64,000 nt of DNA, from contig NZ_AP028461.1 in the NCBI RefSeq assembly GCF_033097365.1, forward strand, positions 5,332,001-5,396,000. Reading direction: 5' to 3'. This document shows positions 1-64,000 of the stretch, piece after piece (the first letter of the stretch is position 1; the number at the start of each line of letters is the position of its first letter). The position numbers and the translations under genes are program-made. Source of the stretch: Actinoplanes sichuanensis (GTDB taxonomy: Bacteria; Actinomycetota; Actinomycetes; Mycobacteriales; Micromonosporaceae). The notes under the pieces were generated by a model. It worked only from the letters and a program-made list of their open reading frames with translations, was not told where the DNA came from and did no database searches.

Positions 1-1
1 G

Positions 2-679
2 GCGGTCAAACGCTCCGAGAAGCGCATCCAGATCTCGTTCGACGAGTGGAACGTCTGGTATTTCACCCGCTGGAACGCGCAGGAGGGCAAGTTCACGATC
101 GACGACTGGCCGGTCGCGCCGCGCCTGCTGGAGGACGTCTACACGGTCGCCGACGCGGTCACCGTCGGCGGGCTGCTGATCACCCTGCTCAACCACGCCG
201 ACCGGGTCACCTCGGCCTCGCTCGCCCAACTGGTCAACGTGATCGCGCCGATCATGACCGAACCCGGCGGCCCCGCCTGGCGGCAGACCACCTTCTTCCC
301 GTTCGCACTGACTTCGAGATCGGCCGGGGGTACGGCACTCGCGGTCAACCTCGACGCCGACACCGTCACCACCGGCCGGTACGGTGACGTGCCGGCGGTG
401 GCGGCGGCCGCCACCGTCGACGACCACGGCACGGTCCAGCTGTTCCTGCAGAACCGGGACACCACCGGCGCGGCCACCGTGACCGTCGACCTGACCGGCT
501 TCCCCGCGCGCTCGTCGGTCACCGCGACCGGCATCTGGGACGACGACCCGTACGCCGCGAACACCCTGGCCGAACCGGAGCGGGTCACCCCGCGCCGCAA
601 CGACACCGCCCGGCTCTCCGGCGACGTCCTGACGATCACGCTGCCGGCGGTCTCCTGGACCCGGATCACCGTGGCCTGA
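2..679 (+). CDS. alpha-L-arabinofuranosidase, GH51, C-terminal part (truncated by window edge)
   Basis: This is the 3' end of a gene that enters from the left edge. The frame is open from base 2 to a TGA at 677-679, giving about 225 residues. The motif FDEWNVWY near the start is the GH51 nucleophile region, with the catalytic Glu at codon 44-46. It is followed by the rest of the barrel (LNHADRV, LVNVIAPIM) and a C-terminal beta-sandwich ending SWTRITVA, which is usual for the family. The enzyme would remove terminal arabinofuranosyl groups from arabinan or arabinoxylan; GH51 enzymes are often cytoplasmic, but the N-terminus is not visible. The next gene starts about 60 bases downstream. Confidence 0.88.
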   Translation, partial: AVKRSEKRIQISFDEWNVWYFTRWNAQEGKFTIDDWPVAPRLLEDVYTVADAVTVGGLLITLLNHADRVTSASLAQLVNVIAPIMTEPGGPAWRQTTFFPFALTSRSAGGTALAVNLDADTVTTGRYGDVPAVAAAATVDDHGTVQLFLQNRDTTGAATVTVDLTGFPARSSVTATGIWDDDPYAANTLAEPERVTPRRNDTARLSGDVLTITLPAVSWTRITVA

Positions 680-741
680 GCCCTCAGCATCACCCGGAAC
701 CGGCCGATGGGGAGATGTCGACCGTCCTCCGGGAGGATGCG

Positions 742-2700
742 GTGAAAGGTGGCTACCGGCGCTCCCTCGTCCGGACGGTGTGCTTCGCCCTGGTCTACGC
801 CGCCGCCTGCTACGCCGGGCGGCGGCTCGTCCTGATCGGCAACCACAACCTCGCCTGGCCCGCCGCCGGGGTGGCGGTGGTCTGGTTCTGCGCACACCGC
901 CGGGCACCCACCCGGCGGCTCGACATGCTGTTACTCGCCCTGATCCTGGGCGCGGTCAACTGGTGGACCGGCACCAGCCCGGCCGTCGGTGTGGTCGCCG
1001 GGCTGGTCGGGCTGGTCCAGGCGCTGGTCTTCCTCCGACTGCTGGGCCATTGGAGCCCGCAGCTGTGGGGCGCCGGCGGCGACGCACCGCTGCGCTCCCC
1101 GCGGGATCTGTGGGCGCTGCTCAAAGCCGGGTTCGCGGCGACCATCGCGGCCAGCGCGGTCAGCCTGGTGGGCCGCTGGCTGGTCACCGGCGCCCTGCCG
1201 CTCACCGTCACCACCATGTCGGTGGCCCGGCACACCGCCAGCATCCTGGTCCTCGGGTCGGCCGGGATCTGCGCGGGCGCCGCCCTCAGCCGCGGCCGGC
1301 GACCCGGCCGGGTGCCGCCCCGACGGATCGCCGAGATCGCCGGAATCGGGGTCCTCAGCATCGCCGCGCACCTGGCCGTCTTCGCCTACGAGCAGCAATT
1401 CCCGATGTCGTTCGCGCTGCTCGCGATCACCGTGCTGGTCGGGGTACGGCTGTGCACCCCATGGGTGCTGCTGCACAACCTGGTGGTCAGCGTCGTCGCG
1501 CTGCGCTACACACTCGACGGATACGGCCCGTTCGCCCACGTCGACGACGTGCCGCTACGCGCCGTGGTGGTGCAACTGTTCGTCGCCCTGGTGGCCCTGG
1601 TCGGCCTGGCCCTGGCACTGGCCCGAGAGGAACGGCAGGCCCTGCTGACCGCCCTCGCCCAGGAGAAGGAACAGGTCAAACACCACGCCGACCTGCTCAC
1701 CGCGATCATCGACTCGATGGCCGACGGCCTGGCCGTGATCGGCCCGGACGAGCGGGTGACGCTGCGCAACCCGGCCGTCGCCGACATGCTCACCTTCGAT
1801 GACGTCGACCTGGCCCGCCTCCGCGGGCTCACCAGCGCCGACCTGGCGGTCCACCACCCGGGCGAACCGGAGAGCCGGATCCTCCGGGTGACCGCCACCG
1901 CGCTGTCCCACCCCGACGGCAGGGACAGCGCGGTGCTGCTGTTCCACGACGTGACCGCGGAACGGCGGCACCGCGACGAGCTGACCAGCTTCGCGGGTGT
2001 CGTGGCCCACGATCTGCTCAATCCGTTGACCAGCGTCGACGGGTGGACGCTGGCCGCGATGGAGTCACTGGAGGGCGTGCCCGACCATCCGGCGGTGGGT
2101 GAGGCGTACAACGACCTGACCCGGGTCGCCCGGTCGTCGGCCCGGATGCGCGGCCTGATCGACGGGCTGCTGTCCTACGCCACGGCCCGGGAGGCGATGG
2201 TCTGCCCGGCCCCGGTCGATCTGGCCGAGGTGGTCGCCGACATCGCACTGGCCCGGGCCGACGCGGCGGTGGCCTCGGGAGCACCGACGCCCCGGTTCGC
2301 GATCGGGCCGCTGCCCCCGGTCCAGGCCGACCCGGTGCTGCTCCGGCAACTGCTGGACAACCTGATCGGCAACGCCATCAAGTACACCGCGCCCGGGGTG
2401 CACCCCGCGCTGCGGATCACCGCCTCGAAGGACGAGGCGATGGTCACGGTCCGGATCGTGGACAACGGCATCGGCATCCCGGCCGGTCAGCATGAGGCGA
2501 TCTTCGGCAACTTCCACCGCGCCCACCTCGGCGGCGACTACCTGGGCACCGGGCTCGGCCTGACGATCTGCAAACGGATCGTCGAGCGGCACGGCGGCAC
2601 GATCACCGCCGACGACGAGCCCGGTGGCGGCTCGTGCTTCACCTTCTCGCTACCGATGCGGTCACTGGCGGCTGGAGTTCGCCCACAGGTTGATGCCTGA
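742..2700 (+). CDS. MASE1-PAS sensor histidine kinase
   Basis: Membrane-bound sensor kinase of about 652 residues. The first roughly 300 residues hold 8 or so hydrophobic helices with a MASE1-like pattern (LAWPAAGVAVVW near the start). A PAS-like domain follows, then the HisKA helix FAGVVAHDLLNPL with phospho-acceptor His about residue 423. The HATPase has its N box (NLIGNAIKYT), G1 (DNGIGIP) and G2 (GTGLGLTI). Start choice: the longer in-frame ATG at 715 has its purine tract directly against it, whereas GTG 742 has GGGAGG at 731-736 with 5-base spacing, so 742 is preferred. No response regulator is adjacent, so it is an orphan kinase. It overlaps the convergent reductase gene by 39 bases. 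Confidence 0.88.
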   Translation: MKGGYRRSLVRTVCFALVYAAACYAGRRLVLIGNHNLAWPAAGVAVVWFCAHRRAPTRRLDMLLLALILGAVNWWTGTSPAVGVVAGLVGLVQALVFLRLLGHWSPQLWGAGGDAPLRSPRDLWALLKAGFAATIAASAVSLVGRWLVTGALPLTVTTMSVARHTASILVLGSAGICAGAALSRGRRPGRVPPRRIAEIAGIGVLSIAAHLAVFAYEQQFPMSFALLAITVLVGVRLCTPWVLLHNLVVSVVALRYTLDGYGPFAHVDDVPLRAVVVQLFVALVALVGLALALAREERQALLTALAQEKEQVKHHADLLTAIIDSMADGLAVIGPDERVTLRNPAVADMLTFDDVDLARLRGLTSADLAVHHPGEPESRILRVTATALSHPDGRDSAVLLFHDVTAERRHRDELTSFAGVVAHDLLNPLTSVDGWTLAAMESLEGVPDHPAVGEAYNDLTRVARSSARMRGLIDGLLSYATAREAMVCPAPVDLAEVVADIALARADAAVASGAPTPRFAIGPLPPVQADPVLLRQLLDNLIGNAIKYTAPGVHPALRITASKDEAMVTVRIVDNGIGIPAGQHEAIFGNFHRAHLGGDYLGTGLGLTICKRIVERHGGTITADDEPGGGSCFTFSLPMRSLAAGVRPQVDA

Positions 2701-3651
2701 CTCGGTGGCGTACTTGTCGATCTCGGCCAGCTCGTCGGCGGTGAACGACAGGTTGTCCAGGGCGGCGACATTGGTCTCCAGCTGGCGCACGCTGCTGGCG
2801 CCCAGGACCGTGGAAGTCATCCTCGGGTCCCGTAGCGCCCAGGCGATCGCCGTCTGGGCCAGGCTCTGACCACGGCGCTCGGCGATCGTGTTCAGCGCCC
2901 GGATCTTCTCCAGGTTCTCGTCGCTGAGCAGGTCGGTGCTCAGCGACTTGTCGGCGCCGGCCCGGGAGTCCTCCGGCACACCCTTCAGATACCGGTCGGT
3001 CAGCATGCCCTGTGCCAGCGGCGAGAACGCGATACAGCCGGCGCCCACCTGCTCCAGCGTGTCCAGCAGGCCGTCCTCGATCCAGCGGTTCAGCATCGAG
3101 TAGGACGGCTGGTGGATCAGCAGCGGTGTGCCCAGGTCACGCAGGATCGCCGCGGCCTCGGCGGTCCGCTCCGGCGAATACGACGAGATGCCGACGTAGA
3201 GCGCCTTGCCCGCCCGGACCGCCGCGTCCAGGGCACCCATCGTCTCCTCGAGCGGCGTCTCCGGGTCGAAGCGGTGCGAGTAGAAGATGTCGACGTAGTC
3301 CACGCCCATCCGCTTCAGCGACTGATCCAGCGAAGCGGTCAGGTACTTGCGGGAACCCCAGTCGCCGTACGGGCCGGGCCACATGTCGTAACCGGCCTTC
3401 GTCGAGATGACCAGCTCGTCGCGGTGCTGCCGGAAGTCGGTGGCCAGCACGCGGCCGAAGTTGAGCTCGGCCGACCCGTACGGCGGACCGTAGTTGTTGG
3501 CAAGGTCGAAATGGGTGATGCCGAGGTCGAACGCCCGGCGCAGGATCGCCCGCTGGGTGTCCAGCGGCTTGTCGTCGCCGAAGTTGTGCCACAGGCCGAG
3601 AGAGACGGCGGGCAGCTTGAGGCCGCTGCGCCCGCTACGGCGGTATTCCAT
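2662..3651 (-). CDS. aldo/keto reductase, YghZ / glyceraldehyde-3-phosphate reductase type
   Basis: An NADPH-dependent TIM-barrel oxidoreductase of 329 residues, the normal length. The catalytic Asp and Tyr lie in HFDLANNYGPPYGSAE, followed by the Lys (STKAGYDMWPGPYG) and His (FYSHRFDPETP) of the AKR tetrad. The loop GPPYGSAE and the motif MWPGPYGDWGSRKYL are typical of the AKR14/YghZ-MgrA group, which reduces L-glyceraldehyde 3-phosphate and other aldehydes. ATG start with GAAGAGG upstream. It lies 16 bases after another aldo/keto reductase and is probably co-transcribed with it. Substrate is not predictable from sequence. Confidence 0.9.
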   Translation of the reverse strand: MEYRRSGRSGLKLPAVSLGLWHNFGDDKPLDTQRAILRRAFDLGITHFDLANNYGPPYGSAELNFGRVLATDFRQHRDELVISTKAGYDMWPGPYGDWGSRKYLTASLDQSLKRMGVDYVDIFYSHRFDPETPLEETMGALDAAVRAGKALYVGISSYSPERTAEAAAILRDLGTPLLIHQPSYSMLNRWIEDGLLDTLEQVGAGCIAFSPLAQGMLTDRYLKGVPEDSRAGADKSLSTDLLSDENLEKIRALNTIAERRGQSLAQTAIAWALRDPRMTSTVLGASSVRQLETNVAALDNLSFTADELAEIDKYATESGINLWANSSRQ

Positions 3652-3667
3652 GTCGTTTCCTCTTCGG

Positions 3668-4513
3668 TTACGGAAGGACGGCCAGGTCGTCGGCGGTCAG
3701 TTCGAGCGTGTCGGCGGCCAGGGAGTCGATGATCGTCTCCGGGCGGCTCGCGCCGGGGATCGGGATCGACACCGGGGACTTCGCCAGGTGCCAGGCCAGG
3801 CACACCCGCTGCGGGCTCACCCCGTACCGCTCGGCGACCTCGGCGAAGGCCCCGCCGAGCGAACCGGCCGCCCGGATGCCGCCCAGCGGCGACCAGGGCA
3901 GGAAGGCGATACCCAGCTCGGTGCAGAGCTCCAGCTCCGGCTCCGACGACCGGAACGCCGGCGAGAACTGGTTCTGGACCGACACCAGCCGCCCACCCAG
4001 GATCTCCTGAGCCTGGCGGATCTGCTGCGGGTTCGCGTTGGAGATGCCGGCCAGGCGGATCTTCCCGGCGTCCAACAGGTCCCGGATCGCGCCGATCGAC
4101 TCCTCGTACGGCACCTTCGGGTCCGGCCGGTGATGCTGATAGAGGCCGATGGCGTCGACGCCGAGCCGCTTCAGCGACGCCTCGCAGGCCTGCTTCAGGT
4201 AGTCCGGTGACCCGTCGACGGTCCAGCTGCCGTCTCCCGGGCGCAGGTGCCCGCCCTTGGTGGCGACCAGCACACCCGAGGTGTCCCCGCCGTAGGCGGC
4301 GAGCGCCCGGGCGATCAGCGACTCGTTGTGGCCGACCTCGTCCGCGCCGATGTGGTAGGCGTCGGCGGTATCGATCAGGGTCACACCGTTGTCCAGCGCG
4401 GCGTGGATGGTGCGGATCGAGCGGTCCTCGTCCGGCCGGCCCTCGATCGACATCGGCATGCCACCGAGTCCGATCGCGCTGACCTGCACGTCACCGATGC
4501 GACGGCTCTGCAT
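3668..4513 (-). CDS. aldo/keto reductase
   Basis: 281 residues, a short aldo/keto reductase. It begins SRRIGDVQVSAIGLGGMPM and carries the AKR tetrad in TLIDTADAYHIGADEVGHNE (Asp, Tyr), LVATKGG (Lys) and GLYQHHRPDP (His). The C-terminal part with SIPIPGASRPETI is the usual NADP-binding segment. GGGAGG precedes the ATG. It is the first gene of a two-reductase operon and is divergent from the LysR gene at 4616, which is a natural candidate regulator. Only generic carbonyl reduction can be claimed. Confidence 0.9.
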   Translation of the reverse strand: MQSRRIGDVQVSAIGLGGMPMSIEGRPDEDRSIRTIHAALDNGVTLIDTADAYHIGADEVGHNESLIARALAAYGGDTSGVLVATKGGHLRPGDGSWTVDGSPDYLKQACEASLKRLGVDAIGLYQHHRPDPKVPYEESIGAIRDLLDAGKIRLAGISNANPQQIRQAQEILGGRLVSVQNQFSPAFRSSEPELELCTELGIAFLPWSPLGGIRAAGSLGGAFAEVAERYGVSPQRVCLAWHLAKSPVSIPIPGASRPETIIDSLAADTLELTADDLAVLP

Positions 4514-4601
4514 GGGTTCCTCCCGAAGATGTGTACGCCTTCCACACTGGTATGCCCGCCCACGCGACGTCCAACAGAAGAAAGCGCTCGGATTCAGCAG
4601 T

Positions 4602-4607
4602 TAAAGT
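4602..4607 (+). promoter_or_regulatory. -10 element of a leaderless promoter (LysR gene)
   Basis: TAAAGT, a TANNNT hexamer, ends 8 bases before the GTG at 4616, and no ribosome binding site is present. This fits a transcript whose first base is at or near the start codon. Confidence 0.5.
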
Positions 4608-4615
4608 GATCGGTC

Positions 4616-5497
4616 GTGGAACTGCGGCATCTCGAATACTTCGTGGCGGTCGCCGAGGAACGGCACTTCACCCGCGCCGCCCAGCGCATGCGGGTCGCCC
4701 AGTCAGGCCTGTCCGCGTCGATCCGCGCCCTCGAACGGGAACTCGACGCCGACCTGTTCACCAGGCACACCCGCCGGGTCGAACTCACCGACGCCGGGCG
4801 GGCGCTGCTCACCGAGGCCCACCGTACGCTGGCCAGCGCCGCCGCCGCACGCAACGCGGTCGCCGCCGTCCGGGGACTGTTACGCGGCAGCATCGCCATC
4901 GGCGCCGAACAGTGCCTCGGCGTGATCGACATGGCCCCGCTGGTCGCATCGTTCCGGCGAGCCCATCCCGGTGTCGAGGTCCAGCTCCGCTACGCCGGGT
5001 CCGGGCACCTGGTCGAACAGGTGCGGCTCGGCGTGCTGCAGGCCGGGTTCGTCGCGCTGCCCGGTCCGGCGCCGGACGGCGTACACCTGCTGCCGATCGC
5101 GGCCGAGACGATGATGCTGCTCTGCCATCCGGCGCACGCCCTCGCCGACAGTGCGACAGTCGACGTCGGTGAGCTGGCCGGTTCCGAATTCATCGACTTC
5201 AGCGCCGACTGGGGCGCCCGCCGAGTCAACGACCTGGCGTTCGCCCGCGCCGGCCTCGAACGCCGGGTCGCCGTCGAGGTCAACGACGTGCACACGCTGC
5301 TCGACTTCGTGCACCAGGACCTCGGGGTGGCGCTGGTGCCGGCCCCGGTTACCCGAAAACCACAGGCCAAGGGCCTGCACGCGGCACCGGTCACCGGCCC
5401 GGTCCCGGAATGGCGGGTGGCGGTCGCCCTGCCCGCCGCCACACCCGCCGGGCCCGCCACCGAGGCCCTGCTACGCCTGGCCCTGCCGAACGACTGA
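4616..5497 (+). CDS. LysR-family transcriptional regulator
   Basis: 293 residues, typical LTTR length. The N-terminal winged helix-turn-helix is clear: MELRHLEYFVAVAEERHFTR, then AQSGLSASIRALERELDADLF and the conserved RRVELTDAG. A periplasmic-binding-protein-like effector domain follows from about residue 90. The GTG start has no Shine-Dalgarno but a TAAAGT hexamer 8 bases upstream. It is divergent from the two aldo/keto reductase genes, so by LTTR habit it may control them from the 102-base intergenic region. Effector unknown. Confidence 0.92.
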   Translation: MELRHLEYFVAVAEERHFTRAAQRMRVAQSGLSASIRALERELDADLFTRHTRRVELTDAGRALLTEAHRTLASAAAARNAVAAVRGLLRGSIAIGAEQCLGVIDMAPLVASFRRAHPGVEVQLRYAGSGHLVEQVRLGVLQAGFVALPGPAPDGVHLLPIAAETMMLLCHPAHALADSATVDVGELAGSEFIDFSADWGARRVNDLAFARAGLERRVAVEVNDVHTLLDFVHQDLGVALVPAPVTRKPQAKGLHAAPVTGPVPEWRVAVALPAATPAGPATEALLRLALPND

Positions 5498-5514
5498 CCT
5501 CAGTCTCACGGCCC

Positions 5515-5979
5515 TCATTTCTCACCGGTCGGACCCGTCGGCCTGAGGTCGGCGACGGCAGCCTCATAGCGCAGCAGGGTGTCGACGAAGGTTCGCTGTT
5601 CCTCCGAGGTCAGCGGGGCCAGAGCCCGGCGCCAGGCCTCGGCGCCCGGAGCGAGCCACTCGGAGATGGCCTCGCGGCTTTCCGGGGTGATGTCGATGAT
5701 CCGGCGGCGGCGGTCGTCGTCGTCCTCGCGGCGGGCCAGGACCCCTCGGCGGCTCAGGTCGCTGACGATCAGGCTGATCGTGGTCGGCGCCACGCCCAGC
5801 ACCTCGGCCAACTGGGAGACCGTCTGCGGGCCGTCGAGCAACAGCAGGGACAGCATCGACAGGTGACGTGGGGCCAGGTCGAGCGACTGCAACTGCTCGG
5901 GCAGGGGCAGCTTCTTGATCCGGCCGACCATCCGTGGCATCACCAGCAGCAGTTCCCGGACCCGGTCGTCGTTTGACAT
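5515..5979 (-). CDS. MarR-family transcriptional regulator
   Basis: 154 residues. The winged helix is seen in LDLAPRHLSMLSLLLLDGPQTVSQLAEVLGVAPTTISLIVSDLSRRGVLARREDDDDRRRRIIDITP region (recognition helix around TTISLIVSDL, wing DDDDRRRR). These regulators bind palindromes and release on binding small phenolics or on oxidation. The start is the ATG at 5977-5979 with GAGAG upstream. It is divergent from the tautomerase gene, and two TTTG-N4-CAAA boxes lie between them. The likely role is autorepression plus control of the tautomerase. Confidence 0.9.
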   Translation of the reverse strand: MSNDDRVRELLLVMPRMVGRIKKLPLPEQLQSLDLAPRHLSMLSLLLLDGPQTVSQLAEVLGVAPTTISLIVSDLSRRGVLARREDDDDRRRRIIDITPESREAISEWLAPGAEAWRRALAPLTSEEQRTFVDTLLRYEAAVADLRPTGPTGEK

Positions 5980-6000
5980 CCGCCCGCTCTCTCGAATAGC

Positions 6001-6029
6001 TTTGCTTGCAAAGGTGTTTTGTTGTCAAA
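6001..6029. promoter_or_regulatory. tandem palindromic operator, probable MarR sites
   Basis: Two 12-base boxes of form TTTG-N4-CAAA lie at 6001-6012 (TTTGCTTGCAAA) and 6018-6029 (TTTGTTGTCAAA), 17 bases centre to centre. They sit in the intergenic region between the divergent MarR and tautomerase genes, about 20 bases before each start or promoter zone. Binding by this MarR is inferred from position and symmetry. Confidence 0.6.
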
Positions 6030-6048
6030 CCTTTTCACGGGGGATGGT

Positions 6049-6435
6049 ATGCCACACCTCAGCGTCCACGTGCTGGAGAGCGACCTGGCCGGCCGCGAGA
6101 CCGATCTGATCGAGAGGCTGACCGACGCGGTCGTCACCGTTTACGGCGAGTGGGCGCGCGGGCTGGTCGACGTCAAGCTGATCGGCCTGCCACCGGCCCG
6201 CTGGGGCATCGGCGGCGTGCCGGCGCGGGCGCCTTCGCCATACGTCACGTTCGGCATCAAGGAGGCGGCGTTCACCCGGCCCGACGCCGACGAGATCGTC
6301 GCCCGCCTGATCGCCGTGGTCACGGACGCGATCGTCGACGTCTTCGGCGAGCGCGTCCGTGACGGCGTCACGATCGACCTGGTGGCCACCGTCGCCGGAC
6401 GCACCGGCATCGGCGGGGTGGTCGTCACTTCCTAG
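6049..6435 (+). CDS. tautomerase-superfamily protein, two fused 4-OT-like halves
   Basis: 128 residues. The reading frame can be extended upstream to 6019, but ATG 6049 has GGGGGA just before it and gives MPHLSVHVLES, placing the catalytic Pro directly after the initiator Met as the superfamily requires. Two beta-alpha-beta halves are visible: residues 1-62, and about 63-128 starting PSPYVTFGIKEAAF. Each half ends in a Gly-rich turn (WGIGGVP, TGIGGVVV). The fused length matches the cis-CaaD/MSAD-type group rather than the 62-residue 4-oxalocrotonate tautomerases. Substrate unknown. Divergent from MarR and probably regulated by it. Confidence 0.8.
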   Translation: MPHLSVHVLESDLAGRETDLIERLTDAVVTVYGEWARGLVDVKLIGLPPARWGIGGVPARAPSPYVTFGIKEAAFTRPDADEIVARLIAVVTDAIVDVFGERVRDGVTIDLVATVAGRTGIGGVVVTS

Positions 6436-6512
6436 GACCGCACTCCCCTGGCCGGCCCCGACGAGAGGTGCCAACGGCCGAGCCTCCTGTCGGCACCAGC
6501 ACGGGCCGCCAC

Positions 6513-6660
6513 CTGGCCGCCACTGGCGAGCCGCGCGAAACGGCGCCCCCCTGATCGACAGCGGCGAGGGGCGTCGGGATGATGGCCCGCTGGCCACCAC
6601 CCGCACGAGCCGTCCGAAACGGCAACCCCCTCATCGACGCCGGCGAGGGGCGGCGGGATG
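6513..6660. repeat. two-copy intergenic stem-loop repeat, possible bidirectional terminator
   Basis: Two imperfect direct copies of about 75 bases (6513-6583 and 6590-6660) fill the gap between the convergent tautomerase and AI-2E genes. The best-conserved core is at 6536-6581 and 6615-6660, about 79 bases apart. Each core can fold: the first as CGCCCC/GGGGCG, the second as CCCCTC/GAGGGG, both with a loop of about 12-18 bases. Different pairings retained in both copies suggest the stem matters. There is no T-tract. Confidence 0.5.
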
Positions 6661-6664
6661 GCGG

Positions 6665-8011
6665 TCAGCTCTGGCCGGCGCCGGCGGGGGCCACCGAGGT
6701 GCTGGCCGGCGGCGGATTGGCCGGGTCGGCGGCGCGCTGGGCGTCGGCGGCGCGGTCCTCCTGCTCGGCTTCGTCGTCGTCGGTGGGTTCTGTGCCCGGG
6801 GGTTCGCGGTCCGGGGTCGGCTCGCCGGACGGGTGTTTGACCAGGTATCGGATCGCGGTGTTCAGCACGGCCAGCAACGGCACCGCGATCAGGCCGCCGA
6901 CGATTCCGGCGACCACGATTCCGGCGGCGATCGCCAGGATCACCGCGAGCGGGTGCAGGGCCACCGCCCGGCCCATGATCAGCGGCTGGAGTACGTGGCC
7001 CTCCAACTGCTGGACGGCGATCACGATGATCAGCACGGTCACGGCGGTCACCGGGCCGTTCGCGACAAGGGCGACCAACACCGCCACGGCGCCGGTCAGG
7101 GTCGCGCCGATCACCGGGATGAACGCGCCGAGGAACACCAGGGCGGCGAGCGGCAGGGCCAGCGGCACCCGCAGCACGGCCAGGCCGATACCGATGCCCA
7201 CCGCGTCGACGAAGGCGACGAGCACGGTGGCGTGTACATACGAGACGAGGGTGTGCCACGAGTAGTGCCCGGCCCGCGCGGTCGGCACCTGGGCCTGGCG
7301 TGGCAGCAGGCGGCACAGGAAGGACCAGATCTGGGCACCGTCGCGCAGCAGGAAGAAGAGCGTGAACAGCACCAGGAAGAAGCCGGTGATCACTTCGCCC
7401 AGGGTGGTCGCGGTGGTGATCGCCCCGCTGGTGACGGCGCCCTGGTTGGCGGTGAGCGCGTTCCGGGCCTGATCGACGTACTGGCTGAGTTGCGCGTCGG
7501 TCAGGTGCAGCGGGCCGCGCGACAGCCACGTCTGCACCTCGTCGACGCCCTCGGTGACCCGTGCCGACAGAGTGTCCAACTGGGAGATGAAGGTACGGAC
7601 GATCAGCCCGAGCCCACCGAAGACCACGACCAGACCGCTGACCAGGACCAGTCCGGCGGCCAGGGACCGTTTGACGCCCCATCGCACCAGTGCGGCGCTG
7701 GCCGGCTGGAAGAGCGCCGCCAGCAGGATCGCCACCACCACTGGAATGATCACGACGCTGAGCAGCGAGATCAGGCGCAGCAACAGGTAGGTGGCGACGA
7801 CGAACAGGATGAACCGCCAGGCCCAGGCGCCCGCCGTGCGTACTCCGGGTGGGAGAACGTCTTCGCTGGTCGGTCGTCGGTCCACGACGACCACCGGGGC
7901 GACCGGATCCTGCAACTCCGGGCCGACGGTGAACGGCGGAGGCAGATTTCGGCTGGCCGCCGAGGCCAAGGTGGTACGGGCTCGCTCTCGAACCGCCTGC
8001 GCCCAGCTCAT
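6665..8011 (-). CDS. AI-2E family transporter (PerM/YdiK-like membrane protein)
   Basis: 448 residues. A cytoplasmic N-terminus of about 65 residues is followed by a pair of TM helices (FILFVVATYLLLRL and LSVVIIPVVVAILLAALF), a third, a soluble segment of about 75 residues, and four or five C-terminal helices around GFFLVLFTLFFLLRDG and FIPVIGATLTGAVAVLVAL. The sequence FLGAFIPVIGA and EGHVLQPLIMGR are family hallmarks. The last 60 residues are acidic and Pro-rich. Members have been linked to autoinducer or ion export, but most have no proven substrate. ATG has GAGGAG upstream. The EAL gene lies 45 bases upstream on the same strand. Confidence 0.88.
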   Translation of the reverse strand: MSWAQAVRERARTTLASAASRNLPPPFTVGPELQDPVAPVVVVDRRPTSEDVLPPGVRTAGAWAWRFILFVVATYLLLRLISLLSVVIIPVVVAILLAALFQPASAALVRWGVKRSLAAGLVLVSGLVVVFGGLGLIVRTFISQLDTLSARVTEGVDEVQTWLSRGPLHLTDAQLSQYVDQARNALTANQGAVTSGAITTATTLGEVITGFFLVLFTLFFLLRDGAQIWSFLCRLLPRQAQVPTARAGHYSWHTLVSYVHATVLVAFVDAVGIGIGLAVLRVPLALPLAALVFLGAFIPVIGATLTGAVAVLVALVANGPVTAVTVLIIVIAVQQLEGHVLQPLIMGRAVALHPLAVILAIAAGIVVAGIVGGLIAVPLLAVLNTAIRYLVKHPSGEPTPDREPPGTEPTDDDEAEQEDRAADAQRAADPANPPPASTSVAPAGAGQS

Positions 8012-8056
8012 GACTCTCCTCGTTACGCCACGTGACTCTCCCCCCTCACTTCCCTG

Positions 8057-9547
8057 TCACGGGCAGACACGAACCTCGGAACCCGAACCCGGGACCGAAG
8101 CCGGGGCCAGGACCGAAGCCGGGACCGGCACCGAAGCCGGAGCCGGCACCGAAGCCGGGACCGGCACCGAAGCCGGAGCCGGATTCGCGGGCGGCCAGTC
8201 AGCGGCCGGGCGGCCGAGGTAGAAGCCCTGGCCGAGCCGCACCCCGGTGTCGCGCAGCACCTCGATCTCGCCGGCGGTCTCCACGCCCTCGGCGACCACC
8301 GTCGTGCCCAGGGAGGCTGCGAACGCCGCCATCGCCGCGGTCAGCGCGCGGCGGGCCGGGTCCTCGTCGGCGTGGCCGACGATGCTGCGGTCGAGTTTGA
8401 TGATGTCTGGCCGCAGCGCCAGGATGTGCTGCATCGTCGCGTATCCGGCGCCCGCGTCGTCGACGGCGAGCCGCCCACCGCGCAGGCGGATCCGGTCGGC
8501 GATCTCGAGGAGGAGGCCGTAGTCGTTGACGACGGCGTGCTCGGTGATCTCGACGACGATCCGGGCCATGTCCGCGCCCAGGTCGTCGAGCATGGCCAGG
8601 AACCGGGGGTCGACCAGGGTGTCGGGGGCGACGTTGACCGACAGGTAGGCGTCGGTGGGCAGCTCCGGGAGCCGGGCCAGGGCCTTACCGACGGCGTGCA
8701 GTTCCAGGTCGGGGCCGAGACCGGTCTGCCAGGCCTCGTCGAACCAGACGTTCGGCGGGCGGTACGGCTCGGCCGTGAACCGGGACAGCGCCTCTGCCCC
8801 GACCGGCCGCCCGGTGTCCAGGTCGACGATCGGCTGGAGGACGATCCGCAGCGCGTCGTCGTCGGCCAGCAGCGCGGTGATCCCGGCCCGGAGTGCCTCG
8901 TGGCGTTCCCGATCGCGGCGCTTCTCCTCGGTCGCCTCGACCTCGACGGTGACGTCGGTGCTGAATCCGTGATAGCCGACGATCACACCCTTGCCGTCCC
9001 GGAGCGGGGTGGCGTTGCTGCGCAGGTGCCGGATCGTGTGGTCGGTGTGCCGGGCGCTGTCCGCCCACTCCGCGGTGCCGGTGGCGGTGTTCGCCCGTAC
9101 CGCCGAAAGGGCCTCGGTCAGCACCGCATCCAGGGGGCCGCCGACGACCTGGTCCGGGTCGAGGCCCAGCAGCGTGGTGACGCCGTTGCTGGAGTAGGTC
9201 ACCCGCAGGTCGGCGTCGGTGCGCCACACCCAGCCGGACACCGTCTGAACGGTGCTCTCGAAGGCCTGCACCGCGGCCCGGGCGACGGCCCGCATCCGCC
9301 GGTGCAGGTCGAGCAGCCGGATCAGGGCCAGGGTGATCACCGGGAGCCAGCAGATCGAGATGACCGAGAGCCATTCGTCGAGTTCGGCGGGCTCGCCGTC
9401 GACGATGACGTCCTCCCACTCCCACAGCGACAGCACGAGCGTGAGCAGCATGCTGACACCGAGGACGACGATGACTCCGGCGATCAGCCGGTGGGCGGGC
9501 TTCTCGATCTCGGGCGAGGCGACGGCAGGACGAGGGGGTTCCGACAC
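8057..9547 (-). CDS. membrane PAS-EAL cyclic-di-GMP phosphodiesterase
   Basis: 496 residues. Two TM helices (about 20-45 and 60-80) are followed by a PAS domain (about 95-200, with GWVWRTDADLRVTYSSNGV) and an EAL domain (about 215-455). The catalytic set looks complete: GAEALSRF (EAL), LSVNVAP, VEITEH, the loop-6 DDAGAGYA (Phe of DDFG replaced by Ala), IIKLD, AEGVET and GQGFYLGRP. An active c-di-GMP hydrolase is therefore likely. The C-terminal 40 residues are a PVPASV repeat. GTG start with no obvious ribosome site. Opposite activity to the cyclase at 48718. Confidence 0.87.
   Translation of the reverse strand: MSEPPRPAVASPEIEKPAHRLIAGVIVVLGVSMLLTLVLSLWEWEDVIVDGEPAELDEWLSVISICWLPVITLALIRLLDLHRRMRAVARAAVQAFESTVQTVSGWVWRTDADLRVTYSSNGVTTLLGLDPDQVVGGPLDAVLTEALSAVRANTATGTAEWADSARHTDHTIRHLRSNATPLRDGKGVIVGYHGFSTDVTVEVEATEEKRRDRERHEALRAGITALLADDDALRIVLQPIVDLDTGRPVGAEALSRFTAEPYRPPNVWFDEAWQTGLGPDLELHAVGKALARLPELPTDAYLSVNVAPDTLVDPRFLAMLDDLGADMARIVVEITEHAVVNDYGLLLEIADRIRLRGGRLAVDDAGAGYATMQHILALRPDIIKLDRSIVGHADEDPARRALTAAMAAFAASLGTTVVAEGVETAGEIEVLRDTGVRLGQGFYLGRPAADWPPANPAPASVPVPASVPAPASVPVPASVLAPASVPGSGSEVRVCP
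8094..8183. repeat. five tandem 18-base repeats inside the EAL gene
   Basis: Five 18-base units beginning ACCGAAGCCGG at 8094, 8112, 8130, 8148 and 8166. Units alternate between a GACC and a GCC(GG) variant, making a 36-base higher-order period. On the coding strand they encode six-residue units of the PVPASV / PAPASV type at the C-terminus of the phosphodiesterase. The repeat is likely variable in number between strains. Confidence 0.9.
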
Positions 9548-9600
9548 GGTTCACCGTTCGGCGGTGGCCCGTCGGCGTTGAGCATCGGGCCGGTGGCAGT

Positions 9601-10428
9601 TCAGGGGCAGCTGACGAAGAAGCCGTCCAGCGCCTCGGCGACCAGGTCGGGAGCGGTCATCGTGACGAAGTGGGACTGGCCCGGCCAGATCACCCGCCGC
9701 AAGCCGGGAATCACCTCGGCCAGGGCGTTCATCGTGGCGGGCATCGGCTCCCAGGTGTCGGCGCCCTGCATGAGCAGGGTCGGAACGGTGATCGTGGACC
9801 AGGTGGCCGGGGTCGTGGTGTCGTCGGTGAGGGCTTCCAGATCGTGCAGCCAGCCGACCGAGGAGGCCGGGTCGGGTCTGCGGTCGCCGGCCGCGGCGCG
9901 GAACGCGGCGACGACCGCCGGCGGCACCCGGGTCACCTCGTTGAGCACGTTGAACATCCCGGCCGCGTCGTCCGCGTCGAGGGCCGCACGGTAGCGGTCC
10001 AGCAGCGGTCTCACCCCGGAGCCGGCGGCGAACAGGGGTGGCTCGAACAGCGCCAGCGAGCGCAGCCGGGCCGGCTCGGCGGCCGCCACGTGCGGGGCGA
10101 GCGCGGCCGCCACATGCAGGGCGAGCATCGCGCCGTACGAACCACCGACCAGGTGGACCGGACGGCCGATCGTGTCGAGCACGGCGAGCACGTCGGCGAC
10201 CTCGTGCCGCAACGACTTGCGGCCGGGCGGGACATCGCTCGGATGGTAGCCCCGGCGGGCCGGCATCCACAGCTCGAACGATCCGGCCAGCCGCTCGGCC
10301 ACCGCCGACCACGAGTGCAGGCCGCCGCCGGAGCCGTGCAGCAGGACCACCGGATCGCCCGCGCCGGTCCGCCGCACCACCAGGCGGGTGCCGTCGGCGG
10401 ACTTGATCTCCAGGTCAGTGCTGGTCAT
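9601..10428 (-). CDS. alpha/beta hydrolase
   Basis: 275 residues. Oxyanion region VVLLHGSGGG, nucleophile elbow VGGSYGAMLA (Ser in GGSYG), an acidic residue near LLMQGADTWEPMP and catalytic His in WPGQSHFVTM form a complete triad. The frame is open to 10464, but ATG 10428 has GGAGAG six bases upstream and the sequence homologous to hydrolases begins there (MTSTDLEIKSADGTRLVV). The start lies inside the last codons of the upstream TetR gene (14-base overlap), so translation is probably coupled. Substrate unknown: an esterase, lactonase or epoxide hydrolase-like role are all possible. Confidence 0.85.
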   Translation of the reverse strand: MTSTDLEIKSADGTRLVVRRTGAGDPVVLLHGSGGGLHSWSAVAERLAGSFELWMPARRGYHPSDVPPGRKSLRHEVADVLAVLDTIGRPVHLVGGSYGAMLALHVAAALAPHVAAAEPARLRSLALFEPPLFAAGSGVRPLLDRYRAALDADDAAGMFNVLNEVTRVPPAVVAAFRAAAGDRRPDPASSVGWLHDLEALTDDTTTPATWSTITVPTLLMQGADTWEPMPATMNALAEVIPGLRRVIWPGQSHFVTMTAPDLVAEALDGFFVSCP

Positions 10429-10996
10429 CGTCTTCTCTCCAGTGTCGAAGGGCGGTGTGGACACCCGCGACGACCCGCTGCCACGACGCGTCGACGTCGC
10501 GTGGATGCCCGAAGCCGGCGGCGATCTCCAACGTCGCGAAGCCGTGCAGGGTGCTGCGCACGAACCGGATCGCGTCGGTCAGCGCGGGCTCGTCGAGTCG
10601 GTAGGCGCGCAGCGTGGCGTAACTGATCTCGATCATGCGGAGGTGCCCGCCCGAGGCGCGGCCCACCTCGGGCGGCAGTTGCAGCTGGGTCGCGGTGTAC
10701 TGCCCGGGATGGGCGACCGCGAACGCCCGATACGCGTCGGCGAACCCGGTCAGCGCCGCACGCCCCGACCGGCCGGCCACGGCGAGCCCGAGACGGTCGG
10801 CGAACGTGGCCGCGGCCCGCACCGCGACCTGCTGCACCAGCGCCTCCCGGCTGCGGACATGCCCGTAGAGGCTGGCGTCGGCGACCCCGAACCGACGGGC
10901 GACGGCGGCCACGGTGAGCCGCTCCAGCCCGAGCTCGTCGGCCAGCTCGGCGGCGGCCGCCGCGACGCGCTCGGTCGTCAGACCCTGTCGTGGCAT
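10415..10996 (-). CDS. TetR-family transcriptional regulator (WHG-type C-terminus)
   Basis: 193 residues. The HTH is seen in VAAAAAELADELGLERLTVAAVARRFGVADASLYGHVRSREALV at residues 10-55. The C-terminal half, with DAYRAFAVAHPGQYTATQ and FVRSTLHGFATLEIAAGFG, matches the WHG/TetR_C_33 type. It overlaps the downstream hydrolase by 14 bases and probably controls its own operon through the CCCTAGG site just upstream. The ATG is preceded by GAGGTTGGG. Confidence 0.88.
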   Translation of the reverse strand: MPRQGLTTERVAAAAAELADELGLERLTVAAVARRFGVADASLYGHVRSREALVQQVAVRAAATFADRLGLAVAGRSGRAALTGFADAYRAFAVAHPGQYTATQLQLPPEVGRASGGHLRMIEISYATLRAYRLDEPALTDAIRFVRSTLHGFATLEIAAGFGHPRDVDASWQRVVAGVHTALRHWREDDDQH

Positions 10997-11021
10997 CCCA
11001 ACCTCGAACCCCTCGATTAAA

Positions 11022-11037
11022 CCCTAGGGGCCCTAGG
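11022..11037. promoter_or_regulatory. CCCTAGG double box, candidate TetR operator
   Basis: The sequence CCCTAGGGGCCCTAGG contains two copies of CCCTAGG nine bases apart and is nearly palindromic. It lies 26-41 bases upstream of the TetR start, overlapping the stop codon of the upstream IclR gene. Position and symmetry suggest an autoregulatory operator. Confidence 0.45.
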
Positions 11038-11794
11038 ATAGCGGATGCGAGTGGAGCGCTCGTGAGATGGCTCGGGCGCTCGACCGCACCAGTGGGGACA
11101 GGGCGTGCGGCGAGACCGTGCCGTATCGCACGACCAGAGACAGCGCCGCGACCACCGCGCCCTGCGGATCGCGGATCGGGGCGCCGACGGACAGCGCGTC
11201 CTCGGTGACCTGGCGATCGCTGACCGAGAAGCCGTTGGTCCGCACGTCGGCCAGCATCCGGCGCAGCGCGGCCGGGTCGGTGACGGTGTACGGCGTGAAC
11301 CGCTCGATGGGCGCGCCGATCACCTCCTCCTGCAGCGCCTGCGGCGCGTGGGCGAGCAGCACGAGGCCGACTCCGGTGGCGGACAGCGCGAACCGGCCGC
11401 CGACCCGGGTGTGCACCGGCACCGCGCGGCGGCCGGCGATCCGTTCGACGAACACCACTTCGGCGCCCTCGCGGACCGCCAACTGGACGTTCTCGTGGGT
11501 GACCTGGGACAGGTCCTCCAGGTAGGGCAGCGCCCGTTCGCGCAGGCCGAGACCGCGCGGAGCCAGCGAGCCGACCTCCCACAGGCGCAGGCCGACGCTG
11601 TACCGGCCGCCGGGATCGCGTTCCAGGGCGCCCCACGACACCAGCTCCCCGGCCAGCCGGTGCACGGTGGACAGCGGCAGCCCGGCGCGGCGGGCCAGGT
11701 CGGTGAGGGTGAGCGTGGTGTGCCGCGGGCCGAACGCCTCCAGGATCAGCAGGGCCCGCCCGAGCACGGGACCGGTCGCGGCGCGCTTCACCAT
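11033..11794 (-). CDS. IclR-family transcriptional regulator
   Basis: 253 residues. N-terminal winged HTH: LGRALLILEAFGPRHTTLTLTDLARRAGLPLSTVHRLAGEL, then wing YSVGLRLWEVG. The effector-binding GAF-like domain covers residues about 75-250, with QLAVREGAEVVFVERI and the C-terminal AIRDPQGAVVAALSL-like segment. IclR proteins often control aromatic catabolism, and this gene is divergent from the vanillate-type Rieske operon at 11864. The ribosome site GAAGGAG overlaps an inverted repeat, suggesting autorepression. Confidence 0.92.
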   Translation of the reverse strand: MVKRAATGPVLGRALLILEAFGPRHTTLTLTDLARRAGLPLSTVHRLAGELVSWGALERDPGGRYSVGLRLWEVGSLAPRGLGLRERALPYLEDLSQVTHENVQLAVREGAEVVFVERIAGRRAVPVHTRVGGRFALSATGVGLVLLAHAPQALQEEVIGAPIERFTPYTVTDPAALRRMLADVRTNGFSVSDRQVTEDALSVGAPIRDPQGAVVAALSLVVRYGTVSPHALSPLVRSSARAISRALHSHPLS

Positions 11795-11805
11795 CGCCGG
11801 GCTCC

Positions 11806-11820
11806 TTCCGAATGTCGGAA
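11806..11820. promoter_or_regulatory. TTCCG-N5-CGGAA inverted repeat, candidate IclR operator
   Basis: Perfect 5-base arms TTCCG and CGGAA with a 5-base spacer sit 12 bases upstream of the IclR start and 44 bases upstream of the Rieske oxygenase start. This is the expected place for a site that controls both divergent units. Confidence 0.5.
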
Positions 11821-11850
11821 ACCCAGGATGACCCGTTGCGACTCAGGTCA

Positions 11851-11856
11851 CAAACT
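11851..11856 (+). promoter_or_regulatory. -10-like element, leaderless start of the Rieske operon
   Basis: CAAACT (one mismatch from TANNNT) ends 7 bases before ATG 11864, and no Shine-Dalgarno is visible. Weaker than the other leaderless-type sites in the window. Confidence 0.3.
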
Positions 11857-11863
11857 GCCGGGT

Positions 11864-12898
11864 ATGACGACGGCATTCGTTCAGGACCAGTGGTACGTGG
11901 CGGCCTACACCCGTGAGGTGAGCCGGGAGCTCTTCTCCCGTACCGTATGTGGTGAATCGATCTTGTTCTGGCGCACCGGCGACGGTGCCGTGACCGCCAT
12001 GTCGGACCGGTGTGTGCATCGCCGTTTCCCGCTCTCGGAGAAGCCCAGCCACCTGGTCGGTGACACCGTGGTCTGCGGATATCACGGCTTCACCTATGGC
12101 GCCGACGGCGTGTGCGTGGCGGTGCCCGGGCAGACGCGGGTGCCGCGGACCGCGCGGCTGCGTACCTACCCGGTCGTCGAGCAGGACTCGTTCGTGTGGG
12201 TGTTCATCGGCGACCCGGAACTGGCCGCGACCACCCGCATCCCGCGGGCGCCGTGGCTCGACCTGCCCGGCTGGACCGTCGTCTCCGGCATGGAACCGCT
12301 CGCCGCCCGGGCCAGTCTGCTGGTCGACAACCTGCTCGACCTGTCGCACGAGACGTACCTGCACGGCGGCTACATCGGCACGCCCGAGGTCGCCGAGACG
12401 CCGATCACCACCGAGGTCGACGAGGAGGCGGGCATCGTCTACGTGTCACGGCACATGGCCGACGCCGCCTGCCCGCCGTTCTACGCCAACTCGACCGGCA
12501 TCACCGGACGGATCACCCGCTGGCAGGACATCGAATACACACCACCCTGCCTGTACCTGCTGCACAGCCGGATCGCGCCGGCCGGTGTCCTGCCCAACGC
12601 CGACGGCAGTGACCCGGACGCGTTCCACGTCGAGGTGGTCTACGCGATCACGCCGGAGACCGAGAGCTCCACCCACGACTTCTGGGCGGTGGCCCGCGAC
12701 TTCGCCCTCGACGACCAGGAGGTCAGCGACTATCTCGCGGAGAGCAACCGGACCGTCGTGCTCCAGGACGTCACCGCGCTCGACACCCTGGAGCGGGTGA
12801 TCAGCGGCGAACCCGACGGCTACCAGGAACTCTCCATCAACATCGACACCGGCGGCCTGGCCGCGCGTCGCATGCTGGCCCGGATGCGCGACAAGTGA
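11864..12898 (+). CDS. vanA: vanillate O-demethylase-type Rieske oxygenase subunit
   Basis: 344 residues, the VanA length. The frame is open far upstream through antisense of IclR, but homology begins at MTTAFVQDQWYVAAYTREV. The Rieske [2Fe-2S] ligands are in DRCVHRRFPLSE (Cys50, His52) and VVCGYHGFTYG (Cys71, His74). The mononuclear iron site is DNLLDLSHETYLHGG (two His near 162 and 167). With the reductase at 13095 it would hydroxylate and demethylate a methoxy-aromatic such as vanillate; related enzymes act on other aryl ethers. Transcription is divergent from IclR, the likely regulator. Its stop overlaps the next gene by GTGA. Confidence 0.85.
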   Translation: MTTAFVQDQWYVAAYTREVSRELFSRTVCGESILFWRTGDGAVTAMSDRCVHRRFPLSEKPSHLVGDTVVCGYHGFTYGADGVCVAVPGQTRVPRTARLRTYPVVEQDSFVWVFIGDPELAATTRIPRAPWLDLPGWTVVSGMEPLAARASLLVDNLLDLSHETYLHGGYIGTPEVAETPITTEVDEEAGIVYVSRHMADAACPPFYANSTGITGRITRWQDIEYTPPCLYLLHSRIAPAGVLPNADGSDPDAFHVEVVYAITPETESSTHDFWAVARDFALDDQEVSDYLAESNRTVVLQDVTALDTLERVISGEPDGYQELSINIDTGGLAARRMLARMRDK

Positions 12899-13098
12899 CC
12901 GGCGCGATGCTCCAGATCACCTGGCTGCCCGGCGACGACCGGCTGCGCGGCCGCTGCCACTGCGGGGTACAGGCCGAGGCCGACGAGCCGGTCGCGATGT
13001 GGGAATGGCTGCTCGCCCATCCCGACCATCCGGCCGGAGGCCCCGCGACGCCCGATCCGGCTGCGATCCTGCCGCGACCCCCGGCGCATTTCGTATGA
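12895..13098 (+). CDS. small Cys-His-Cys protein between oxygenase and reductase, unknown function
   Basis: 67 residues. It starts at a GTG overlapping the oxygenase stop (GTGA) and ends in a TGA overlapping the reductase start (ATGA), so it is translationally coupled on both sides and unlikely to be spurious; an ATG at 12907 is an alternative start. Features: RGRCHCGVQAEADEP, with a C-x-C pair that could bind metal, then a Trp-rich helix MWEWLLAHPDHP and a Pro-rich tail. I do not recognise a named family. A role in metal or cofactor delivery to the oxygenase, or in substrate handling, is speculation from position only. Confidence 0.65.
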   Translation: MTGAMLQITWLPGDDRLRGRCHCGVQAEADEPVAMWEWLLAHPDHPAGGPATPDPAAILPRPPAHFV

Positions 13099-14000
13099 AT
13101 ACGGTACGGGTCACCCGCATCACCGTCGTCGCAAAAGGCGTCGTCGCGCTGGAGTTGCGAAGCGCGGACCACCGTCCGTTGCCCACCTGGACACCCGGCG
13201 CCCACATCGACGTCCACCTGGGTCCCGGGCTGACCAGGCAGTACTCGCTGTGCGGCGACCCGGCCGACAGTGCCGTGTGGCGGATCGCGGTGCGTCGCCA
13301 GGAGAACGGGCGCGGCGGCTCCCGGCACGTCCACGACAACCTGTCCGAGCAGGACCTGATCGAGGTCGGCGAGCCCCGCAACCACTTCCCGCTCCAGCCC
13401 GCACCCCGCTACCTGTTCCTGGCCGGCGGCATCGGCATCACCCCGATCCGGCCGATGCTGACCGCCGCCACCGCACCCTGGGAACTCCACTACGCCGGCC
13501 GGACCACGCCGGCCATGCCGTTCCACGACGAGCTGGCCGCCGACCCCCGGGTGACCCTCTACCCGAACGGCCGTTTCGACCTGGACGCCCTGCTCGACCG
13601 TCACCCACCGGGCACCCGGGTCTACTGCTGCGGGCCGTCCGGCATGCTCCAGGCGGTCGAGCAGGCCTGCGCACGCCGGCCGGACCACCCCCTCCACCTC
13701 GAACGGTTCACCGCCGCACCGGCCGGTCGGTCGGAGGCGTTCGAGGTGGAACTGGCCCGCACCGGCCGCACCCTGCGCGTACCGGCCGACCGGTCGATCC
13801 TCGAAGTGGTCGAGGCGGCCGGGGTCCCGATCCTCTCCTCCTGCCGGGAGGGCACCTGCGGAACCTGCGAGACCGCAGTCCTCGCCGGCACCGTCGACCA
13901 CCGTGACACCCTGCTGACCCCGGCCGAGCAGGCGGCCGACGACACCCTGTTCCCATGTGTCTCCCGCTCCCTCGGTCCCCGGCTGGTCCTCGACCTGTGA
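13095..14000 (+). CDS. vanB: vanillate O-demethylase-type ferredoxin reductase subunit
   Basis: 301 residues. FNR-like FAD/FMN-binding barrel (RQYSLCGDP), NAD-binding domain (FLAGGIGITPIRPML, YCCGPSGML) and a C-terminal plant-type [2Fe-2S] domain with SCREGTCGTCETAVLAG and a final Cys in LFPCVSRS. This domain order (reductase then ferredoxin) is that of class IA oxygenase reductases such as VanB and phthalate dioxygenase reductase. It passes electrons from NAD(P)H to the Rieske oxygenase encoded upstream. The ATG at 13095 overlaps the stop of the small gene. Confidence 0.88.
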   Translation: MNTVRVTRITVVAKGVVALELRSADHRPLPTWTPGAHIDVHLGPGLTRQYSLCGDPADSAVWRIAVRRQENGRGGSRHVHDNLSEQDLIEVGEPRNHFPLQPAPRYLFLAGGIGITPIRPMLTAATAPWELHYAGRTTPAMPFHDELAADPRVTLYPNGRFDLDALLDRHPPGTRVYCCGPSGMLQAVEQACARRPDHPLHLERFTAAPAGRSEAFEVELARTGRTLRVPADRSILEVVEAAGVPILSSCREGTCGTCETAVLAGTVDHRDTLLTPAEQAADDTLFPCVSRSLGPRLVLDL

Positions 14001-14017
14001 GCCGTGCGGCCGTTGGC

Positions 14018-14023
14018 TAAGTT
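14018..14023 (+). promoter_or_regulatory. -10 element of a leaderless promoter (methyltransferase)
   Basis: TAAGTT fits TANNNT and ends 7 bases before ATG 14031. There is no ribosome binding site. It lies only 18 bases after the vanB stop, so the methyltransferase may have its own promoter. Confidence 0.5.
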
Positions 14024-14030
14024 GTCGATC

Positions 14031-14840
14031 ATGACGGCATTCGACGAGTACGAACGTGAGCTCTGGGCGGGGCGGGCGGAGGCGTTTCTGCGAAGCTCCG
14101 CCGCTCTCTGCGCACATCCAGCCGGGGACCTGCTGGACGCCGCATCGGTCGGACGCGGGGATCGGTTGCTCGACGTCGGGACCGGCACCGGCACCGTCGC
14201 CGGGCTGGGCCACGACCGGGGCGCCGAGGTCACCGGAGTCGACGCCGAACCCGGCATGATCGAGGTGGCGCGGCAGCGGGTCCCCGGCGTGGAGTTCCGG
14301 CACGCGCTGCTGCCCCGGCTGCCGTTCGCGGACGGTGAGTTCGACGCGGCGGTGGGCAACTTCGTCGTCAACCACGTCGGCGATCCGGTGGCCGCCGTCC
14401 GCGAACTGGCCCGGGTCGTCCGCCCTGGCGGGCGGGTCGCGGTCACCATCTGGCCGTATCCCCCGCCGCCCGCACAGCAGCTCTGGGCCACCATCTTCGA
14501 GGCCGCCGGCGTCGAACGCCCGGCCGACCTGCCCCGGGTGGCTCCCGACCGGGACTTCCCACGCACCGCGGACGGTCTCACCGACCTGCTCGGGCGGGCC
14601 GGTCTGACCGAACCCGGCTGCGACACCATCACCTGGGACCACCGGACCGACCCGGAGACCTGGTGGAACGGCCCGGCCGGCGGTATCGGCTCACACGGCG
14701 CGATCCTGCGCCGCCAGACCCCGGCCACGGTCGAGCGAGTCCGGGCCGAGTTCGACCGGCACACCGCGCCCTATCGCGAGGCGGACGGCCTGCTCACCCT
14801 GCCGACCGCCGCGTTACTCGGAGTCGGCGTCGTCGGCTGA
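14031..14840 (+). CDS. class I SAM-dependent methyltransferase
   Basis: 269 residues. Motif I LLDVGTGTGTVAG, acidic end of strand 2 in GVDAEPGMIEVARQ, motif IV-like FDAAVGNFVVNHV and post-motif region ARVVRPGGRVAVTIW define a Methyltransf_11/UbiE-like fold. The last third is a variable substrate-binding region, so the substrate cannot be named. It lies 30 bases after vanB, which would fit an aromatic O-methylation role, but a separate leaderless-type promoter argues against a simple operon. The 3' end overlaps the convergent gene by 27 bases. Confidence 0.82.
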   Translation: MTAFDEYERELWAGRAEAFLRSSAALCAHPAGDLLDAASVGRGDRLLDVGTGTGTVAGLGHDRGAEVTGVDAEPGMIEVARQRVPGVEFRHALLPRLPFADGEFDAAVGNFVVNHVGDPVAAVRELARVVRPGGRVAVTIWPYPPPPAQQLWATIFEAAGVERPADLPRVAPDRDFPRTADGLTDLLGRAGLTEPGCDTITWDHRTDPETWWNGPAGGIGSHGAILRRQTPATVERVRAEFDRHTAPYREADGLLTLPTAALLGVGVVG

Positions 14841-16238
14841 CTCGCACAGCGCGGCGTAGACCTGCTCCCACGGCAGCGCCGGGTTGGCGGCGGCGTATCG
14901 GGCCAGGTCAGGGTCGTCGAGCAGGGCGAGAAGACGGTCGACGGGCAGGTACCGGCTGCAGGCCGCCCACTGCGCCACACACCGGTGCGGGTCGGCGGTG
15001 AGACGGTCGACGACCGTCGGGTCGACCTCGGGGTCGAGGGTGGCCAGCAGGCGCAGGTGCGGGTCGGGATCGTCGGCGAAGCGGGCCAGCCCGGCCGCCG
15101 GGAACCGCGGACGCGACAGCAGAGCGGACTGACCGGAATCGGCCAGATACGTGGCCAGGAGCAGGCCGGCCGGAGCATCGACCTGATGCAGCGCCACGTT
15201 CTCCCGTACCTCCGCATCGGGGTCTTCGGCAAGAACCGTGACCAGATCGGCGGGCAACTGCCGGGATCGCGCCGCCCACCGCCGCAGCCGTGGGTTTTCC
15301 GACCGCGCCCATCGCGCGGCCTCGCCCGGGTCGAGGTCGGCCGCGCGGGCCAGGATGTCCCGTTCCTTTTCGGTCAGGTACGCGTGAGTGGCGACCGCCG
15401 TCCGCACCTGTTCGGCGGGGTCCGCGCCGAGGCGTTCGATCTGGCCGGCGGTGAGGTCGCCGCGGCGCGCGATCTCGGCCCGGACCTCGATGTCGGTGTG
15501 ACCGGACAGTTTCTGGACCATATCCGCCGGTAGGGTCCGGTTCCGGGCCATGCACCGCACCGCTTCGAGATCGCCGGCGGCGGCGACCTGCTCGGCCAGG
15601 GCACGGGACAGCCGTTGCTGTCCGAGCATCCACCACAGGCCGTGGGTGTGATGGGGCGGCAGGTCGGCCGGTTCGGCCGGCCGGCCGGAGGCGAGGAGCT
15701 TCTCGACCGCGGTCGCCGAGACCTCCGGATCCGGGTCGGCCGCGAGCATCTGCAGATCGGCCCAGCAGGCGTAACCGGCGGCATGCACGCGGGCCCGCCG
15801 ATCCGGATGGCGGACGGCGACCCGGACCCGCCGCATGCCGTCGGTGAACAGGAAATCGTCGAGCAACTCGCTGATCGTGAAGAAGGCGCTCCAGGGCTCC
15901 GGCGTGTCGAACACGTCGGACAGCAGCCGGGTGAGGGCCTCGTCGGGCAGCGGGGGCTGCCGCACCGTCTCGAGGAACCCGGACCGCACCGACCATTCCG
16001 GGTCGTCCAGGAGCCGGTCGCGGATCGCCGGATCCATCGGCTGGTAGCGGACGAAGACACCCCGGACCGTCGCCGACGGGTGCGCGGCCAACTGTTCCTG
16101 CACATCGAGGGTGAGGTCGTCGCGGGTGACCAGCCCGACGGCGACCGGCACCGGCCAACGACGCAGCAGTCGTCGCCGCATGTCGTCCGGCAGCGCCGGG
16201 TTCTCCGCCATTCCGCTCAGCACGAGATCCGTCTGCAC
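14814..16238 (-). CDS. helical-repeat protein, leucine-rich-variant (LRV)-like
   Basis: 474 residues without TM segment or signal peptide. About 15 repeats of 20-24 residues follow the pattern LPADMVQKLSGHTDIEVRAEIARRGDL..., that is (L/P)...L..D.d..VR..vA.h. This pattern is that of LRV or HEAT-like repeats, which build a curved helical scaffold for protein binding. Similar proteins are common and multi-copy in actinomycetes and have no assigned role. The GTG start has a TACGAT hexamer 7 bases upstream and no ribosome site. Confidence 0.75.
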   Translation of the reverse strand: MQTDLVLSGMAENPALPDDMRRRLLRRWPVPVAVGLVTRDDLTLDVQEQLAAHPSATVRGVFVRYQPMDPAIRDRLLDDPEWSVRSGFLETVRQPPLPDEALTRLLSDVFDTPEPWSAFFTISELLDDFLFTDGMRRVRVAVRHPDRRARVHAAGYACWADLQMLAADPDPEVSATAVEKLLASGRPAEPADLPPHHTHGLWWMLGQQRLSRALAEQVAAAGDLEAVRCMARNRTLPADMVQKLSGHTDIEVRAEIARRGDLTAGQIERLGADPAEQVRTAVATHAYLTEKERDILARAADLDPGEAARWARSENPRLRRWAARSRQLPADLVTVLAEDPDAEVRENVALHQVDAPAGLLLATYLADSGQSALLSRPRFPAAGLARFADDPDPHLRLLATLDPEVDPTVVDRLTADPHRCVAQWAACSRYLPVDRLLALLDDPDLARYAAANPALPWEQVYAALCESADDADSE

Positions 16239-16245
16239 GGAGGCG

Positions 16246-16251
16246 ATCGTA
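16246..16251 (-). promoter_or_regulatory. -10 element of a leaderless promoter (LRV-like gene)
   Basis: On the minus strand TACGAT (TANNNT) ends 7 bases before the GTG at 16238, with no purine-rich site between. Confidence 0.5.
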
Positions 16252-16304
16252 GGCCCCGCTGCCCGAACGCGGTCACCGACTGTGGTTGTCGATGTGGGTC
16301 AGAC

Positions 16305-16343
16305 TCGGGTGGCCGTCCCACGATTCGGGTGGCCGTCCCACGA
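16305..16343. repeat. two identical 19-base direct repeats upstream of the membrane protein gene
   Basis: TCGGGTGGCCGTCCCACGA occurs at 16305-16323 and again at 16325-16343 with a 20-base period. The second copy ends directly before the GAGAGG ribosome site of the next gene. It could be a slippage duplication of the leader or a double protein-binding site. Confidence 0.85.
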
Positions 16344-16353
16344 GAGGAACCAG

Positions 16354-17304
16354 GTGCCCGAACCCATCGACCGCACGCCGGCCGCGGCCCAACTGGCCGC
16401 GGTCTACGTCCTCGGCTGCCTGACCCTGCCGGCGGGCGCCTTCGCGTTCGTGACGCTGATCTTGGGCGGCGGCGCGCTCGCGGGACTGGCGACGCCGGCC
16501 GCGGCGACCGGACTGATCTACCTGGCCGGGACGCTGACCAGCCGGGCCTGTCCGGCGACGAGCACGGCGGCCGGGCGGATCTGGTGGGCGGTGGCGGTCA
16601 CTCTCGGCGGGGCGGGCGGCGTCGTCGTCGGGGCGTGGCTCACGGTCCTGTTCGACGTCGAGTACGGCGAACTACTGCCGTGGATACCGCTCGCCGGGCT
16701 GCCGTACGTCCTGATCGCCGCGCTGTTCATCGGCCGCCGCGTGCGGATGGTCGCCCTCGTCGCCATCCTGGCGCTGATCGGTGGCGGCTTCTACGCGGTG
16801 CGGCAACAGACCCGGCAGGACCGGGCCGAGGCCGACCGGGCGCGGGTGACGACCATGCTGCGGGCCCCGCTCGACCTCATCTGGACGACCGAGATTCCCG
16901 GCTACCGGCGCAGGGTCGCCCCCACCGGCGACAGCACCGGCTACGAGCCCGCCGACCCGGCGGCCGTCCGGTACTGGGGTGAGCGGGACGTCCTGCTCAC
17001 CGTCTCGCACACCGCCGTCGAGGGCACCGACTGCGGCCCCGCCGAGCTCTATCGCCCGGTGCCGCCGCCGAACCAGTCGCCGCCGGGTCCGGCACCGCGC
17101 GGCGAGGTCGTCTGCCAGGACCGCGGTGACCTCCTTCGCTACCGGCGCGGTCCCGGGGCACATGAGTTCATCCGTACGGCGGGCGGCACGGTGGTGCGGG
17201 CCGGCGCGAGCACGGTCGTCGACGAGGGGCTGCTCAAGGAGGCGGTGCTCGCCGCCCGCCCGATGACGCTGGACGAGCTGGAGATCGAGCTGTTCCACAG
17301 ATGA
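16354..17304 (+). CDS. membrane protein of unknown function
   Basis: 316 residues. Four N-terminal TM helices: LAAVYVLGCLTLPAGAFAFV, a second at LGGGALAGLATPAAATGLIY, one after IWWAVAVTLGGAGGVVVGAW, and ALFIGRRVRMVALVAILALI. A soluble C-terminal half of about 165 residues follows, with two Cys (EGTDCGPAEL, EVVCQDRGD) that could form a disulphide if outside. GTG 16354 has GAGAGG upstream; the open frame extends back to 16111 through antisense of the neighbour. No family recognised. Confidence 0.65.
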   Translation: MPEPIDRTPAAAQLAAVYVLGCLTLPAGAFAFVTLILGGGALAGLATPAAATGLIYLAGTLTSRACPATSTAAGRIWWAVAVTLGGAGGVVVGAWLTVLFDVEYGELLPWIPLAGLPYVLIAALFIGRRVRMVALVAILALIGGGFYAVRQQTRQDRAEADRARVTTMLRAPLDLIWTTEIPGYRRRVAPTGDSTGYEPADPAAVRYWGERDVLLTVSHTAVEGTDCGPAELYRPVPPPNQSPPGPAPRGEVVCQDRGDLLRYRRGPGAHEFIRTAGGTVVRAGASTVVDEGLLKEAVLAARPMTLDELEIELFHR

Positions 17305-17637
17305 GCGTCGGGAACCCCTCGGGGCCAACGTACGCACAGTCCGTCACCGTGGCACAGCGGAGCGCCATGCTCGGGTCGACGGAAGGCGATGGCACCGACC
17401 GGCCCGGTCGCGCCTGTCGCTAAGCTCTCCACAGAGCAGGAAGATCCACATTGGAGCCGACTGCTTCCGCGTTCACGACAGGGCAGCTCAGGAGCCTTTC
17501 CCAAGCTGGTGACCGGGAGACCTGCACAACACCGGGATTGGTGGCCAACCCGGCAATCCGGCAGGTACGGTACAGACTTCGTAGTCGGTGATCTTCTTCC
17601 GCTCCGATACGACACGAGGCTGATTGGGGAGCAATCG
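17305..17637 (+). other. 333-base upstream region of the conservon
   Basis: No gene is supported here; open frames lack coding character and a good start. A small hairpin GCTCT-CCAC-AGAGC lies at 17424-17437. Possible -10 hexamers include TAAGCT near 17421 and TACGGT near 17566, but I see no matching -35 sequence. The promoter of the conservon is probably in the last 100 bases, giving a leadered transcript with the GGGGAG site. Confidence 0.4.
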
Positions 17638-18711
17638 ATGCCTGCGGCAGGCCGCTGGACGAACTGGTGGCGCAGGCGGCAGCCCGAACCGGTCGAGCCC
17701 ATCGAGCCCGCCGAGGTGCCGGAGGAGCCGACCCCACCGGAGGATCCGTGGCGGCCGGTCGCCGGCGAGTTCGCCCTCCGGCTACTCACCCTCACCTGGG
17801 AAGCGGTCCACCACATCGGTGAGGCCGAGTTCCGCGAGCAGGACAGCGAGCGTCGCAAGGTCCTGTTCCGCATCGACCACTCGGTCACCCGGGTCCGCCG
17901 CCTCGCCGAGAACCTGCGAGTGCTCACCGGCGAACCGCTCGACGACCCGGACCAGCAGGTCACCTCACTGCAGGACGTCACGCACGCGGCCGGCGCCGCC
18001 GTCGAGAACTACGAGCGGCTGCATTTCGGCCCGATCGCCGACCTCGCGGTCGCCGCGGTCGCCGCCGACGACGTGATCCGCATCCTGACCGAGCTGATCG
18101 ACAACGCCGACCGGTATTCACCGCCGACCGAGCCGGTGACCATCGCCGCACACCTCACCGGCGACGGCGACGTGGTGATCCGGGTCGAGGACAGCGGCAT
18201 CGGCGTCAACCCGGCCCACCTGCCGTGGATCGAACGGCTCCTGGACAGCCCGGACGGTCCGCCCACCGACGAGCTGCGGCCCGCCCACCTCGGCCTGTCG
18301 GTGGCCGGGGTGCTCACCCACCGGCATCGATCGCTGCGCGTACGCCTGGTGCCCCGGCAGCCCCGCGGCACCGTCGCCATGCTGCTGATCGGCGCCGACC
18401 TGCTCTGCGAGACGCCACGGGTGGCCGAGCCGGAGCCTCCGCAACCGGCCGTCGAGGCGGTGCCCGAGCAGCGTCGGCCGATCGCCGGCAACGAGGTGAC
18501 CATGGTGCTGCCGATGCAGAAGCAGGCCATGCCGCGCCGGGTGCCGGCCAGCGTCCGCGGCACCGACCCGCCGCCGCCCCCGGTCACCACCCAGGTACAT
18601 CAGACCACCTGGCACGACGACGCCGCCGACTTCAACGCCGGTGTCGACGCCGCCCGTGCCAAGGTCCCGCACCGCAACGAGCGCCCCCCGAAAGCCGAAG
18701 GACCGCGATGA
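17638..18711 (+). CDS. cvnA: conservon kinase-like ATPase (CvnA type, no membrane sensor)
   Basis: 357 residues. ATG 17638 has GGGGAG upstream. After an acidic Pro-rich linker comes a dimerisation helix with EFREQDSERRKVLFRIDHSVTRVRRLAENLRVL, whose His81 is the likely phospho-acceptor. The HATPase domain follows: N box LTELIDNADRYSPP, G1 VEDSGIGV, G2-like HLGLSVAGVLTHRH. The C-terminal 100 residues are disordered and Pro-rich. Typical CvnA proteins have N-terminal TM helices and a periplasmic sensor; both are absent here, so the signal must be cytoplasmic. First gene of a five-gene operon; its stop overlaps the next start (ATGA). Confidence 0.85.
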   Translation: MPAAGRWTNWWRRRQPEPVEPIEPAEVPEEPTPPEDPWRPVAGEFALRLLTLTWEAVHHIGEAEFREQDSERRKVLFRIDHSVTRVRRLAENLRVLTGEPLDDPDQQVTSLQDVTHAAGAAVENYERLHFGPIADLAVAAVAADDVIRILTELIDNADRYSPPTEPVTIAAHLTGDGDVVIRVEDSGIGVNPAHLPWIERLLDSPDGPPTDELRPAHLGLSVAGVLTHRHRSLRVRLVPRQPRGTVAMLLIGADLLCETPRVAEPEPPQPAVEAVPEQRRPIAGNEVTMVLPMQKQAMPRRVPASVRGTDPPPPPVTTQVHQTTWHDDAADFNAGVDAARAKVPHRNERPPKAEGPR

Positions 18712-19172
18712 ACGACTACCACTCCACCGCCGACGGCGGCCAGCCGGACGTCACCTGGCTGATCGACCAACTCGTCCGCGAGGTTCCGACGATCACCGCG
18801 GTCGTGCTGGTCTCCGCCGACGGGCTGCAACTGGCCTCCTCCGGGCACCTGAGCCGGGAGCACGCGGAGAGCGTCGCCGCGCTGGCCGCCGGGTTCCTCG
18901 GCATCACCGGCCAACTCGGTGGCCTGCTCCAGCTCGGCGCCCCGGAGAACCTGAGCATCCGCTACCCGCACGGCCACCTGGCCTTCCTGCGCATCGACGA
19001 CCCGACGGGCGACTTCGTCGCGGCACTGCTGGTGGCGGCGCAACCCCAGACCCAGATCGGACACCTGGGGTACGCGATGACGACGTTCAGTCAGTCCGTC
19101 GGGCACGCCCTGACGCCGGAGACCCGGCACGCACTGCACCAGAACACGCTGCCCGCACCGGCACGCCGCTAG
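18708..19172 (+). CDS. cvnB: roadblock/LC7 domain protein (CvnB)
   Basis: 154 residues. A single roadblock/LC7 fold: VTWLIDQLVREVPTITAVVLVSADGLQLASSG, then HAESVAALAAGFLGITGQLGG and an amphipathic C-terminus. These MglB-like proteins act on small GTPases; in conservons CvnB sits on a complex with CvnA, C and D at the membrane. The start ATG overlaps the cvnA stop. The ten-base gap to the next gene holds AGGAGG. Confidence 0.9.
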   Translation: MNDYHSTADGGQPDVTWLIDQLVREVPTITAVVLVSADGLQLASSGHLSREHAESVAALAAGFLGITGQLGGLLQLGAPENLSIRYPHGHLAFLRIDDPTGDFVAALLVAAQPQTQIGHLGYAMTTFSQSVGHALTPETRHALHQNTLPAPARR

Positions 19173-19182
19173 GAGGCAGGGC

Positions 19183-19533
19183 ATGGTCCGAAGGCCGGGG
19201 CTGCACTGGAAGGTGCGCCCGTACATGACCGCCCGCGGGCGGACCGGCAGCCGCAGCCCGCTGCTGATCCACACCCTGGTCTCCACCGGCAACCGCTACG
19301 ACCCGGTGCTCGCCGCCAGCCTCGCCCCCACCTCGCGGACCCTCTACGAGCACGCCCGGCGGATGTGCTCGGTGGCCGAGCTGTCGGCGAACTGCGGGCT
19401 ACCCCTCGGCCTGACCCGCCTGCTGATCAGCGACCTGCTCAAGATCGGTCAGCTGGAGGTGCACGACCCCCGCTCCTCACAGGATCTAGCACTACTGGAG
19501 AGACTCCGTGCCGGCCTTGCCCGACTCACCTGA
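19183..19533 (+). CDS. cvnC: DUF742 protein (CvnC)
   Basis: 116 residues. The DUF742 pattern is clear: VRPYMTARGRT, SPLLIHTLVSTG, EHARRMCSVAELSANCGLPLGLTRLLISDLLKIGQLEVH. The second half is a winged-helix-like segment (SVAELSANCGLPLGLTRLLI). The N-terminal part is typical of conservon third genes. Strong AGGAGG before ATG. It overlaps the GTPase gene by 26 bases. Confidence 0.9.
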   Translation: MVRRPGLHWKVRPYMTARGRTGSRSPLLIHTLVSTGNRYDPVLAASLAPTSRTLYEHARRMCSVAELSANCGLPLGLTRLLISDLLKIGQLEVHDPRSSQDLALLERLRAGLARLT

Positions 19534-20119
19534 CGGCGTACGGATGAGCAGCCAGATGACCTCGGCGAAGAACATGACCTCGGCGAAGATCGTCGTAGCG
19601 GGTGGTTTCGGGGTGGGCAAGACCACCGCGGTCGGCGCCATCTCGGAGATCCCGGCGATCCGCACCGAATCCTGGATGACCGCGGCCGCCGCCCAGATCG
19701 ACCGTCTCGATCCGGGCATCGACAAGGTGACCACCACGGTGGCCATGGACTTCGGCCGGGTCACCATCGACGAGACCCTGGTGCTCTACCTGTTCGGTAC
19801 GCCCGGCCAGCCCCGTTTCTGGCCGATGTGGGACGACCTGGTCCGGGGCGCGGTCGGCGCGCTGGTCCTGGTCGACACCAACAACCTGGCCAACTCGTTC
19901 GCCGCCGTCAACTACTTCGAGAACGACGCGGACGTACCGTGGATCGTCTGTGTGAATCTGTTCCATGGAGTTGCCACCCACGAGCTGTCCGAGGTGCGGG
20001 ACGCGCTGGCGCTGCCCGCACACGTGCCGTTGATCGCCGCCGACATCCGTGACGCCCGCAAGGTCGCCCGAGCGTTGCTGGCCGTCGTGGACCACGCGGC
20101 GAAACAGGCCATCGGATAG
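19508..20119 (+). CDS. cvnD: conservon small GTPase (CvnD) with degenerate G4 motif
   Basis: 203 residues, MglA/Ras-like. G1 GGFGVGKTT is intact, and G3 region LYLFGTPGQPRFWPMWDD is typical. The G4 motif that reads guanine (N-K-x-D, or N-x-F-D in conservon GTPases) is here VCVNLFHG: Asn150 is kept but the Asp position is His153. Guanine specificity may therefore be weak. GTG 19508 has GGAGAG upstream and lies inside the end of cvnC; an ATG at 19544 is possible. In conservons this protein cycles between GTP and GDP under control of CvnB. Confidence 0.85.
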   Translation: MPALPDSPDGVRMSSQMTSAKNMTSAKIVVAGGFGVGKTTAVGAISEIPAIRTESWMTAAAAQIDRLDPGIDKVTTTVAMDFGRVTIDETLVLYLFGTPGQPRFWPMWDDLVRGAVGALVLVDTNNLANSFAAVNYFENDADVPWIVCVNLFHGVATHELSEVRDALALPAHVPLIAADIRDARKVARALLAVVDHAAKQAIG

Positions 20120-20149
20120 ACGGAAGAGCTCAACAGGAGGCGGATTAAT

Positions 20150-21394
20150 TTGCGCAACATTCTCATCGTGGGGGCCGGCCAGGCCGGTCTCCAGCTCGCC
20201 CTGAGCCTGCGGGCCGAGGGCTACGAGGTCACCCTGATGTCGGCGCGCACCCCCGACGAGATCCGCACCGGCTGGGTCATGTCGACCCAGGCGATGTTCG
20301 ACATGGCGTTGGAGACCGAGCGGGCGTACGGCCTGAACCACTGGGAGGACGAGACCCCGCCGATCCACGGCCTGCGGCCCACCCTCGCCGCCCCGCCCGG
20401 TCAACTCGCCCTGGAGATCATCGCGCCGCTGGACAAGCCGGCCAAGTCGACCGACCAGCGGATCAAGATGGCCCGCTGGCTGGAGGACGCCCAGGAGCGC
20501 GGCGTCGACGTCATCTACAACGCGGTCACCACCCAGGACCTGGACGCGATCACCCAGCTGGGCCGCTACGACCTGACGATCGTGGCGGCCGGCAAGGGCG
20601 ATCTGGTGGCGATGTTCGACCGGGACCCGAACCGGTCGCCGTACACCGAACCGCAGCGGGGCCTGGCCGTGGCCTACGTGCACGGCCTCGAACCGGACCC
20701 GAAGTGGCCGGTGCCGCACGTCGGCTTCCACGCCATCCCCGGCATGGGTGAGCTGTTCGTCATCCCCGGCCTGACGCACACCGGTCCCTGCGACATCCTG
20801 TTCTGGGAGGCCGTACCCGGTGGTCCGCTGGACCGCTGGGCCGGGCACACCGGCCGGATGGTGCCCGAGCAGCACCTCGAACTCACCCTCGGCCTGATCC
20901 GCGAATACCTGCCGTGGGTGGCCGAGCGGGCCGGCAACGTACAGCTCACCGACGCCAAGGGCACCCTGCACGGCCGGTACACGCCGACCGTCCGCCGGCC
21001 GGTCGCGCACCTGCCGGGCGGAGGTAAGGTGCTCGGCCTGGCCGACGTGGTGATCGCCAACGACCCGATCACCGGCCAGGGCAGCAACACCGCGGCCAAG
21101 GCTGCCGACCACTACCTGAAGGCGATCCTGGCCCGCGGCGACCAGCCGTTCGACGAGCAGTGGATGACCGACACGTTCGAGGGCTTCTGGACCGCGCACG
21201 GCCAGGCGGTCACCGGCTGGACCAACGCCATGCTGCAGCCGCTCCCGCCGCACGTGCAGCAGCTGCTCGGCGCGGCCTCGCAGAACGAGCGGATCGCCCG
21301 CCGCTTCGCCGCGGGCTTCGTCGACCCCAACGATTTCCTCAACTGGTTCGTCGACCCGGAGAAGGCCACCGCCTATCTGGCCGAGGTGAGCTGA
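20150..21394 (+). CDS. FAD-dependent monooxygenase, styrene monooxygenase (StyA)-like
   Basis: 414 residues, the StyA length. N-terminal Rossmann motif ILIVGAGQAGLQLALSL, then YDLTIVAAGKGDLV and the second FAD site ANDPITGQGSNTAAKAADHY. These are the features of group E two-component flavin monooxygenases (styrene or indole epoxidation), which need a separate FADH2-supplying reductase; none is adjacent. The start is TTG with AGGAGG nine bases upstream. It lies 30 bases after cvnD on the same strand and is probably the last gene of the conservon operon, making it the likely enzymatic output. A strong terminator follows. Confidence 0.85.
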   Translation: MRNILIVGAGQAGLQLALSLRAEGYEVTLMSARTPDEIRTGWVMSTQAMFDMALETERAYGLNHWEDETPPIHGLRPTLAAPPGQLALEIIAPLDKPAKSTDQRIKMARWLEDAQERGVDVIYNAVTTQDLDAITQLGRYDLTIVAAGKGDLVAMFDRDPNRSPYTEPQRGLAVAYVHGLEPDPKWPVPHVGFHAIPGMGELFVIPGLTHTGPCDILFWEAVPGGPLDRWAGHTGRMVPEQHLELTLGLIREYLPWVAERAGNVQLTDAKGTLHGRYTPTVRRPVAHLPGGGKVLGLADVVIANDPITGQGSNTAAKAADHYLKAILARGDQPFDEQWMTDTFEGFWTAHGQAVTGWTNAMLQPLPPHVQQLLGAASQNERIARRFAAGFVDPNDFLNWFVDPEKATAYLAEVS

Positions 21395-21410
21395 GCGGTA
21401 CGCCGTAGCC

Positions 21411-21438
21411 GGAGGCACACCCAGGGCGGTGTGCCTCC
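21411..21438. terminator. bidirectional intrinsic-type hairpin
   Basis: GGAGGCACACC and GGTGTGCCTCC form a perfect 11-base stem with a 6-base loop (CAGGGC). It lies 16 bases after the monooxygenase stop and 7 bases after the stop of the convergent GTPase gene, so it can serve both. There is no clear T-tract, as is common in actinomycetes. Confidence 0.75.
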
Positions 21439-21445
21439 CCCAGGA

Positions 21446-23020
21446 CTACCCGTGCCGGAGCGCCTCGCCCTCGGCCACCGCCGCCTGCAACTGCTCGACC
21501 AGCAGGCGCAGGCCGGCGTCCAGGTCGACCTGGTCGCCGGTCTCCGCGACGATCTCGTCCCGCACCTCGTCGACGTACGGCTGCCAGGTCTCCAGGGCCC
21601 GTCGGGTGAACTCGGCCGCGACCTTCTCCCGCTGCTCGGCGGCCGCCCGGTCCTGGTTCGCCCGCGCACGATCGGCCAGCCGTCCGCCGACCGCGTCGGT
21701 CAGGTAGACGGCCAGTGGCAGGAACGCCTCCGCCGTGCCGAGATGCCGCCCCCAGCCCTCCGCGGCCTTCACGATCCGGGTCTTCCGGCCCGAGGCCGAC
21801 CCGGCCGCCTCGCTCGCCACCTTCAACGCGCCGAGCAGCATGGTGCCGACCTTCTCGACATGTTCCGCGGCACCGCCGCCGGTCCGGTCCGGGCCCGGAG
21901 CCTCACCGGACTCCAGTGCCGTGACCAGCGACGCGAAGTCGGTCCACGACGGCCGAGCGCGCTCCCGTTCCCGGGTCTTGCGGATCGACTGCCGCAGCCG
22001 TTCCAGACGTACCTGATGCCGGGTGAACCACTCGTCGAGGCTGTGCTGGATCTCGCCTTGCGGGTCGCCCGCGCCCGGCTCCCCGGCCCGCCGCAGCACC
22101 TCGTCGACCAGACCGTCGAGCCCGGCCCGGGCGGCCTGATCGAGGGTGTCGAGCTCCTTCTCCCACCCGTCGCGACGGGCGACACCGTGGGCCGCCTCCC
22201 CGGCCCGCGCCGTGTAGTCGGTCAGCTGACTGCGCAGCTCGGTGACGGTCTCATCGAGGATCGCGGTCCAGTACCGCTGCCCGGCCGCGGCCCGCCGGGC
22301 CGGCGACGGAGTCACCGATTCCAGGGCGTCGGCCAGGCCGCCCATGCCGTCCCAGGCGCGGAAGGCATCCCAGGTCTCCGGGCCGAGATCGGTGTCCGGC
22401 CCGGCCGTCTGGAACGGATCCTGGGAGACGACGAACACCGGCACCCCGTCGTCCAGGCCGAAAAGCTCGCGCAGCTCACGCACCTTGCGGTCGCTCAGTT
22501 CCCGGTACTGGTCGGGGTCGTACTCCGGGTCCACACCGGCCTCGTCGAATCGGGAGATGACGAACCACATCGTCCCGGTCGGCCAGCCCTGGGTGAACAG
22601 ACTCTGCAGGACGTCCCGTTCGGCGGTCACCAACTGCGGCGTGAGCACCGCGATACCGACGTCGGTGAGTCCGACCGCGGCCATCGCCCGGCGCGAGTTG
22701 TTCTGTGCACGGATGTCGGACCCGCCGACCACGAACCCGGGCGTGTCCCGGACGACACACCCACCGATCTCGACGTCGTTGACCGCGAACGTCTCGTGAC
22801 GTGCGCTGATCGTGAGCCAGTCGGGAACGTCACCGCCGGTGTCGACGAGCAGACGGCGCAGCAGGGAGCTCTTACCCGTGTCGTAGGAACCGAACAGCGT
22901 CACCACCGGCCGGTCCAGCGCCGTGAAGGCGTCCCATTCGTCGGCGTGCTCCCCGGCCGGCGATCCGCCCGGCAGCCGCGAAAGCCAGTCCCGCACTGCG
23001 CCGATGTCGACCACTGTCAC
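21446..23020 (-). CDS. dynamin-like GTPase, single domain
   Basis: 524 residues. GTPase domain in the first 230 residues: P-loop LFGSYDTGKSSLLRR, switch region, G3 RDTPGFVVGG and G4 ISRFDEAG. The C-terminal 290 residues are helical with heptad-like stretches (DWFTRHQVRLERLRQSIRKT region) and a weak hydrophobic stretch near AFLPLAVYLTDAVGG. This is the layout of bacterial dynamin-like proteins, which remodel membranes. It follows a tandem dynamin gene with a 4-base overlap (ATGA), so the two products are made together and may form a hetero-oligomer, as known for bacterial DynA/DynB pairs. Confidence 0.8.
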   Translation of the reverse strand: MTVVDIGAVRDWLSRLPGGSPAGEHADEWDAFTALDRPVVTLFGSYDTGKSSLLRRLLVDTGGDVPDWLTISARHETFAVNDVEIGGCVVRDTPGFVVGGSDIRAQNNSRRAMAAVGLTDVGIAVLTPQLVTAERDVLQSLFTQGWPTGTMWFVISRFDEAGVDPEYDPDQYRELSDRKVRELRELFGLDDGVPVFVVSQDPFQTAGPDTDLGPETWDAFRAWDGMGGLADALESVTPSPARRAAAGQRYWTAILDETVTELRSQLTDYTARAGEAAHGVARRDGWEKELDTLDQAARAGLDGLVDEVLRRAGEPGAGDPQGEIQHSLDEWFTRHQVRLERLRQSIRKTRERERARPSWTDFASLVTALESGEAPGPDRTGGGAAEHVEKVGTMLLGALKVASEAAGSASGRKTRIVKAAEGWGRHLGTAEAFLPLAVYLTDAVGGRLADRARANQDRAAAEQREKVAAEFTRRALETWQPYVDEVRDEIVAETGDQVDLDAGLRLLVEQLQAAVAEGEALRHG

Positions 23021-26000
23021 TCGTTCCCCTCTGCTGTGCCGATCTTCTCGGCGGCCACGATCAGGGCCTCGGTCACCTCGGCCCGGGTCTGTGCCGCCGC
23101 CATCCGTGCCGTGATCGACGAGGCGAGGGCCGACTGCTCGTCGCGCAGTTCCCTGATCGCCGCGGCCCGCTGGTCGAGCTCACCGACCGGGCCGTCGCCC
23201 TGCTCGCCGTGCAGGATCCGGTCGACCAGGCCGGCCGCGAATTCGTCGATGGCCTGGAGCGCCGATTCCTGCTGCCGTTTGTGGTCACCGGCCTTGCGGT
23301 GGTCGCTGACCATCGACGCGGCGTCGACGACGGCGGCGACAGCGCCGAGGAAGGCGGCGCCACGAGCCACGTTGCCGGCGCCCTTCACCGCGCCCCACGG
23401 CTTGAAGTTGTGGCCGATGAACTTGCCGATCGCGTAGACCGCGTCCCGGCTCGCCAGGGCGGTCGCCACCGTCGCCGCCGCTCCCGCCACCGTGCCGGTG
23501 CCCTCGGCGACGGTCTCCTGCCAGGTCAGGCCGTGCGCCTCGAACTCGGCCGCGAACTCGGGCGTCACCGAGAACGCGGCGGCCCGCATCTCCCGGCCGA
23601 TCGCCGCGATGTGGTCGTTCTGCCACTGGTCCAGTTTCTGCGACGCGACGGCCAGATACCGTTCCAGGTCGGCGGCGACCGCCGGTGCCTTCCACCAGGA
23701 GTCGACCAGCTCGGCCAGCTTCGCGGCGTCCTTCCGATCGAGTTCGGCGACCGTGGATCTGGCCGCCGCGGCGTGCCGTTCCACCATCCGACGGGCGTCC
23801 TCGCGCAACGAGTCCCCGAGGAACTCGGCGTCACTCACCGCCGCCCGGAGGGTGGTGATCAGCGATTCCACCCGGGCGAGGTCCCGCGTGCCGTCGGCCT
23901 CGACCCGGCGGAGGGTCTGCCGATGCCGTTCCAGGCCGGTGACCGCGGCGTCGAACGCCGCCGACGACGACGCCGCGGACAGCTGCTCGTCGGACAGGTC
24001 CGCCAGCACGCCGGTCACCGCGGCCACGCCGTCCCACAGCCGGTTCTCGTCGAAGTCGGCGGGCGCCACCGTCGTGTCGCCGCTCACCAGGCCGAACGGA
24101 TCACCGGACAGGCAGTGCACCTGCTCGGCCGCGACCTCCACGGAACGGGTGGCGAAGGCGGCCCGCAACTCCGCGCGCTTGTGGTCCTGCGCGTTCAGGA
24201 ACTGCTCGGGCGCGGCCATCGGATCCACACCCAGCTCGTCGCACCGGTTGACGAGGAACACCAGCCGCGCGCCCTTGGCCGCGGCCAACTGCTCCAGCAG
24301 CGCGGTGTCGCCGACGAACAGGTTGATGTGGACGACGACGAAGACCAGGGCGGCCTCGACGACCGCTGCCATGGCGGCGTCATCGTGGCCGTCCTGTCCG
24401 CTCTGCAGGCCCGGAGTGTCCACCAGGTCGACCCGGCCCAGCGGATATCGGCGTGCGACGGCGGTCGCGGGCGACGCCCGGATGTCGAAGGCCGCGTCCG
24501 GCGTCCGGCCGCCGTCCACCACAAGCCGCCGGATCAGCGAGGACTTGCCCGAGTTGTAGTCGCCGAGCACCGCCAGCGCCGGTCGCGCCCCGTCGACCCG
24601 CCAGAACGTCCGGACGATGTCGAACAGAGCCGGGTCGTGCCGGGCCGCCTCCTCCAGTTCGTCCCGCCACGCGTGCAGGCCGATCGTCGACGATGGGTTC
24701 CAGGCCGCGGTCAGGGCCTGGGTCAGCCGCAGCTCGTCCTGCTCCCGGCGACGCGAAAACACCTCGTGGACGGCCGGGTCGATCCGTGCCGGACGATGGT
24801 CGGCGGCCGACCCGAGCCAGTCCTCGCCCAGCAGGATCCGGGTCACCTCGGCCGGCGACTCCCCCATCCGGCGTAACGCCCGCCGCAGGACGCCGGTCAC
24901 CGCGGGGGCCGGCTGGATCGACTCGGAGTAGGCCCGCATGTCGGCGATCAACCGGACGATCCGGTCGCGAGCGGTACGAAGCTCGACCGCGGCGCGCAGC
25001 GACTCGCCGACAGCCGGCGCCACCAGTGTCCACGCGTCGGTCCGGCTGTCCCGGACGAGCGTGTCCTCGTAGTCGGCGAACGTCTGCTCGACCGCGCGAT
25101 GGCAGTCCGCGATGGCGTCGGCCTTCGCCTTCCGGGCCCGCTCGGCCGCCTCCTGGCTCATCTTCTTGCCGAAGTACTGCTGCACCTGGGTGGCGATCCC
25201 GATGCCCGCGGCGACCGCGCCGAGCACCCAACCGGCCGGGTTCCAGATCAGGGCGGCCGCGACGGTGCCCACGCCCAGGGCGATGCCGGTGCCCCGGACG
25301 ACCTCACCGGTGACACCGCCGCCCTCGTCGCCGAGGATCTTCGCGGCGTGCGACACGGCCGGGCCGCTCTGATCGGCGGTGCGGTCCACCGCGATCTCCA
25401 GCTCACGCCGTAGGAACTCCCGGCGCCCCGACCAGACGGCCGCCACCGCGGCGGAGATGGCGTCCTGATCGAAGACCGCCTCGGTGAACGTCGCCTCGTC
25501 GATCGCCTTCTGCTCGTCGAACGCCGTCCGGATCAGGTCGTCGGCCCGGGCCTTCGCCTCCCGGCGGCAGCCCGCCAGATGTGAGGCGGCGAGGTGCCGG
25601 ACGAACCGGTCCAGTGCCCCGCCGGCCGGTGACGTATAGGGCACCCCCCGCGCCCGTTCGGCCTGCTCGAGAAGGTCCGCGCCGAGAGGATCCGCGCCGG
25701 ACAGCCACGCGGCGCGTTCGGTGTCCTCCGGGTAACCGACCAGGTCGAACAGCGACTCGACGTCCTTCTCGAGCGTCTCCGCCTCCCGGTCGAGCTGTGC
25801 GGCGAGCGCTTCGAGTTCACCGATCCCCCGGCCGCACCGGGATCGCAGGTCCTCACGCAGCGCGGCCAGTCGCAGGTCGGCGCTGCCCTCGGCGATCGAC
25901 GTGACGATGAGGCGTTCCAGCGTCGCGAAGTTCGACCACCGCTCGAGATAGTCCGTACCGAACTCCTCGCGCTGCCGGTGGAACGCCTTCTGCAGCGTGT

Positions 26001-26754
26001 CGGGTCCGTGGAAGGGGGTGGTGGCCCGCGCGAACAGCGCCCGCTGACTGTGGATCGCGACGACCGGGATGTCCGGCAACCCGATCTGGGCGAGCTGGGT
26101 ACGGATGTTGTCGGCGTGCTGGCGTACCGCCTCGGACGGGTTACGCCGCTGGGCCTCGGGGACGATCGCCGGGTGCCGCCACCGCGCGTTGCGGACGTTG
26201 AGCACGGCCACCGCCGGTTTGCCGTGGTCCCGGATCCAGGCGGCGATCTTCGTGAACTCCATCTCCTGCTGGGCCTGGTTGTCGAAACACAGCAGCACGA
26301 TGTCGGCGATCTCGACCGCCCGGCGGGCCTCGGCCTCCAGCGAATCGCGGCTCCGGGTCCGGCCCCAGCCGTTGATCCCCGGTGTGTCGAACAGCCGGCA
26401 GTCGCGCCACTCGATCGGCTGCACCTCGGTGGTCCAGTCGCTGACGCCGGGCGAGACGTACTCGCCGTCGAGTCGGCCGAACACCGACAGCAGCGTGCTC
26501 TTGCCGACGCCGGTACGCCCGAAGAACGCGATGTTGAACGATCCGAGCGACTCGCGTTCCCGGTCGAGGTGCCGGCGCAGGTCGTCCGGGAACCAGCGGA
26601 GGAAGCCGTCCAGCCGGGCGACCGGGCTGGGCGAGTCCGGTCCGAAGGCGGCGGCCAGCTCGTCGGTGACGGCGTCCAGACGGGTCAGTTCCGCGTGCCC
26701 CTGCTCGACGGCCGATCGAACGGCCTCCTCGAGCGACACCTCTTCGGTGCTCAA
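23017..26754 (-). CDS. tandem dynamin-like protein with two GTPase domains
   Basis: About 1245 residues. GTPase 1 lies near residues 65-260: FFGRTGVGKSTLLSV, FDTPGINGWG. A helical region with a hydrophobic hairpin follows (ALGVGTVAAALIWNPAGWVL), a likely membrane paddle. GTPase 2 starts near residue 730: VLGDYNSGKSSLIRR, VDTPGLQSG, LVNRCDELG. A second helical part with hydrophobic segment GAAFLGAVAAVVDAASM follows. The internal duplication resembles Bacillus DynA (two fused dynamins). Start: the frame is open to an ATG at 26886, but the first 44 residues look non-coding and the ATG lacks a ribosome site; TTG 26754 has GAGGAG 11 bases upstream and is preferred. Membrane fusion or repair, septation or phage resistance are the known roles of relatives. 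Confidence 0.78.
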   Translation of the reverse strand: MSTEEVSLEEAVRSAVEQGHAELTRLDAVTDELAAAFGPDSPSPVARLDGFLRWFPDDLRRHLDRERESLGSFNIAFFGRTGVGKSTLLSVFGRLDGEYVSPGVSDWTTEVQPIEWRDCRLFDTPGINGWGRTRSRDSLEAEARRAVEIADIVLLCFDNQAQQEMEFTKIAAWIRDHGKPAVAVLNVRNARWRHPAIVPEAQRRNPSEAVRQHADNIRTQLAQIGLPDIPVVAIHSQRALFARATTPFHGPDTLQKAFHRQREEFGTDYLERWSNFATLERLIVTSIAEGSADLRLAALREDLRSRCGRGIGELEALAAQLDREAETLEKDVESLFDLVGYPEDTERAAWLSGADPLGADLLEQAERARGVPYTSPAGGALDRFVRHLAASHLAGCRREAKARADDLIRTAFDEQKAIDEATFTEAVFDQDAISAAVAAVWSGRREFLRRELEIAVDRTADQSGPAVSHAAKILGDEGGGVTGEVVRGTGIALGVGTVAAALIWNPAGWVLGAVAAGIGIATQVQQYFGKKMSQEAAERARKAKADAIADCHRAVEQTFADYEDTLVRDSRTDAWTLVAPAVGESLRAAVELRTARDRIVRLIADMRAYSESIQPAPAVTGVLRRALRRMGESPAEVTRILLGEDWLGSAADHRPARIDPAVHEVFSRRREQDELRLTQALTAAWNPSSTIGLHAWRDELEEAARHDPALFDIVRTFWRVDGARPALAVLGDYNSGKSSLIRRLVVDGGRTPDAAFDIRASPATAVARRYPLGRVDLVDTPGLQSGQDGHDDAAMAAVVEAALVFVVVHINLFVGDTALLEQLAAAKGARLVFLVNRCDELGVDPMAAPEQFLNAQDHKRAELRAAFATRSVEVAAEQVHCLSGDPFGLVSGDTTVAPADFDENRLWDGVAAVTGVLADLSDEQLSAASSSAAFDAAVTGLERHRQTLRRVEADGTRDLARVESLITTLRAAVSDAEFLGDSLREDARRMVERHAAAARSTVAELDRKDAAKLAELVDSWWKAPAVAADLERYLAVASQKLDQWQNDHIAAIGREMRAAAFSVTPEFAAEFEAHGLTWQETVAEGTGTVAGAAATVATALASRDAVYAIGKFIGHNFKPWGAVKGAGNVARGAAFLGAVAAVVDAASMVSDHRKAGDHKRQQESALQAIDEFAAGLVDRILHGEQGDGPVGELDQRAAAIRELRDEQSALASSITARMAAAQTRAEVTEALIVAAEKIGTAEGNE

Positions 26755-26901
26755 CGTGTGTCCCGCTCCTCGCCACCCATGATGATCTTGGATCATGCTG
26801 CCGCGCCGAACCGCGCCTGACCATCCCCCTGAACTGTCGGACGATTCGACCGGATGCCGGATGCCGAACGACCCCGAATCGGTCATGCCGGAAGACTACG
26901 A

Positions 26902-26919
26902 GTACGACTCAAGTCGTAC
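26902..26919. promoter_or_regulatory. perfect 8+8 palindrome between dynamin operon and ABC transporter
   Basis: GTACGACT-CA-AGTCGTAC is a perfect inverted repeat with a 2-base centre. It lies 148 bases upstream of the proposed dynamin start and 60 bases upstream of the ABC transporter start, so it may control either or both divergent units. The cognate regulator is not encoded next to it; TetR or PadR types bind sites of this shape. Confidence 0.7.
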
Positions 26920-26965
26920 GCCCGGGTTCAATCTCGGGGTGGACGCCGTCGATCCGTCGCCTGCC

Positions 26966-26971
26966 TAGCGT
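26966..26971 (+). promoter_or_regulatory. -10 element of a leaderless promoter (ABC ATPase)
   Basis: TAGCGT (TANNNT) ends 7 bases before GTG 26979. No ribosome binding site is present. Confidence 0.55.
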
Positions 26972-26978
26972 CGTTGAC

Positions 26979-27662
26979 GTGTCTACCCAACCCCTACTCG
27001 CCGCCGACGACGTCACCAAGTCGTTCGGCGCCACCCAGGCCCTGACCGGCGCGTCGTTGCAGGTCTTCCCCGGTGAGGTGCTCGCACTGACTGGACCGTC
27101 CGGGTCCGGCAAGTCGACCCTGCTGCACTGCCTGTCCGGGATTCTGCGACCGGACGGCGGCCGGATCGGCTACGACGGCCGCGATCTGGGCGCGCTCGGT
27201 GACCGGGAACGCAGCGCGCTGCGCCGGAACGCGTTCGGTTTCGTGTTCCAGTTCGGACAGCTGGTTCCCGAGCTGACCTGTCTGGAGAACGTCGCGTTGC
27301 CGCTGCGGCTGTCCGGTGTCCGCCGCCGGCGGGCCGAGCAGTCGGCGGGTGAGCTGCTGGCCCGGCTCCAGGTCTCCGACGTGGCGGGCAAACGGCCCGG
27401 TCAGGCGTCGGGCGGGCAGGCGCAGCGGGTCGCGGTGGCCCGTGCCCTGATCACCACCCCTCGGGTGATCTTCGCCGACGAGCCGACCGGCGCACTCGAC
27501 TCCCGCAACGGCGAGCAGGTGATCCGGCTGCTGGTGGCGGCGGCGAAGGAACGTGGCAGCGCGGTCGTGCTGGTCACCCACGAGGACCGGATCGCCGCGT
27601 GCGCCGACCGGGTGGTCGTGTTCCACGACGGCGCGAACCTCGACGCGGCGGTCACCCGATGA
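26979..27662 (+). CDS. ABC transporter ATP-binding protein (MacB/LolD type)
   Basis: 227 residues. Walker A LTGPSGSGKSTLLHCLSG, Q-loop FVFQFGQLVPELT, signature ASGGQAQRVAVARAL, Walker B VIFADEPTGALDS and H-loop VLVTHEDRIA are all intact. The short length and the LVPELT / EPTGALDS segments are those of ATPases that pair with FtsX-like permeases. The stop overlaps the permease start (ATGA). Likely exports peptides, antimicrobial compounds or lipid-linked material; the two-component genes downstream suggest induction by an envelope signal. Confidence 0.93.
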   Translation: MSTQPLLAADDVTKSFGATQALTGASLQVFPGEVLALTGPSGSGKSTLLHCLSGILRPDGGRIGYDGRDLGALGDRERSALRRNAFGFVFQFGQLVPELTCLENVALPLRLSGVRRRRAEQSAGELLARLQVSDVAGKRPGQASGGQAQRVAVARALITTPRVIFADEPTGALDSRNGEQVIRLLVAAAKERGSAVVLVTHEDRIAACADRVVVFHDGANLDAAVTR

Positions 27663-29920
27663 CCGCGCTGCTGCTGGGCGTACGGCTGAGCGTCGCGGGC
27701 GGACGGTCCGGGTGGCTGCGGCTGGCGCTGATCGCCGCCGGGGTCGGGCTCGGCGTGGGGATGCTGCTGGTGCTGGCCGCCACACCGACCGCGGTCGCGG
27801 CCCGCGAGGAACGACGCGACGACCGCGCCTCGGGCGCCGCCGCCGAGTCGGCCGGGCCCGCAACGCTGCTGGTCCTGGCGGTGGAGAGCCGGTTCCGGGA
27901 GGAGGCCGTCCGCGGGCGGATCCTGCGGCCCGACGGTGACCGGCCACCGGTTCCGCCGGGACTGGACCGGGTTCCGGCGGCCGGTGAGATGTTCGTGTCC
28001 CCGGCGCTGGCCGGCCTGATCGCCGGACCGGGCGGTGACGTGCTGGCCGGACGCTGGTCGGCACGGGTGGCCGGAACGATCGCTCCGGAGGGTCTGTCCG
28101 GGCCGGACGAGATGTGGTTCTACGCCGGTTCCGACACGCTGACCAGCGACGACGGCGCCGAGCGGATCAGCTCGTTCGGAGCCGACCGGACACCGACGAC
28201 GGACGGCACGATCGTGGTGCTCGCGATCATCGGTGCGGCGATCATGCTGATGCCGGTGCTGGCGTTCGTCACGACCGCGGTGCGGTTCGGCAGCGAGAGC
28301 CGGGAACGGCAGCTCGCCGCGATCCGGCTGGTCGGCGCGGACGGCCGGATGACCAGGCTGATCGCGGCCGGGGACACCCTGATCGGCGCGGTCCTGGGGC
28401 TCGCCGTCGGCGGTGCGGTCTTCCTCGGGCTGCGCAACGTGGTCGGGTCGTTGTTGCCGGCCGACTTCAGCCCGTACCCCTCGGATCTCCGCCCGGTTCC
28501 GGTCTTTGTCGTTCTGATCCTGCTGGTCGTGCCGGCCGGCGCCGTGCTGGTGACGCTGACCGCGCTGCGCCGGGTGGTGATCGAGCCGCTCGGCGTGGTC
28601 CGGCAGAGCGTGCCGCGCCGACGACGGCTGTGGTGGCGGCTGGTTCCGCCGGCGGCCGGGCTGGCGCTGCTGTATCCACTGGCCGGCGGCCTGCCCGCGG
28701 AGATCGGCGACGGCACCCGCGGGCAGCTCGCGGCCGGGGCGATCCTGCTGCTGACCGGGGTCGTGGTGCTGCTGCCGTGGCTCGTGCAGGCACTGGTCCG
28801 GCGGCTCGGCGGCGGTGGCGTGGCCTGGCAGTTGGGCGTGCGGCGGCTGCAACTCGACAGCGACACCGCGATCCGGTCGGTCTCCGGGATCGCGGTGTCG
28901 GTCGCCGGTGTCATCGCCGTTCAGGGCCTGCTCGGTGCCTCGATCGCGGCGACCGGCGGGGCACAGGCGCCGGCCGAACGGTTCCAGGCGGTCGCCTACA
29001 CGAACGGCGCCGACGGCACCGGATGGCAGGCGGCCCTGACGGGCACGCCGGGGGTCGCGGAGGTGCGATTGTCCGGCTACGGCTCTCTCCGGACCGGTGC
29101 CGAAGAACAAACCGGGGCGACGGTACGGGTGGGCGACTGCGAAGTTCTGCGGCAGTACGCCCCGCTGCCCTCGTGTACCGACGGTGACAGCTTCTCGGCT
29201 GTGATGCCGGGCTGGGACAAGACTGTCGAAGAGCCGGGCTCCTCGTTCTACGGCGCCGACGAGAACACGCCACTCTCCTCATGGACCGTGCCGGACGGGG
29301 TACCCGAGGTCACGCTCTATCCGAGTGAGGCCGGGCCGGCCGACTACCTGGCCACCCCGGGCGCCCTGAAGATCCGCCCCGACCTGTCCGGCCTGATCAC
29401 CGACGGTCATCTGGTGCGGCTGGATCCGGCCGCCCCGGACGCCATCGAGCAGGTCCGCAACACCATGACCAGGCTCGCCCCGGCCGCTCCCCTGCAACTG
29501 TTCGACGACCAGCGGATCGGCAACCAGTTCGCCGGAGCCCGCCAGGTGGCCCAGGCCTGCGCCGTACTGCTGCTGCTCTTCATCGGCGCCAGCATGCTCG
29601 TGAACGTGACCGAACAGCTGCGGGAACGGCGCCGGCTGCTGGCGGTGCTGGCCGCGTTCGGCACCAGACGACGGACCCTGTCGGCGTCGGTGCTCTACCA
29701 GGTCGCCATTCCCGCGTCGGCCGGGCTGCTCCTGGCGGTGCTGGTCGGCGGCACCCTGTCGGCGGTGCTACTGGCCGCCACCCGGGCGCCGGTCACCGTC
29801 GACTGGTCGGCGATCGGCCTGGTCACCGCCACGGTCGCGGGGATGATCCTGGCGGTCACCGCGGCCGGTCTGCCGCTGCTGTTCCGGCTGCTTCAGGTCC
29901 ACGAGCTGCGCAGTGAGTGA
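27659..29920 (+). CDS. ABC transporter permease, FtsX-like, two core modules
   Basis: 753 residues. One TM helix near the N-terminus (LALIAAGVGLGVGMLLVLAA) is followed by an extracellular domain of about 150 residues. A first FtsX-type TM block then appears (IVVLAIIGAAIMLMPVLAFV), with the FtsX-like cytoplasmic loop ESRERQLAAIRLVGADGR. A second half has its own TM, extracellular region (with Cys residues in CEVLRQYAPLPSC) and last FtsX block (ACAVLLLLFIGASMLV, RERRRLLAVLAAFGTRRRTL). The start is ATG 27659 within the ATPase stop. Partner of the ATPase at 26979. Confidence 0.88.
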   Translation: MTALLLGVRLSVAGGRSGWLRLALIAAGVGLGVGMLLVLAATPTAVAAREERRDDRASGAAAESAGPATLLVLAVESRFREEAVRGRILRPDGDRPPVPPGLDRVPAAGEMFVSPALAGLIAGPGGDVLAGRWSARVAGTIAPEGLSGPDEMWFYAGSDTLTSDDGAERISSFGADRTPTTDGTIVVLAIIGAAIMLMPVLAFVTTAVRFGSESRERQLAAIRLVGADGRMTRLIAAGDTLIGAVLGLAVGGAVFLGLRNVVGSLLPADFSPYPSDLRPVPVFVVLILLVVPAGAVLVTLTALRRVVIEPLGVVRQSVPRRRRLWWRLVPPAAGLALLYPLAGGLPAEIGDGTRGQLAAGAILLLTGVVVLLPWLVQALVRRLGGGGVAWQLGVRRLQLDSDTAIRSVSGIAVSVAGVIAVQGLLGASIAATGGAQAPAERFQAVAYTNGADGTGWQAALTGTPGVAEVRLSGYGSLRTGAEEQTGATVRVGDCEVLRQYAPLPSCTDGDSFSAVMPGWDKTVEEPGSSFYGADENTPLSSWTVPDGVPEVTLYPSEAGPADYLATPGALKIRPDLSGLITDGHLVRLDPAAPDAIEQVRNTMTRLAPAAPLQLFDDQRIGNQFAGARQVAQACAVLLLLFIGASMLVNVTEQLRERRRLLAVLAAFGTRRRTLSASVLYQVAIPASAGLLLAVLVGGTLSAVLLAATRAPVTVDWSAIGLVTATVAGMILAVTAAGLPLLFRLLQVHELRSE

Positions 29921-29926
29921 ATCTCC

Positions 29927-29932
29927 TAGGCT
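29927..29932 (+). promoter_or_regulatory. -10 element of a leaderless promoter (sensor kinase)
   Basis: TAGGCT (TANNNT) ends 7 bases before ATG 29940, in the 19-base gap after the permease gene. The two-component genes can therefore be transcribed apart from the transporter. Confidence 0.55.
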
Positions 29933-29939
29933 GGGCGGC

Positions 29940-31124
29940 ATGCCGGTCCGTCTGCGTCTCTCACCGGCCGATCTGCTGGTCTCGGTCTTCGTGGTCGTCC
30001 TGGCGACCTGGTGGTGGCACCAGTTCCGGGCCGGTGGGCTGGCGTTCGGCCTGCTCGCCGGGACGGTGCTGCTGTGGCGCCGCCACCACCCGCTCGCGGT
30101 GCTGGCCGGTGTGTCGGCGCTGACCGTCGCGACGGCGACGGTCGAGGTCAACGACTCCCAGCTGCACGAGGGGATGCTGCTGATCACGCTGGCTCTCGCG
30201 ATGTGGGCGGCCATCGTGCACGAGCCGACCCTGCGGCGTGCGGTGGCCGGTGGAGTGGCCGCTTCGCTGGTCGCCGCGCTGGTGCTGCCGCTGAACCAGA
30301 CCGCCTCCGGGCTGCACGCGGTGACCCTGCTGGACATCGCCGACGGTTTCGGGGTGGTGGTCGGCTACGGGGGCGTGGTCTGGGCGGCCGGGCTCAGCGT
30401 GCGCTACCTCAGCCAGTTGCGGGCCAACGCGGTCGAGCGACGGCTCAGCGCCGAACGCGAACGGCGGGACAACGCGCGGATCGCGGTCGCCGAGGAACGG
30501 GCCCGGATCGCCCGGGAACTGCACGACATCGTCGCCCACTCACTGTCGGTGATCGTCCTGCAGGCCAACGGGGCGGCGTACGCGTTCGACCACGATCAGC
30601 AGCGGGTGCGTGAGGCGTTACGGACCATCGGGGCCACCGGGGCCGACGCCCTGGACGAGATCCGTCAGCTCGTCGAGATGCTCCGCAGCGACGGGGGCGC
30701 GGCGTCCGACCGTACCCCCGCCGCTCTCGATCAGGTCGAAGCCGTCGTTCAGCGGGCCCGCGACGCGGGCCTGTCGGTGACCCTGGCGGTGCACGGCACG
30801 CCGCCCGACGTGCCCGGCGGTGTGGCGCTCGCGGTGTGCCGGATCGTGCAGGAGTCGCTGACGAACACGCGGAAACACGCCGGCCGGGACTCGGCCGCCA
30901 CGGTGACCGTCGACTACCGCCCCGGCCGCATCGACATCGAGGTCACCGACAGGTCGGTGGGCGCCTCACCGGCGCCCCCGGCCCGCGGTGGGCACGGGCT
31001 GGTCGGGATGCGGGAGCGGGTCGCCCTCTACGGCGGGACGTTCGAGGCCGGGCCGCTGCCGGACGGCGGCTGGCGGGTCCACGCCGGGCTGCCGCTCTCC
31101 GGTGTGCGAGCGGTGTCCGCATGA
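29940..31124 (+). CDS. NarL-type sensor histidine kinase
   Basis: 394 residues. Four to six TM helices in the first 150 residues (LLVSVFVVVLATWWW, LLITLALAMWAAIV, VVVGYGGVVWAAGL) and no large sensor domain. HisKA_3 helix with RARIARELHDIVAHSLSVIV (His195), then an HATPase with CRIVQESLTNTRKHA and the G box GGHGLVGMRERVALYGG. This small intramembrane-sensing type often guards a neighbouring ABC exporter, here the genes immediately upstream. Its stop overlaps the regulator start (ATGA). Confidence 0.92.
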   Translation: MPVRLRLSPADLLVSVFVVVLATWWWHQFRAGGLAFGLLAGTVLLWRRHHPLAVLAGVSALTVATATVEVNDSQLHEGMLLITLALAMWAAIVHEPTLRRAVAGGVAASLVAALVLPLNQTASGLHAVTLLDIADGFGVVVGYGGVVWAAGLSVRYLSQLRANAVERRLSAERERRDNARIAVAEERARIARELHDIVAHSLSVIVLQANGAAYAFDHDQQRVREALRTIGATGADALDEIRQLVEMLRSDGGAASDRTPAALDQVEAVVQRARDAGLSVTLAVHGTPPDVPGGVALAVCRIVQESLTNTRKHAGRDSAATVTVDYRPGRIDIEVTDRSVGASPAPPARGGHGLVGMRERVALYGGTFEAGPLPDGGWRVHAGLPLSGVRAVSA

Positions 31125-31783
31125 TCCGGGTCGTGCTCGTCGACGACCAGCACCTGGTGCGGGCCGGATTCCGGATGGTCCTCGACTATCAGGACGACAT
31201 GGCCGTCGTCGGTGAGGCCGGGGACGGCGCCGAGGCGTTGCGCCTGCTCCGGGACACCCCCGCCGACGTCGTGGTGATGGACCTGCGGATGCCGGTGATG
31301 GACGGGGTGACCGCGACCAGGCGCATCTGCGCCGCCGGGCCGCTGCCCCGGGTGCTGGTGCTGACCACGTTCGACACCGACGAGGAGGCGTTCGCCGCGC
31401 TGCAGGCCGGGGCGAGCGGCTTCCTGCTCAAGAGTGTGCCACCGGACGACCTGCTCAAGGCGATCCGGGTGGTGGCCGGTGGGGAGGCCGTGGTGGCACC
31501 CCGGGTGACCCGGCGGCTGCTGGACCGGTTCGCCGGCCGCTTCACCGCCGACGAGCAGGCCGCCTCCGGCCCGCACGGCCTCACCGACCGGGAGCACGAG
31601 GTGCTGCTGCTGGTCGCGCAGGGCCTGTCGAACCTGGAGATCAGCGGTCGGCTCCAGGTCGCCGAGGCCACCGTGAAGACCCACATCGGCCGGATCCTCA
31701 ACAAGCTCGGCCTCCGCGACCGGGTCCAGGCGGTGGTCTTCGCCTACGAGTCGGGTCTGGTCCGGCCCGGCAACCCGTCCTGA
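31121..31783 (+). CDS. NarL/LuxR-type response regulator
   Basis: 220 residues. Receiver domain: VVLVDDQHLVRAGF, phospho-acceptor Asp54 in VVMDLRMPVMDG, Thr in VLTTFDTDEE and Lys in GFLLKSVPPDDL. C-terminal LuxR HTH: LTDREHEVLLLVAQGLSNLEIS and VKTHIGRILNKLGLRDRVQAV. Partner of the kinase at 29940; likely targets are the ABC exporter genes 26979-29920 and itself. Confidence 0.94.
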   Translation: MIRVVLVDDQHLVRAGFRMVLDYQDDMAVVGEAGDGAEALRLLRDTPADVVVMDLRMPVMDGVTATRRICAAGPLPRVLVLTTFDTDEEAFAALQAGASGFLLKSVPPDDLLKAIRVVAGGEAVVAPRVTRRLLDRFAGRFTADEQAASGPHGLTDREHEVLLLVAQGLSNLEISGRLQVAEATVKTHIGRILNKLGLRDRVQAVVFAYESGLVRPGNPS

Positions 31784-31795
31784 CCGACGCGGATC

Positions 31796-31801
31796 TAGGG
31801 T
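31796..31801 (+). promoter_or_regulatory. -10 element of a leaderless promoter (VOC protein)
   Basis: TAGGGT (TANNNT) ends 6 bases before ATG 31808, and no ribosome site is seen. Confidence 0.5.
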
Positions 31802-31807
31802 GGACCG

Positions 31808-32188
31808 ATGGGGACGGTTCGCAAGGTTCAGGTCACGTTCGACTGTGCGGAGCCGGAGCGGGTGGCTCGCTTCTGGTGTTCGGTGCTCGGGTATGTCTCC
31901 GGCGGGGACTTCGGGGATGCCGCCGTCGCGCAGGATCCGGCGGGTGAGGGGCCCCGGCTGTATTTTCAGCGGGTGCCCGAGGGCAAGACCGTCAAGAACC
32001 GGGTGCACCTCGACGTGCGGGTCGGGACCGGGCTGGTCGGGGCGGAGCGGCTCGCCGTGCTCACCGCCGAGAGTGAGCGGCTCGTCGCGCTCGGGGCGAC
32101 GGTCTTCCAGGTGCTGGTCGCCGATGAGGAGAACGAGTCGTGCATCGTGATGCAGGACGTCGAGGGCAACGAGTTCTGTCTTGACTGA
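31808..32188 (+). CDS. VOC/glyoxalase-like domain protein
   Basis: 126 residues, one VOC unit of the glyoxalase_6 kind: VQVTFDCAEPERVARFWCSVLGY at the start, RVPEGKTVKNRVHLDV in the middle and MQDVEGNEFCLD at the end. Metal-type positions are His in VHLDV and Glu in GNEFCLD. Such proteins include dioxygenases, bleomycin-type binding proteins and epimerases; the present one cannot be assigned. The 3' end overlaps the next gene by 8 bases, so it is coupled to a methyltransferase. Confidence 0.8.
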   Translation: MGTVRKVQVTFDCAEPERVARFWCSVLGYVSGGDFGDAAVAQDPAGEGPRLYFQRVPEGKTVKNRVHLDVRVGTGLVGAERLAVLTAESERLVALGATVFQVLVADEENESCIVMQDVEGNEFCLD

Positions 32189-32993
32189 TCGCTACCAGAA
32201 GGCGTTCGACACGGCCGCCACCGACTTCGAACGGCTCGGCGAGCATCTGTGGAAACCCATCGGGCGGGCCACCGTGGAGCGGACCGCGCCGGAGCCCGGT
32301 GATCGGGTCCTCGACGCGTGCTGCGGCAACGGCGCCTCGGCGATTCCGGCCGCCGTGCGGGTCGGTGACCGGGGGCTCGTCGACGCCGTCGACAGGTCAC
32401 CGGCACTGATCGAGGATCTACGGTCCCGAGCTTCGGGGCTGACGTCACTGGCCACCCATGCCGCCGACGTCACGTCCTGGCCCGGCCGCGGGTACGACGT
32501 GGTGCAGGCCGCGCTCGGGATCTTCTTCTTCCCGGACATGGCCGCGGGCACCGAACATCTGATCAGCCGGGCCCGGCCGGGTGGGCGGGCCGGGTTCACC
32601 ATCTGGCGGCGAGACGCGATGGTCGCACCCGGCACGTATCTGCGGCAGGCGGTCAGCCGGGTCACCGGCAACCCGCCCGAGCCGCGCCCGTCCGGGCCGG
32701 TCGAGGAGATCGACGTCGCCGGGGCGTTCCGCTCCTGGCTCGCCGAACGCGGCCTGTCCGACGTCACCGTCACCACCCATGAGCTGCGGCTGGCCGTCAC
32801 CCCGGAACTCGCCTGGCTGGTGGTCACCGGTTCGGGGTTCGTCACCGTGCTGTCCGGGCTGGACGAGGCACAGACCGCCGAGGTCCGTGCCGTCTACCTC
32901 GACTCGCTGTTGCGGGACGGGGTCACCGAGTTCGACGCCACCACGCTGGTGGGGGTCGGCTACTCGCAGGGTTCGAACGCGTTGGTGATGTAG
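32181..32993 (+). CDS. SAM-dependent methyltransferase, UbiE/COQ5-like
   Basis: 270 residues starting from a TTG inside the last codons of the VOC gene. Motif I RVLDACCGNGASAIPAA is a variant with two Cys; the acidic residue after strand 2 is in DAVDRSPALI, and FFPDMAAGTEHLISRARPGGRAGFTIW matches motifs IV to VI. Related actinomycete enzymes methylate small molecules. It overlaps the convergent secreted protein gene by 34 bases. Confidence 0.82.
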   Translation: MTDRYQKAFDTAATDFERLGEHLWKPIGRATVERTAPEPGDRVLDACCGNGASAIPAAVRVGDRGLVDAVDRSPALIEDLRSRASGLTSLATHAADVTSWPGRGYDVVQAALGIFFFPDMAAGTEHLISRARPGGRAGFTIWRRDAMVAPGTYLRQAVSRVTGNPPEPRPSGPVEEIDVAGAFRSWLAERGLSDVTVTTHELRLAVTPELAWLVVTGSGFVTVLSGLDEAQTAEVRAVYLDSLLRDGVTEFDATTLVGVGYSQGSNALVM

Positions 32994-33529
32994 GCGATCC
33001 GGCCCGAACCGTCCTCGTGGTCGCCGGCCCACATCATCGCCGGTTCGGCCGGGGCGGTGATCCAGTACATCTGGAACACCTCATCCCACTTGGTCTTGGC
33101 GCCCGGGATGGCCCGGACCGCGTCCCGGACGGTCGTCGCGTTGGTGACTCCGTGCGGCAGCGTCACGTGCGGCGGGATCCGGCCGACGCCGATCGTCCAG
33201 CCGACCAGGCGGCCCGCACCGGCGGGCGCGAGACTCACCGTCAGGGCACCCCACGTGAGGGTACGGCGTGGGTCAGCCGTGGCATCCAGCTCGCAGCCCT
33301 TGCTGTCGATCGCCCGGTCGGGTGGCCCGAGAACGCGGCGGAGCATCTTCTCCGCGGCCTTGGCCGACCCGCCCACGGCGATCCGCCCGACCGCCGCCGG
33401 GGTGAGCTCCAGTGTGGCGTGCTCGACCGGAGCAGGCCTCTCACCGAGTGCGGGCGCGGTCAGGGTGGCGAGCAGCGTGACCGCGATGGCCGGGAGACAG
33501 GCCAGGCGTACGGCGTAGGAGGACGGCAT
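32960..33529 (-). CDS. secreted protein of unknown function
   Basis: 189 residues from ATG 33529. The N-terminus is a Sec signal peptide, with LACLPAIAVTLLATLTAPALG and likely cleavage after ALG. The mature part has two halves, ELTPAAVGRIAVGGSAKAAEKMLRRVLGPPD and a C-terminal piece with GDHEDGSGRIAYITNAF. I recognise no named family. The open frame extends to GTG 33577, but that would put 16 polar residues before the signal peptide. No ribosome site is clear for either start. Confidence 0.6.
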   Translation of the reverse strand: MPSSYAVRLACLPAIAVTLLATLTAPALGERPAPVEHATLELTPAAVGRIAVGGSAKAAEKMLRRVLGPPDRAIDSKGCELDATADPRRTLTWGALTVSLAPAGAGRLVGWTIGVGRIPPHVTLPHGVTNATTVRDAVRAIPGAKTKWDEVFQMYWITAPAEPAMMWAGDHEDGSGRIAYITNAFEPCE

Positions 33530-33609
33530 CGGTTCATCATCGGACGCCGACGCCGGATCACCGCCCGTCCGGGCCACCGGTTCGCCCGTCCGCGTGACGC
33601 CACCTCAAC

Positions 33610-33615
33610 TACACT
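33610..33615 (+). promoter_or_regulatory. -10 element of a leaderless promoter
   Basis: TACACT (TANNNT) ends 8 bases before GTG 33624; no ribosome site is present. Confidence 0.5.
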
Positions 33616-33623
33616 GCGCTGCC

Positions 33624-34262
33624 GTGAACACCGTCGAGATCCTCGCCCAGTTCGACGAGGCCGCCGAGGAATTCGAGTTCCCGGACCTGAACAACGGCTA
33701 CTACTACGCCGTCGACGTCCGCCTGCACGCCTACGGCGATGCCGAACGGTGGGCCCTGATCGTCGAGGCGGTCGGTTATTCGCCGCGGGCCGGGGATCTG
33801 ATCGACGTACTGCACGTCTTCGGCAACTGCCTGACCTCGGGTGAACCCGGTTTCGACAACGGCGACTTCCTGGGCCGGATCGACAACTGGAACGATATCG
33901 AGGACTGCGACGAGCCCGAGGGCTACACCGGAGCCCCGCTGGTCGTCCGAGGCCGGACCGTCACCGTGCCGGGTAGGGCCGGTGAGGACCTGATCGACGT
34001 GCTGCGGCGGCTCGTCCCCGAACACCGGGAACTCCTCCTGGCCGACGAGACCGAACTGCGCCGCCGGATCCCCGCCGATCTTCCCGAGATCCTTCGCCTC
34101 GACGAATGGCGCCAGCCGGACCTGTACGAGTCCGTGCCCAGCGAATCGCCTTTCTACCAGCAGATCGCCGAGGTCCTGGCGACCGGTGACCCGGGCCGGT
34201 ACATGCCCGCCGGACGGCCGAACACCCACTGGTCGTTCTGGCCCGAGTCGGGGAGTCTGTGA
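33624..34262 (+). CDS. conserved hypothetical protein, possibly DUF7003
   Basis: 212 residues, soluble and acidic. The N-terminal block with FPDLNNGYYYAVDVRLHAYGD, WALIVEAVGYSPRAGDLIDVLHVFGNCL and the C-terminal LDEWRQPDLYESVPSESPFYQQIAEVL and HWSFWPESGSL look strongly conserved in type. I associate this with the DUF7003 family, from memory only. Function unknown; similar proteins are often near immunity or effector-like genes, which is not shown here. The next gene starts one base after its stop. Confidence 0.65.
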   Translation: MNTVEILAQFDEAAEEFEFPDLNNGYYYAVDVRLHAYGDAERWALIVEAVGYSPRAGDLIDVLHVFGNCLTSGEPGFDNGDFLGRIDNWNDIEDCDEPEGYTGAPLVVRGRTVTVPGRAGEDLIDVLRRLVPEHRELLLADETELRRRIPADLPEILRLDEWRQPDLYESVPSESPFYQQIAEVLATGDPGRYMPAGRPNTHWSFWPESGSL

Positions 34263-34263
34263 G

Positions 34264-35334
34264 GTGATCGAGGCGGGGCGGCGTGAGCTGCGGCGGATGC
34301 GGGAGTCGGCGGAGGCCTGGCCGGAGCTGCGGGACGAGGTGCGGCGGGCTCAGGTGTTGTGGGCGCTGCAGTACGACCGGCGGCCGGAGGATCTGGCACT
34401 CGTGCGGTGGCTGGCCGCCGAGGAGGCGCGGTGCCGGCGGGAGGGCGGCTTCCAGGGGCTCACCGAGGGCGTTGAGCTGGCCGGATTCCTGCTCGCCGAA
34501 TACCGGCAGGTCGAGGACGTCTGGACGCAGTGGGAGCTGAAAAGGGCCGACTTCGACACGTGGTGCGGCTACGACGTCGAGCACCTGGTCGCCGCCGGGG
34601 TTCAAGCCACGATCGATTTCGTACGCGGGAGCGTGCACCCGTACCAGCAGGAGGTTTTGGAACGTCTCCTCGATGACGACGGCGAGCCGGAGTTGTCCGA
34701 GGAGGACGTCGCCGAGTGGGCCGAGCAGAGGCGGCTGTGGTTCCCCGCCGATCCGGCCGACGAGGACCCGCTGACCTGGGCCGAACGCGCTCGGCTGGTC
34801 GGTGACAAGGCGCTGGCCCGGGAGTGGCTGGACAGGTGGTCGGCGGGCCGCCCGCGGGACCGGGACACGCTGTCTCGGCTGCGGTATCAGTTGGCCGATC
34901 TGGACGCGTTCGCGGAGGCGGCCGCCGCGCAGCGGGAGCTGGTGACGTTCGCCGACAGCGACTGGGACCGGGCGTCGGCGTGGCAGGACCTGGCCGGGCT
35001 GGAACGGCGGGCCGGCGATCTCGGCGCGGCCTGGGCCGCTCTGCGGGAATCCGGTCGGGCGATCGACGACGTGCCCGGGTGGACCGAGGTCGGGCTGGGC
35101 CGGATGTTCGTACACCAGTTGTTCCTCCTCGCCGCCGCGGCCGGTGACGATCTCGCCGGCCCGGTGTTCGCCGAGGCCGACCGGCGGGCGGCCGTCGTGC
35201 CGCGTCTGCCGGTGGTGGTGTTACGCGACGCCGTCACGGCGGCCCTGCGGGTCGGCGACCGGGGCCGGGTGGCGCATTACGAGCGGCTGCGGGATGCCGA
35301 GCAGGACCGCATCGACACGGAACTCAAGCGGTGA
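34264..35334 (+). CDS. helical-repeat (TPR-like) hypothetical protein
   Basis: 356 residues from GTG 34264, one base after the stop of the preceding gene, so translation is probably coupled. The second half is all-helical with TPR-like A/x7/A spacing, for example DLDAFAEAAAAQRELVTFADSDWDRASAWQDLAGLERRAGD region. The first half contains EDLALVRWLAAEEARCRREGG and WAEQRRLWFPADPADEDPLTW. No named family. Open frame to 34186 is a read-through of the neighbour and not used. It overlaps the convergent XRE gene by 11 bases. Confidence 0.65.
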   Translation: MIEAGRRELRRMRESAEAWPELRDEVRRAQVLWALQYDRRPEDLALVRWLAAEEARCRREGGFQGLTEGVELAGFLLAEYRQVEDVWTQWELKRADFDTWCGYDVEHLVAAGVQATIDFVRGSVHPYQQEVLERLLDDDGEPELSEEDVAEWAEQRRLWFPADPADEDPLTWAERARLVGDKALAREWLDRWSAGRPRDRDTLSRLRYQLADLDAFAEAAAAQRELVTFADSDWDRASAWQDLAGLERRAGDLGAAWAALRESGRAIDDVPGWTEVGLGRMFVHQLFLLAAAAGDDLAGPVFAEADRRAAVVPRLPVVVLRDAVTAALRVGDRGRVAHYERLRDAEQDRIDTELKR

Positions 35335-36532
35335 CCTGAAGGCGTTCGGCCAGGCCGCGCAGTTCGGTGCCGCCGGCGCTGCGGTTCGAACGGTCCAGCA
35401 ACGTCCGGGTGGTCTCCCTGGTCATCGCCGAGGTGTGCACGTGCTGGGGCGCCAGTCGTTCGGCGGTGAGCAGGAACCGGACCGCCTCCCGGTCGCGTCC
35501 ACGCAGTCGGGCCAGCGCCCGCGCGGTGTCCGCGTAGTAGAACACCTGCCGGAACCCGAGCGGCAGGGCCGCCGGATTCGTGGTGCGGGCGACCTCGGCG
35601 GCCCGGCCCGGATCGCCGCCGTCGGCTTCGATGCCGATCCGCCAGAAGTCGACGTTCGTCGGGCCGAAGTACATGCCCATCGTGGAGGTCTCGCCGGTGC
35701 GGGCGGCCAGTTCGGCGGCCTCGGTCAACCAGGTGCGGCTGTCGTCGGGGCGGCCGCAGCCTCGGCTCGCCAGGGCGCCGATCAGCAGCAGCGAGCCGAG
35801 CACCTCGGCGACGCCGGGGTGGCCGGCGTGCGGTCGCAGGTCGTCGACCGCGCGTTCGGCCAGGGTGAGTCCGCGCTGGTAGGAGCCGCATCCGGTGGCC
35901 GCACAGGCACGGGCGTAGGCGGCGTACCCGATCAGGGTGGGGTCGCCGGAGGCCTCGGCGGCGTCGCGGCAGCGTTCGGCGCCGAGCCAGGCGTCGGCCT
36001 GGCGGCCCAGGTTCCGCAGGACCGACGAGGCGATGAAGGTGACGTCGCAGAGCAACCTGATCGCGGCTGTACGCTCCGGGCCGGCGGCCGCCGCGTGCAG
36101 GCCACACAACAGGGCGGGGATCAGCCGGGCCGCACCCGCGTAGTCGCACGCCTGTCGCAGTTCGTCGACGAGCGCGACGGTACGGGCCATCTCCTGGACC
36201 GGCGCACCGGACGGAGCCGCAGGCTCGGACAGGTCGGTGTCGATCAGCGCCTGCCGGACGGCGTGCACGTGGGCGTGCGCGGCCACCACCTCCCGGTCCG
36301 CCGCCGGGACCGGAACCCCGGTGAGCTCGGCCGGCGCACACTCCAGGGCCGTGGCGATGTCGGCGAGGGTGAACCTGTTGTCGGCGGCCTGTCGACCCCG
36401 TTCGATCCGGCTCCAGGTGGCGTGTGAAAGCCCGGCCCGGCTGGCGGCGTACCGCATGCTCCATCCACGAAGCAGGCGACGTGCCCTGATGCGCTCCCCG
36501 ATGCCGGGGTCACCGCTCGTTCGAGGTGTCAT
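35324..36532 (-). CDS. XRE-family regulator with TPR-like effector region
   Basis: 402 residues. N-terminal HTH_XRE in residues 10-70: IGERIRARRLLRGWSMRYAASRAGLSHATWSRIERGRQAADNRFTLADIATAL region. The remaining 330 residues are TPR-like helices (LRNLGRQADAWLGAERCRDAAEASGD, SRGCGRPDDSRTWLTEAAELA). This architecture is common in actinomycete pleiotropic regulators and sometimes senses a peptide or ligand in the TPR region. TACGGT lies 7 bases before the ATG, suggesting a leaderless mRNA. Confidence 0.85.
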   Translation of the reverse strand: MTPRTSGDPGIGERIRARRLLRGWSMRYAASRAGLSHATWSRIERGRQAADNRFTLADIATALECAPAELTGVPVPAADREVVAAHAHVHAVRQALIDTDLSEPAAPSGAPVQEMARTVALVDELRQACDYAGAARLIPALLCGLHAAAAGPERTAAIRLLCDVTFIASSVLRNLGRQADAWLGAERCRDAAEASGDPTLIGYAAYARACAATGCGSYQRGLTLAERAVDDLRPHAGHPGVAEVLGSLLLIGALASRGCGRPDDSRTWLTEAAELAARTGETSTMGMYFGPTNVDFWRIGIEADGGDPGRAAEVARTTNPAALPLGFRQVFYYADTARALARLRGRDREAVRFLLTAERLAPQHVHTSAMTRETTRTLLDRSNRSAGGTELRGLAERLQVTA

Positions 36533-36539
36533 GCCTCGG

Positions 36540-36545
36540 ACCGTA
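36540..36545 (-). promoter_or_regulatory. -10 element of a leaderless promoter (XRE regulator)
   Basis: On the minus strand TACGGT (TANNNT) ends 7 bases before ATG 36532, with no ribosome site. Confidence 0.5.
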
Positions 36546-36605
36546 ACCCGCCTCCGAGCCGGGGCCGGTACATGCGTGTACCAGCACCGGTCCGACCCCG
36601 GCCGG

Positions 36606-37232
36606 TCAGCGGTCGCTGTCGCCGGGGCTCACGCCGTAGACCAGGCGCAGGATGGCGTCGGTCAGGGTGTCCAGGAGTTCGTCCTCGTCGTAGGCGGCCG
36701 GGTCGGCGTACACGTCGGAGAACATCGTGCTGCGCAGGTTGACCGCCATCCGGGCGAGCAGGGCCGGTGAGCCGCCGACGGTGAGCCCGGCGCGGGCGTC
36801 GCGTTCGATGCGGGCGCTGAACAGCGTGCACCCCTTGTCGACGAGTCGGTCCCGGACCTGCATGACGTCCGGCCCGGGGTCGGGGGCGAGGAACGCCTCG
36901 CGCAACCACCGCCCGTCGACCTTCCACCGCGCCAGCCCGGCCGCCAGCCCGCGCCGCAACGCCGCCCGGTCGAGACCGTCGGAGCCGAGCCACTCGGCCA
37001 ACTCCACGTCGGCTTCGGCGATGCCCTGGTCGACGACCGCGGCGAGGAGCGCCTGCTTGGACTCGAAGTAGAAGTAGAACCCGGACCGGGTGATCCCGGC
37101 CGCCCCGGCCAGCTCGTCGATCGTGACCTGGTTGATCGGCTTGTCCCGGAAGACCGCCCGGGCGGCGTCGACCAGGGCCTGCTCCCGCTGGTCACCTTTC
37201 GTGGGGGCACGACGACTCTTGATGGCTGGCAC
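36606..37232 (-). CDS. TetR-family transcriptional regulator, EthR-like
   Basis: 208 residues from GTG 37232. HTH: QALVDAARAVFRDKPINQVTIDELAGAAGITRSGFYFYFESKQALLAAV, with the FYFYFESK recognition region typical of the EthR branch. C-terminal domain with YDEDELLDTLTDAILRLVYG. The frame is open to 37274, but a TAGAGT hexamer lies 7 bases before GTG 37232, which supports that start and a leaderless mRNA. It is divergent from the DHA2-type exporter and is its probable repressor. Confidence 0.88.
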   Translation of the reverse strand: MPAIKSRRAPTKGDQREQALVDAARAVFRDKPINQVTIDELAGAAGITRSGFYFYFESKQALLAAVVDQGIAEADVELAEWLGSDGLDRAALRRGLAAGLARWKVDGRWLREAFLAPDPGPDVMQVRDRLVDKGCTLFSARIERDARAGLTVGGSPALLARMAVNLRSTMFSDVYADPAAYDEDELLDTLTDAILRLVYGVSPGDSDR

Positions 37233-37239
37233 GGCGACG

Positions 37240-37245
37240 ACTCTA
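37240..37245 (-). promoter_or_regulatory. -10 element of a leaderless promoter (TetR)
   Basis: On the minus strand TAGAGT (TANNNT) ends 7 bases before GTG 37232. Confidence 0.55.
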
Positions 37246-37294
37246 CAGCCCATCAAATGTAATTGACGACGCATCTTCAGTTTTTGACACGACG

Positions 37295-37323
37295 TTGAAA
37301 ATCCTTGGCGACGGGTCTACGTT
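37295..37323 (+). promoter_or_regulatory. full promoter of the MFS gene, leaderless
   Basis: TTGAAA (37295-37300), a 17-base spacer and TACGTT (37318-37323) form a sigma-70-type promoter. The -10 ends 6 bases before ATG 37330. Repeats TTGACGACG (37263) and TTGACACGACG (37284) lie just upstream and may be regulator sites. Confidence 0.7.
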
Positions 37324-37329
37324 CAGCGC

Positions 37330-38793
37330 ATGTCCTTCCGAACGCGCCTGGCGCTGCCCGTCGCCTCGTACGTCGTCCTGCTCGTCTCCGCCCTTCAAAC
37401 GCTCGTCGTCCCGGTCGTCGCCGACATCCAGGCCGACCTGGACGTCACGACCAGCGCGGCGAGTTGGGTGGTGACCGCGAACCTGCTGGCCGCGGCGGTG
37501 CTCACGCCGATGCTGGGCCGGCTCGGCGACCTCTACGGCCGCCGTACCGTGATGCTCGGTGTGCTGGTCGCGGTCCTGCTCGGTTCGGTGCTCGCCGCCA
37601 CCACGTCGAGCCTGCCGCTGCTGCTCGTCGCCCGGGTCGCCCAGGCCGCCAGTTTCGGGCTGTTCCCGCTGGCCATCGGCGTGCTCCGGGAAGAACTGCC
37701 GCCACACCGCCTGACCGGCGCGATGGCCCTGGTCAGCGGCATGCTGTCGGTCGGCGCCGGCCTGGGCCTGGTGATCACCGGCCTGCTGATGCGCCCGGGC
37801 GGCGACTATCACCGCCTGTTCTGGCTGGCCACCGCCCTGACCGTGATCGGCCTGATCGGCGCCTGGCTGCTACCGGCCCGCCCGGGCGCGGCCACCGGCA
37901 CCCTCGACTGGGCCGGCGCGGGCCTGCTCGGCCTGGGTCTCATGCTCCTGCTCCTGCCCCTGGCCGAGGGCAACGGCTGGGGCTGGGACTCGCCCCGGGT
38001 GGTCGGCCTGCTGGTCGGCGCGGTGGTGGTACTCACCCTGTTCGTCCTGTTCGAACGCCGGGTGACGCATCCGCTGGTCAGCACCCGGATGCTCAGCCAC
38101 CGCCCGATCGTGGTCGCCAACGCGGCCGGCCTGTTCCTGGGTTTCTCGATGTTCGCCGTGTTCCTCGCGGTCTCCACCCTGGTCCAGACACCGCCCGCGG
38201 TGGCCGGTTACGGTTTCGGCGCCTCGGTGCTCGCGACGAGCCTCATCTACCTGCTGCCCGGCACCGCGAGCGGCGTGTTCACCGCGCCCCTGGGCGGCCG
38301 ACTGGTCGCCCGCTTCGGCGCAAAGGCGACACTGGTGATCGCGGCGACGCTGGCCGGCTCCGGTTTCGCGTGGCTGGCGGTGCTGCACGCGGCCACCTGG
38401 GAGGTGATCCTCGGAGCGCTGGCCGTCAACACGGCCGTCACCTTCGGGTACGCCGCCCTGCCGGCCCTGCTGATCGCCCACGTGGAACCGGCCGAGACCG
38501 GCATCGCGAACAGCGTGAACTCGATCGCCCGCTCGGTCGGCATGTCGCTGGGCACCGCGTTCGTGGTCACCATGATGACCCGCAACCCGATCCCCGGCCC
38601 GGTGCCGCTGCCCCGCGAAGCGCAGCTGGTGACGGTCTTCGTGGTCGGCGCCGCCCTCGCCGTGGCGGCCGCCGTCACCGTCGCCCGGCTACTGCCCCGC
38701 GCCCCGCAGCCGCAGCCGCAGCTGACCGTGGCCGAGGTGGAGGCCGACGAGGTGTTGGGCGCCGCCGGATTAGAAGTCCCGGTCCGCCGCTGA
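37330..38793 (+). CDS. MFS exporter, DHA2 family (14 TM)
   Basis: 487 residues with about 14 TM helices. MFS motif A is GRLGDLYGRRTVML; motif C-like region LVSGMLSVGAGLGLVITGLLM. The DHA2 (EmrB/QacA) layout fits a proton-driven multidrug efflux pump. The start has a promoter whose -10 ends 6 bases away, and the divergent TetR at 37232 is the likely repressor, a standard pump/repressor pair. The last 24 bases overlap the remnant on the other strand. Confidence 0.9.
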   Translation: MSFRTRLALPVASYVVLLVSALQTLVVPVVADIQADLDVTTSAASWVVTANLLAAAVLTPMLGRLGDLYGRRTVMLGVLVAVLLGSVLAATTSSLPLLLVARVAQAASFGLFPLAIGVLREELPPHRLTGAMALVSGMLSVGAGLGLVITGLLMRPGGDYHRLFWLATALTVIGLIGAWLLPARPGAATGTLDWAGAGLLGLGLMLLLLPLAEGNGWGWDSPRVVGLLVGAVVVLTLFVLFERRVTHPLVSTRMLSHRPIVVANAAGLFLGFSMFAVFLAVSTLVQTPPAVAGYGFGASVLATSLIYLLPGTASGVFTAPLGGRLVARFGAKATLVIAATLAGSGFAWLAVLHAATWEVILGALAVNTAVTFGYAALPALLIAHVEPAETGIANSVNSIARSVGMSLGTAFVVTMMTRNPIPGPVPLPREAQLVTVFVVGAALAVAAAVTVARLLPRAPQPQPQLTVAEVEADEVLGAAGLEVPVRR

Positions 38794-38986
38794 GTAACGG
38801 GTGGTCACCCCGAACGTCTCATCGCGCAGTTCCACGAAGGCGAGTTGCGGGATCCGGCCCGCCAGCTGTCCGAACAGATGGCGGGCCACCAGCTCGCAAC
38901 GATTGGCCGTGAGCGGCACGAACCGGCGACGGCAACCCCTGAATCGCCGGGAACCGCCGCTCGATCTCCACCCGGAACGCCGTCAC
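38770..38986 (-). pseudogene. frameshifted remnant resembling the C-terminus of a 6-pyruvoyl-tetrahydropterin synthase/QueD-type protein
   Basis: A GTG at 38986 overlaps the stop of the aldo/keto reductase (GTGA) and reads TAFRVEIERRFPAIQG, then loses coding character. In another frame the protein-like stretch VPLTANRCELVARHLFGQLA continues with LAFVELRDETFGVTTRYS to a TAA at 38770. Joining the two needs one frameshift near 38930. The second stretch looks like the last strands and helix of PTPS/QueD (T-x-E/C-N... and ...V-E-x-R-E/D-E-T). No catalytic Cys or zinc His motif is present, so it would be a decayed or partial gene. Confidence 0.4.
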
Positions 38987-39957
38987 CACCAGTAATTCTC
39001 CTGAGGCCGGTAGGGGCTCTCCAACGCGGTGATCTCGTCGTCGGTGAGCGTCAGGTCGAGAGCGGCGACCGCGTCGGACAGGTGATGCGGCTTGGTGGCG
39101 CCCACGATCGGGCAGGACACCGCCGGTTTGGCGAGCACCCAGGCCAGCGCCACCTGCGCCATCGGCACGCCACGGGCCTCGGCGACGGCCTGGACCGCGT
39201 TCACCACCGGCTCGTCGACGTCGCGGTCGAAGGACTCGGCGACGACGTCCGACGACGACCGGGTGGTCCGCGCACCCCAGGGCCGCGCGGCGCGGCCTTT
39301 GGCCAACGGGGAGTACGGGGTGAGCCCCACCCCCTGATCCAGGCACATCGGGATCATGTCCCGCTCTTCCTCGCGCTTGAGCACGTTGTACTGATCCTGC
39401 ATCGCCGAGAAGGGCGTCCACCCGTGTACGACGGCGGCGGTCTGCATCTTCGCGAACTGCCACGCCCACATCGACGAGGCGCCGAGATAGCGGACCTTGC
39501 CCGCCCGAACCAGATCGTCGAGCGCCCGCATGGTCTCCTCGACGGGCGTCTCCGGATCGAACCGGTGCACGTAGTAGACGTCGATGTAGTCGGTGCCGAG
39601 CCGCCGCAGCGAGGCGTCGACCTGTTCGAGGATCGCCTTCCGTGACAGCCCACCGCCGCCCGGCCCGTCGTGCATCCGCCCGCTCACCTTGGTGGCCAGC
39701 ACGATGTCCGCCCGCCGGGAGAACCTGTTGATCGCCCGCCCGACGAACTCCTCCGAGCTGCCGCCCTGGTAGACGTTCGCGGTGTCCCAGAACGTCACCC
39801 CGAGCTCGACGGCCTGCCGGAAGAACGGGGCCGCGGCCTCCTCGTCCAGGGTCCACCGGTGCAGCCCGGCCCCGGCCACGCCGTAACTCATGCATCCGAG
39901 CCCGACCCGACTCACCTTGAGCCCGGTCCGCCCCAGCCTTGCGAACTCCACCCCCAC
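38983..39957 (-). CDS. aldo/keto reductase, YajO/AKR11-like
   Basis: 324 residues. Tetrad: Asp and Tyr in TFWDTANVYQGGSSEEFVG, Lys in LATKVSG, His in YYVHRFDPETPVEETM. The C-terminal CPIVGATKPHHLSDAVAALDLTL is the NADP-binding segment. The sequence LGRTGLKVSRVGLGCMSYGVAG and PYSPLAKGRAARPWG place it among the larger aldo/keto reductases that act on diverse aldehydes. Start is GTG 39957 or GTG 39951. It is unrelated by operon to the nar genes 70 bases upstream. Confidence 0.88.
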   Translation of the reverse strand: MGVEFARLGRTGLKVSRVGLGCMSYGVAGAGLHRWTLDEEAAAPFFRQAVELGVTFWDTANVYQGGSSEEFVGRAINRFSRRADIVLATKVSGRMHDGPGGGGLSRKAILEQVDASLRRLGTDYIDVYYVHRFDPETPVEETMRALDDLVRAGKVRYLGASSMWAWQFAKMQTAAVVHGWTPFSAMQDQYNVLKREEERDMIPMCLDQGVGLTPYSPLAKGRAARPWGARTTRSSSDVVAESFDRDVDEPVVNAVQAVAEARGVPMAQVALAWVLAKPAVSCPIVGATKPHHLSDAVAALDLTLTDDEITALESPYRPQENYWW

Positions 39958-40027
39958 CGCCGTTCCCGGCCGACCCCCTAAGCCGTCACCGTCAGCCTAG
40001 AGTCCGCCCACCGCGCGAGCCACGTGG

Positions 40028-40357
40028 CTACGGTTTGGCGACGGTGAGCAGGACGACGCTGTCGTGGACGGCTTTCAGGCTGTGCCGGGCGTCCGGGATG
40101 GCCAGCAGCTCGCCGGTGGTCGCGGCCTGTTCGTCAGCGCCGGCGATCAGGCGGACATGGCCGTGCAGGACCTGGAGGGTGGCCTCGCCGGGGCTCTCGT
40201 GCTCGTCGAGTTGCCGGCCGCCCGCCAACGCGATCAGGGTCTGCCGCAGCACGCCGGCGTGGCCGCCGTGCACGGTCTGGGCGCTGCGGCCGTTCGATGC
40301 CTGGCGGGCGATGGCCAGGTGCTGCTCGGCCAGTCCGGACAGCGACTCGGTCTTCAT
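40028..40357 (-). CDS. small cupin-domain protein at the end of the nar operon
   Basis: 109 residues from ATG 40357 (GGAG six bases upstream). A single conserved cupin barrel: LDEHESPGEATLQVLHGHVRLIAG and ATTGELLAIPDARHSLKAVHDSVVLLTVA. Potential metal ligands are His/Glu in DEHESPGE and His in ARHSLKA. The gene lies 59 bases after narI on the same strand. Cupins of this size are often small-molecule sensors or LPS-type regulators; a role in nitrate or redox sensing is inferred from position only. Confidence 0.78.
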   Translation of the reverse strand: MKTESLSGLAEQHLAIARQASNGRSAQTVHGGHAGVLRQTLIALAGGRQLDEHESPGEATLQVLHGHVRLIAGADEQAATTGELLAIPDARHSLKAVHDSVVLLTVAKP

Positions 40358-40416
40358 GGGGGGCTCCAAGGGATAAGCCGCAAGAGGTCAGCGGCAAGGG
40401 ACAGCGACAGAGAGGG

Positions 40417-41148
40417 TCAGCGGCGTGGTGCGGCCGGGCGTTCCCAGCCGGGGCGGGTGGGGCGTAGACCGCCGCGCGGGTCGCGGTAGCGGTAGACGAC
40501 GTACGGGCGGGTGAGGTAGCCGACCGGTGCACTGAAGGCGTGCACGAGTCGGGTGAACGGCCAGAACGCGAACAGGGCGAACGCCGCGATCACGTGGATC
40601 TTGAAGGTGGCCGGGACGGCGGTCATCAGCTCGGCGTCCGGCTGGAAGATGAACAGTGACCGTAGCCAGGGCGAGACGGTCTCGCGGTAGTCGTACCCAC
40701 CGCCGGCGATGTTGGCCTTGACGGTCGCCCACAGGCCCAGCGTGATCACGGCGGCCAGTACGGCGTACATCGCCTTGTCGTTCTTGGTGGTCGCGGCGAA
40801 GACCGGCCCGGTCAGCCGGCGCCGGGCGATGAGCAGGGCCATCCCGATCAGGGTGCAGAGGCCGGCGACCGTGCCGACGAAGACGGCCATCAGGTGGTAG
40901 GCGTGCTCGCTGATACCCGCCGCCTCGGTCCACGATTTCGGGATGAGCAGACCGCCGATGTGGCCGAGCAGCACGAACAGCACCCCGAAGTGGAACAGCG
41001 GGCTGGCCCAGCGCAGCAGATTGGTCTCGTAGAGCTGCGACGATCGGGTGGTCCAGCCGAACTTGTCGTAGCGGTACCGCCAGACCGAGCCACCGATCAA
41101 GATCACCATCGCGAGGTACGGGTAGATCACCCACAGGAACGTGTTCAA
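40417..41148 (-). CDS. narI: respiratory nitrate reductase gamma subunit
   Basis: 243 residues with five TM helices. It begins LWVIYPYLAMVILIGGSVWRYRYDKFGWTTRSSQLYE, then LLRWASPLFHFGVLFVLLGHIGGLLIP with His residues that bind heme b. Later His ligands are in KIHVIAAFALFAFWPFTRLVHAFSAPVGY. NarI takes electrons from the quinol pool and anchors NarGH at the membrane. Last of four nar genes; its start overlaps the narJ stop (ATGA). Confidence 0.95.
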   Translation of the reverse strand: MNTFLWVIYPYLAMVILIGGSVWRYRYDKFGWTTRSSQLYETNLLRWASPLFHFGVLFVLLGHIGGLLIPKSWTEAAGISEHAYHLMAVFVGTVAGLCTLIGMALLIARRRLTGPVFAATTKNDKAMYAVLAAVITLGLWATVKANIAGGGYDYRETVSPWLRSLFIFQPDAELMTAVPATFKIHVIAAFALFAFWPFTRLVHAFSAPVGYLTRPYVVYRYRDPRGGLRPTRPGWERPAAPRR

Positions 41149-41738
41149 CGGAGACTCCCGAACGGCTGGAGGCCGACCTGCTCAGCGGGTGGGCCGGTGC
41201 GGGCGAGCGTGGCGGCGGCGGTGAGGTCGCCGGTGGTCGGCGCGGGCAGCATGACCCGGACCGCGTCGACGGCGTGCCGGTAGACCGAGCCGTCCTTGGC
41301 CAGCGACGCGCTGAGCAGGTCGAGGCCGACCCGGTTGGTCTGCAGCAGCCGCCAGCCGGCGTCGTCGGAAGCAGCCAGGTCGAGGACCGCGGGCAGGTAG
41401 TCCGGGAGTTCCCCGTCGACCACCTCGAACCCGGCCCGCCGGAAGACCGAGGCGAAGTCGGCCAGGGCCTCGCCGCGCCGGCGGGTGTCGCCGCAGGTGT
41501 AGTAGGTCAGGTGCAGGCAGGCCCGGCGGCGGAAGTCGAACTGCTCCACGTATTCGGCGCGCAGGGTGCCCGGGTCGGCGCCGGCCCGGTGAGCGGCGAC
41601 CTCGCCGAGCAGCCCGGCGACGGGCAGGCCGGGCAGAGCTTCGCCGATGAGTGGCCCGGCCGCGAGGACGGTCTCGTCGGGGTAGCGCAACAGCAGCGAC
41701 GCGGCCCGGGCGGCGACCGGCCGCCAGTCCCCGCTCAT
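41145..41738 (-). CDS. narJ: nitrate reductase assembly chaperone
   Basis: 197 residues, typical NarJ length. The TorD/NarJ fold is seen in AASLLLRYPDETVLAAGPLIGEAL and EYVEQFDFRRRACLHLTYYTCGDTRRRGEALADF (the family motif with YVxxFD and CxHLTYY). NarJ binds the NarG N-terminus and is required for molybdopterin cofactor insertion. Start overlaps the narH stop by 4 bases. Confidence 0.93.
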   Translation of the reverse strand: MSGDWRPVAARAASLLLRYPDETVLAAGPLIGEALPGLPVAGLLGEVAAHRAGADPGTLRAEYVEQFDFRRRACLHLTYYTCGDTRRRGEALADFASVFRRAGFEVVDGELPDYLPAVLDLAASDDAGWRLLQTNRVGLDLLSASLAKDGSVYRHAVDAVRVMLPAPTTGDLTAAATLARTGPPAEQVGLQPFGSLR

Positions 41739-43405
41739 GACGGGTCCGGCCCGTTGTCGCGGCGCGGCGGGAACAGCCCGGCGGCGTCACTGTTGCCGTC
41801 CCAGTTGAGCAGGTTGACCCGCCGCGGCTCGTCGCCCGGATCGGTGAACCCGTCGGAGGTCTGCCGGCTGCGCAGCATGTGGAACGTCTCCACCTGCACC
41901 GGCACCGGGGTTCCGGACGCCTCCCCGAACGGCCCGGTCTGGTACATGCCGGGGCCGCCGTCGTAGTCGAGCGAGCACTCACCGGCAAGCTGTTCGAGGC
42001 GGTGCGCGTCTTCGGCGTGAGCGGCCGGGATCACGTACCGCTGCTCGTATTTGGCGATGGCCAGCAGCCGGTACATGTCGTTCATCTCGTCCGGGGTCAT
42101 CCCGACCGCGGCCGGGATCGAGCCGTCGGGTTTCTCGCCGAGGTTGATCCGCCGTTGGTGGGAACGCATCGCGGCGAGCCGGTTGAGGGCGGCGCGGACC
42201 GGTTCCGGGTCACCGGCGGTGAAGAGTCCGGCCAGGTATTCGAGGGGGATGCGCAGGGCGTCGACGGCGCCGAACAGGTTGTGCGGGTCCTCACCGTCGT
42301 GACCGGTGTCGCGGAGCACGTCGACGACCGGGGACAGCGGCGGGATGTACCAGACCATCGGCATGGTCCGGTACTCCGGATGCAGCGGCAGCGCCACCTC
42401 GTACCGCATGATCAGGTCCCAGACCGGGGACCGTTGCGCGGCGTCGATCCAGTCGTCCGGGATCCCGGCCCGCTGGGCCGCCGCGACGACCGCCGGGTCG
42501 CGGGGGTCGAGGAAGACCGAGCGCTGCGCGTCGTACAGGTCGTGTTCGTCCTTGACCGCGGCCGCCCGGGCCACCGCGTCGGCGTCGTAGAGCATCAGGC
42601 CGATGTAGCGCAGCCGCCCCACACACGTCTCGGAGCAGATGGTCGGCTGGCCGATCTCGATGCGCGGGAAACAGAAGGTGCACTTCTCGGCCTTGCCGGT
42701 GCGGTGGTTGAAATACACCTTCTTGTACGGGCACCCGGTCACGCACATCCGCCAGCCCCGACACCGGTCCTGGTCGACGAGCACGATCCCGTCCTCGGCC
42801 CGTTTGTAGATCGCCCCGGACGGGCAGGACGCGGCGCAGGCCGGGTTGAGGCAGTGTTCGCAGATGCGCGGCAGGAAGAACAGGAACGCCTTCTCGTAGT
42901 CCTGCCGCACCTGGTCGGACACCTGCTGCAGGATCGGGTCGGCGGCCAGCACCTCGTTGCCGCCGCCGAGGGAGTCGTCCCAGTTCGCCGACCAGGTCAC
43001 CTTGGTGTCCTGCCCGGTGAGCAGGCTCTTCGGGCGGGCCACCGGCAGGTCCGTGCCGGCCGGCGCGGTCAGCAGGTGCTCGTAGTCGTACGTCCAAGGC
43101 TCGTAGTAGTCCCGCATGGCGGGAAGTTTGGGGTTGGCGAAGATGCTGAGCAGCCGCTTGACCCGGCCGCCGGAGCGCGGCTTGAGCCGGCCGCTCGCCG
43201 TGCGCACCCAGCCGCCCTGCCACTTCTCCTGGTCCTGGTAGGTGCGTGGGTAGCCCTGGCCGGGCCGGGACTCGACGTTGTTGAACCACACGTACTCGAC
43301 GCCGGAGCGGTTGGTCCACGCCTGTTTGCAGGTCACCGAGCAGGTGTGGCAGCCGATGCACTTGTCGAGGTTCATCACCATCGCCATCTGGGCCATCACG
43401 CGCAT
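41735..43405 (-). CDS. narH: respiratory nitrate reductase beta subunit
   Basis: 556 residues. Iron-sulphur motifs: MNLDKCIGCHTCSVTCKQAW, ICEHCLNPACAASCPSGAIYKR, DQDRCRGWRMCVTGCPYKKV and EKCTFCFPRIEIGQPTICSETC. In the third, the Trp in CRGWRMC replaces a Cys, the mark of the [3Fe-4S] cluster of NarH. It carries electrons from NarI heme to NarG. The ATG shares one base with the narG stop (TGATG) and has GGAGGTGGAG upstream. Confidence 0.96.
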   Translation of the reverse strand: MRVMAQMAMVMNLDKCIGCHTCSVTCKQAWTNRSGVEYVWFNNVESRPGQGYPRTYQDQEKWQGGWVRTASGRLKPRSGGRVKRLLSIFANPKLPAMRDYYEPWTYDYEHLLTAPAGTDLPVARPKSLLTGQDTKVTWSANWDDSLGGGNEVLAADPILQQVSDQVRQDYEKAFLFFLPRICEHCLNPACAASCPSGAIYKRAEDGIVLVDQDRCRGWRMCVTGCPYKKVYFNHRTGKAEKCTFCFPRIEIGQPTICSETCVGRLRYIGLMLYDADAVARAAAVKDEHDLYDAQRSVFLDPRDPAVVAAAQRAGIPDDWIDAAQRSPVWDLIMRYEVALPLHPEYRTMPMVWYIPPLSPVVDVLRDTGHDGEDPHNLFGAVDALRIPLEYLAGLFTAGDPEPVRAALNRLAAMRSHQRRINLGEKPDGSIPAAVGMTPDEMNDMYRLLAIAKYEQRYVIPAAHAEDAHRLEQLAGECSLDYDGGPGMYQTGPFGEASGTPVPVQVETFHMLRSRQTSDGFTDPGDEPRRVNLLNWDGNSDAAGLFPPRRDNGPDPS

Positions 43406-46400
43406 CAGTACTCCACCTCCTGCGAGCGGCGGCGGATCACGGTGACCTCGTCGCGCTGGTTACCGGTCGGGCCGAGGTAGTTGAACGCGAACGACAGCTG
43501 GGCGTACCCGCCGATGATGTGGGTGGGTTTGACCAGCAGCCTGGTCAGCGAGTTGTGGATGCCGCCGCGCCGGCCGTTGATCTCGGCTTTCGGCACGTCG
43601 ATGACTCGTTCCTGGGCGTGGTACATGTAGGCCGTGCCCTCGGGCATCTTGTGGCTGACGATGGCCCGGCAGACCACCACGCCGTTGCGGTTGACCGCCT
43701 CGATCCAGTCGTTGTCCAGGATCTTCACCTTCGCCGCGTCGGCCTCGCTGATCCACATGGTGGGGCCGCCGCGGGACAGCGTCAGCATGATCAGGTTGTC
43801 CTGATATTCGGAGTGGATCGACCATTTCGAGTGCGGTGTGAGGTAGCGCAGGGTGATCTCCAGCTCGCCTTTCGGGCCGAGCCGCGGCTCGCCGAAGAGC
43901 TGGTGCATGTCCAGCGGCGGCCGGAAGATCGGCAGCGCCTCCCCCGCCTCGTGCATCCAGTCGTGGTCGAGGAAGAAGTGCTGCCGCCCGGTGAGCGTGT
44001 GCCACGGTTTGAGGCGCTCCACGTTGATCGTGAACGGTGAGTAGCGACGGCCGCCGGACTCACTGCCCGACCACTCCGGGCTGGTGATCACCGGAACCGG
44101 CCGGGACTGGCAGTCGGCGAAGGTGATCTGTTTGCCCTCGTGCTCGGCGGCCAGATCGGCCAGTTTCACCCCGGTGCGTTTCTCCACGTCATGGAAGCCG
44201 ACGGTGGCGACCCGGCCGTTGGTGGTGCCGGAGAGCGCGAGGATCGCCTCGCACGCGTGGATGTCCTTGGCCAGCGACGGCCGGTCGCCGAGGACCGTGC
44301 CGTTCTTGCGGCGCAGGTATTCGACCTCCGGGTTGACGTCGACCGCCACCCCCTTACCCAGGGTGCCGAGCCGGTCCATCAGCGGGCCCAGGGCGGCCAG
44401 CCGGTCGGCGACGGCACCGTAGTCGCGTTCCACCACCACGATCTTCGGCATCGTCTTCCCCGGCACCGGGACCTCACCGAGGGTCTTCCAGTCCCGGACC
44501 CGGCCGTGCGGGGTGGCCATCGCGTCCGCGGTGTCATGCAGCAGCGGAGCCGCGACCAGGTCCTTACGGACCCCCAGGTGGGTCTTGGCCAGGGCGGAGA
44601 AGCTGCGGGCCAGAGCATGGAAGATGTCGAAGTCGGTACGGGTCTGCCACGGCGGGCTGATCGCCGGCGTGAACGCGTGCACGAACGGGTGCATGTCCGT
44701 GGTGTTCAGGTCGTGTTTCTCGTACCAGGTGGCGGCGGGCAGGACCACGTCCGACAGCAGCGTCGTCGACGTCATCCGGAAGTCCATGCTGACCAGCATG
44801 TCGAGCTTGCCCTCGGGCGCCTGCTCGGTCCACCGCACGTCCTGCGGCCGGTACTCCGGGCCGGCCTCGGTGGCACGCAGGTTCGAGCCGGTGCCGAGCA
44901 GATGCCGCAGGAAGTACTCGTTGCCTTTCGCCGACGAGCCGAGGATGTTGGCCCGCCACACCGTGAACACCCGAGGCCAGTTCCGCTCGTCGTCCGGGTC
45001 GGTGCAGGCGAACCCCAACCGGCCCTCGTGCAGGGCCTGCGCGACATAGGACCCGGGGTCGTCGCCGGCCTCGTCGGCCAGGTCGAGCGGGTTGCGGTCG
45101 AAGGTCGGCATCGACGGCATCCAGCCCAGCCGCGCCGACTGGGCCAGCAGGTCCATCGTGTGCTTACCGGCGAACAGCCCGGTGCCGGTCGGCGAGGCCA
45201 CCGTGTCGGCCGAGTACGTGTCGTACCGCCACTGGTCGGTGTGGGTGTACCAGTACGCCGTGCTGATCATCTGCCGGGGCGGGCGCACCCAGTCCAGGGC
45301 GAACGCCAGCTGCTGCCAGCCGGTCACCGGACGGCACTTCTCCTGGCCCACGTAATGCGCCCAACCGCCGCCGTTGACGCCCTGGCAACCGGTCAGCGTG
45401 ACCAGCGCCAGAATGCCCCGGTAGGTGGCGTCGCCGTGGAACCACTGGTTGACACCGGCGCCGAGCAGGATCATCGACCGGCCGCCGGACCGTTCGGCGT
45501 TGTCGGCGAACTCGCGCGCGACCCGGGCCACCTGCACCGCCGGGACACCGGTGATCGGCTCCTGCCAGGCCGGCGTGTAGGGCACCGCCGCGTCGTCGTA
45601 CCCGGTCGGCCACTGCCCGGGAAGTCCCGCCCGGGACACCCCGTACTGGGCCAGCAGCAGGTCGAAGACGCTCGTCACCAGCTTGCCGTCGACCGTGCGG
45701 GTGGGCACCCCGCGGCGCAGCACCCCGGCCGGGGTGGTGTCGAACCGGGGCAGTTCCACCTCCACCGACTCGCCCGTCTCCAGACAGGTCAGGGCCGGTT
45801 CGATGGCACCCAGGTCCAGGTTCCACTCCCCCGGCTCGCCGAACCGGTGGCCGAGACTGCCACGCGGCGCGACGGCCGCACCGGTCGCCGAGTCCCACAG
45901 CAACGGCCTGAACGGGTCGTCGTCGCCGGTCAGGAACCGGCCCGGCCGGTAGGCTCCGTCCGCGCCCGGCTCCAGGGTGACCAGGAACGGCAGGTCGGTG
46001 TATCTACGGACGTAGTCGACGAACCGTGGGGTTCGCCGGTCCACGAAGAACTCCTTGAGCACCACGTGCCCCATCGCCATCGCGAGCGCGCCGTCGGTGC
46101 CCGGCTGAGCGGGCATCCACTCGTCGGCGAACTTCACGTTGTCCGCGAAATCCGGGCTCACCACGACGACCTTCTGGCCCCGGTAGCGAGCCTCGGCCAT
46201 CCAGTGCGCGTCCGGCGTGCGGGTCACCGGCACATTCGAGCCCCACATCATCAGATACGAGGCGTCCCACCAGTCACCGGACTCCGGCACGTCGGTCTGA
46301 TCCCCGAACACCTGCGGCGACGCCACCGGCAGATCCGCGTACCAGTCGTAGAACGACAGCATCGTGCCGCCGATCAGGCTCATGAACCGGGCCCCGACCG

Positions 46401-47022
46401 CGTGCGACACCATCGACATCGCCGGAATCGGCGAGAAACCGGCGACCCGGTCCGGACCGTACCGCTTGATCGCGTAGACGTGCGCGGCCGCGACCATCTC
46501 CAGCGCCTCGTCCCAGGTCACCCGCACCAGGCCGCCCATACCCCGGGCTCGCTGATAGGTTCGCCGCTTCGCGGCATCACCCTGGATCTCCGCCCAGGCG
46601 AGCACCGGGTCACCGAGCCGCTTACGCGCCTCCCGGAACATGTCGATCAAAACCCCGCGGGCGTACGGGTACCGCACACGCGTCGGCGAGTAGGTGTACC
46701 AGGAGAACGCCGCCCCACGCGGGCATCCGCGCGGCTCGTACTCCGGCTTGTCCGGGCCGACACTCGGATAGTCGGTCTGCTGCTGCTCCCAGGTGATGAT
46801 GCCGTCGCGGACGTACACCTTCCACGAACAGGAACCGGTGCAGTTCACCCCGTGGGTGGAGCGGACCACCTTGTCGTACGACCATCGGTCCCGGTAGAAG
46901 GAATCGGCCTCCCGCCCGCCGATCTGATACAGCGCCCGGCCGTCCGGGGACACCGCCGCCCGGCGAACCAGCCCGCCCACACCCAACAACGCCCGGCCAG
47001 CAGCACTCGTCGTGTCTGTCAC
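43405..47022 (-). CDS. narG: respiratory nitrate reductase alpha subunit
   Basis: About 1205 residues, full length. N-terminal cluster motif STHGVNCTGSCSWKVYV and RGCPRGAAFSWYTYSP hold the His and Cys ligands of FS0. Molybdopterin-domain landmarks include MMWGSNVPVTRTPDAHW, LGAGVNQWFHGD and GYAQLSFAFNYLGPTGNQRDE at the end. It reduces nitrate to nitrite at the cytoplasmic face. Start: two GTGs are possible; 47028 abuts the GGGGG tract, while 47022 has it six bases upstream and is preferred. First gene of the narGHJI-cupin operon. Confidence 0.96.
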   Translation of the reverse strand: MTDTTSAAGRALLGVGGLVRRAAVSPDGRALYQIGGREADSFYRDRWSYDKVVRSTHGVNCTGSCSWKVYVRDGIITWEQQQTDYPSVGPDKPEYEPRGCPRGAAFSWYTYSPTRVRYPYARGVLIDMFREARKRLGDPVLAWAEIQGDAAKRRTYQRARGMGGLVRVTWDEALEMVAAAHVYAIKRYGPDRVAGFSPIPAMSMVSHAVGARFMSLIGGTMLSFYDWYADLPVASPQVFGDQTDVPESGDWWDASYLMMWGSNVPVTRTPDAHWMAEARYRGQKVVVVSPDFADNVKFADEWMPAQPGTDGALAMAMGHVVLKEFFVDRRTPRFVDYVRRYTDLPFLVTLEPGADGAYRPGRFLTGDDDPFRPLLWDSATGAAVAPRGSLGHRFGEPGEWNLDLGAIEPALTCLETGESVEVELPRFDTTPAGVLRRGVPTRTVDGKLVTSVFDLLLAQYGVSRAGLPGQWPTGYDDAAVPYTPAWQEPITGVPAVQVARVAREFADNAERSGGRSMILLGAGVNQWFHGDATYRGILALVTLTGCQGVNGGGWAHYVGQEKCRPVTGWQQLAFALDWVRPPRQMISTAYWYTHTDQWRYDTYSADTVASPTGTGLFAGKHTMDLLAQSARLGWMPSMPTFDRNPLDLADEAGDDPGSYVAQALHEGRLGFACTDPDDERNWPRVFTVWRANILGSSAKGNEYFLRHLLGTGSNLRATEAGPEYRPQDVRWTEQAPEGKLDMLVSMDFRMTSTTLLSDVVLPAATWYEKHDLNTTDMHPFVHAFTPAISPPWQTRTDFDIFHALARSFSALAKTHLGVRKDLVAAPLLHDTADAMATPHGRVRDWKTLGEVPVPGKTMPKIVVVERDYGAVADRLAALGPLMDRLGTLGKGVAVDVNPEVEYLRRKNGTVLGDRPSLAKDIHACEAILALSGTTNGRVATVGFHDVEKRTGVKLADLAAEHEGKQITFADCQSRPVPVITSPEWSGSESGGRRYSPFTINVERLKPWHTLTGRQHFFLDHDWMHEAGEALPIFRPPLDMHQLFGEPRLGPKGELEITLRYLTPHSKWSIHSEYQDNLIMLTLSRGGPTMWISEADAAKVKILDNDWIEAVNRNGVVVCRAIVSHKMPEGTAYMYHAQERVIDVPKAEINGRRGGIHNSLTRLLVKPTHIIGGYAQLSFAFNYLGPTGNQRDEVTVIRRRSQEVEY

Positions 47023-47182
47023 GCTCACCCCCAGGTTCGGATGACCTTGTCGCCCACGTTCGTCGCCTCTGCCCGTCCGTGCAATCCGATCGCCGTTTTC
47101 GGCCCGGCAGAAATCACGATGTCGTGCCGAGGGTCCCGTGGGCCAGAGTCGGAAGTCCCTGCCCGAGGTGCCACGTCGTTGG

Positions 47183-47188
47183 TAAGCA
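47183..47188 (+). promoter_or_regulatory. -10-like element (narK), near-leaderless
   Basis: TAAGCA ends 7 bases before ATG 47196; the last base differs from TANNNT. The intergenic space to narG is 173 bases and should hold both divergent promoters. Confidence 0.35.
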
Positions 47189-47195
47189 TTGGCCT

Positions 47196-48386
47196 ATGAG
47201 CACCTCACCGGCCCGTCGGCCCGAGTTGATGCTGGCGTTGGCCACCGTCGGGTTCGCCGTCAACTTCTGGGCCTGGGCGCTGCTCAGCCCGCTCGCCGTC
47301 CGGTTCACCGCGGCCCTGCACCTGACCTCGTTCCAGCAGGCCCTGCTGGTGGCGGTCCCGGTGGTGGTCGGCTCGGTCGGGCGGATCCCGGTCGGCGCGC
47401 TGACCGACAGGTTCGGTGGTCGGGTGATGTTCCCGCTGGTGTCGCTGGCGACCATCGTGCCGGTCCTGTACCTGGGCCTGTTCGGGCACGACGCGCTCAC
47501 GTCACTGCTGGTCGGCGGGTTCTTCCTGGGCATCGGCGGCACCGCGTTCGCGGTCGGTGTCCCGTTCGTCAACGCCTGGTTCCCGCCGAACCGGCGCGGG
47601 TTCGCCGTCGGTGTGTTCGGCGCCGGCATGGGCGGCACCGCGATCAGCGCGCTCACCACGGTCAAACTGGTCGACGCCGGGAGCACCGCCACCCCGTTCC
47701 TGATCACCGCGGGAGTGCTCGCCGTCTACGCCGCCGTGGCGTGGGCCCTGCTGCGCGACGCACCGGACCGGTCGGTACCGACCGCGCCGCTGCTCACCCG
47801 GCTCGGCACCGCCCTTCGCCTCAAGATCACCTGGCAGGCGTCCGCCCTGTACGCCGTCGCCTTCGGTGGCTACGTCGCCTTCTCCGTCTACCTGCCCGCC
47901 TACCTGAAGACCGCCTACGGCCTCACCCAGGCCGACGCCGCCAACCGGATGGCCGGCTTCGTGCTCCTCGCCGTGATCATGCGCCCGATCGGCGGCTGGT
48001 TGTCCGATCGCTTCTCCGCCAGCCGGGTCCTCGCGGTGGGTCTCGGCGTGGTCGTCCTCGGTGCGGTCGTGCAGTCGTTCACCCCCGGCCTGGCCCCGAT
48101 CGGCACCATCGCGTTCCTGGGCATGGCGGCCGCCCTCGGCGCGGGCAGCGGCGCCACCTTCGCCCTGGTCGCCCAGACCGCCCCGGCGAACCAGGTGGGT
48201 TCGGTGACCGGCATCGTCGGCGCGGCCGGCGGCCTCGGCGGTTTCGTCCCGCCGCTGGTGATGGGCACGATCTACGGCCAGCTCCAGTCGTACGCCCTGG
48301 GCCTGGCCCTGCTCGCCGTGGTCGCCCTGGCCGCCCTGCTGCTGGACGTCCTCTCGGTCGGCCGGGACCGGACCGCGCATGTGTGA
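47196..48386 (+). CDS. narK: nitrate/nitrite MFS transporter
   Basis: 396 residues with 12 TM helices. Key segments: GRIPVGALTDRFGGRVMFP (motif A), the Gly-rich nitrate-signature-like stretches FLGIGGTAFAVGVPFVNAWFPPNRRGFAVGVFGAG and TGIVGAAGGLGGFVPPLVMG. The lengths and motifs fit the NarK1/NasA-like group. It imports nitrate or exchanges nitrate for nitrite for the reductase on the other strand. The ATG lies 173 bases from narG. It overlaps the hemerythrin gene by 8 bases. Confidence 0.9.
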   Translation: MSTSPARRPELMLALATVGFAVNFWAWALLSPLAVRFTAALHLTSFQQALLVAVPVVVGSVGRIPVGALTDRFGGRVMFPLVSLATIVPVLYLGLFGHDALTSLLVGGFFLGIGGTAFAVGVPFVNAWFPPNRRGFAVGVFGAGMGGTAISALTTVKLVDAGSTATPFLITAGVLAVYAAVAWALLRDAPDRSVPTAPLLTRLGTALRLKITWQASALYAVAFGGYVAFSVYLPAYLKTAYGLTQADAANRMAGFVLLAVIMRPIGGWLSDRFSASRVLAVGLGVVVLGAVVQSFTPGLAPIGTIAFLGMAAALGAGSGATFALVAQTAPANQVGSVTGIVGAAGGLGGFVPPLVMGTIYGQLQSYALGLALLAVVALAALLLDVLSVGRDRTAHV

Positions 48387-48900
48387 ATACTGCGGCTGCC
48401 AGGAGATCACCGCCCTGGGCGAGCTGACCCGCGAACACGACGAGGTCGTCGGCCTGATGGCGGATGTCCGAGCCGCCCACGCCACCGGCGACATCGACGC
48501 CATGGCGGAACTGGCCCGCCGCATCGCCGCGATCCTCGGCCCGCACACGGTCGTCGAAGAGGAGGGCCTGTTCCCGCTGCTGGCCCCGGAGTTCCCGGAT
48601 CAGGTGGCCGTGCTGCGCGCCGAACACCGCCACGTCGAGTCCGTCCTGAACGCCGCCGCCACGACGACCCCGGCCGACCCGTCCTGGCCGTCCACCTTCG
48701 TCGCCGTCCTGGACGAGTTACGCACCCACATCCTCAAGGAACAGGACGGCGTCTTCCCGGCCGCCCTGACCACCCTCACCCCCACCGACTGGGACACCGT
48801 CGACGCCGTCCGTGCCCGCACCGGCGGGGAGTTCGTAGATGCGGATCACGCCCTTTCCGGCGGCCTTCGCGGCGTACATGGCGATGTCGGCCCGGCGTAG
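48379..48900 (+). CDS. hemerythrin-like di-iron protein
   Basis: 173 residues starting CEYCGCQEITALGELTREHDEV. His and Glu ligands occur in REHDEVV, LGPHTVVEEEGLFPLL, RAEHRHVESVL and LRTHILKEQDGVFPA, the H...HxxxE...H pattern of bacterial hemerythrins. It would bind O2 or NO. Coupling to narK suggests a role in NO or O2 handling during nitrate respiration. The expected domain end is near 48830; the frame runs on for about 20 residues into the antisense of the cyclase gene, giving a 183-base overlap. Confidence 0.82.
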   Translation: MCEYCGCQEITALGELTREHDEVVGLMADVRAAHATGDIDAMAELARRIAAILGPHTVVEEEGLFPLLAPEFPDQVAVLRAEHRHVESVLNAAATTTPADPSWPSTFVAVLDELRTHILKEQDGVFPAALTTLTPTDWDTVDAVRARTGGEFVDADHALSGGLRGVHGDVGPA

Positions 48901-50283
48901 CAGCTCGCCCAGCGGGTGGGGGCCGGCCGCCATGCCGATGCTGCCGCCCACGGTGACCTGCTCGCCCTGGATCGGTATCGGGGCGGACACCGCGTCCAGG
49001 ATGTCGACGCCCAGCCGCCGCCCGGCGGACACGGTGGCGGGGGCCGCCAGGACCACCGCGAACTCGTCACCGCCCAGGCGCACGACCAGGTCGCCGGGGC
49101 GGGCCGCCGCGGTCAGCCGGGCCGCGACCGTGACCAGCACGTCGTCGCCGGCGGCGTGACCCAGGCGGTCGTTCACCGGTTTGAAGCCGTCCAGGTCGAT
49201 CAGCAGGACCGCGCCGCCACCCGGGGCCGAGGTCATCCGCGGGCCGAGGTCGTTGAAGGCGGCCCGGTTGTGCAGGCCGGTCAGCGCGTCGTGGTGGGCC
49301 TGGTAGGCGAGTTCGGCCTGCTGTTCCTGCAGGGTGACGGCGAGGCGGCCGATGAACGCGACGGTCATGAACTGGCGGATCAGGACCAGGCTGAACGTGG
49401 TCAGCAGGACCCAGACCAGCGGCGCGGCCAGGGTGTCGTCGTGTACCAGCTCGACAGCGGTGGCCACCACGGCCAGGACGATCGGGACATACGGCAGGAT
49501 CACCCAGCCGCCCGCGAAGTGACGGTGGGTGCCGACCGGCGCGGACTCGGGCGGCCGGACCCGACTGGCGATCATGACCAGGCCGGCGGCGAGGATGAAC
49601 CCGGCGCCGGCGCCGCCGTAGTGCCACGGGTGCCCGGCGCCCTGGTTGCGCAGGGTGAGCAGGGCGCTGAACGCCAGGACGATCGCGGCCGAACCGAGCA
49701 GCCGTGGGCCGTCGCCGGAGGCCTCCGGCAGGTTGCGCGCCATCATCACCAGGGCGACCGTGGCCGCGACGACCTCGGGGCCGATCAGCCCGAGGGTGTA
49801 ACCGCCGTTCGCCATCATGTCGGCCGTGCTCTTCGCGGGCTCCAGGACGTACATCCAGGTGAGCGCAAGGACGGCGCCGGAGACGGCGGCGACGTCGAAC
49901 AGGACGCGGATGCCCTCGGTGGCGTTGACCGGCGGGCTGCTCAGGTGCATGCCGACCGGCAGGGCCAGGGCCGCGACCACCGACAGCACGGCCGCCGCGA
50001 CGAAGACGAACGTCACCGGGATCAGCTCGTTCACGAGGAACAACGCGTTGGCCGACGCCCAGGCGGCGGCACCGATCGTCGCCACCACGGCGGCGGCCCG
50101 GCTCCGGCCCCGGTCGGTGCGGATGCGCCGTCCGAATCCGAGGAGGGCACCGCCGACCAGGACCACGATGACGGCGTCCGACACGGCACGGCCCGCCGAC
50201 AGGGAGACGAACGGCACGATCGCCTGGAAGACGGCCGCAACCCCGGCCACCACCGACAATCGTGCGCGCAGAGACGTCGTCAC
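48718..50283 (-). CDS. membrane diguanylate cyclase (GGDEF)
   Basis: 521 residues from GTG 50283 (GGGGGG upstream; frame open to 50346). About ten TM helices in the first 340 residues, then a GGDEF domain. The active site is RLGGDEFAVVL, and the inhibitory site RPGD lies five residues before it, so the enzyme should make c-di-GMP and be product-inhibited. Substrate region LIDLDGFKPVNDRLGHAAGD is intact. The C-terminus carries a Gly-rich tail that overlaps the hemerythrin gene on the other strand. Confidence 0.9.
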   Translation of the reverse strand: MTTSLRARLSVVAGVAAVFQAIVPFVSLSAGRAVSDAVIVVLVGGALLGFGRRIRTDRGRSRAAAVVATIGAAAWASANALFLVNELIPVTFVFVAAAVLSVVAALALPVGMHLSSPPVNATEGIRVLFDVAAVSGAVLALTWMYVLEPAKSTADMMANGGYTLGLIGPEVVAATVALVMMARNLPEASGDGPRLLGSAAIVLAFSALLTLRNQGAGHPWHYGGAGAGFILAAGLVMIASRVRPPESAPVGTHRHFAGGWVILPYVPIVLAVVATAVELVHDDTLAAPLVWVLLTTFSLVLIRQFMTVAFIGRLAVTLQEQQAELAYQAHHDALTGLHNRAAFNDLGPRMTSAPGGGAVLLIDLDGFKPVNDRLGHAAGDDVLVTVAARLTAAARPGDLVVRLGGDEFAVVLAAPATVSAGRRLGVDILDAVSAPIPIQGEQVTVGGSIGMAAGPHPLGELLRRADIAMYAAKAAGKGVIRIYELPAGAGTDGVDGVPVGGGEGGQGGREDAVLFLEDVGA

Positions 50284-50311
50284 GCCCCCCACAACGGCTA
50301 CCGGGGCATCG

Positions 50312-50317
50312 ACTTTA
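50312..50317 (-). promoter_or_regulatory. -10 element upstream of the diguanylate cyclase
   Basis: On the minus strand TAAAGT (TANNNT) lies 28 bases before GTG 50283, leaving room for a leader that carries the GGGGGG ribosome site. Confidence 0.4.
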
Positions 50318-50332
50318 GAGAACCCGGCTTCA

Positions 50333-50362
50333 TTGACATATTTCATTTGTTACGTCAAAGAT
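50333..50362 (+). promoter_or_regulatory. promoter of the secreted glycosidase
   Basis: TTGACA (50333-50338), an 18-base spacer and AAAGAT (50357-50362). The -10 ends at the first base of the CebR-type box, so a bound repressor would block it. Confidence 0.6.
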
Positions 50363-50375
50363 GGGAGCGCTCCCA
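50362..50375. promoter_or_regulatory. CebR-type operator TGGGAGCGCTCCCA
   Basis: The 14-base perfect palindrome TGGGAGCGCTCCCA is identical to the CebR box of Streptomyces, the LacI-family repressor of cellulose utilisation that is released by cellobiose/cellotriose. It lies 25 bases before the glycosidase start and abuts the -10 element. Confidence 0.85.
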
Positions 50376-50400
50376 ACATCCCCTCGTTCGTGGAGACACC

Positions 50401-52431
50401 GTGAAGATCCCCTCCCTCGCCGGTGCCGTGCTCCTCGCCGCGGTCACCGCCGTCCTCCCCTCCTCCAGCGGCGCGTCCGCCGCCGCGGCCGCCGACACCC
50501 GGATCGACATCGACGTACGGGCCGGACTCGCCACCGTCAGTGACACCGCGGTCGGCGTCAACCACGCCATCTGGGACTCCCAGCTCGGCACTCCGGCCGT
50601 GTCCGACCTGCTCGGCGACGCAGGCGTGAAGATGCTGCGCTACCCGGGCGGCTCCTACGCCGACATCTACCACTGGCGCGACCACACCGCCCCCGGCGGT
50701 TACGTCGCGCCGAACACCGACTTCGACACGTTCATGGCGGGCGCTCGGCGCACCGGCGCCCAGCCGATGATCATCGCCAACTACGGCACCGGCACCGCCC
50801 AGGAGGCCGCCGACTGGGTGCGCTACGCCAACGTCACCAAGGGCTACGGCGCCGCCTACTGGACCATCGGCAACGAGAACTACGGCAACGGCCATTACGG
50901 TTCGGCCTGGGAGGCCGACGACCACGCCGACAAGAGCCCCAAGGAGTACGCCGCCCACGTCGTCGCCTACTCGGAGGCGATGAAGGCGGTCGACCCGACG
51001 ATCAAGGTCGGTGCCGTGCTGACCATGCCCGGGAACTGGCCGGACGGCATCATCGGCGCCGGCGACACCGGCACCTGGAACCAGGAGGTGCTGACCCGCG
51101 CCGGCTCGGCCATCGACTTCGTGGACGTGCACTGGTACCCGGGCGGCAGCACCCCGGCCGAGACCCTCACCCGGACCGCGCAGATCCAGGACGCCGTGCA
51201 CCTGCTGCGCCAACAGATCAACCAGTACGCGGGCACCGGCGCGAGCCGGATCGGGATCAGCATGACCGAGACCAACGTCGAGGTCGGGCGCAACACCCAG
51301 CCCGGTGCGCTGTTCCTCGCCGACGTGTACAGCGGGCTACTCGCCCAGGGTGTGTTCACCGTGCAGTGGTGGAACGTCCACAACGGCCTCGGCACCGTCT
51401 CCGAGGTGGCCGGCGAGACCGACTACGGCGACTACGGGCTGCTGTCCAGCGGCAACTGCAACGCCGACAACACGGTCTGCCAGCCCGCGCTCAACACGCC
51501 GTTCGCGCCCTACCACGCACTCTCACTGGTCGGCGACCTCGCCCGGGCCGGGGACCGGTTCGTCGGGACCGGCAGCGACAACGGGCTGGTCAGCGCGCAC
51601 GCCGTGCGGCGGACCAACGGGGATCTGGCGGTGCTCCTGGTCAACAAGGACCCGGACGCGGCGCACACCGTGTCGCTCAACTATCAGGGATTCACGCCGG
51701 CCTCCGGGGCGCCCACGGTCGCGTCGTTCGGCAACGGGGACGACGCGGTCAGCACCGCGGCGGTGGGCAGTGCCTCGACTCAGACTCTGGAGCCGTACTC
51801 GGTCTCGCTCGTCACGGTGCGCTCCGGGCGTACCGAATCAGGATCGCCGAAGGCGCCCGGTCAACCCTCCGCGACGGTGACCGACCGGACCGCGACTATC
51901 TCCTGGCCGGCCGGCGCGGCCGGGCTGAAATATGAGGTGTTCCGGCAGAACGCCGGCGTCGGCGAGCAGCTCGGCGAGACCACCGGCACCTCGCTGACCA
52001 TCGGCAACCTGCAGCCCGGGCGCCGGTACACGATCAACGTGCTGGCCCGGGACGGCTCCGGCCGGCAGTCGCAGGCGTCACCGCCGCTCACCTTCACCAC
52101 CGGCACCCCGGCCACCTCGACGTGCACGGTCAAGTTCCGCGACGTCAACGACTGGGGCAACGGGTACGTCGGCTCGATCGACATCACCAACAACGCGACC
52201 GCCCCGATCAACGGGTGGACTCTCGCGTTCACCTGGCCGACCGACTGGCAGAGCGTGAGCAGCGGGTGGAGCGCCACCTGGAGCCAGGAGGGCCGTACGG
52301 TCCGGGTGACCAGCGACGCCGCACTGGCCGCCGGTGCTGCCGCGAGCGTCGGGTTCGTCGGCAACTACAGCGGGCCCAACGTGCTGCCGACCGTGTTCAC
52401 CCTCAACGGCACGGTCTGTACCGGCGCTTAG
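50401..52431 (+). CDS. secreted GH-A clan glycosidase with FN3 and CBM2
   Basis: 676 residues. Signal peptide in residues 1-33 (AGAVLLAAVTAVLPSSSGASA). Catalytic domain about 35-480: strand sequence MLRYPGGSYADIYHW, acid/base Glu159 in IGNENYGNG and nucleophile Glu290 in SMTETNVEV, in the pattern of GH51-like alpha-L-arabinofuranosidases. FN3 domain about 485-570 (TATISWPAGAAGLKYEVF, LQPGRRYTINVLARD). CBM2 about 572-676 with two Cys (STCTVKF ... NGTVCTGA) and Trp in GWTLAFTWPTDW. The GTG start has GGAGAC upstream. A cellulose-bound debranching enzyme for plant cell walls. Confidence 0.87.
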   Translation: MKIPSLAGAVLLAAVTAVLPSSSGASAAAAADTRIDIDVRAGLATVSDTAVGVNHAIWDSQLGTPAVSDLLGDAGVKMLRYPGGSYADIYHWRDHTAPGGYVAPNTDFDTFMAGARRTGAQPMIIANYGTGTAQEAADWVRYANVTKGYGAAYWTIGNENYGNGHYGSAWEADDHADKSPKEYAAHVVAYSEAMKAVDPTIKVGAVLTMPGNWPDGIIGAGDTGTWNQEVLTRAGSAIDFVDVHWYPGGSTPAETLTRTAQIQDAVHLLRQQINQYAGTGASRIGISMTETNVEVGRNTQPGALFLADVYSGLLAQGVFTVQWWNVHNGLGTVSEVAGETDYGDYGLLSSGNCNADNTVCQPALNTPFAPYHALSLVGDLARAGDRFVGTGSDNGLVSAHAVRRTNGDLAVLLVNKDPDAAHTVSLNYQGFTPASGAPTVASFGNGDDAVSTAAVGSASTQTLEPYSVSLVTVRSGRTESGSPKAPGQPSATVTDRTATISWPAGAAGLKYEVFRQNAGVGEQLGETTGTSLTIGNLQPGRRYTINVLARDGSGRQSQASPPLTFTTGTPATSTCTVKFRDVNDWGNGYVGSIDITNNATAPINGWTLAFTWPTDWQSVSSGWSATWSQEGRTVRVTSDAALAAGAAASVGFVGNYSGPNVLPTVFTLNGTVCTGA

Positions 52432-52492
52432 GGTTTGTTGTCGTACCTCGCCGCTACTCTTCGGGCTGTTCACACGGGGAGGGCGGTTCGGG

Positions 52493-55400
52493 GTGGGTGT
52501 CGTCAAACGCAACAGGTTCGTGCGTCGTGGCAGTGTGGACGTTCCGCCGTTCGTGATCGACACGAGCGGCGGGGCGTCCGCCGCACGTCGGTCGGCCGCT
52601 GATCGTGCCGCTCTGCTGGCCGTCCTCGACGATCAGGGGACGTCCGCCGAGATCACCGCGGCCGGCCGGGCCTGGCTCGACGACGAGGCCGACGCGCCGC
52701 CGCTCGGCGCGGCGGCGGAGGTCACGGCTCTCAGTCCCCGGGTCCAGCACCCGGAGAAGCCGGAGGAGGTTCTCACCCCCTTCGCCGACGTCTGGCTCGG
52801 CCGTCGGGGCCTGGTCTTCGCCGCACGGGCGGCCATCGAGCACGCGCTGCTGGCCGGGCACGAGCGCGAGCGCCCCGACCCCTATCGTCACGGCCCGATC
52901 CACCTCACCGAGACACCGATGACGCAGGGCGGCTTCCGGGGGCCGGTGCGGGCCATCCTGCTCCGGGTCCGGGCCGCCGTCGCCGCGGCCACCGACAGGG
53001 AGTATGCGGAGATGCTGGCGGCGGTGCGGCCCTACCGCGACCGGGGCTGGACCGCGCGGGTCGCCACCTCCGTCCTGCTGCCGAGCGAGAGCGACTGGGT
53101 CGAGCAGGACATCGCCCGGGCCGACGGGTCGCAGGCGGCCGAGCTCCTGCTGCTCGCGGCGGGCACCAAAGCACAGGCGGAGGCGCTCGCCCCGTTCGTC
53201 GTCGACTGGTGGCACATCCCGGTGCTCCCCTTCGCCGCGACCGTCGCCGACGGCGTCGGTCCGGACGCCGCCGGTGCGCTGCTGACCTGGTTCGACATTC
53301 CGTACATGCGGGCCGAGATCCAGCAGCGGATCCTCTCCGTGGTCGCCGAACTGGACGGTGACGCCGCCTTCGCCGCTCTCCTCGACCGGCTCGACCGGCG
53401 ATATGTGCAGGCGGCGGTGCTCGACGCGGCCGCGCGGTTCCCGGCCCGGGCGATGCGACTGTTCGCCGAGGCCGACACGCCACTGCTGCGCGCACACGTG
53501 CCGGCCCATCTCGACCTGGTCGACGAGGTCCGGCCCCGCCTGACGCCGGCTGCCGCCGAGCGGGTGCGGGAGCTGGCCGACGCCGCTGCCGCCGTCACCT
53601 ACGCCCCGGCCGAGGCCGTCCCGCCGGTCCTGGCGAGCCCACCCTGGCAGCACCGGGTCAAGGCCGCGAAACCCGTCGTGATCACCGGCCTGAGCTGCGA
53701 CGATCCAGCGACCGTGTGCTGGCGCCCCGGCGAGCGGGACCGATGGCTCAACACGCCCGGCAACTGGGAGGCGCCGTGGATCTCGTGGGAGCGGGCCGCC
53801 GAGGTGGTGGCATCGGGTCACAACGAGGGGTTCGCGTCGATGGTCTTCACCGCCGGCGCCGACGACCTCGCCCGGCCGCTACTGAGCTGGCGGGCGAGCC
53901 GGCCGCAGTTCTACGACATCTGGCTGCGGGTCGCCGCCGCACGGTTCGAGCTGGCGGCTCTGGGGCTCCTGCAGGACGCGGCCGGGCGCTCTCCCGCGCT
54001 GACCGACGTGCTGCTGCCGTTCTCGTCGCCCGCGATCGCCGTGTTCATGGCCGACCGCTACACCCGGATGAAAAGCGCCCGGCCGGCGGCGCACTCCTGG
54101 CTGCGGCGGCACGCCGTCTCGGCCGCCCGGGCGCTGGTGCCGGCCGCGCTCGACAAGGCCGGGCCGGCCCGGCGGCAGGCCGAGACGGTACTGCTCGCCC
54201 TGCCCGCCGACACGGTCCACGCCGCGGCCTCCGGCTACGGGCCGGAGGCGGCCGCGGCGATCGCCGCGCTGCTGGCCCGTGACCCGCTGACACAGCTGCC
54301 CGCGCGGCTGCCGGCGAACCCGGCGTGGGCGGTGCCCGCGATCCTGCCGCCGGTCCGGTTGCGCGACGGCTCGGGAGCGCTGCCACCATCTGCCGTCGAC
54401 GCGCTGATCACCATGCTGGCGATCACCAAGATGGACGAGCCGTATGCGGGGATAGCCCTGGTCGCCGACGTGTGCGAGCCCGGTGACCTGGCCCGGTTCG
54501 CGTGGGGGCTGCTCGAGGCCTGGCAGCTCGCCGGGGCCGACCCCAAGCAGAGCTGGGTGCTCGACGCCCTGGCACTGCTCGGCGACGACACCACGGTCCG
54601 ACAGCTCACCCCGCTGATCCTCGCGTGGCCCGGCGAGGGCGGCCACACCAAGGCGGTGGCCGGGGTGCGGGCGCTGGCCACGATCGGCTCCGACACGGCG
54701 CTGATGCGGCTCTACGGCATCTCGCAGCGGGCGAAGTTCAAGGGGCTCAAGACGGCCGCCGAAGAGAAGATCATCGAGGTCGCCGACGGGCTCGGCCTGA
54801 CCGCCGAGCAGCTGGCCGACCGGCTGGTGCCCGACTTCGGGCTGGCCGCCGACGGCAGTCTGACGCTCGACTACGGGTCACGGCAGTTCACCGTCGGGTT
54901 CGACGAGCAGCTCAAGCCGTATGTGTCGGAGACCGACGGAAAGCGGCTCAAGGCGCTGCCGAAACCGTCCGGCCCGATCGCCGAGGAGGCACAGAAACGG
55001 TTCTCGGCTCTGAAGAAGGACGTCCGGACGGTCGCCGCCGATCAGGTGCGACGGCTGGAGCAGGCGATGGTCACCGGCCGCCGGTGGACACCCGACGAGT
55101 TCGCCCGCTACTTCGCCGGCCACCCGCTGCTGTGGCACATCGTGCGGCGACTGGTCTGGACCGTGTCCAACGGCGACTCGTTCCGGGTCGGCGAGGACCG
55201 TGGTTACGCCGACGTCGCCGACGAGCCGTACACGCTGCCCGATGACGTCACGGTCGGTGTCGCACACCCCCTCGACCTCGCCGCCGGGTGGAGCGAGGTC
55301 TTCGACGACTACGAGATCCTCCAGCCGTTTCCGCAGCTCGGGCGCGAGGTCTACACCGAGACCGACCTCAAGGACCTGGTCGGCGCCGAGGTGCCGACGA

Positions 55401-55669
55401 CACGCCTGCTCGGTCTGGAGCGGCGTGGTTGGCGGCGCGATACGCCAGAGGACGCCGGAGTGCAGAACCGGATCGAGCGGACCATCGCCGGCCGCACCGT
55501 GATCGTCGAGCTCGACCCGGGCATCCCGGTCGGTATTCCGGACGAGCTCGGCGACCAGACCCTGACGGAGATCCAGGTGAGCACCACGTCGGGGCGGCAG
55601 CCGTTCACCGCGCTCGGCCCGGTAGCGGTGTCCGAGGTGATCCGAGACCTCAAGACGGTCGTCAATTAG
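52493..55669 (+). CDS. large DUF4132-like protein
   Basis: About 1058 residues from GTG 52493 (GGGGAGGG upstream); GTG 52520 is an alternative. The body is Ala-rich helical (HEAT-like) and the C-terminus matches the DUF4132 pattern: FTVGFDEQLKPYVSETDGKRLKALPKPSG, KRFSALKKDVRTVAADQVRRLEQAM, RRWTPDEFARYFAGHPLLWHIVRRLVW and PFPQLGREVY. Related MolR-like proteins often begin with a WGR domain; none is seen here. Function unknown. A TACTCT hexamer at 52455 may be its -10. Confidence 0.75.
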   Translation: MGVVKRNRFVRRGSVDVPPFVIDTSGGASAARRSAADRAALLAVLDDQGTSAEITAAGRAWLDDEADAPPLGAAAEVTALSPRVQHPEKPEEVLTPFADVWLGRRGLVFAARAAIEHALLAGHERERPDPYRHGPIHLTETPMTQGGFRGPVRAILLRVRAAVAAATDREYAEMLAAVRPYRDRGWTARVATSVLLPSESDWVEQDIARADGSQAAELLLLAAGTKAQAEALAPFVVDWWHIPVLPFAATVADGVGPDAAGALLTWFDIPYMRAEIQQRILSVVAELDGDAAFAALLDRLDRRYVQAAVLDAAARFPARAMRLFAEADTPLLRAHVPAHLDLVDEVRPRLTPAAAERVRELADAAAAVTYAPAEAVPPVLASPPWQHRVKAAKPVVITGLSCDDPATVCWRPGERDRWLNTPGNWEAPWISWERAAEVVASGHNEGFASMVFTAGADDLARPLLSWRASRPQFYDIWLRVAAARFELAALGLLQDAAGRSPALTDVLLPFSSPAIAVFMADRYTRMKSARPAAHSWLRRHAVSAARALVPAALDKAGPARRQAETVLLALPADTVHAAASGYGPEAAAAIAALLARDPLTQLPARLPANPAWAVPAILPPVRLRDGSGALPPSAVDALITMLAITKMDEPYAGIALVADVCEPGDLARFAWGLLEAWQLAGADPKQSWVLDALALLGDDTTVRQLTPLILAWPGEGGHTKAVAGVRALATIGSDTALMRLYGISQRAKFKGLKTAAEEKIIEVADGLGLTAEQLADRLVPDFGLAADGSLTLDYGSRQFTVGFDEQLKPYVSETDGKRLKALPKPSGPIAEEAQKRFSALKKDVRTVAADQVRRLEQAMVTGRRWTPDEFARYFAGHPLLWHIVRRLVWTVSNGDSFRVGEDRGYADVADEPYTLPDDVTVGVAHPLDLAAGWSEVFDDYEILQPFPQLGREVYTETDLKDLVGAEVPTTRLLGLERRGWRRDTPEDAGVQNRIERTIAGRTVIVELDPGIPVGIPDELGDQTLTEIQVSTTSGRQPFTALGPVAVSEVIRDLKTVVN

Positions 55670-55683
55670 CTGCGGGGCCGCCG

Positions 55684-55712
55684 GGTGGGCGCCCCGCAAC
55701 ACGGCGCCCACC
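55684..55712. terminator. bidirectional hairpin
   Basis: GGTGGGCGCC and GGCGCCCACC form a perfect 10-base stem around a 9-base loop. It sits between the convergent DUF4132-like gene and the small membrane protein gene, whose stop begins at the last stem base. Confidence 0.7.
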
Positions 55713-55909
55713 TACTCGGTCATGAAACGTCGCATCGACAGGCCGAGCGTGGCCAGGCCCAGAAAGACCGCGAAGGCCGCCCCGAGTGCCTGCTGAAGCG
55801 AGGCCCCCGCCACCCTGACCACCAGGCCGCCGGTCACGGCGGCGAGACCTCCACCCAGCAGAATCACGGCCAGCCACAGGCCACGCGACACTGTGTCGTT
55901 CTTGCTCAC
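55712..55909 (-). CDS. small two-helix membrane protein
   Basis: 65 residues from GTG 55909 (AGGAG ten bases upstream). Two TM helices: LWLAVILLGGGLAAVTGGLVV and ALGAAFAVFLGLATLGLSM. Frame is open to 56059 and an ATG at 55945 would add 12 polar residues. No family known. Its own promoter should lie in the region up to 56269. Confidence 0.55.
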   Translation of the reverse strand: MSKNDTVSRGLWLAVILLGGGLAAVTGGLVVRVAGASLQQALGAAFAVFLGLATLGLSMRRFMTE

Positions 55910-56269
55910 TCGGTTCCCACTCCTGTTTCGTAACGGTGCGGTCATCGCCGGCGACCACGACTCGATGCGGGGGGAGATTCTGCCCCCGTCAGACTCAGCC
56001 TCCGAACCGAGCCGGAGTCCCGACTGGGTCGTCGTCACTAGCGAGACCCACCGTGACATCTCGAAAACTGCAGGTCAAACGGCTGGAACGACGTTTACAG
56101 CGGAGTCCGAGCACCATTTGAGCAGGGCATTAGGGTGCCTCTGGCGGAAGGTTTGTACGTTTGCGCTGCCGCGCATTCGCGGTCTCGGCGCCGAGGAATA
56201 GGAACGTCCGTACCCCCAGACACCCAATACCCCCTTACCCCCTGTTCCTCCTTCAGGAAGGTCGAGTTC
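55910..56269. other. 360-base intergenic region between divergent genes
   Basis: No gene is supported. Less GC-rich than its surroundings. It holds the start regions of the small membrane protein and of the winged-helix-like gene. Imperfect pairing of CTCCG (55999) with CGGAG (56013) is seen. The last part contains three TACCCCC units (see 56213-56242). Confidence 0.4.
56213..56242 (-). other. G-quadruplex-forming motif in the leader
   Basis: The plus strand reads CCCCC-AGACA-CCC-AATA-CCCCC-TTA-CCCCC, so the minus strand has four G-runs with loops of 3, 4 and 5 bases, matching the G3+N1-7 rule. It lies 28 bases before the TTG of the next gene, on its template strand. Confidence 0.6.
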
Positions 56270-57073
56270 TTGTCCGATGAGGAGCGACGCGCCCGCGCTG
56301 TCGAGTTGCTGTCCGCCGCTGCGGCCAAGGCCAAACGGGCCGGGAACGTGCCTTTTGCGCCGGCCTTCGTGATCAGTGCCGAAGACGGCGAGGAGACGCC
56401 GCTGGCACGACTCATCAAGGGCGGACGCGGCGGTCAGGTCCGGCTCAAGCTGTACCTGTGCATCACGATGATGGCGACGAGTCCTCCTTACGATCTGCGC
56501 AATGCCCCGACACCCGCGTCGTGGGCCCGGTTGCTGGGGCTGGATCCGGATACCGGCCCACGACGCGTCAGCAGCAACCTCAGGTGGCTGGCGGACAACG
56601 GCTTCATCTCGCTACGCCCGCGGCCGGGGAGCACCGCGGTGATCACCCTCCTGAACCCCACCGTCTCTCGCGCGCAGCGGGAGTTCACTGCCCAGACAGG
56701 TATCGCCCCGCGCCGCAAGTACGAACGCCCGTCCGGCAAAGGCCGCTACATCGGTGTACCCGTCGAGCTGTGGACGAAGGGCTGGATCCTGGATCTGTCC
56801 ACGACCGGGCTGGCGATTCTCATGGTGCTGATGGAACTGCAGGGCGGTCACGCCGGCCCCCGCTACGTGACCCGGCAGCGACATGAACGCTATGGGCTGT
56901 CGACCGACACCTGGACCAGGGCGCGAAAAGAGCTGGAGCGTCACCAGCTACTCACGGTCACACGGACGCCGCAGGGCAGCGACTTCGACTACCAGCGCAT
57001 GCGAAACCTGTACCGGGTGCACGTGGAACGGATGAAGACCTCGCCGGAGGCCTCAGCCCGTCACAGCGTGTGA
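56270..57073 (+). CDS. winged-helix-like DNA-binding protein of unknown role
   Basis: 267 residues from TTG 56270 (AGGAAGG eight bases upstream). The N-terminal part EERRARAVELLSAAAAKAKRAGN is helical. Two HTH-like blocks follow: TPASWARLLGLDPDTGPRRVSSNLRWLADNGFISLRPR and YGLSTDTWTRARKELERHQLLTVTR. The second resembles the winged helices of plasmid or phage replication-type proteins, but no replication motif or nearby mobile gene supports that role. The frame extends to 56135 through a C-rich stretch that is not coding. Overlaps the kinase gene by 13 bases. Confidence 0.6.
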   Translation: MSDEERRARAVELLSAAAAKAKRAGNVPFAPAFVISAEDGEETPLARLIKGGRGGQVRLKLYLCITMMATSPPYDLRNAPTPASWARLLGLDPDTGPRRVSSNLRWLADNGFISLRPRPGSTAVITLLNPTVSRAQREFTAQTGIAPRRKYERPSGKGRYIGVPVELWTKGWILDLSTTGLAILMVLMELQGGHAGPRYVTRQRHERYGLSTDTWTRARKELERHQLLTVTRTPQGSDFDYQRMRNLYRVHVERMKTSPEASARHSV

Positions 57074-59094
57074 ACCTCGGGGCCGTTTGTCAGGGCGGCG
57101 CTGATCGCCTCGCGTAGGTCGGTGGCGGTGAACGGCTTCGCGATGATCGTGCGGTCCGGCTCCAGAGAGGTGCCGTCCTCGGCGATCAGCGCCTCGGCGA
57201 AGCCGGAGATGAAGATGACCTTCAGCTGGGGTCGTGCGCTGATCAGGTGATGGGCGAGTTGCCGGCCGTCCATCTCCGGCATCACCACGTCGGTGACCAG
57301 GCAGTGGATCGGCCCGGGGTGGGTCTCGGCCAGCGCCAGCGCGGCCACCCCGTCACCGGCCGTCAGCACCCGGTAGCCGGCCTTGGCGATGAAGCGTTCG
57401 GCCGCCTTGCGCAGCGGTTCGTCGTCGTCGACGAGCAACACCGTGGTCTCTCCGGCGCGGGCCCGAGCCTCGGTCGGCGGGACGTTCGGCTGCTCCCCCG
57501 GCCCGACCGTCGCCACGGCCGGCAGGCGCACCCGCACGGTCGTACCGGATCCGGGTCTCGAATCGAGGGTGATCTCGCCGCCCGCCTGGGTGGCGATCCC
57601 GTGCGCCGTCGACAGACCGAGCCCGGCGGAACGCACGTCCCGCTTGGTGGAGAAGAACGGCTCGAACGCGCGCCGCTGCACCTCGGGTGTCATCCCCCCG
57701 CCGGTGTCGGCCACCTCGATCACGGCCATCGCGCGTACCGGATCGTGCACCGCGCTGATCGTGACCACCCCGCCGTCCAGCATCGCCTCACCGGCGTTGC
57801 GCAGCAGGATGTGCAGCAACCGGTCCAGTCCGCGCCGATCGATCCGGGCCGACGGCGTGTCGTCGGACAGCCACACGGTGACGCCGACATGCTCGCCGGT
57901 CAGGTCACCCGCGAACGCCGTGATGAACGCCTTGAGGTCGACCACGACCGGCTCGTTGATCTCCCGGCGGCCGAACGCCAGCAGCTGCTCGGTCAGTTTG
58001 GTGGCTCGGCGGCCGCCCTGGGTCACCTGCCGCAGATCCTCCAGCATGGTGTCGGCGGCCGCCTTCGCGATCCCGCCGTGCTCGGACTCGTCACTGATCG
58101 CGTCACAGACCAGCTGGGTGAACCCGAGCATCGAGCCGAGCAGGTTGTTGAAGTCGTGGGCGATGCCACCGGCCATCCGGCGCAGGCTGTCCAGGCGTTC
58201 GGCGTCGTGGCCGGCCGCCTCCTCCTGCCGCTGCCGGGCCTCGTACTCGATCCGCTTCTCGGCCGCCGCCACGTCGGAGATGTCGTCGACCATGACCACC
58301 GCACCAGCCATGCCGCTGCCGGTGTCCGGAAACGGCCGCAGGTGCACCCGCAGCCACCTGTCGGACAGGTCCTCGCGGATCAGATGGGTCCGGTACCGGT
58401 GCTCGATCGGCGCCGCGGTGGTGTGCCGGACCGCTTCGACCGCCTCGCCACGGACGGCCGGGTCCAGGCAGATCAGCCAGCCGCTCCCGCCGAGGCGCTT
58501 CTCCGGCCGGCCGGTGATGTCGGCCAGCCGGGGATTCACGTAGGTCGCGTCACCGTCCGCGTTGAGCAGGGCGATTCCGACCGGTGACACGGTCGCCATC
58601 GCCTCGAACTGCCGTTCCCGGTGGCGCAGGGCACGGTCCTTCTCGACCAGCTTGGCGCTGACCGCCTTGCTGTGCACCCGGGCGAAGTCGGCCGCGGAGC
58701 CGACGCTGACGTCCACCGGGCCGGCCGCCAGCACCTCGTCGACCGCGTCGAGCAGTTCCCGCGGGTCGGCGCCGCGCAGCACGACCCGGGACACCCCGCA
58801 GGCGTCGGCGATCGGCCGGGTCTCCGGCTCCAGGTAGTTGGCGGTGTAGAAGATGACCGGCGAGCTCGCGGTCACCGGGTCCTCGTCGGAGCGCAGCCGG
58901 TGGACCAGTTCCAGGCCGTCGATGCCGGGCATCAGCACGTCCGAGACCACGATGTCCGGATGCTGGGCGCGCACCACGTCCAGCGCGTCGACTCCGTCGC
59001 TGGCTTCGAGAACCTCGTGGCCACGGCAGCTCAGCAGCATGGTCACGAGGTCACGATTCTCGGCGACGTCGTCGACGACCAGAACGGTTGCCAT
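57061..59094 (-). CDS. soluble REC-PAS-kinase-REC hybrid histidine kinase
   Basis: 677 residues, starting MATVLVVDDVAENRDLV after GAGGAGG; the frame is open far upstream to 61386 but that part is antisense to the other kinase. Order: REC1 1-125 (Asp in VVSDVLMPGIDG), coiled linker, PAS about 160-290, HisKA (His313 in GGIAHDFNNLLG), HATPase with LRNAGEAMLDGG and VADTGGGM, GLGLSTAHGI, then REC2 (Asp in VTDVVMPEMDG). The FNNLLG motif is typical of CckA/NtrB-like kinases. No TM helix, so it senses an internal signal through PAS. Confidence 0.9.
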   Translation of the reverse strand: MATVLVVDDVAENRDLVTMLLSCRGHEVLEASDGVDALDVVRAQHPDIVVSDVLMPGIDGLELVHRLRSDEDPVTASSPVIFYTANYLEPETRPIADACGVSRVVLRGADPRELLDAVDEVLAAGPVDVSVGSAADFARVHSKAVSAKLVEKDRALRHRERQFEAMATVSPVGIALLNADGDATYVNPRLADITGRPEKRLGGSGWLICLDPAVRGEAVEAVRHTTAAPIEHRYRTHLIREDLSDRWLRVHLRPFPDTGSGMAGAVVMVDDISDVAAAEKRIEYEARQRQEEAAGHDAERLDSLRRMAGGIAHDFNNLLGSMLGFTQLVCDAISDESEHGGIAKAAADTMLEDLRQVTQGGRRATKLTEQLLAFGRREINEPVVVDLKAFITAFAGDLTGEHVGVTVWLSDDTPSARIDRRGLDRLLHILLRNAGEAMLDGGVVTISAVHDPVRAMAVIEVADTGGGMTPEVQRRAFEPFFSTKRDVRSAGLGLSTAHGIATQAGGEITLDSRPGSGTTVRVRLPAVATVGPGEQPNVPPTEARARAGETTVLLVDDDEPLRKAAERFIAKAGYRVLTAGDGVAALALAETHPGPIHCLVTDVVMPEMDGRQLAHHLISARPQLKVIFISGFAEALIAEDGTSLEPDRTIIAKPFTATDLREAISAALTNGPEVHTL

Positions 59095-59166
59095 GACGGC
59101 CTCCTCGTAAGTAACGCTATTCAGAATCTTCCTCGCAAAGCACTCTGAAAGTGGTAACTCAAAGAA

Positions 59167-62100
59167 ATGCCTCCGTTCGCTGCACGGCGTACGCCTGCGA
59201 TGTACCAGCTCGCAGCCGGAGCACTCGCCCTGATGCTCGGGTTCTTCGCCGGAGGATGGGGATTGACCTCGGCGGGCGCGGCGATGATCGCCATCGGTCG
59301 ACTCACCCGGCCCTGGCCGCGCCGCGTCGCCCTGCTGTTTCCGCTGCTCACGATGGCCGCGGTGCCCTACAGTCCGGACGGTGCGATCGCCCTGCTGCCG
59401 CTGGCCGTCGCACAGGCGATACTGCTGGCCGGCGCGTCCCGGCCGTGGCTGCGGTTCACCAGCCAGTGCCTCGCCCTCGCCGGGTGCGCTCTCACCATCG
59501 TCGACTGTTATGCCGTACTCTTCGGCGCTGCCGACCCGAAGCAGCTCGCGCTGGCCGCCACCACGTTCCTGGTCGCGCTGGCGACCCTCGCCGACAGTCC
59601 GGACTCGGGTATGGGCCGGCTGCTCTTCGACCGCTCGGTCAGTGCGGTGCTCACCCGGCGGTTGGCCGGTTCGGCACTGATCGCGCTGCCGCTGATCGGC
59701 CTGGTGCTGATCGTCGGGCAGGAGGCCGGCCTGTACTCGCTGCCGACCCGGTTCGCGCTGATGGTCGCTGCCAACGTCACGCTGGTGACCGTCATCGGGC
59801 TGTTCACCGGCGCCCGGATGGAGGCCACCGACGCGGCCGCCCAGCGGGAGCTGCGCCAGCGCCAGGAGATGGGCAACATCCTGCACCACACGCCGACCGC
59901 GTTCTCGGTCAAAGGGCTGGACGGCCACTATCTGCTGGCGTCCGCCGCGTTCGAGAAACTGCACGGTCTCGACGAGGGGAAGGTCCTCGGGCTGGCCGAC
60001 CACGACCTGCACTCGTCCGAGGAACTGGCCGAGATCGTCCGGCGGGACCGGGCCGTCCTGCAGCGCGGCGAGGCCATGACGTACGAGGACGAGATCGGTA
60101 GCCGTACCTTCGTGACCTCGATCTTCCCGATGCGCGACTGCGACGGGGAGATCATCGCGATCTGCAACGCCATCACTGAGATCACCGAGGTTCGGATCGC
60201 CGAGAGCAAGTTCAAGGGTCTGCTCGAGGCGTCGCCGGAGGCGATGCTCTGCGTCAACGCCGAGGGCCGCATCGTGCTGGCCAACAACCGGGCGCTGCAG
60301 GTCTTCCAGTACGAGCGACACGAGCTGATCGGCACCGCGGTCGAGACACTCGTGCCGGCCGCCCTGCGGGCTCGGCACATCGCGCACCGCCGCGAATACA
60401 CCGCGAATCCGTCGCCGCAACGGATGGGGCACGGGATGCGGCTGTCCGCGGTCCGCAAGGACGGTACCGAGATCCCCGTCGAGATCAGCCTGGCCACCGT
60501 CGACGGCGACAACGGCACCGTGGTCTTCGCCGCCGTCCAGGACATCACCGACCGGCTCGCCCAGGCCCGGACCGACGCGCAGCTCGCCGCGATCGTCGAC
60601 GCGTCCAATGACGCCATCGTCAGCAAGGACCTCGACGGCATGATCCTGACCTGGAATCCCGGCGCCGAACGCCTCTACGGCTACACCGCCGCCGAGATGA
60701 TCGGCCGGGACGTCACGGTCCTGCTGCCGTCGGACCGGCCCGGCGAGGAGCAGAACATGCTGACCCGGGTCCGCCGCGGCGAGCTGATCCGGCACCACGA
60801 GACCCAGCGGGTACGGCAGGACGGCCAGACCATCTACGTGTCGCTGAGCATGGGCCCGCTGCGTGACCCGGCCGGCGTCATCATCGGCGCCTCCACCATC
60901 TCGCACGACATCACCGCGGCGGTCGAGGCCGAGCAGCGGCTTCGGGTGGAACGTGAACAGTTCCAGATGATCATGACGGCGGCCAGCGACCCGTTCGTCA
61001 GCATGGACGCCCGGGGGCGGATCACCGAGTTCAACGGCCAGGCCGAACGGCTCTCCGGCTGGCAGCGACACGAGGTGGTGGGCCGCCCGATCCTGGACAT
61101 GATCCTGCCGATCCGCTACGCCGAGGGTCTGGGCCGGGTCCTCGACGGCCGGTGGGACTGGCTGCTGGACCGGCCCACCGAGATGTACGCACTGCGCTGC
61201 GACGGCGCCGAGGTGCCGATCGAACTGACCCTGTGGCGGACCGAGCGGGACGGCCGTACCACCTTCCATGCCTTCGGCCGCGACATCACCGCACGCCGGC
61301 AGACCGAGATCGCCCTCGAACAGGCCCGCGACCAGGCGATCGAGATGGCCCGGCTGAAGTCGCAGTTCCTCGCCTCGATGAGTCACGAGATCCGGACCCC
61401 GATGAACGGCGTCATCGGCCTGAGCGGGCTGCTACTGGACACCAGCCTCGACGACACCCAGCACCGGTACGCCGAGGGCATCCGCAACGCCGGGCTGGGC
61501 CTGCTGTCGGTCATCAACGACATCCTCGACTTCTCCAAACTCGAAGCCGGCAAGGTGCTGCCCGAACGCATCGACTTCGAGGTGTGGCGGCTGCTCGACG
61601 AGGTCGTCGCCCTGGTCGCCGACACCACCGGCGGCCGCGACATCACCGTGGTGGCCCGCTGCGACTCGCGCCTGTCCCAGCCGGTCAGCGGTGACGCCGG
61701 CAAGCTTCGGCAGGTGCTGCTCAACCTGCTCGGCAACGCCGTCAAGTTCACCGAACGGGGACGGATCGAGGTGACCGCGGTGCCGGTCACCGACGCCGCC
61801 GGCCCGGAGGTCCCGGTGCGGTTCGCCGTCACCGACACCGGCATCGGGATCGACCAGGACAAGCAGCGCCGGCTGTTCGAACCGTTCACCCAGGCCGACG
61901 CCAGCACCACCCGCCGCTTCGGCGGCACCGGTCTCGGCCTGGCCATCTGCCAGGAACTGGTCGCCGTCATGGGCGGCACCGTCACCGTCACCAGCCGGCC
62001 CGGTCAGGGCAGCACGTTCGCCTTCACCGTTCCGCTGAGCCCACCGGAGGATGCCACGCCCATGCACCACCCCGTCCTGGAGGGCCTGCGGGTCCTCGTC

Positions 62101-63228
62101 GTCACCGCTGACGACGACGAACGCCGTGAACTGCTCGACAAGCTCGGCGCCTGGTCGATGGCCGCGGTCACCGCCGAGGACGGTGGCGCCGCGGCCCGCC
62201 TGCTGATCCGCGCCGCGGCCGCCGGCCGGCCGTTCGACCTGGCCCTCTGCGACATCGGCGTGGCGGCCACCCTGGCCGGCGCCGACGTCACCCCGGCGCC
62301 GAAGATCGTGCTGATCACGACGGCCGGCAGCCCGCCACCGGACGGCAGCGGACCGGCCCTGACCAAACCGATCCGCCAGTCACAGCTGTACGACCTGCTC
62401 GTCGACGTGGTCGCCCCGGCCACCGAGCACGCCCTCGACGACATGCCGGGCAGCCTGGAGAAACAGGGGCATGTACTGCTCGTCGAGGACAACGCGATCA
62501 ACCAGACGGTCGCCCTCGGCATCCTGGCCCGGCTCGGCTACAGCGCCGACGTCGCCCCTGACGGCCGGGTCGCCGTGTCGATGGCGACCACCCACGACTA
62601 CCTGGCCATCTTCATGGACTGCTTGATGCCGGAGATGGACGGTTACACCGCGACCGCCGAGATCCGCCGCCGGGAGGAGCCCGGACAGCACGTCCCGATC
62701 ATCGCGATGACGGCCGGCGCCATGCCCGAGGACCGGGCCCGCTGTCTGGACGTCGGCATGGACGATCATGTGGCCAAGCCGGTCATGCCGCAGGACATCG
62801 CCGACGCTCTGCGACGCTGCGCCGGTGGACGGGTGCCGACGCCCGAACCGGCCGCCAAACGCCAGATCGAACAGCGCCTGGCCCTGCTGCGCGCCGCCGC
62901 ACCGAACCTGGACGACGCCGCGCTCACCGGGCTGCTGCAACGGCTGACCGCCCAGGTGCCGGCTCTCGTCGAGGACGCCTTCCAGGCCCTCGCGATGGAC
63001 GACGCGACCGCCCTGCGCAACGCCGCCCATCAACTCAAGGGCGCCGCCGGTAATCTCGGCGCACAGGACCTGGCCGACGTCGCCGACCGGGTCGAACAGG
63101 CCGCCCGGGCCGGTGACCTGGACACCGCGGTGGTCGCGGTGACCGAGCTGCGGTCGGCCGCCACCGTGACCCTGGAGGCGGTCCAGGCCATCACCGGCGA
63201 TCTGTCGAGAAACCCCGCAGTGCGCTGA
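59167..63228 (+). CDS. membrane multi-PAS hybrid kinase with two receiver domains and HPt
   Basis: 1353 residues. About six to seven TM helices in the first 220 residues, then four PAS domains (about 235-340, 345-465, 470-590, 595-715). HisKA with [15 protein letters not shown] (His740), HATPase ([24 protein letters not shown]), REC1 (weak, with [12 protein letters not shown]), REC2 (Asp1151 in [13 protein letters not shown]) and an HPt domain with His1288 in [13 protein letters not shown]. This is a complete internal phosphorelay that ends on HPt, so a separate response regulator should exist elsewhere. Divergent from the kinase at 57061, sharing 72 bases. Confidence 0.92.
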
Positions 63229-63789
63229 AACCGAGATCAAGAGCAGATTCCAGATGATCGGTACGGCCATTGGCAGCAGCAACAGCACCCCACCCTGGAT
63301 ACCCGCGAGCAGCCCGGCCGCCGCCCGGTCGGAGTCCAGCTCGCCGGACATCTCCCCGGCCGCCTGCATGTGCCGGATCCCGTCCGCGAGCGCCGCCTGC
63401 CAGCGGCTCATCAGTCCGTCCACCACCGACTGGGCGGCCGCCGACCGGCGCCCGGTGTGCCCCATCACGATGCTGAGCGGGCAGTCGGTGCCCTGCGCCC
63501 GATAGCGTTCGATCACCCGCTCGCGCCACCGCTCCCACGCGTCCCACGACGTCAGATCGCCGAGCATCGGCTGCTGGTCGTCGAGCACCCGGTCGGCCTC
63601 GTACCGGGCCACCGCGAGCAGGAGCTGCTCCTTGCCGTCCGGGAAGTAGTGGAACAGCTGGCTCTTGCTCGTCCCGGTCCGGGCCATCACGTCCTCGAGG
63701 CGCACCTCGTCCACGCCCCGCTCCCGGATCTCGTCGGCCGCACCGGCGACGATCCGGGAACGCGTCTGCTCACCCTTACGCGTGAGCAC
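63191..63789 (-). pseudogene. TetR-family regulator with a C-terminal frameshift
   Basis: Starts GTG 63789. The first 170 residues are a normal TetR: TRSRIVAGAADEIRERGVDEVRLEDVMARTGTSKSQLFHYFPDGKEQLLLAV, then SGELDSDRAAAGLLAGIQGGVLLLL. At about 63270-63285 (a CTG-repeat stretch) the frame is lost: the frame in use runs on as antisense of the kinase gene, while the other frame continues the expected [21 protein letters not shown] to a TGA at 63191. One base is missing. Either a natural frameshift or a sequencing error; the helix at the end of the dimer domain would be replaced. It starts inside the end of the aldo/keto reductase gene. Confidence 0.75.
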
Positions 63790-64000
63790 CGTTCACCACA
63801 GGTGGAGCGTAACCGGCCGGCTTGTCCCCGATCGTGAGTCCGGGGCTGACGATCCACGACTGGTACTGCGGGGTGAACATCGAGTACGGCTTCGGCAGCG
63901 GCCAGGCGGCGGCCTCGTCCAGCAGCGCCCGCGCGTCAGCCGGGATCGTGAAGTCGAGGGCCGCCAGGTTGGCGTCGAGTTGGGCGACGGTACTCGCCCC
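63776..64000 (-). CDS. aldo/keto reductase, C-terminal end (truncated by window edge)
   Basis: 74 residues visible, ending in TAA at 63776-63778. GASTVAQLDANLAALDFTIP is the NADP-binding C-terminal helix of aldo/keto reductases; the last part LPKPYSMFTPQYQSWIVSPG is a long tail seen in the larger members. The frame is shared with no start in the window. It overlaps the TetR start by 14 bases, indicating one operon: reductase then regulator. Confidence 0.78.
   Translation of the reverse strand, partial: GASTVAQLDANLAALDFTIPADARALLDEAAAWPLPKPYSMFTPQYQSWIVSPGLTIGDKPAGYAPPVVNGAHA

What the first reader, a model, noticed from the sequence alone, without database searches (positions are those of the whole stretch)
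21446..26754. Operon with three dynamin-like GTPase domains
Seen: a 1245-residue protein with two GTPase modules (GRTGVGKST and GDYNSGKSS P-loops) overlaps by ATGA a 524-residue single-GTPase protein. Known: tandem dynamins such as Bacillus DynA protect membranes, and Streptomyces dynamin pairs act in septation. A fused double dynamin plus a separate single one in one operon, behind its own palindrome, is not a layout I know to be described in detail and could be membrane repair, phage defence or a septation device.
Basis: partly seen in the sequence, partly recalled or inferred. Interest (0 to 1): 0.7.

Follow-up and report, generated by a model that had tools for sequence, protein, structure and literature searches.

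The report
Three-GTPase dynamin system for phage defence
Two neighbouring bacterial genes encode three dynamin-like GTPases that travel together between distant bacteria, often beside known antiviral genes, so they are probably a three-part version of a known membrane-acting defence system against phages.

Summary
On the minus strand, a 1245-residue protein with two GTPase modules overlaps or abuts a 524-residue protein with one. PADLOC models identify them: residues 6-616 are LeoBC (E 4.6e-161), residues 721-1228 are LeoA (E 8.8e-82 for the whole protein), and the second gene is another LeoA (E 6.3e-104). The pair is a relative of the Leo/'dynamins'/Eleos anti-phage family. The layout is conserved: fused LeoBC-LeoA with a second LeoA directly downstream was found at 56 distinct loci, plus a Nostoc plasmid and a viral contig. 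Two-gene relatives on Klebsiella, Pseudanabaena and Rhodovastum plasmids are unfused with no third GTPase listed beside them. The third GTPase (A2) forms its own clade and lacks the FxxWxA tip motif (0 of 56 loci), which the fused LeoA half keeps at 45 of 56. Carriage is patchy (12 of 150 family genomes). Neighbours are rarely shared, and BREX/Pgl genes lie nearby at 9 of 54 loci. In this window the flanks are ordinary, and the strongest palindrome belongs to the neighbouring transporter operon. Best reading: a three-GTPase Leo/Eleos variant acting at the membrane in phage defence. Anti-phage activity is inferred, not shown.

The parts
23017..26754 (-). ORF1: LeoBC-LeoA fusion, two dynamin-like modules, 1245 aa
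   Evidence: Translation; PADLOC LeoBC and LeoA; structure model medab58429732
24907..26739 (-). LeoBC module of ORF1 (residues 6-616)
   Evidence: PADLOC PDLC03841, E 4.6e-161 in the whole protein, E 3.9e-152 for the half alone
26494..26520 (-). LeoBC-module P-loop GRTGVGKST (residues 79-87)
26188..26199 (-). LeoBC-module G4 site NVRN (residues 186-189); Asn where NKxD has Asp
   Evidence: Both Asn invariant in the 60 aligned rows; tally
25159..25383 (-). LeoBC-module predicted membrane paddle (residues 458-532), NPxGW motif, hydrophobic, low model confidence
   Evidence: pLDDT under 50; hydropathy and motif
23071..24594 (-). A1: LeoA module of ORF1 (residues 721-1228)
   Evidence: PADLOC PDLC03839; 4aur LeoA by profile, E 2e-22
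24535..24564 (-). A1 P-loop GDYNSGKSSL (residues 731-740)
23296..23568 (-). A1 predicted paddle (residues 1063-1153) with FKPWGAVK motif shared with LeoA of two-gene systems
21446..23020 (-). ORF2 = A2: third dynamin-like GTPase, LeoA-like, without the tip motif
22862..22891 (-). A2 P-loop GSYDTGKSSL (residues 44-53)
23017..23020 (-). GTGA stop/start overlap, if ORF2 starts at 23020
   Evidence: at 57 of 57 loci the A2 match begins -10 to +68 bases from the fusion stop
26782..26796 (.). ATGATCTTGGATCAT palindrome upstream of ORF1; not conserved, role unknown
26902..26919 (.). GTACGACTCAAGTCGTAC palindrome; goes with the divergent ABC-transporter/two-component operon, not with the dynamin pair

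Best explanation
This is a three-GTPase variant of the Leo ('dynamins'/Eleos) defence family. Shown by sequence: ORF1 is LeoBC joined to a LeoA (A1), and ORF2 is a second, diverged LeoA (A2) directly downstream that goes with ORF1 at every locus where both could be read intact. Inferred function: membrane-acting anti-phage defence. Inferred mechanism: the fused BC-A1 protein, with two predicted paddles, is the membrane-binding core, so that the two partners of a dynamin pair are always 1:1. A2, which lacks the tip motif, is a more soluble GTPase partner that pairs across G domains with BC-A1 and links or switches its oligomers. When phage infection disturbs the membrane, the complex assembles on it and seals or stiffens it, or stalls lysis, as DynA does. 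Identity is about 0.9 likely, defence about 0.7, and the division of labour between fusion and A2 about 0.35.
For: Identity: PADLOC; 4aur LeoA full-length profile match to A1; Foldseek. Unit: fusion plus A2 on the same strand at 57 of 66 loci tested (56 distinct after removing L047, apparently the same contig as L062): 13 of 13 strong family-sample loci, 0 of 3 weaker hits (L059-L061), and 44 of 50 genome-contig loci. The other six of those 50 are contig-cut (L100, L101, L108), broken (L106) or LeoBC pieces alone (L107, L109). Co-inheritance: G-domain distances of BC, A1 and A2 at 56 loci correlate, r 0.90-0.94, 0 of 2000 permutations each. Defence: 12 of 150 family genomes, 13 loci above 280 bits; 2 of 396 phylum genomes at E 1e-30, one the window's own and the other a contig-edge fragment; largest shared neighbour cluster 4 among 197 neighbours of 54 loci; BREX/Pgl genes at 9 of 54 loci against 0 of 11 control stretches and BrxC in 6 of 296 phylum genomes; brxHI directly upstream on the same strand in L065 and L105. 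DynA precedent: PMC8844932 abstract.
Against: No activity was tested, and none is shown for any member of this fused clade in what I read. The window itself is not in a defence island: neighbours are a styrene-monooxygenase-like protein, an ABC/FtsX transporter and a histidine kinase, and A. xinjiangensis L068 keeps the same context. No strong defence gene was seen near 39 of 54 loci, with partial scanning (60 sampled of 381 listed neighbours plus 8 chosen ones against PADLOC; 10 tblastn queries on all 54). Co-inheritance can reflect joint vertical descent. ETEC LeoABC, the studied member of the wider family, was linked to vesicle release (PMC4159319 passages). A2 had no convincing match among solved structures by sequence; its link to dynamins rests on PADLOC, A1-A2 homology over about 350 residues and Foldseek. 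The motif that sets A1 apart is missing at 11 of 56 loci and in the Nostoc fusion, and A2 tip regions are not always less hydrophobic.
Confidence: 0.7

Rival explanations
1. Membrane maintenance or vesicle release: the module repairs or remodels the membrane against antibiotics or envelope stress, or drives vesicle export, and protection from phage is at most a by-product.
For: ETEC leoA and leoB knock-outs roughly halve vesicle release (PMC4159319 passages). DynA also acts in membrane surveillance against antibiotics (PMC8844932 abstract). In this window the neighbours are a transporter and a sensor kinase, not defence genes.
Against: Patchy carriage, few shared neighbours and repeated placement beside BREX, CBASS, Druantia-like and candidate defence genes fit defence better than housekeeping.
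Confidence: 0.2
2. Septation or sporulation device like the Streptomyces DynA/DynB pair.
For: Actinomycete host; paired dynamins act in Streptomyces septation (recalled).
Against: No strong match in 138 of 150 family genomes or 394 of 396 phylum genomes, but present in Pseudomonas and Novosphingobium and on a Nostoc plasmid, which do not sporulate as actinomycetes do. The genome has other Dynamin_N pairs at 3.21 and 3.42 Mb that could do that job.
Confidence: 0.04
3. Ordinary two-gene Leo/Eleos system: A2 is simply 'the' LeoA, and the A1 half is a decayed or redundant copy of no special role.
For: PADLOC scores A2 (347.1 bits) above the A1 half (194.5 bits) against its LeoA model. Existing tools would call the pair as two genes.
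Against: A1 keeps its G1 and G3 residues and the Arg and Asp of G4 invariant in the 60 aligned rows, the tip motif of the three two-gene LeoA at 45 of 56 loci against 0 of 56 for A2, and the full-length 4aur match, so A1, not A2, looks like the canonical LeoA. All three modules evolve together.
Confidence: 0.12

Closest known systems
LeoABC of ETEC and PADLOC 'dynamins' LeoBC/LeoA (also called Eleos)
   Same: Same two families by PADLOC models; A1 matches the solved LeoA over its full length; LeoBC lies upstream of LeoA as in the two-gene pairs.
   Different: Here LeoBC and LeoA are one polypeptide and a third GTPase gene follows. Klebsiella (698+569 aa), Pseudanabaena (842+580 aa) and Rhodovastum (754+567 aa) pairs are unfused, with no third GTPase listed beside them (that gene table is incomplete).
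Bacillus subtilis DynA (tandem dynamin, anti-phage by delaying lysis)
   Same: Two dynamin modules fused in one protein; a bacterial dynamin with shown phage protection (PMC8844932 abstract).
   Different: The NCBIfam DynA model scores 9.5 bits against a cut-off of 1600; DynA has no separate third GTPase (recalled).
Campylobacter jejuni Cj-DLP1/DLP2 pair
   Same: Paired dynamins; one partner (DLP2) couples two membrane-binding DLP1 (PMC6104087 passages); the complex is among the top Foldseek matches.
   Different: Two unfused proteins, two GTPases; 10-12% identity in the structural alignments.
Mycobacterial IniA
   Same: Bacterial dynamin fold; third in both Foldseek lists.
   Different: Single-GTPase protein (recalled); not among the PDB sequence matches.

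Membership tests
Leo/'dynamins'/Eleos defence family | LeoBC protein | tested here: met
   PDLC03841, E 4.6e-161, residues 6-616
Leo/'dynamins'/Eleos defence family | LeoA protein encoded next to LeoBC | tested here: met
   PDLC03839 matches A1 (194.5 bits alone) and A2 (347.1 bits)
Leo/'dynamins'/Eleos defence family | Two separate genes, two GTPases (layout of the three two-gene relatives seen here) | tested here: not met
   Fusion plus third GTPase; hence a variant. Whether the experimentally validated Eleos has the two-gene or this layout could not be checked
Leo/'dynamins'/Eleos defence family | Protection from phage | not testable with these tools
   Needs an experiment; genetic linkage only
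Dynamin superfamily | GTPase motifs G1-G4 in each module | tested here: met
   G1 and G3 residues invariant in all three modules; A1 G4 NRxDE and A2 G4 SRFDE; LeoBC G4 is N-x-x-N without Asp, a departure
Dynamin superfamily | Dynamin fold: GTPase plus long helical stalk and tip | tested here: met
   Models with GTPase, long helices and low-confidence tip; best Foldseek matches 4aur, BDLP, IniA, with Cj-DLP close behind. Whole-chain TM-scores are low (0.1-0.4), and the top rows for A2 are generic GTPases
Dynamin superfamily | Membrane-binding tip | tested here: inconclusive
   Hydrophobic windows above 1.6 in 51 of 60 (BC), 30 of 60 (A1), 11 of 40 (A2) rows; binding not testable
Bacillus DynA family | NCBIfam DynA equivalog cut-off (1600 bits) | tested here: not met
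   9.5 bits
Streptomyces DynA/DynB septation pair | Conserved across sporulating actinomycetes | tested here: not met
   12 of 150 family and 2 of 396 phylum genomes, the window's own among both

The most novel reading that the evidence does not exclude
A dedicated three-GTPase dynamin machine, not a pair: a covalent LeoBC-LeoA core whose first G domain lacks the guanine-specifying Asp (N-x-x-N in all 60 aligned rows), plus a separate third GTPase without the tip motif that acts as its obligate switch or linker. It would be an ancient heterotrimeric dynamin, spread across Actinobacteria, Proteobacteria and Cyanobacteria as a mobile antiviral module.
Probability: 0.35. Interest if true: 0.68.

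Novelty: new variant of a known kind. Interest (0 to 1): 0.5.

Why it matters
Bacterial dynamins are thought to work as heterotypic pairs, and how the partners share the work is unsettled (PMC4159319 and PMC6104087, passages). A conserved form with a fixed 1:1 fusion and a third GTPase gives a natural system in which each G domain can be switched off separately. It also suggests that two-gene 'Eleos' calls in actinomycetes may hide a three-GTPase architecture: the Rhodococcus loci read here (L069, L074, L103) all have it.

Tried and rejected
Plain GTPases unrelated to dynamins (the finding's own refutation): rejected, although PF00350 does not report P0002 at E up to 1 and PDB sequence searches of A2 found nothing convincing (the hits to cytochrome P450 cover about 65 residues and look like chance).

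Free-standing LeoBC in this clade: searched with the N-terminal half (21 hits, all compared with P0001). Most are truncated, frameshift-like or distant. Two (P0228, 702 aa; P0230, 756 aa) end in the linker between LeoBC and A1 with an unrelated tail, so a free LeoBC or a frameshift cannot be told apart there. Only 7998 candidates were scored.

Empty insertion site: not found. The left flank (17544 to 21387-21394) and the right flank (26978-27018, or later, to about 31770) occur as blocks in other Actinoplanes stretches (6 and 5 of the 11 fetched), never together, so the dynamin unit is bounded to about 21395-26978.

Overlap count: 44 of 57 loci were scored '4-base overlap', but that test passes for any TGA stop preceded by A, G or T, so it says little about coupling; I use the distances instead.

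First G-domain tree: two A1 rows (L054, L057) were wrongly taken from A2; rebuilt, where BC (100/99), A2 (100/98) and A1 (94/79) are single groups and A1+A2 join at 100/99. Only three two-gene LeoA rows were in it, so the timing of the A1-A2 duplication relative to them is weakly tested.

Phage records: no match. Two-gene relatives in plasmids are few (7 and 6 records). First gene-calling missed A2 in L049, L052 and L053; it is there.

Papers: the original Eleos/'dynamins' validation (Millman and others 2022) was not found in the held library; what I say of it is recalled. If that tested system already has this fused layout, the variant is the known form.
Full report
What is there. The operon is on the minus strand. 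ORF1 (23017-26754) encodes 1245 aa and ORF2 (21446-23020) 524 aa; they overlap by GTGA if ORF2 starts at 23020, while the database copy of ORF2 is 522 aa (P0107). The window lies in a 12.1-Mb single-contig genome. A genome of the same genus in the family sample has a contig of the length given for Actinoplanes missouriensis (8773466), and the closest operon relative with a species name is from A. xinjiangensis (L068), syntenic over 16322-31812 at 84%, so the host is most likely an Actinoplanes.

Identity. Pfam sees GTPase and dynamin domains in ORF1, including DLP_helical over residues 1088-1146, and only a sub-threshold GTPase match in ORF2. NCBIfam gives weak LeoA/HP0731 (53.8 bits, cut-off 325) and DynA (9.5, cut-off 1600) scores. 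PADLOC is decisive: LeoBC over residues 6-616 of ORF1 (E 4.6e-161), LeoA over 721-1228 (E 8.8e-82 for the whole protein), LeoA over 26-517 of ORF2 (E 6.3e-104). Scored alone, the halves give LeoBC 506.5, A1-LeoA 194.5 and A2-LeoA 347.1 bits. A profile of 60 ORF1 rows finds solved ETEC LeoA (4aur) at E 2e-22 across the whole A1 half; the ORF2 profile finds nothing convincing.

Structure. AlphaFold2 models of ORF2 (pLDDT 78.0, pTM 0.71) and ORF1 residues 31-1230 (pLDDT 79.0, pTM 0.64) show three GTPase domains, each with long helices and a low-confidence tip region. Foldseek ranks 4aur LeoA, BDLP and IniA first, second and third for both, with Cj-DLP close behind. Whole-chain TM-scores are low (0.1-0.4), as may be expected of hinged proteins, so the helical parts are supported mainly by order and topology.

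A conserved unit. In 150 genomes of the family, the window's own included, 13 loci in 12 genomes score above 280 bits for LeoBC, all with open frames of 1217-1440 aa; the next score is 173 bits. All 13 have the LeoBC-LeoA fusion and A2 directly downstream on the same strand. In genome contigs 50 loci were found and 44 have the same layout; the six others are cut by contig ends (L100, L101, L108), broken (L106) or LeoBC pieces alone (L107, L109). A Nostoc plasmid (1314+619 aa) and an IMG/VR contig (L162) have it too. Hosts include Actinoplanes, Micromonospora, Dactylosporangium, Planotetraspora, Kitasatospora, Rhodococcus, Gordonia, Williamsia, Mycolicibacterium, Tsukamurella, Cellulomonas, Pseudomonas and Novosphingobium. 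At all 57 loci with both genes the A2 match begins between 10 bases before and 68 bases after the fusion's stop.

How it differs from the two-gene form. Plasmid pairs from Klebsiella (698+569 aa), Pseudanabaena (842+580) and Rhodovastum (754+567) are unfused and have no third GTPase listed beside them. Their LeoA carry the tip motif FKAWEAV, FAPWGAV or FKPWGAT; the A1 half carries a motif of this kind at 45 of 56 loci and A2 at 0 of 56. The 11 exceptions among the A1 halves are the more distant loci L050-L058, L086 and L110, and the Nostoc fusion lacks it too. In the corrected G-domain tree (63 rows) BC with the two-gene LeoBC (100/99), A1 (94/79) and A2 (100/98) are each one group, and A1+A2 join at 100/99. 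A1 and A2 profiles align over A1 columns 20-366 and A2 columns 33-351 only, i.e. GTPase and first helices (hhalign E 6.2e-43). So A1 looks like the canonical LeoA joined to its partner, and A2 like a duplicate that diverged in the tip half. This polarity is inference.

Active sites. G1 and G3 residues are invariant in all three modules. G4 is NRxDE in A1 and SRFDE in A2. In the LeoBC module both Asn of N-x-x-N are invariant in the 60 aligned rows, with no Asp. From general knowledge of GTPases (recalled) that Asp selects guanine, so the BC domain may bind nucleotide weakly or with altered preference, which would fit a partner role in a heterotypic dimer. Untested.

Why defence. Carriage is patchy: 12 of 150 family genomes and 2 of 396 phylum genomes at E 1e-30, one of them the window's own and the other a contig-edge fragment that my own LeoBC profile scores at only 68 bits. 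Among 197 inner neighbours of 54 loci the largest shared cluster has 4 members. In a random sample of 30 inner and 30 outer neighbours, 3 and 5 matched PADLOC models above 200 bits (PglZ, BrxHI, HEC-05; PglZ, CBASS cyclase, BrxD, DruE, BrxC); weaker matches (PDC-M26A, PD-T4-6 kinases, mad genes, a type IIG enzyme at 110.8 bits and others) were not counted there, and no genome-wide random sample was scanned for comparison. BREX/Pgl genes were found at 9 of 54 loci (L065, L076, L078, L079, L082, L084, L096, L105 by tblastn; L075 by PglW), and any strong defence gene (tblastn over 100 bits or a PADLOC match) at 15 of 54: those nine plus L051, L069, L080, L088, L091 and L094. L051, L075 and L094 come from neighbours chosen by hand because they recur or are large. 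The tblastn queries came from the loci themselves, so this is a count within the set, not an independent test. Controls: 0 of 11 other Actinoplanes stretches (216 kb) and BrxC in 6 of 296 phylum genomes. L078/L082 and L075/L076/L096 share neighbours, so these are fewer than nine independent events. In L065 and L105 the first matched residue of the fusion lies about 56 and 112 bases after brxHI, on the same strand.

The window's own surroundings are ordinary: a styrene-monooxygenase-like gene on one side and an ABC/FtsX transporter with a histidine kinase on the other. Both flanks occur as separate blocks elsewhere in Actinoplanes. The strong palindrome at 26902 stays with the transporter block in 3 of 5 stretches without the dynamin genes.

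What is known. Michie and others (PMC4159319, passages) describe LeoA, B and C of ETEC as dynamins, LeoB+LeoC forming one split dynamin, and suggest heterodimers. DynA delays lysis after infection (PMC8844932, abstract and outline). Eleos is 'extremely enriched' in Rhodococcus (PMC10482375, passages). Cj-DLP2 couples two Cj-DLP1 (PMC6104087, passages). PMC11811056, PMC12757443, PMC13335696, PMC12629846, PMC10999152 and PMC12915292 were read as passages only. None of the passages describes a LeoBC-LeoA fusion with a third GTPase, and the searches showed none in this open-access library; most listed papers were seen as titles and abstract starts only, and subscription papers are mostly not covered.

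Verdict. A real, conserved, new variant of a known defence family. That it is a Leo/Eleos relative is well supported; that it acts against phages is likely; how the three GTPases share the work is a hypothesis.

Noticed in passing
G000:C1:3212980-3215081 and 3417012-3420037 (L001-L004): The genome holds two further adjacent pairs of Dynamin_N proteins (open frames of 628+543 and 838+493 aa), perhaps housekeeping bacterial dynamin pairs.
   Followed up: no
window 26902-26919: Perfect palindrome GTACGACTCAAGTCGTAC upstream of an ABC-transporter/histidine-kinase operon, kept in L157-L159 with at most one mismatch: a likely operator of that operon.
   Followed up: partly
L065 (Actinoplanes xinjiangensis), L105 (Gordonia polyisoprenivorans): The dynamin pair follows brxHI on the same strand at the end of a BREX/Pgl cluster, as if part of that operon. 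A. xinjiangensis carries two copies of the pair (L065, L068).
   Followed up: partly
L112 (Nostoc sp. UHCC 0926 plasmid pn6): A 35.9-kb plasmid typed as mobilizable carries the fused-plus-single layout next to a protelomerase-family gene although the record is circular.
   Followed up: no
P0245 (Prescottella equi, 408 aa): The protein joins the start of ORF1 (about 112 aa) to an end resembling the end of A2, as if most of the operon had been deleted in frame (the A2-like end was judged by eye).
   Followed up: no
window 17544-21394 and 26978-31772: Operon-sized blocks with sharp edges recur in different contexts in other Actinoplanes, so this part of the chromosome looks like a mosaic.
   Followed up: partly
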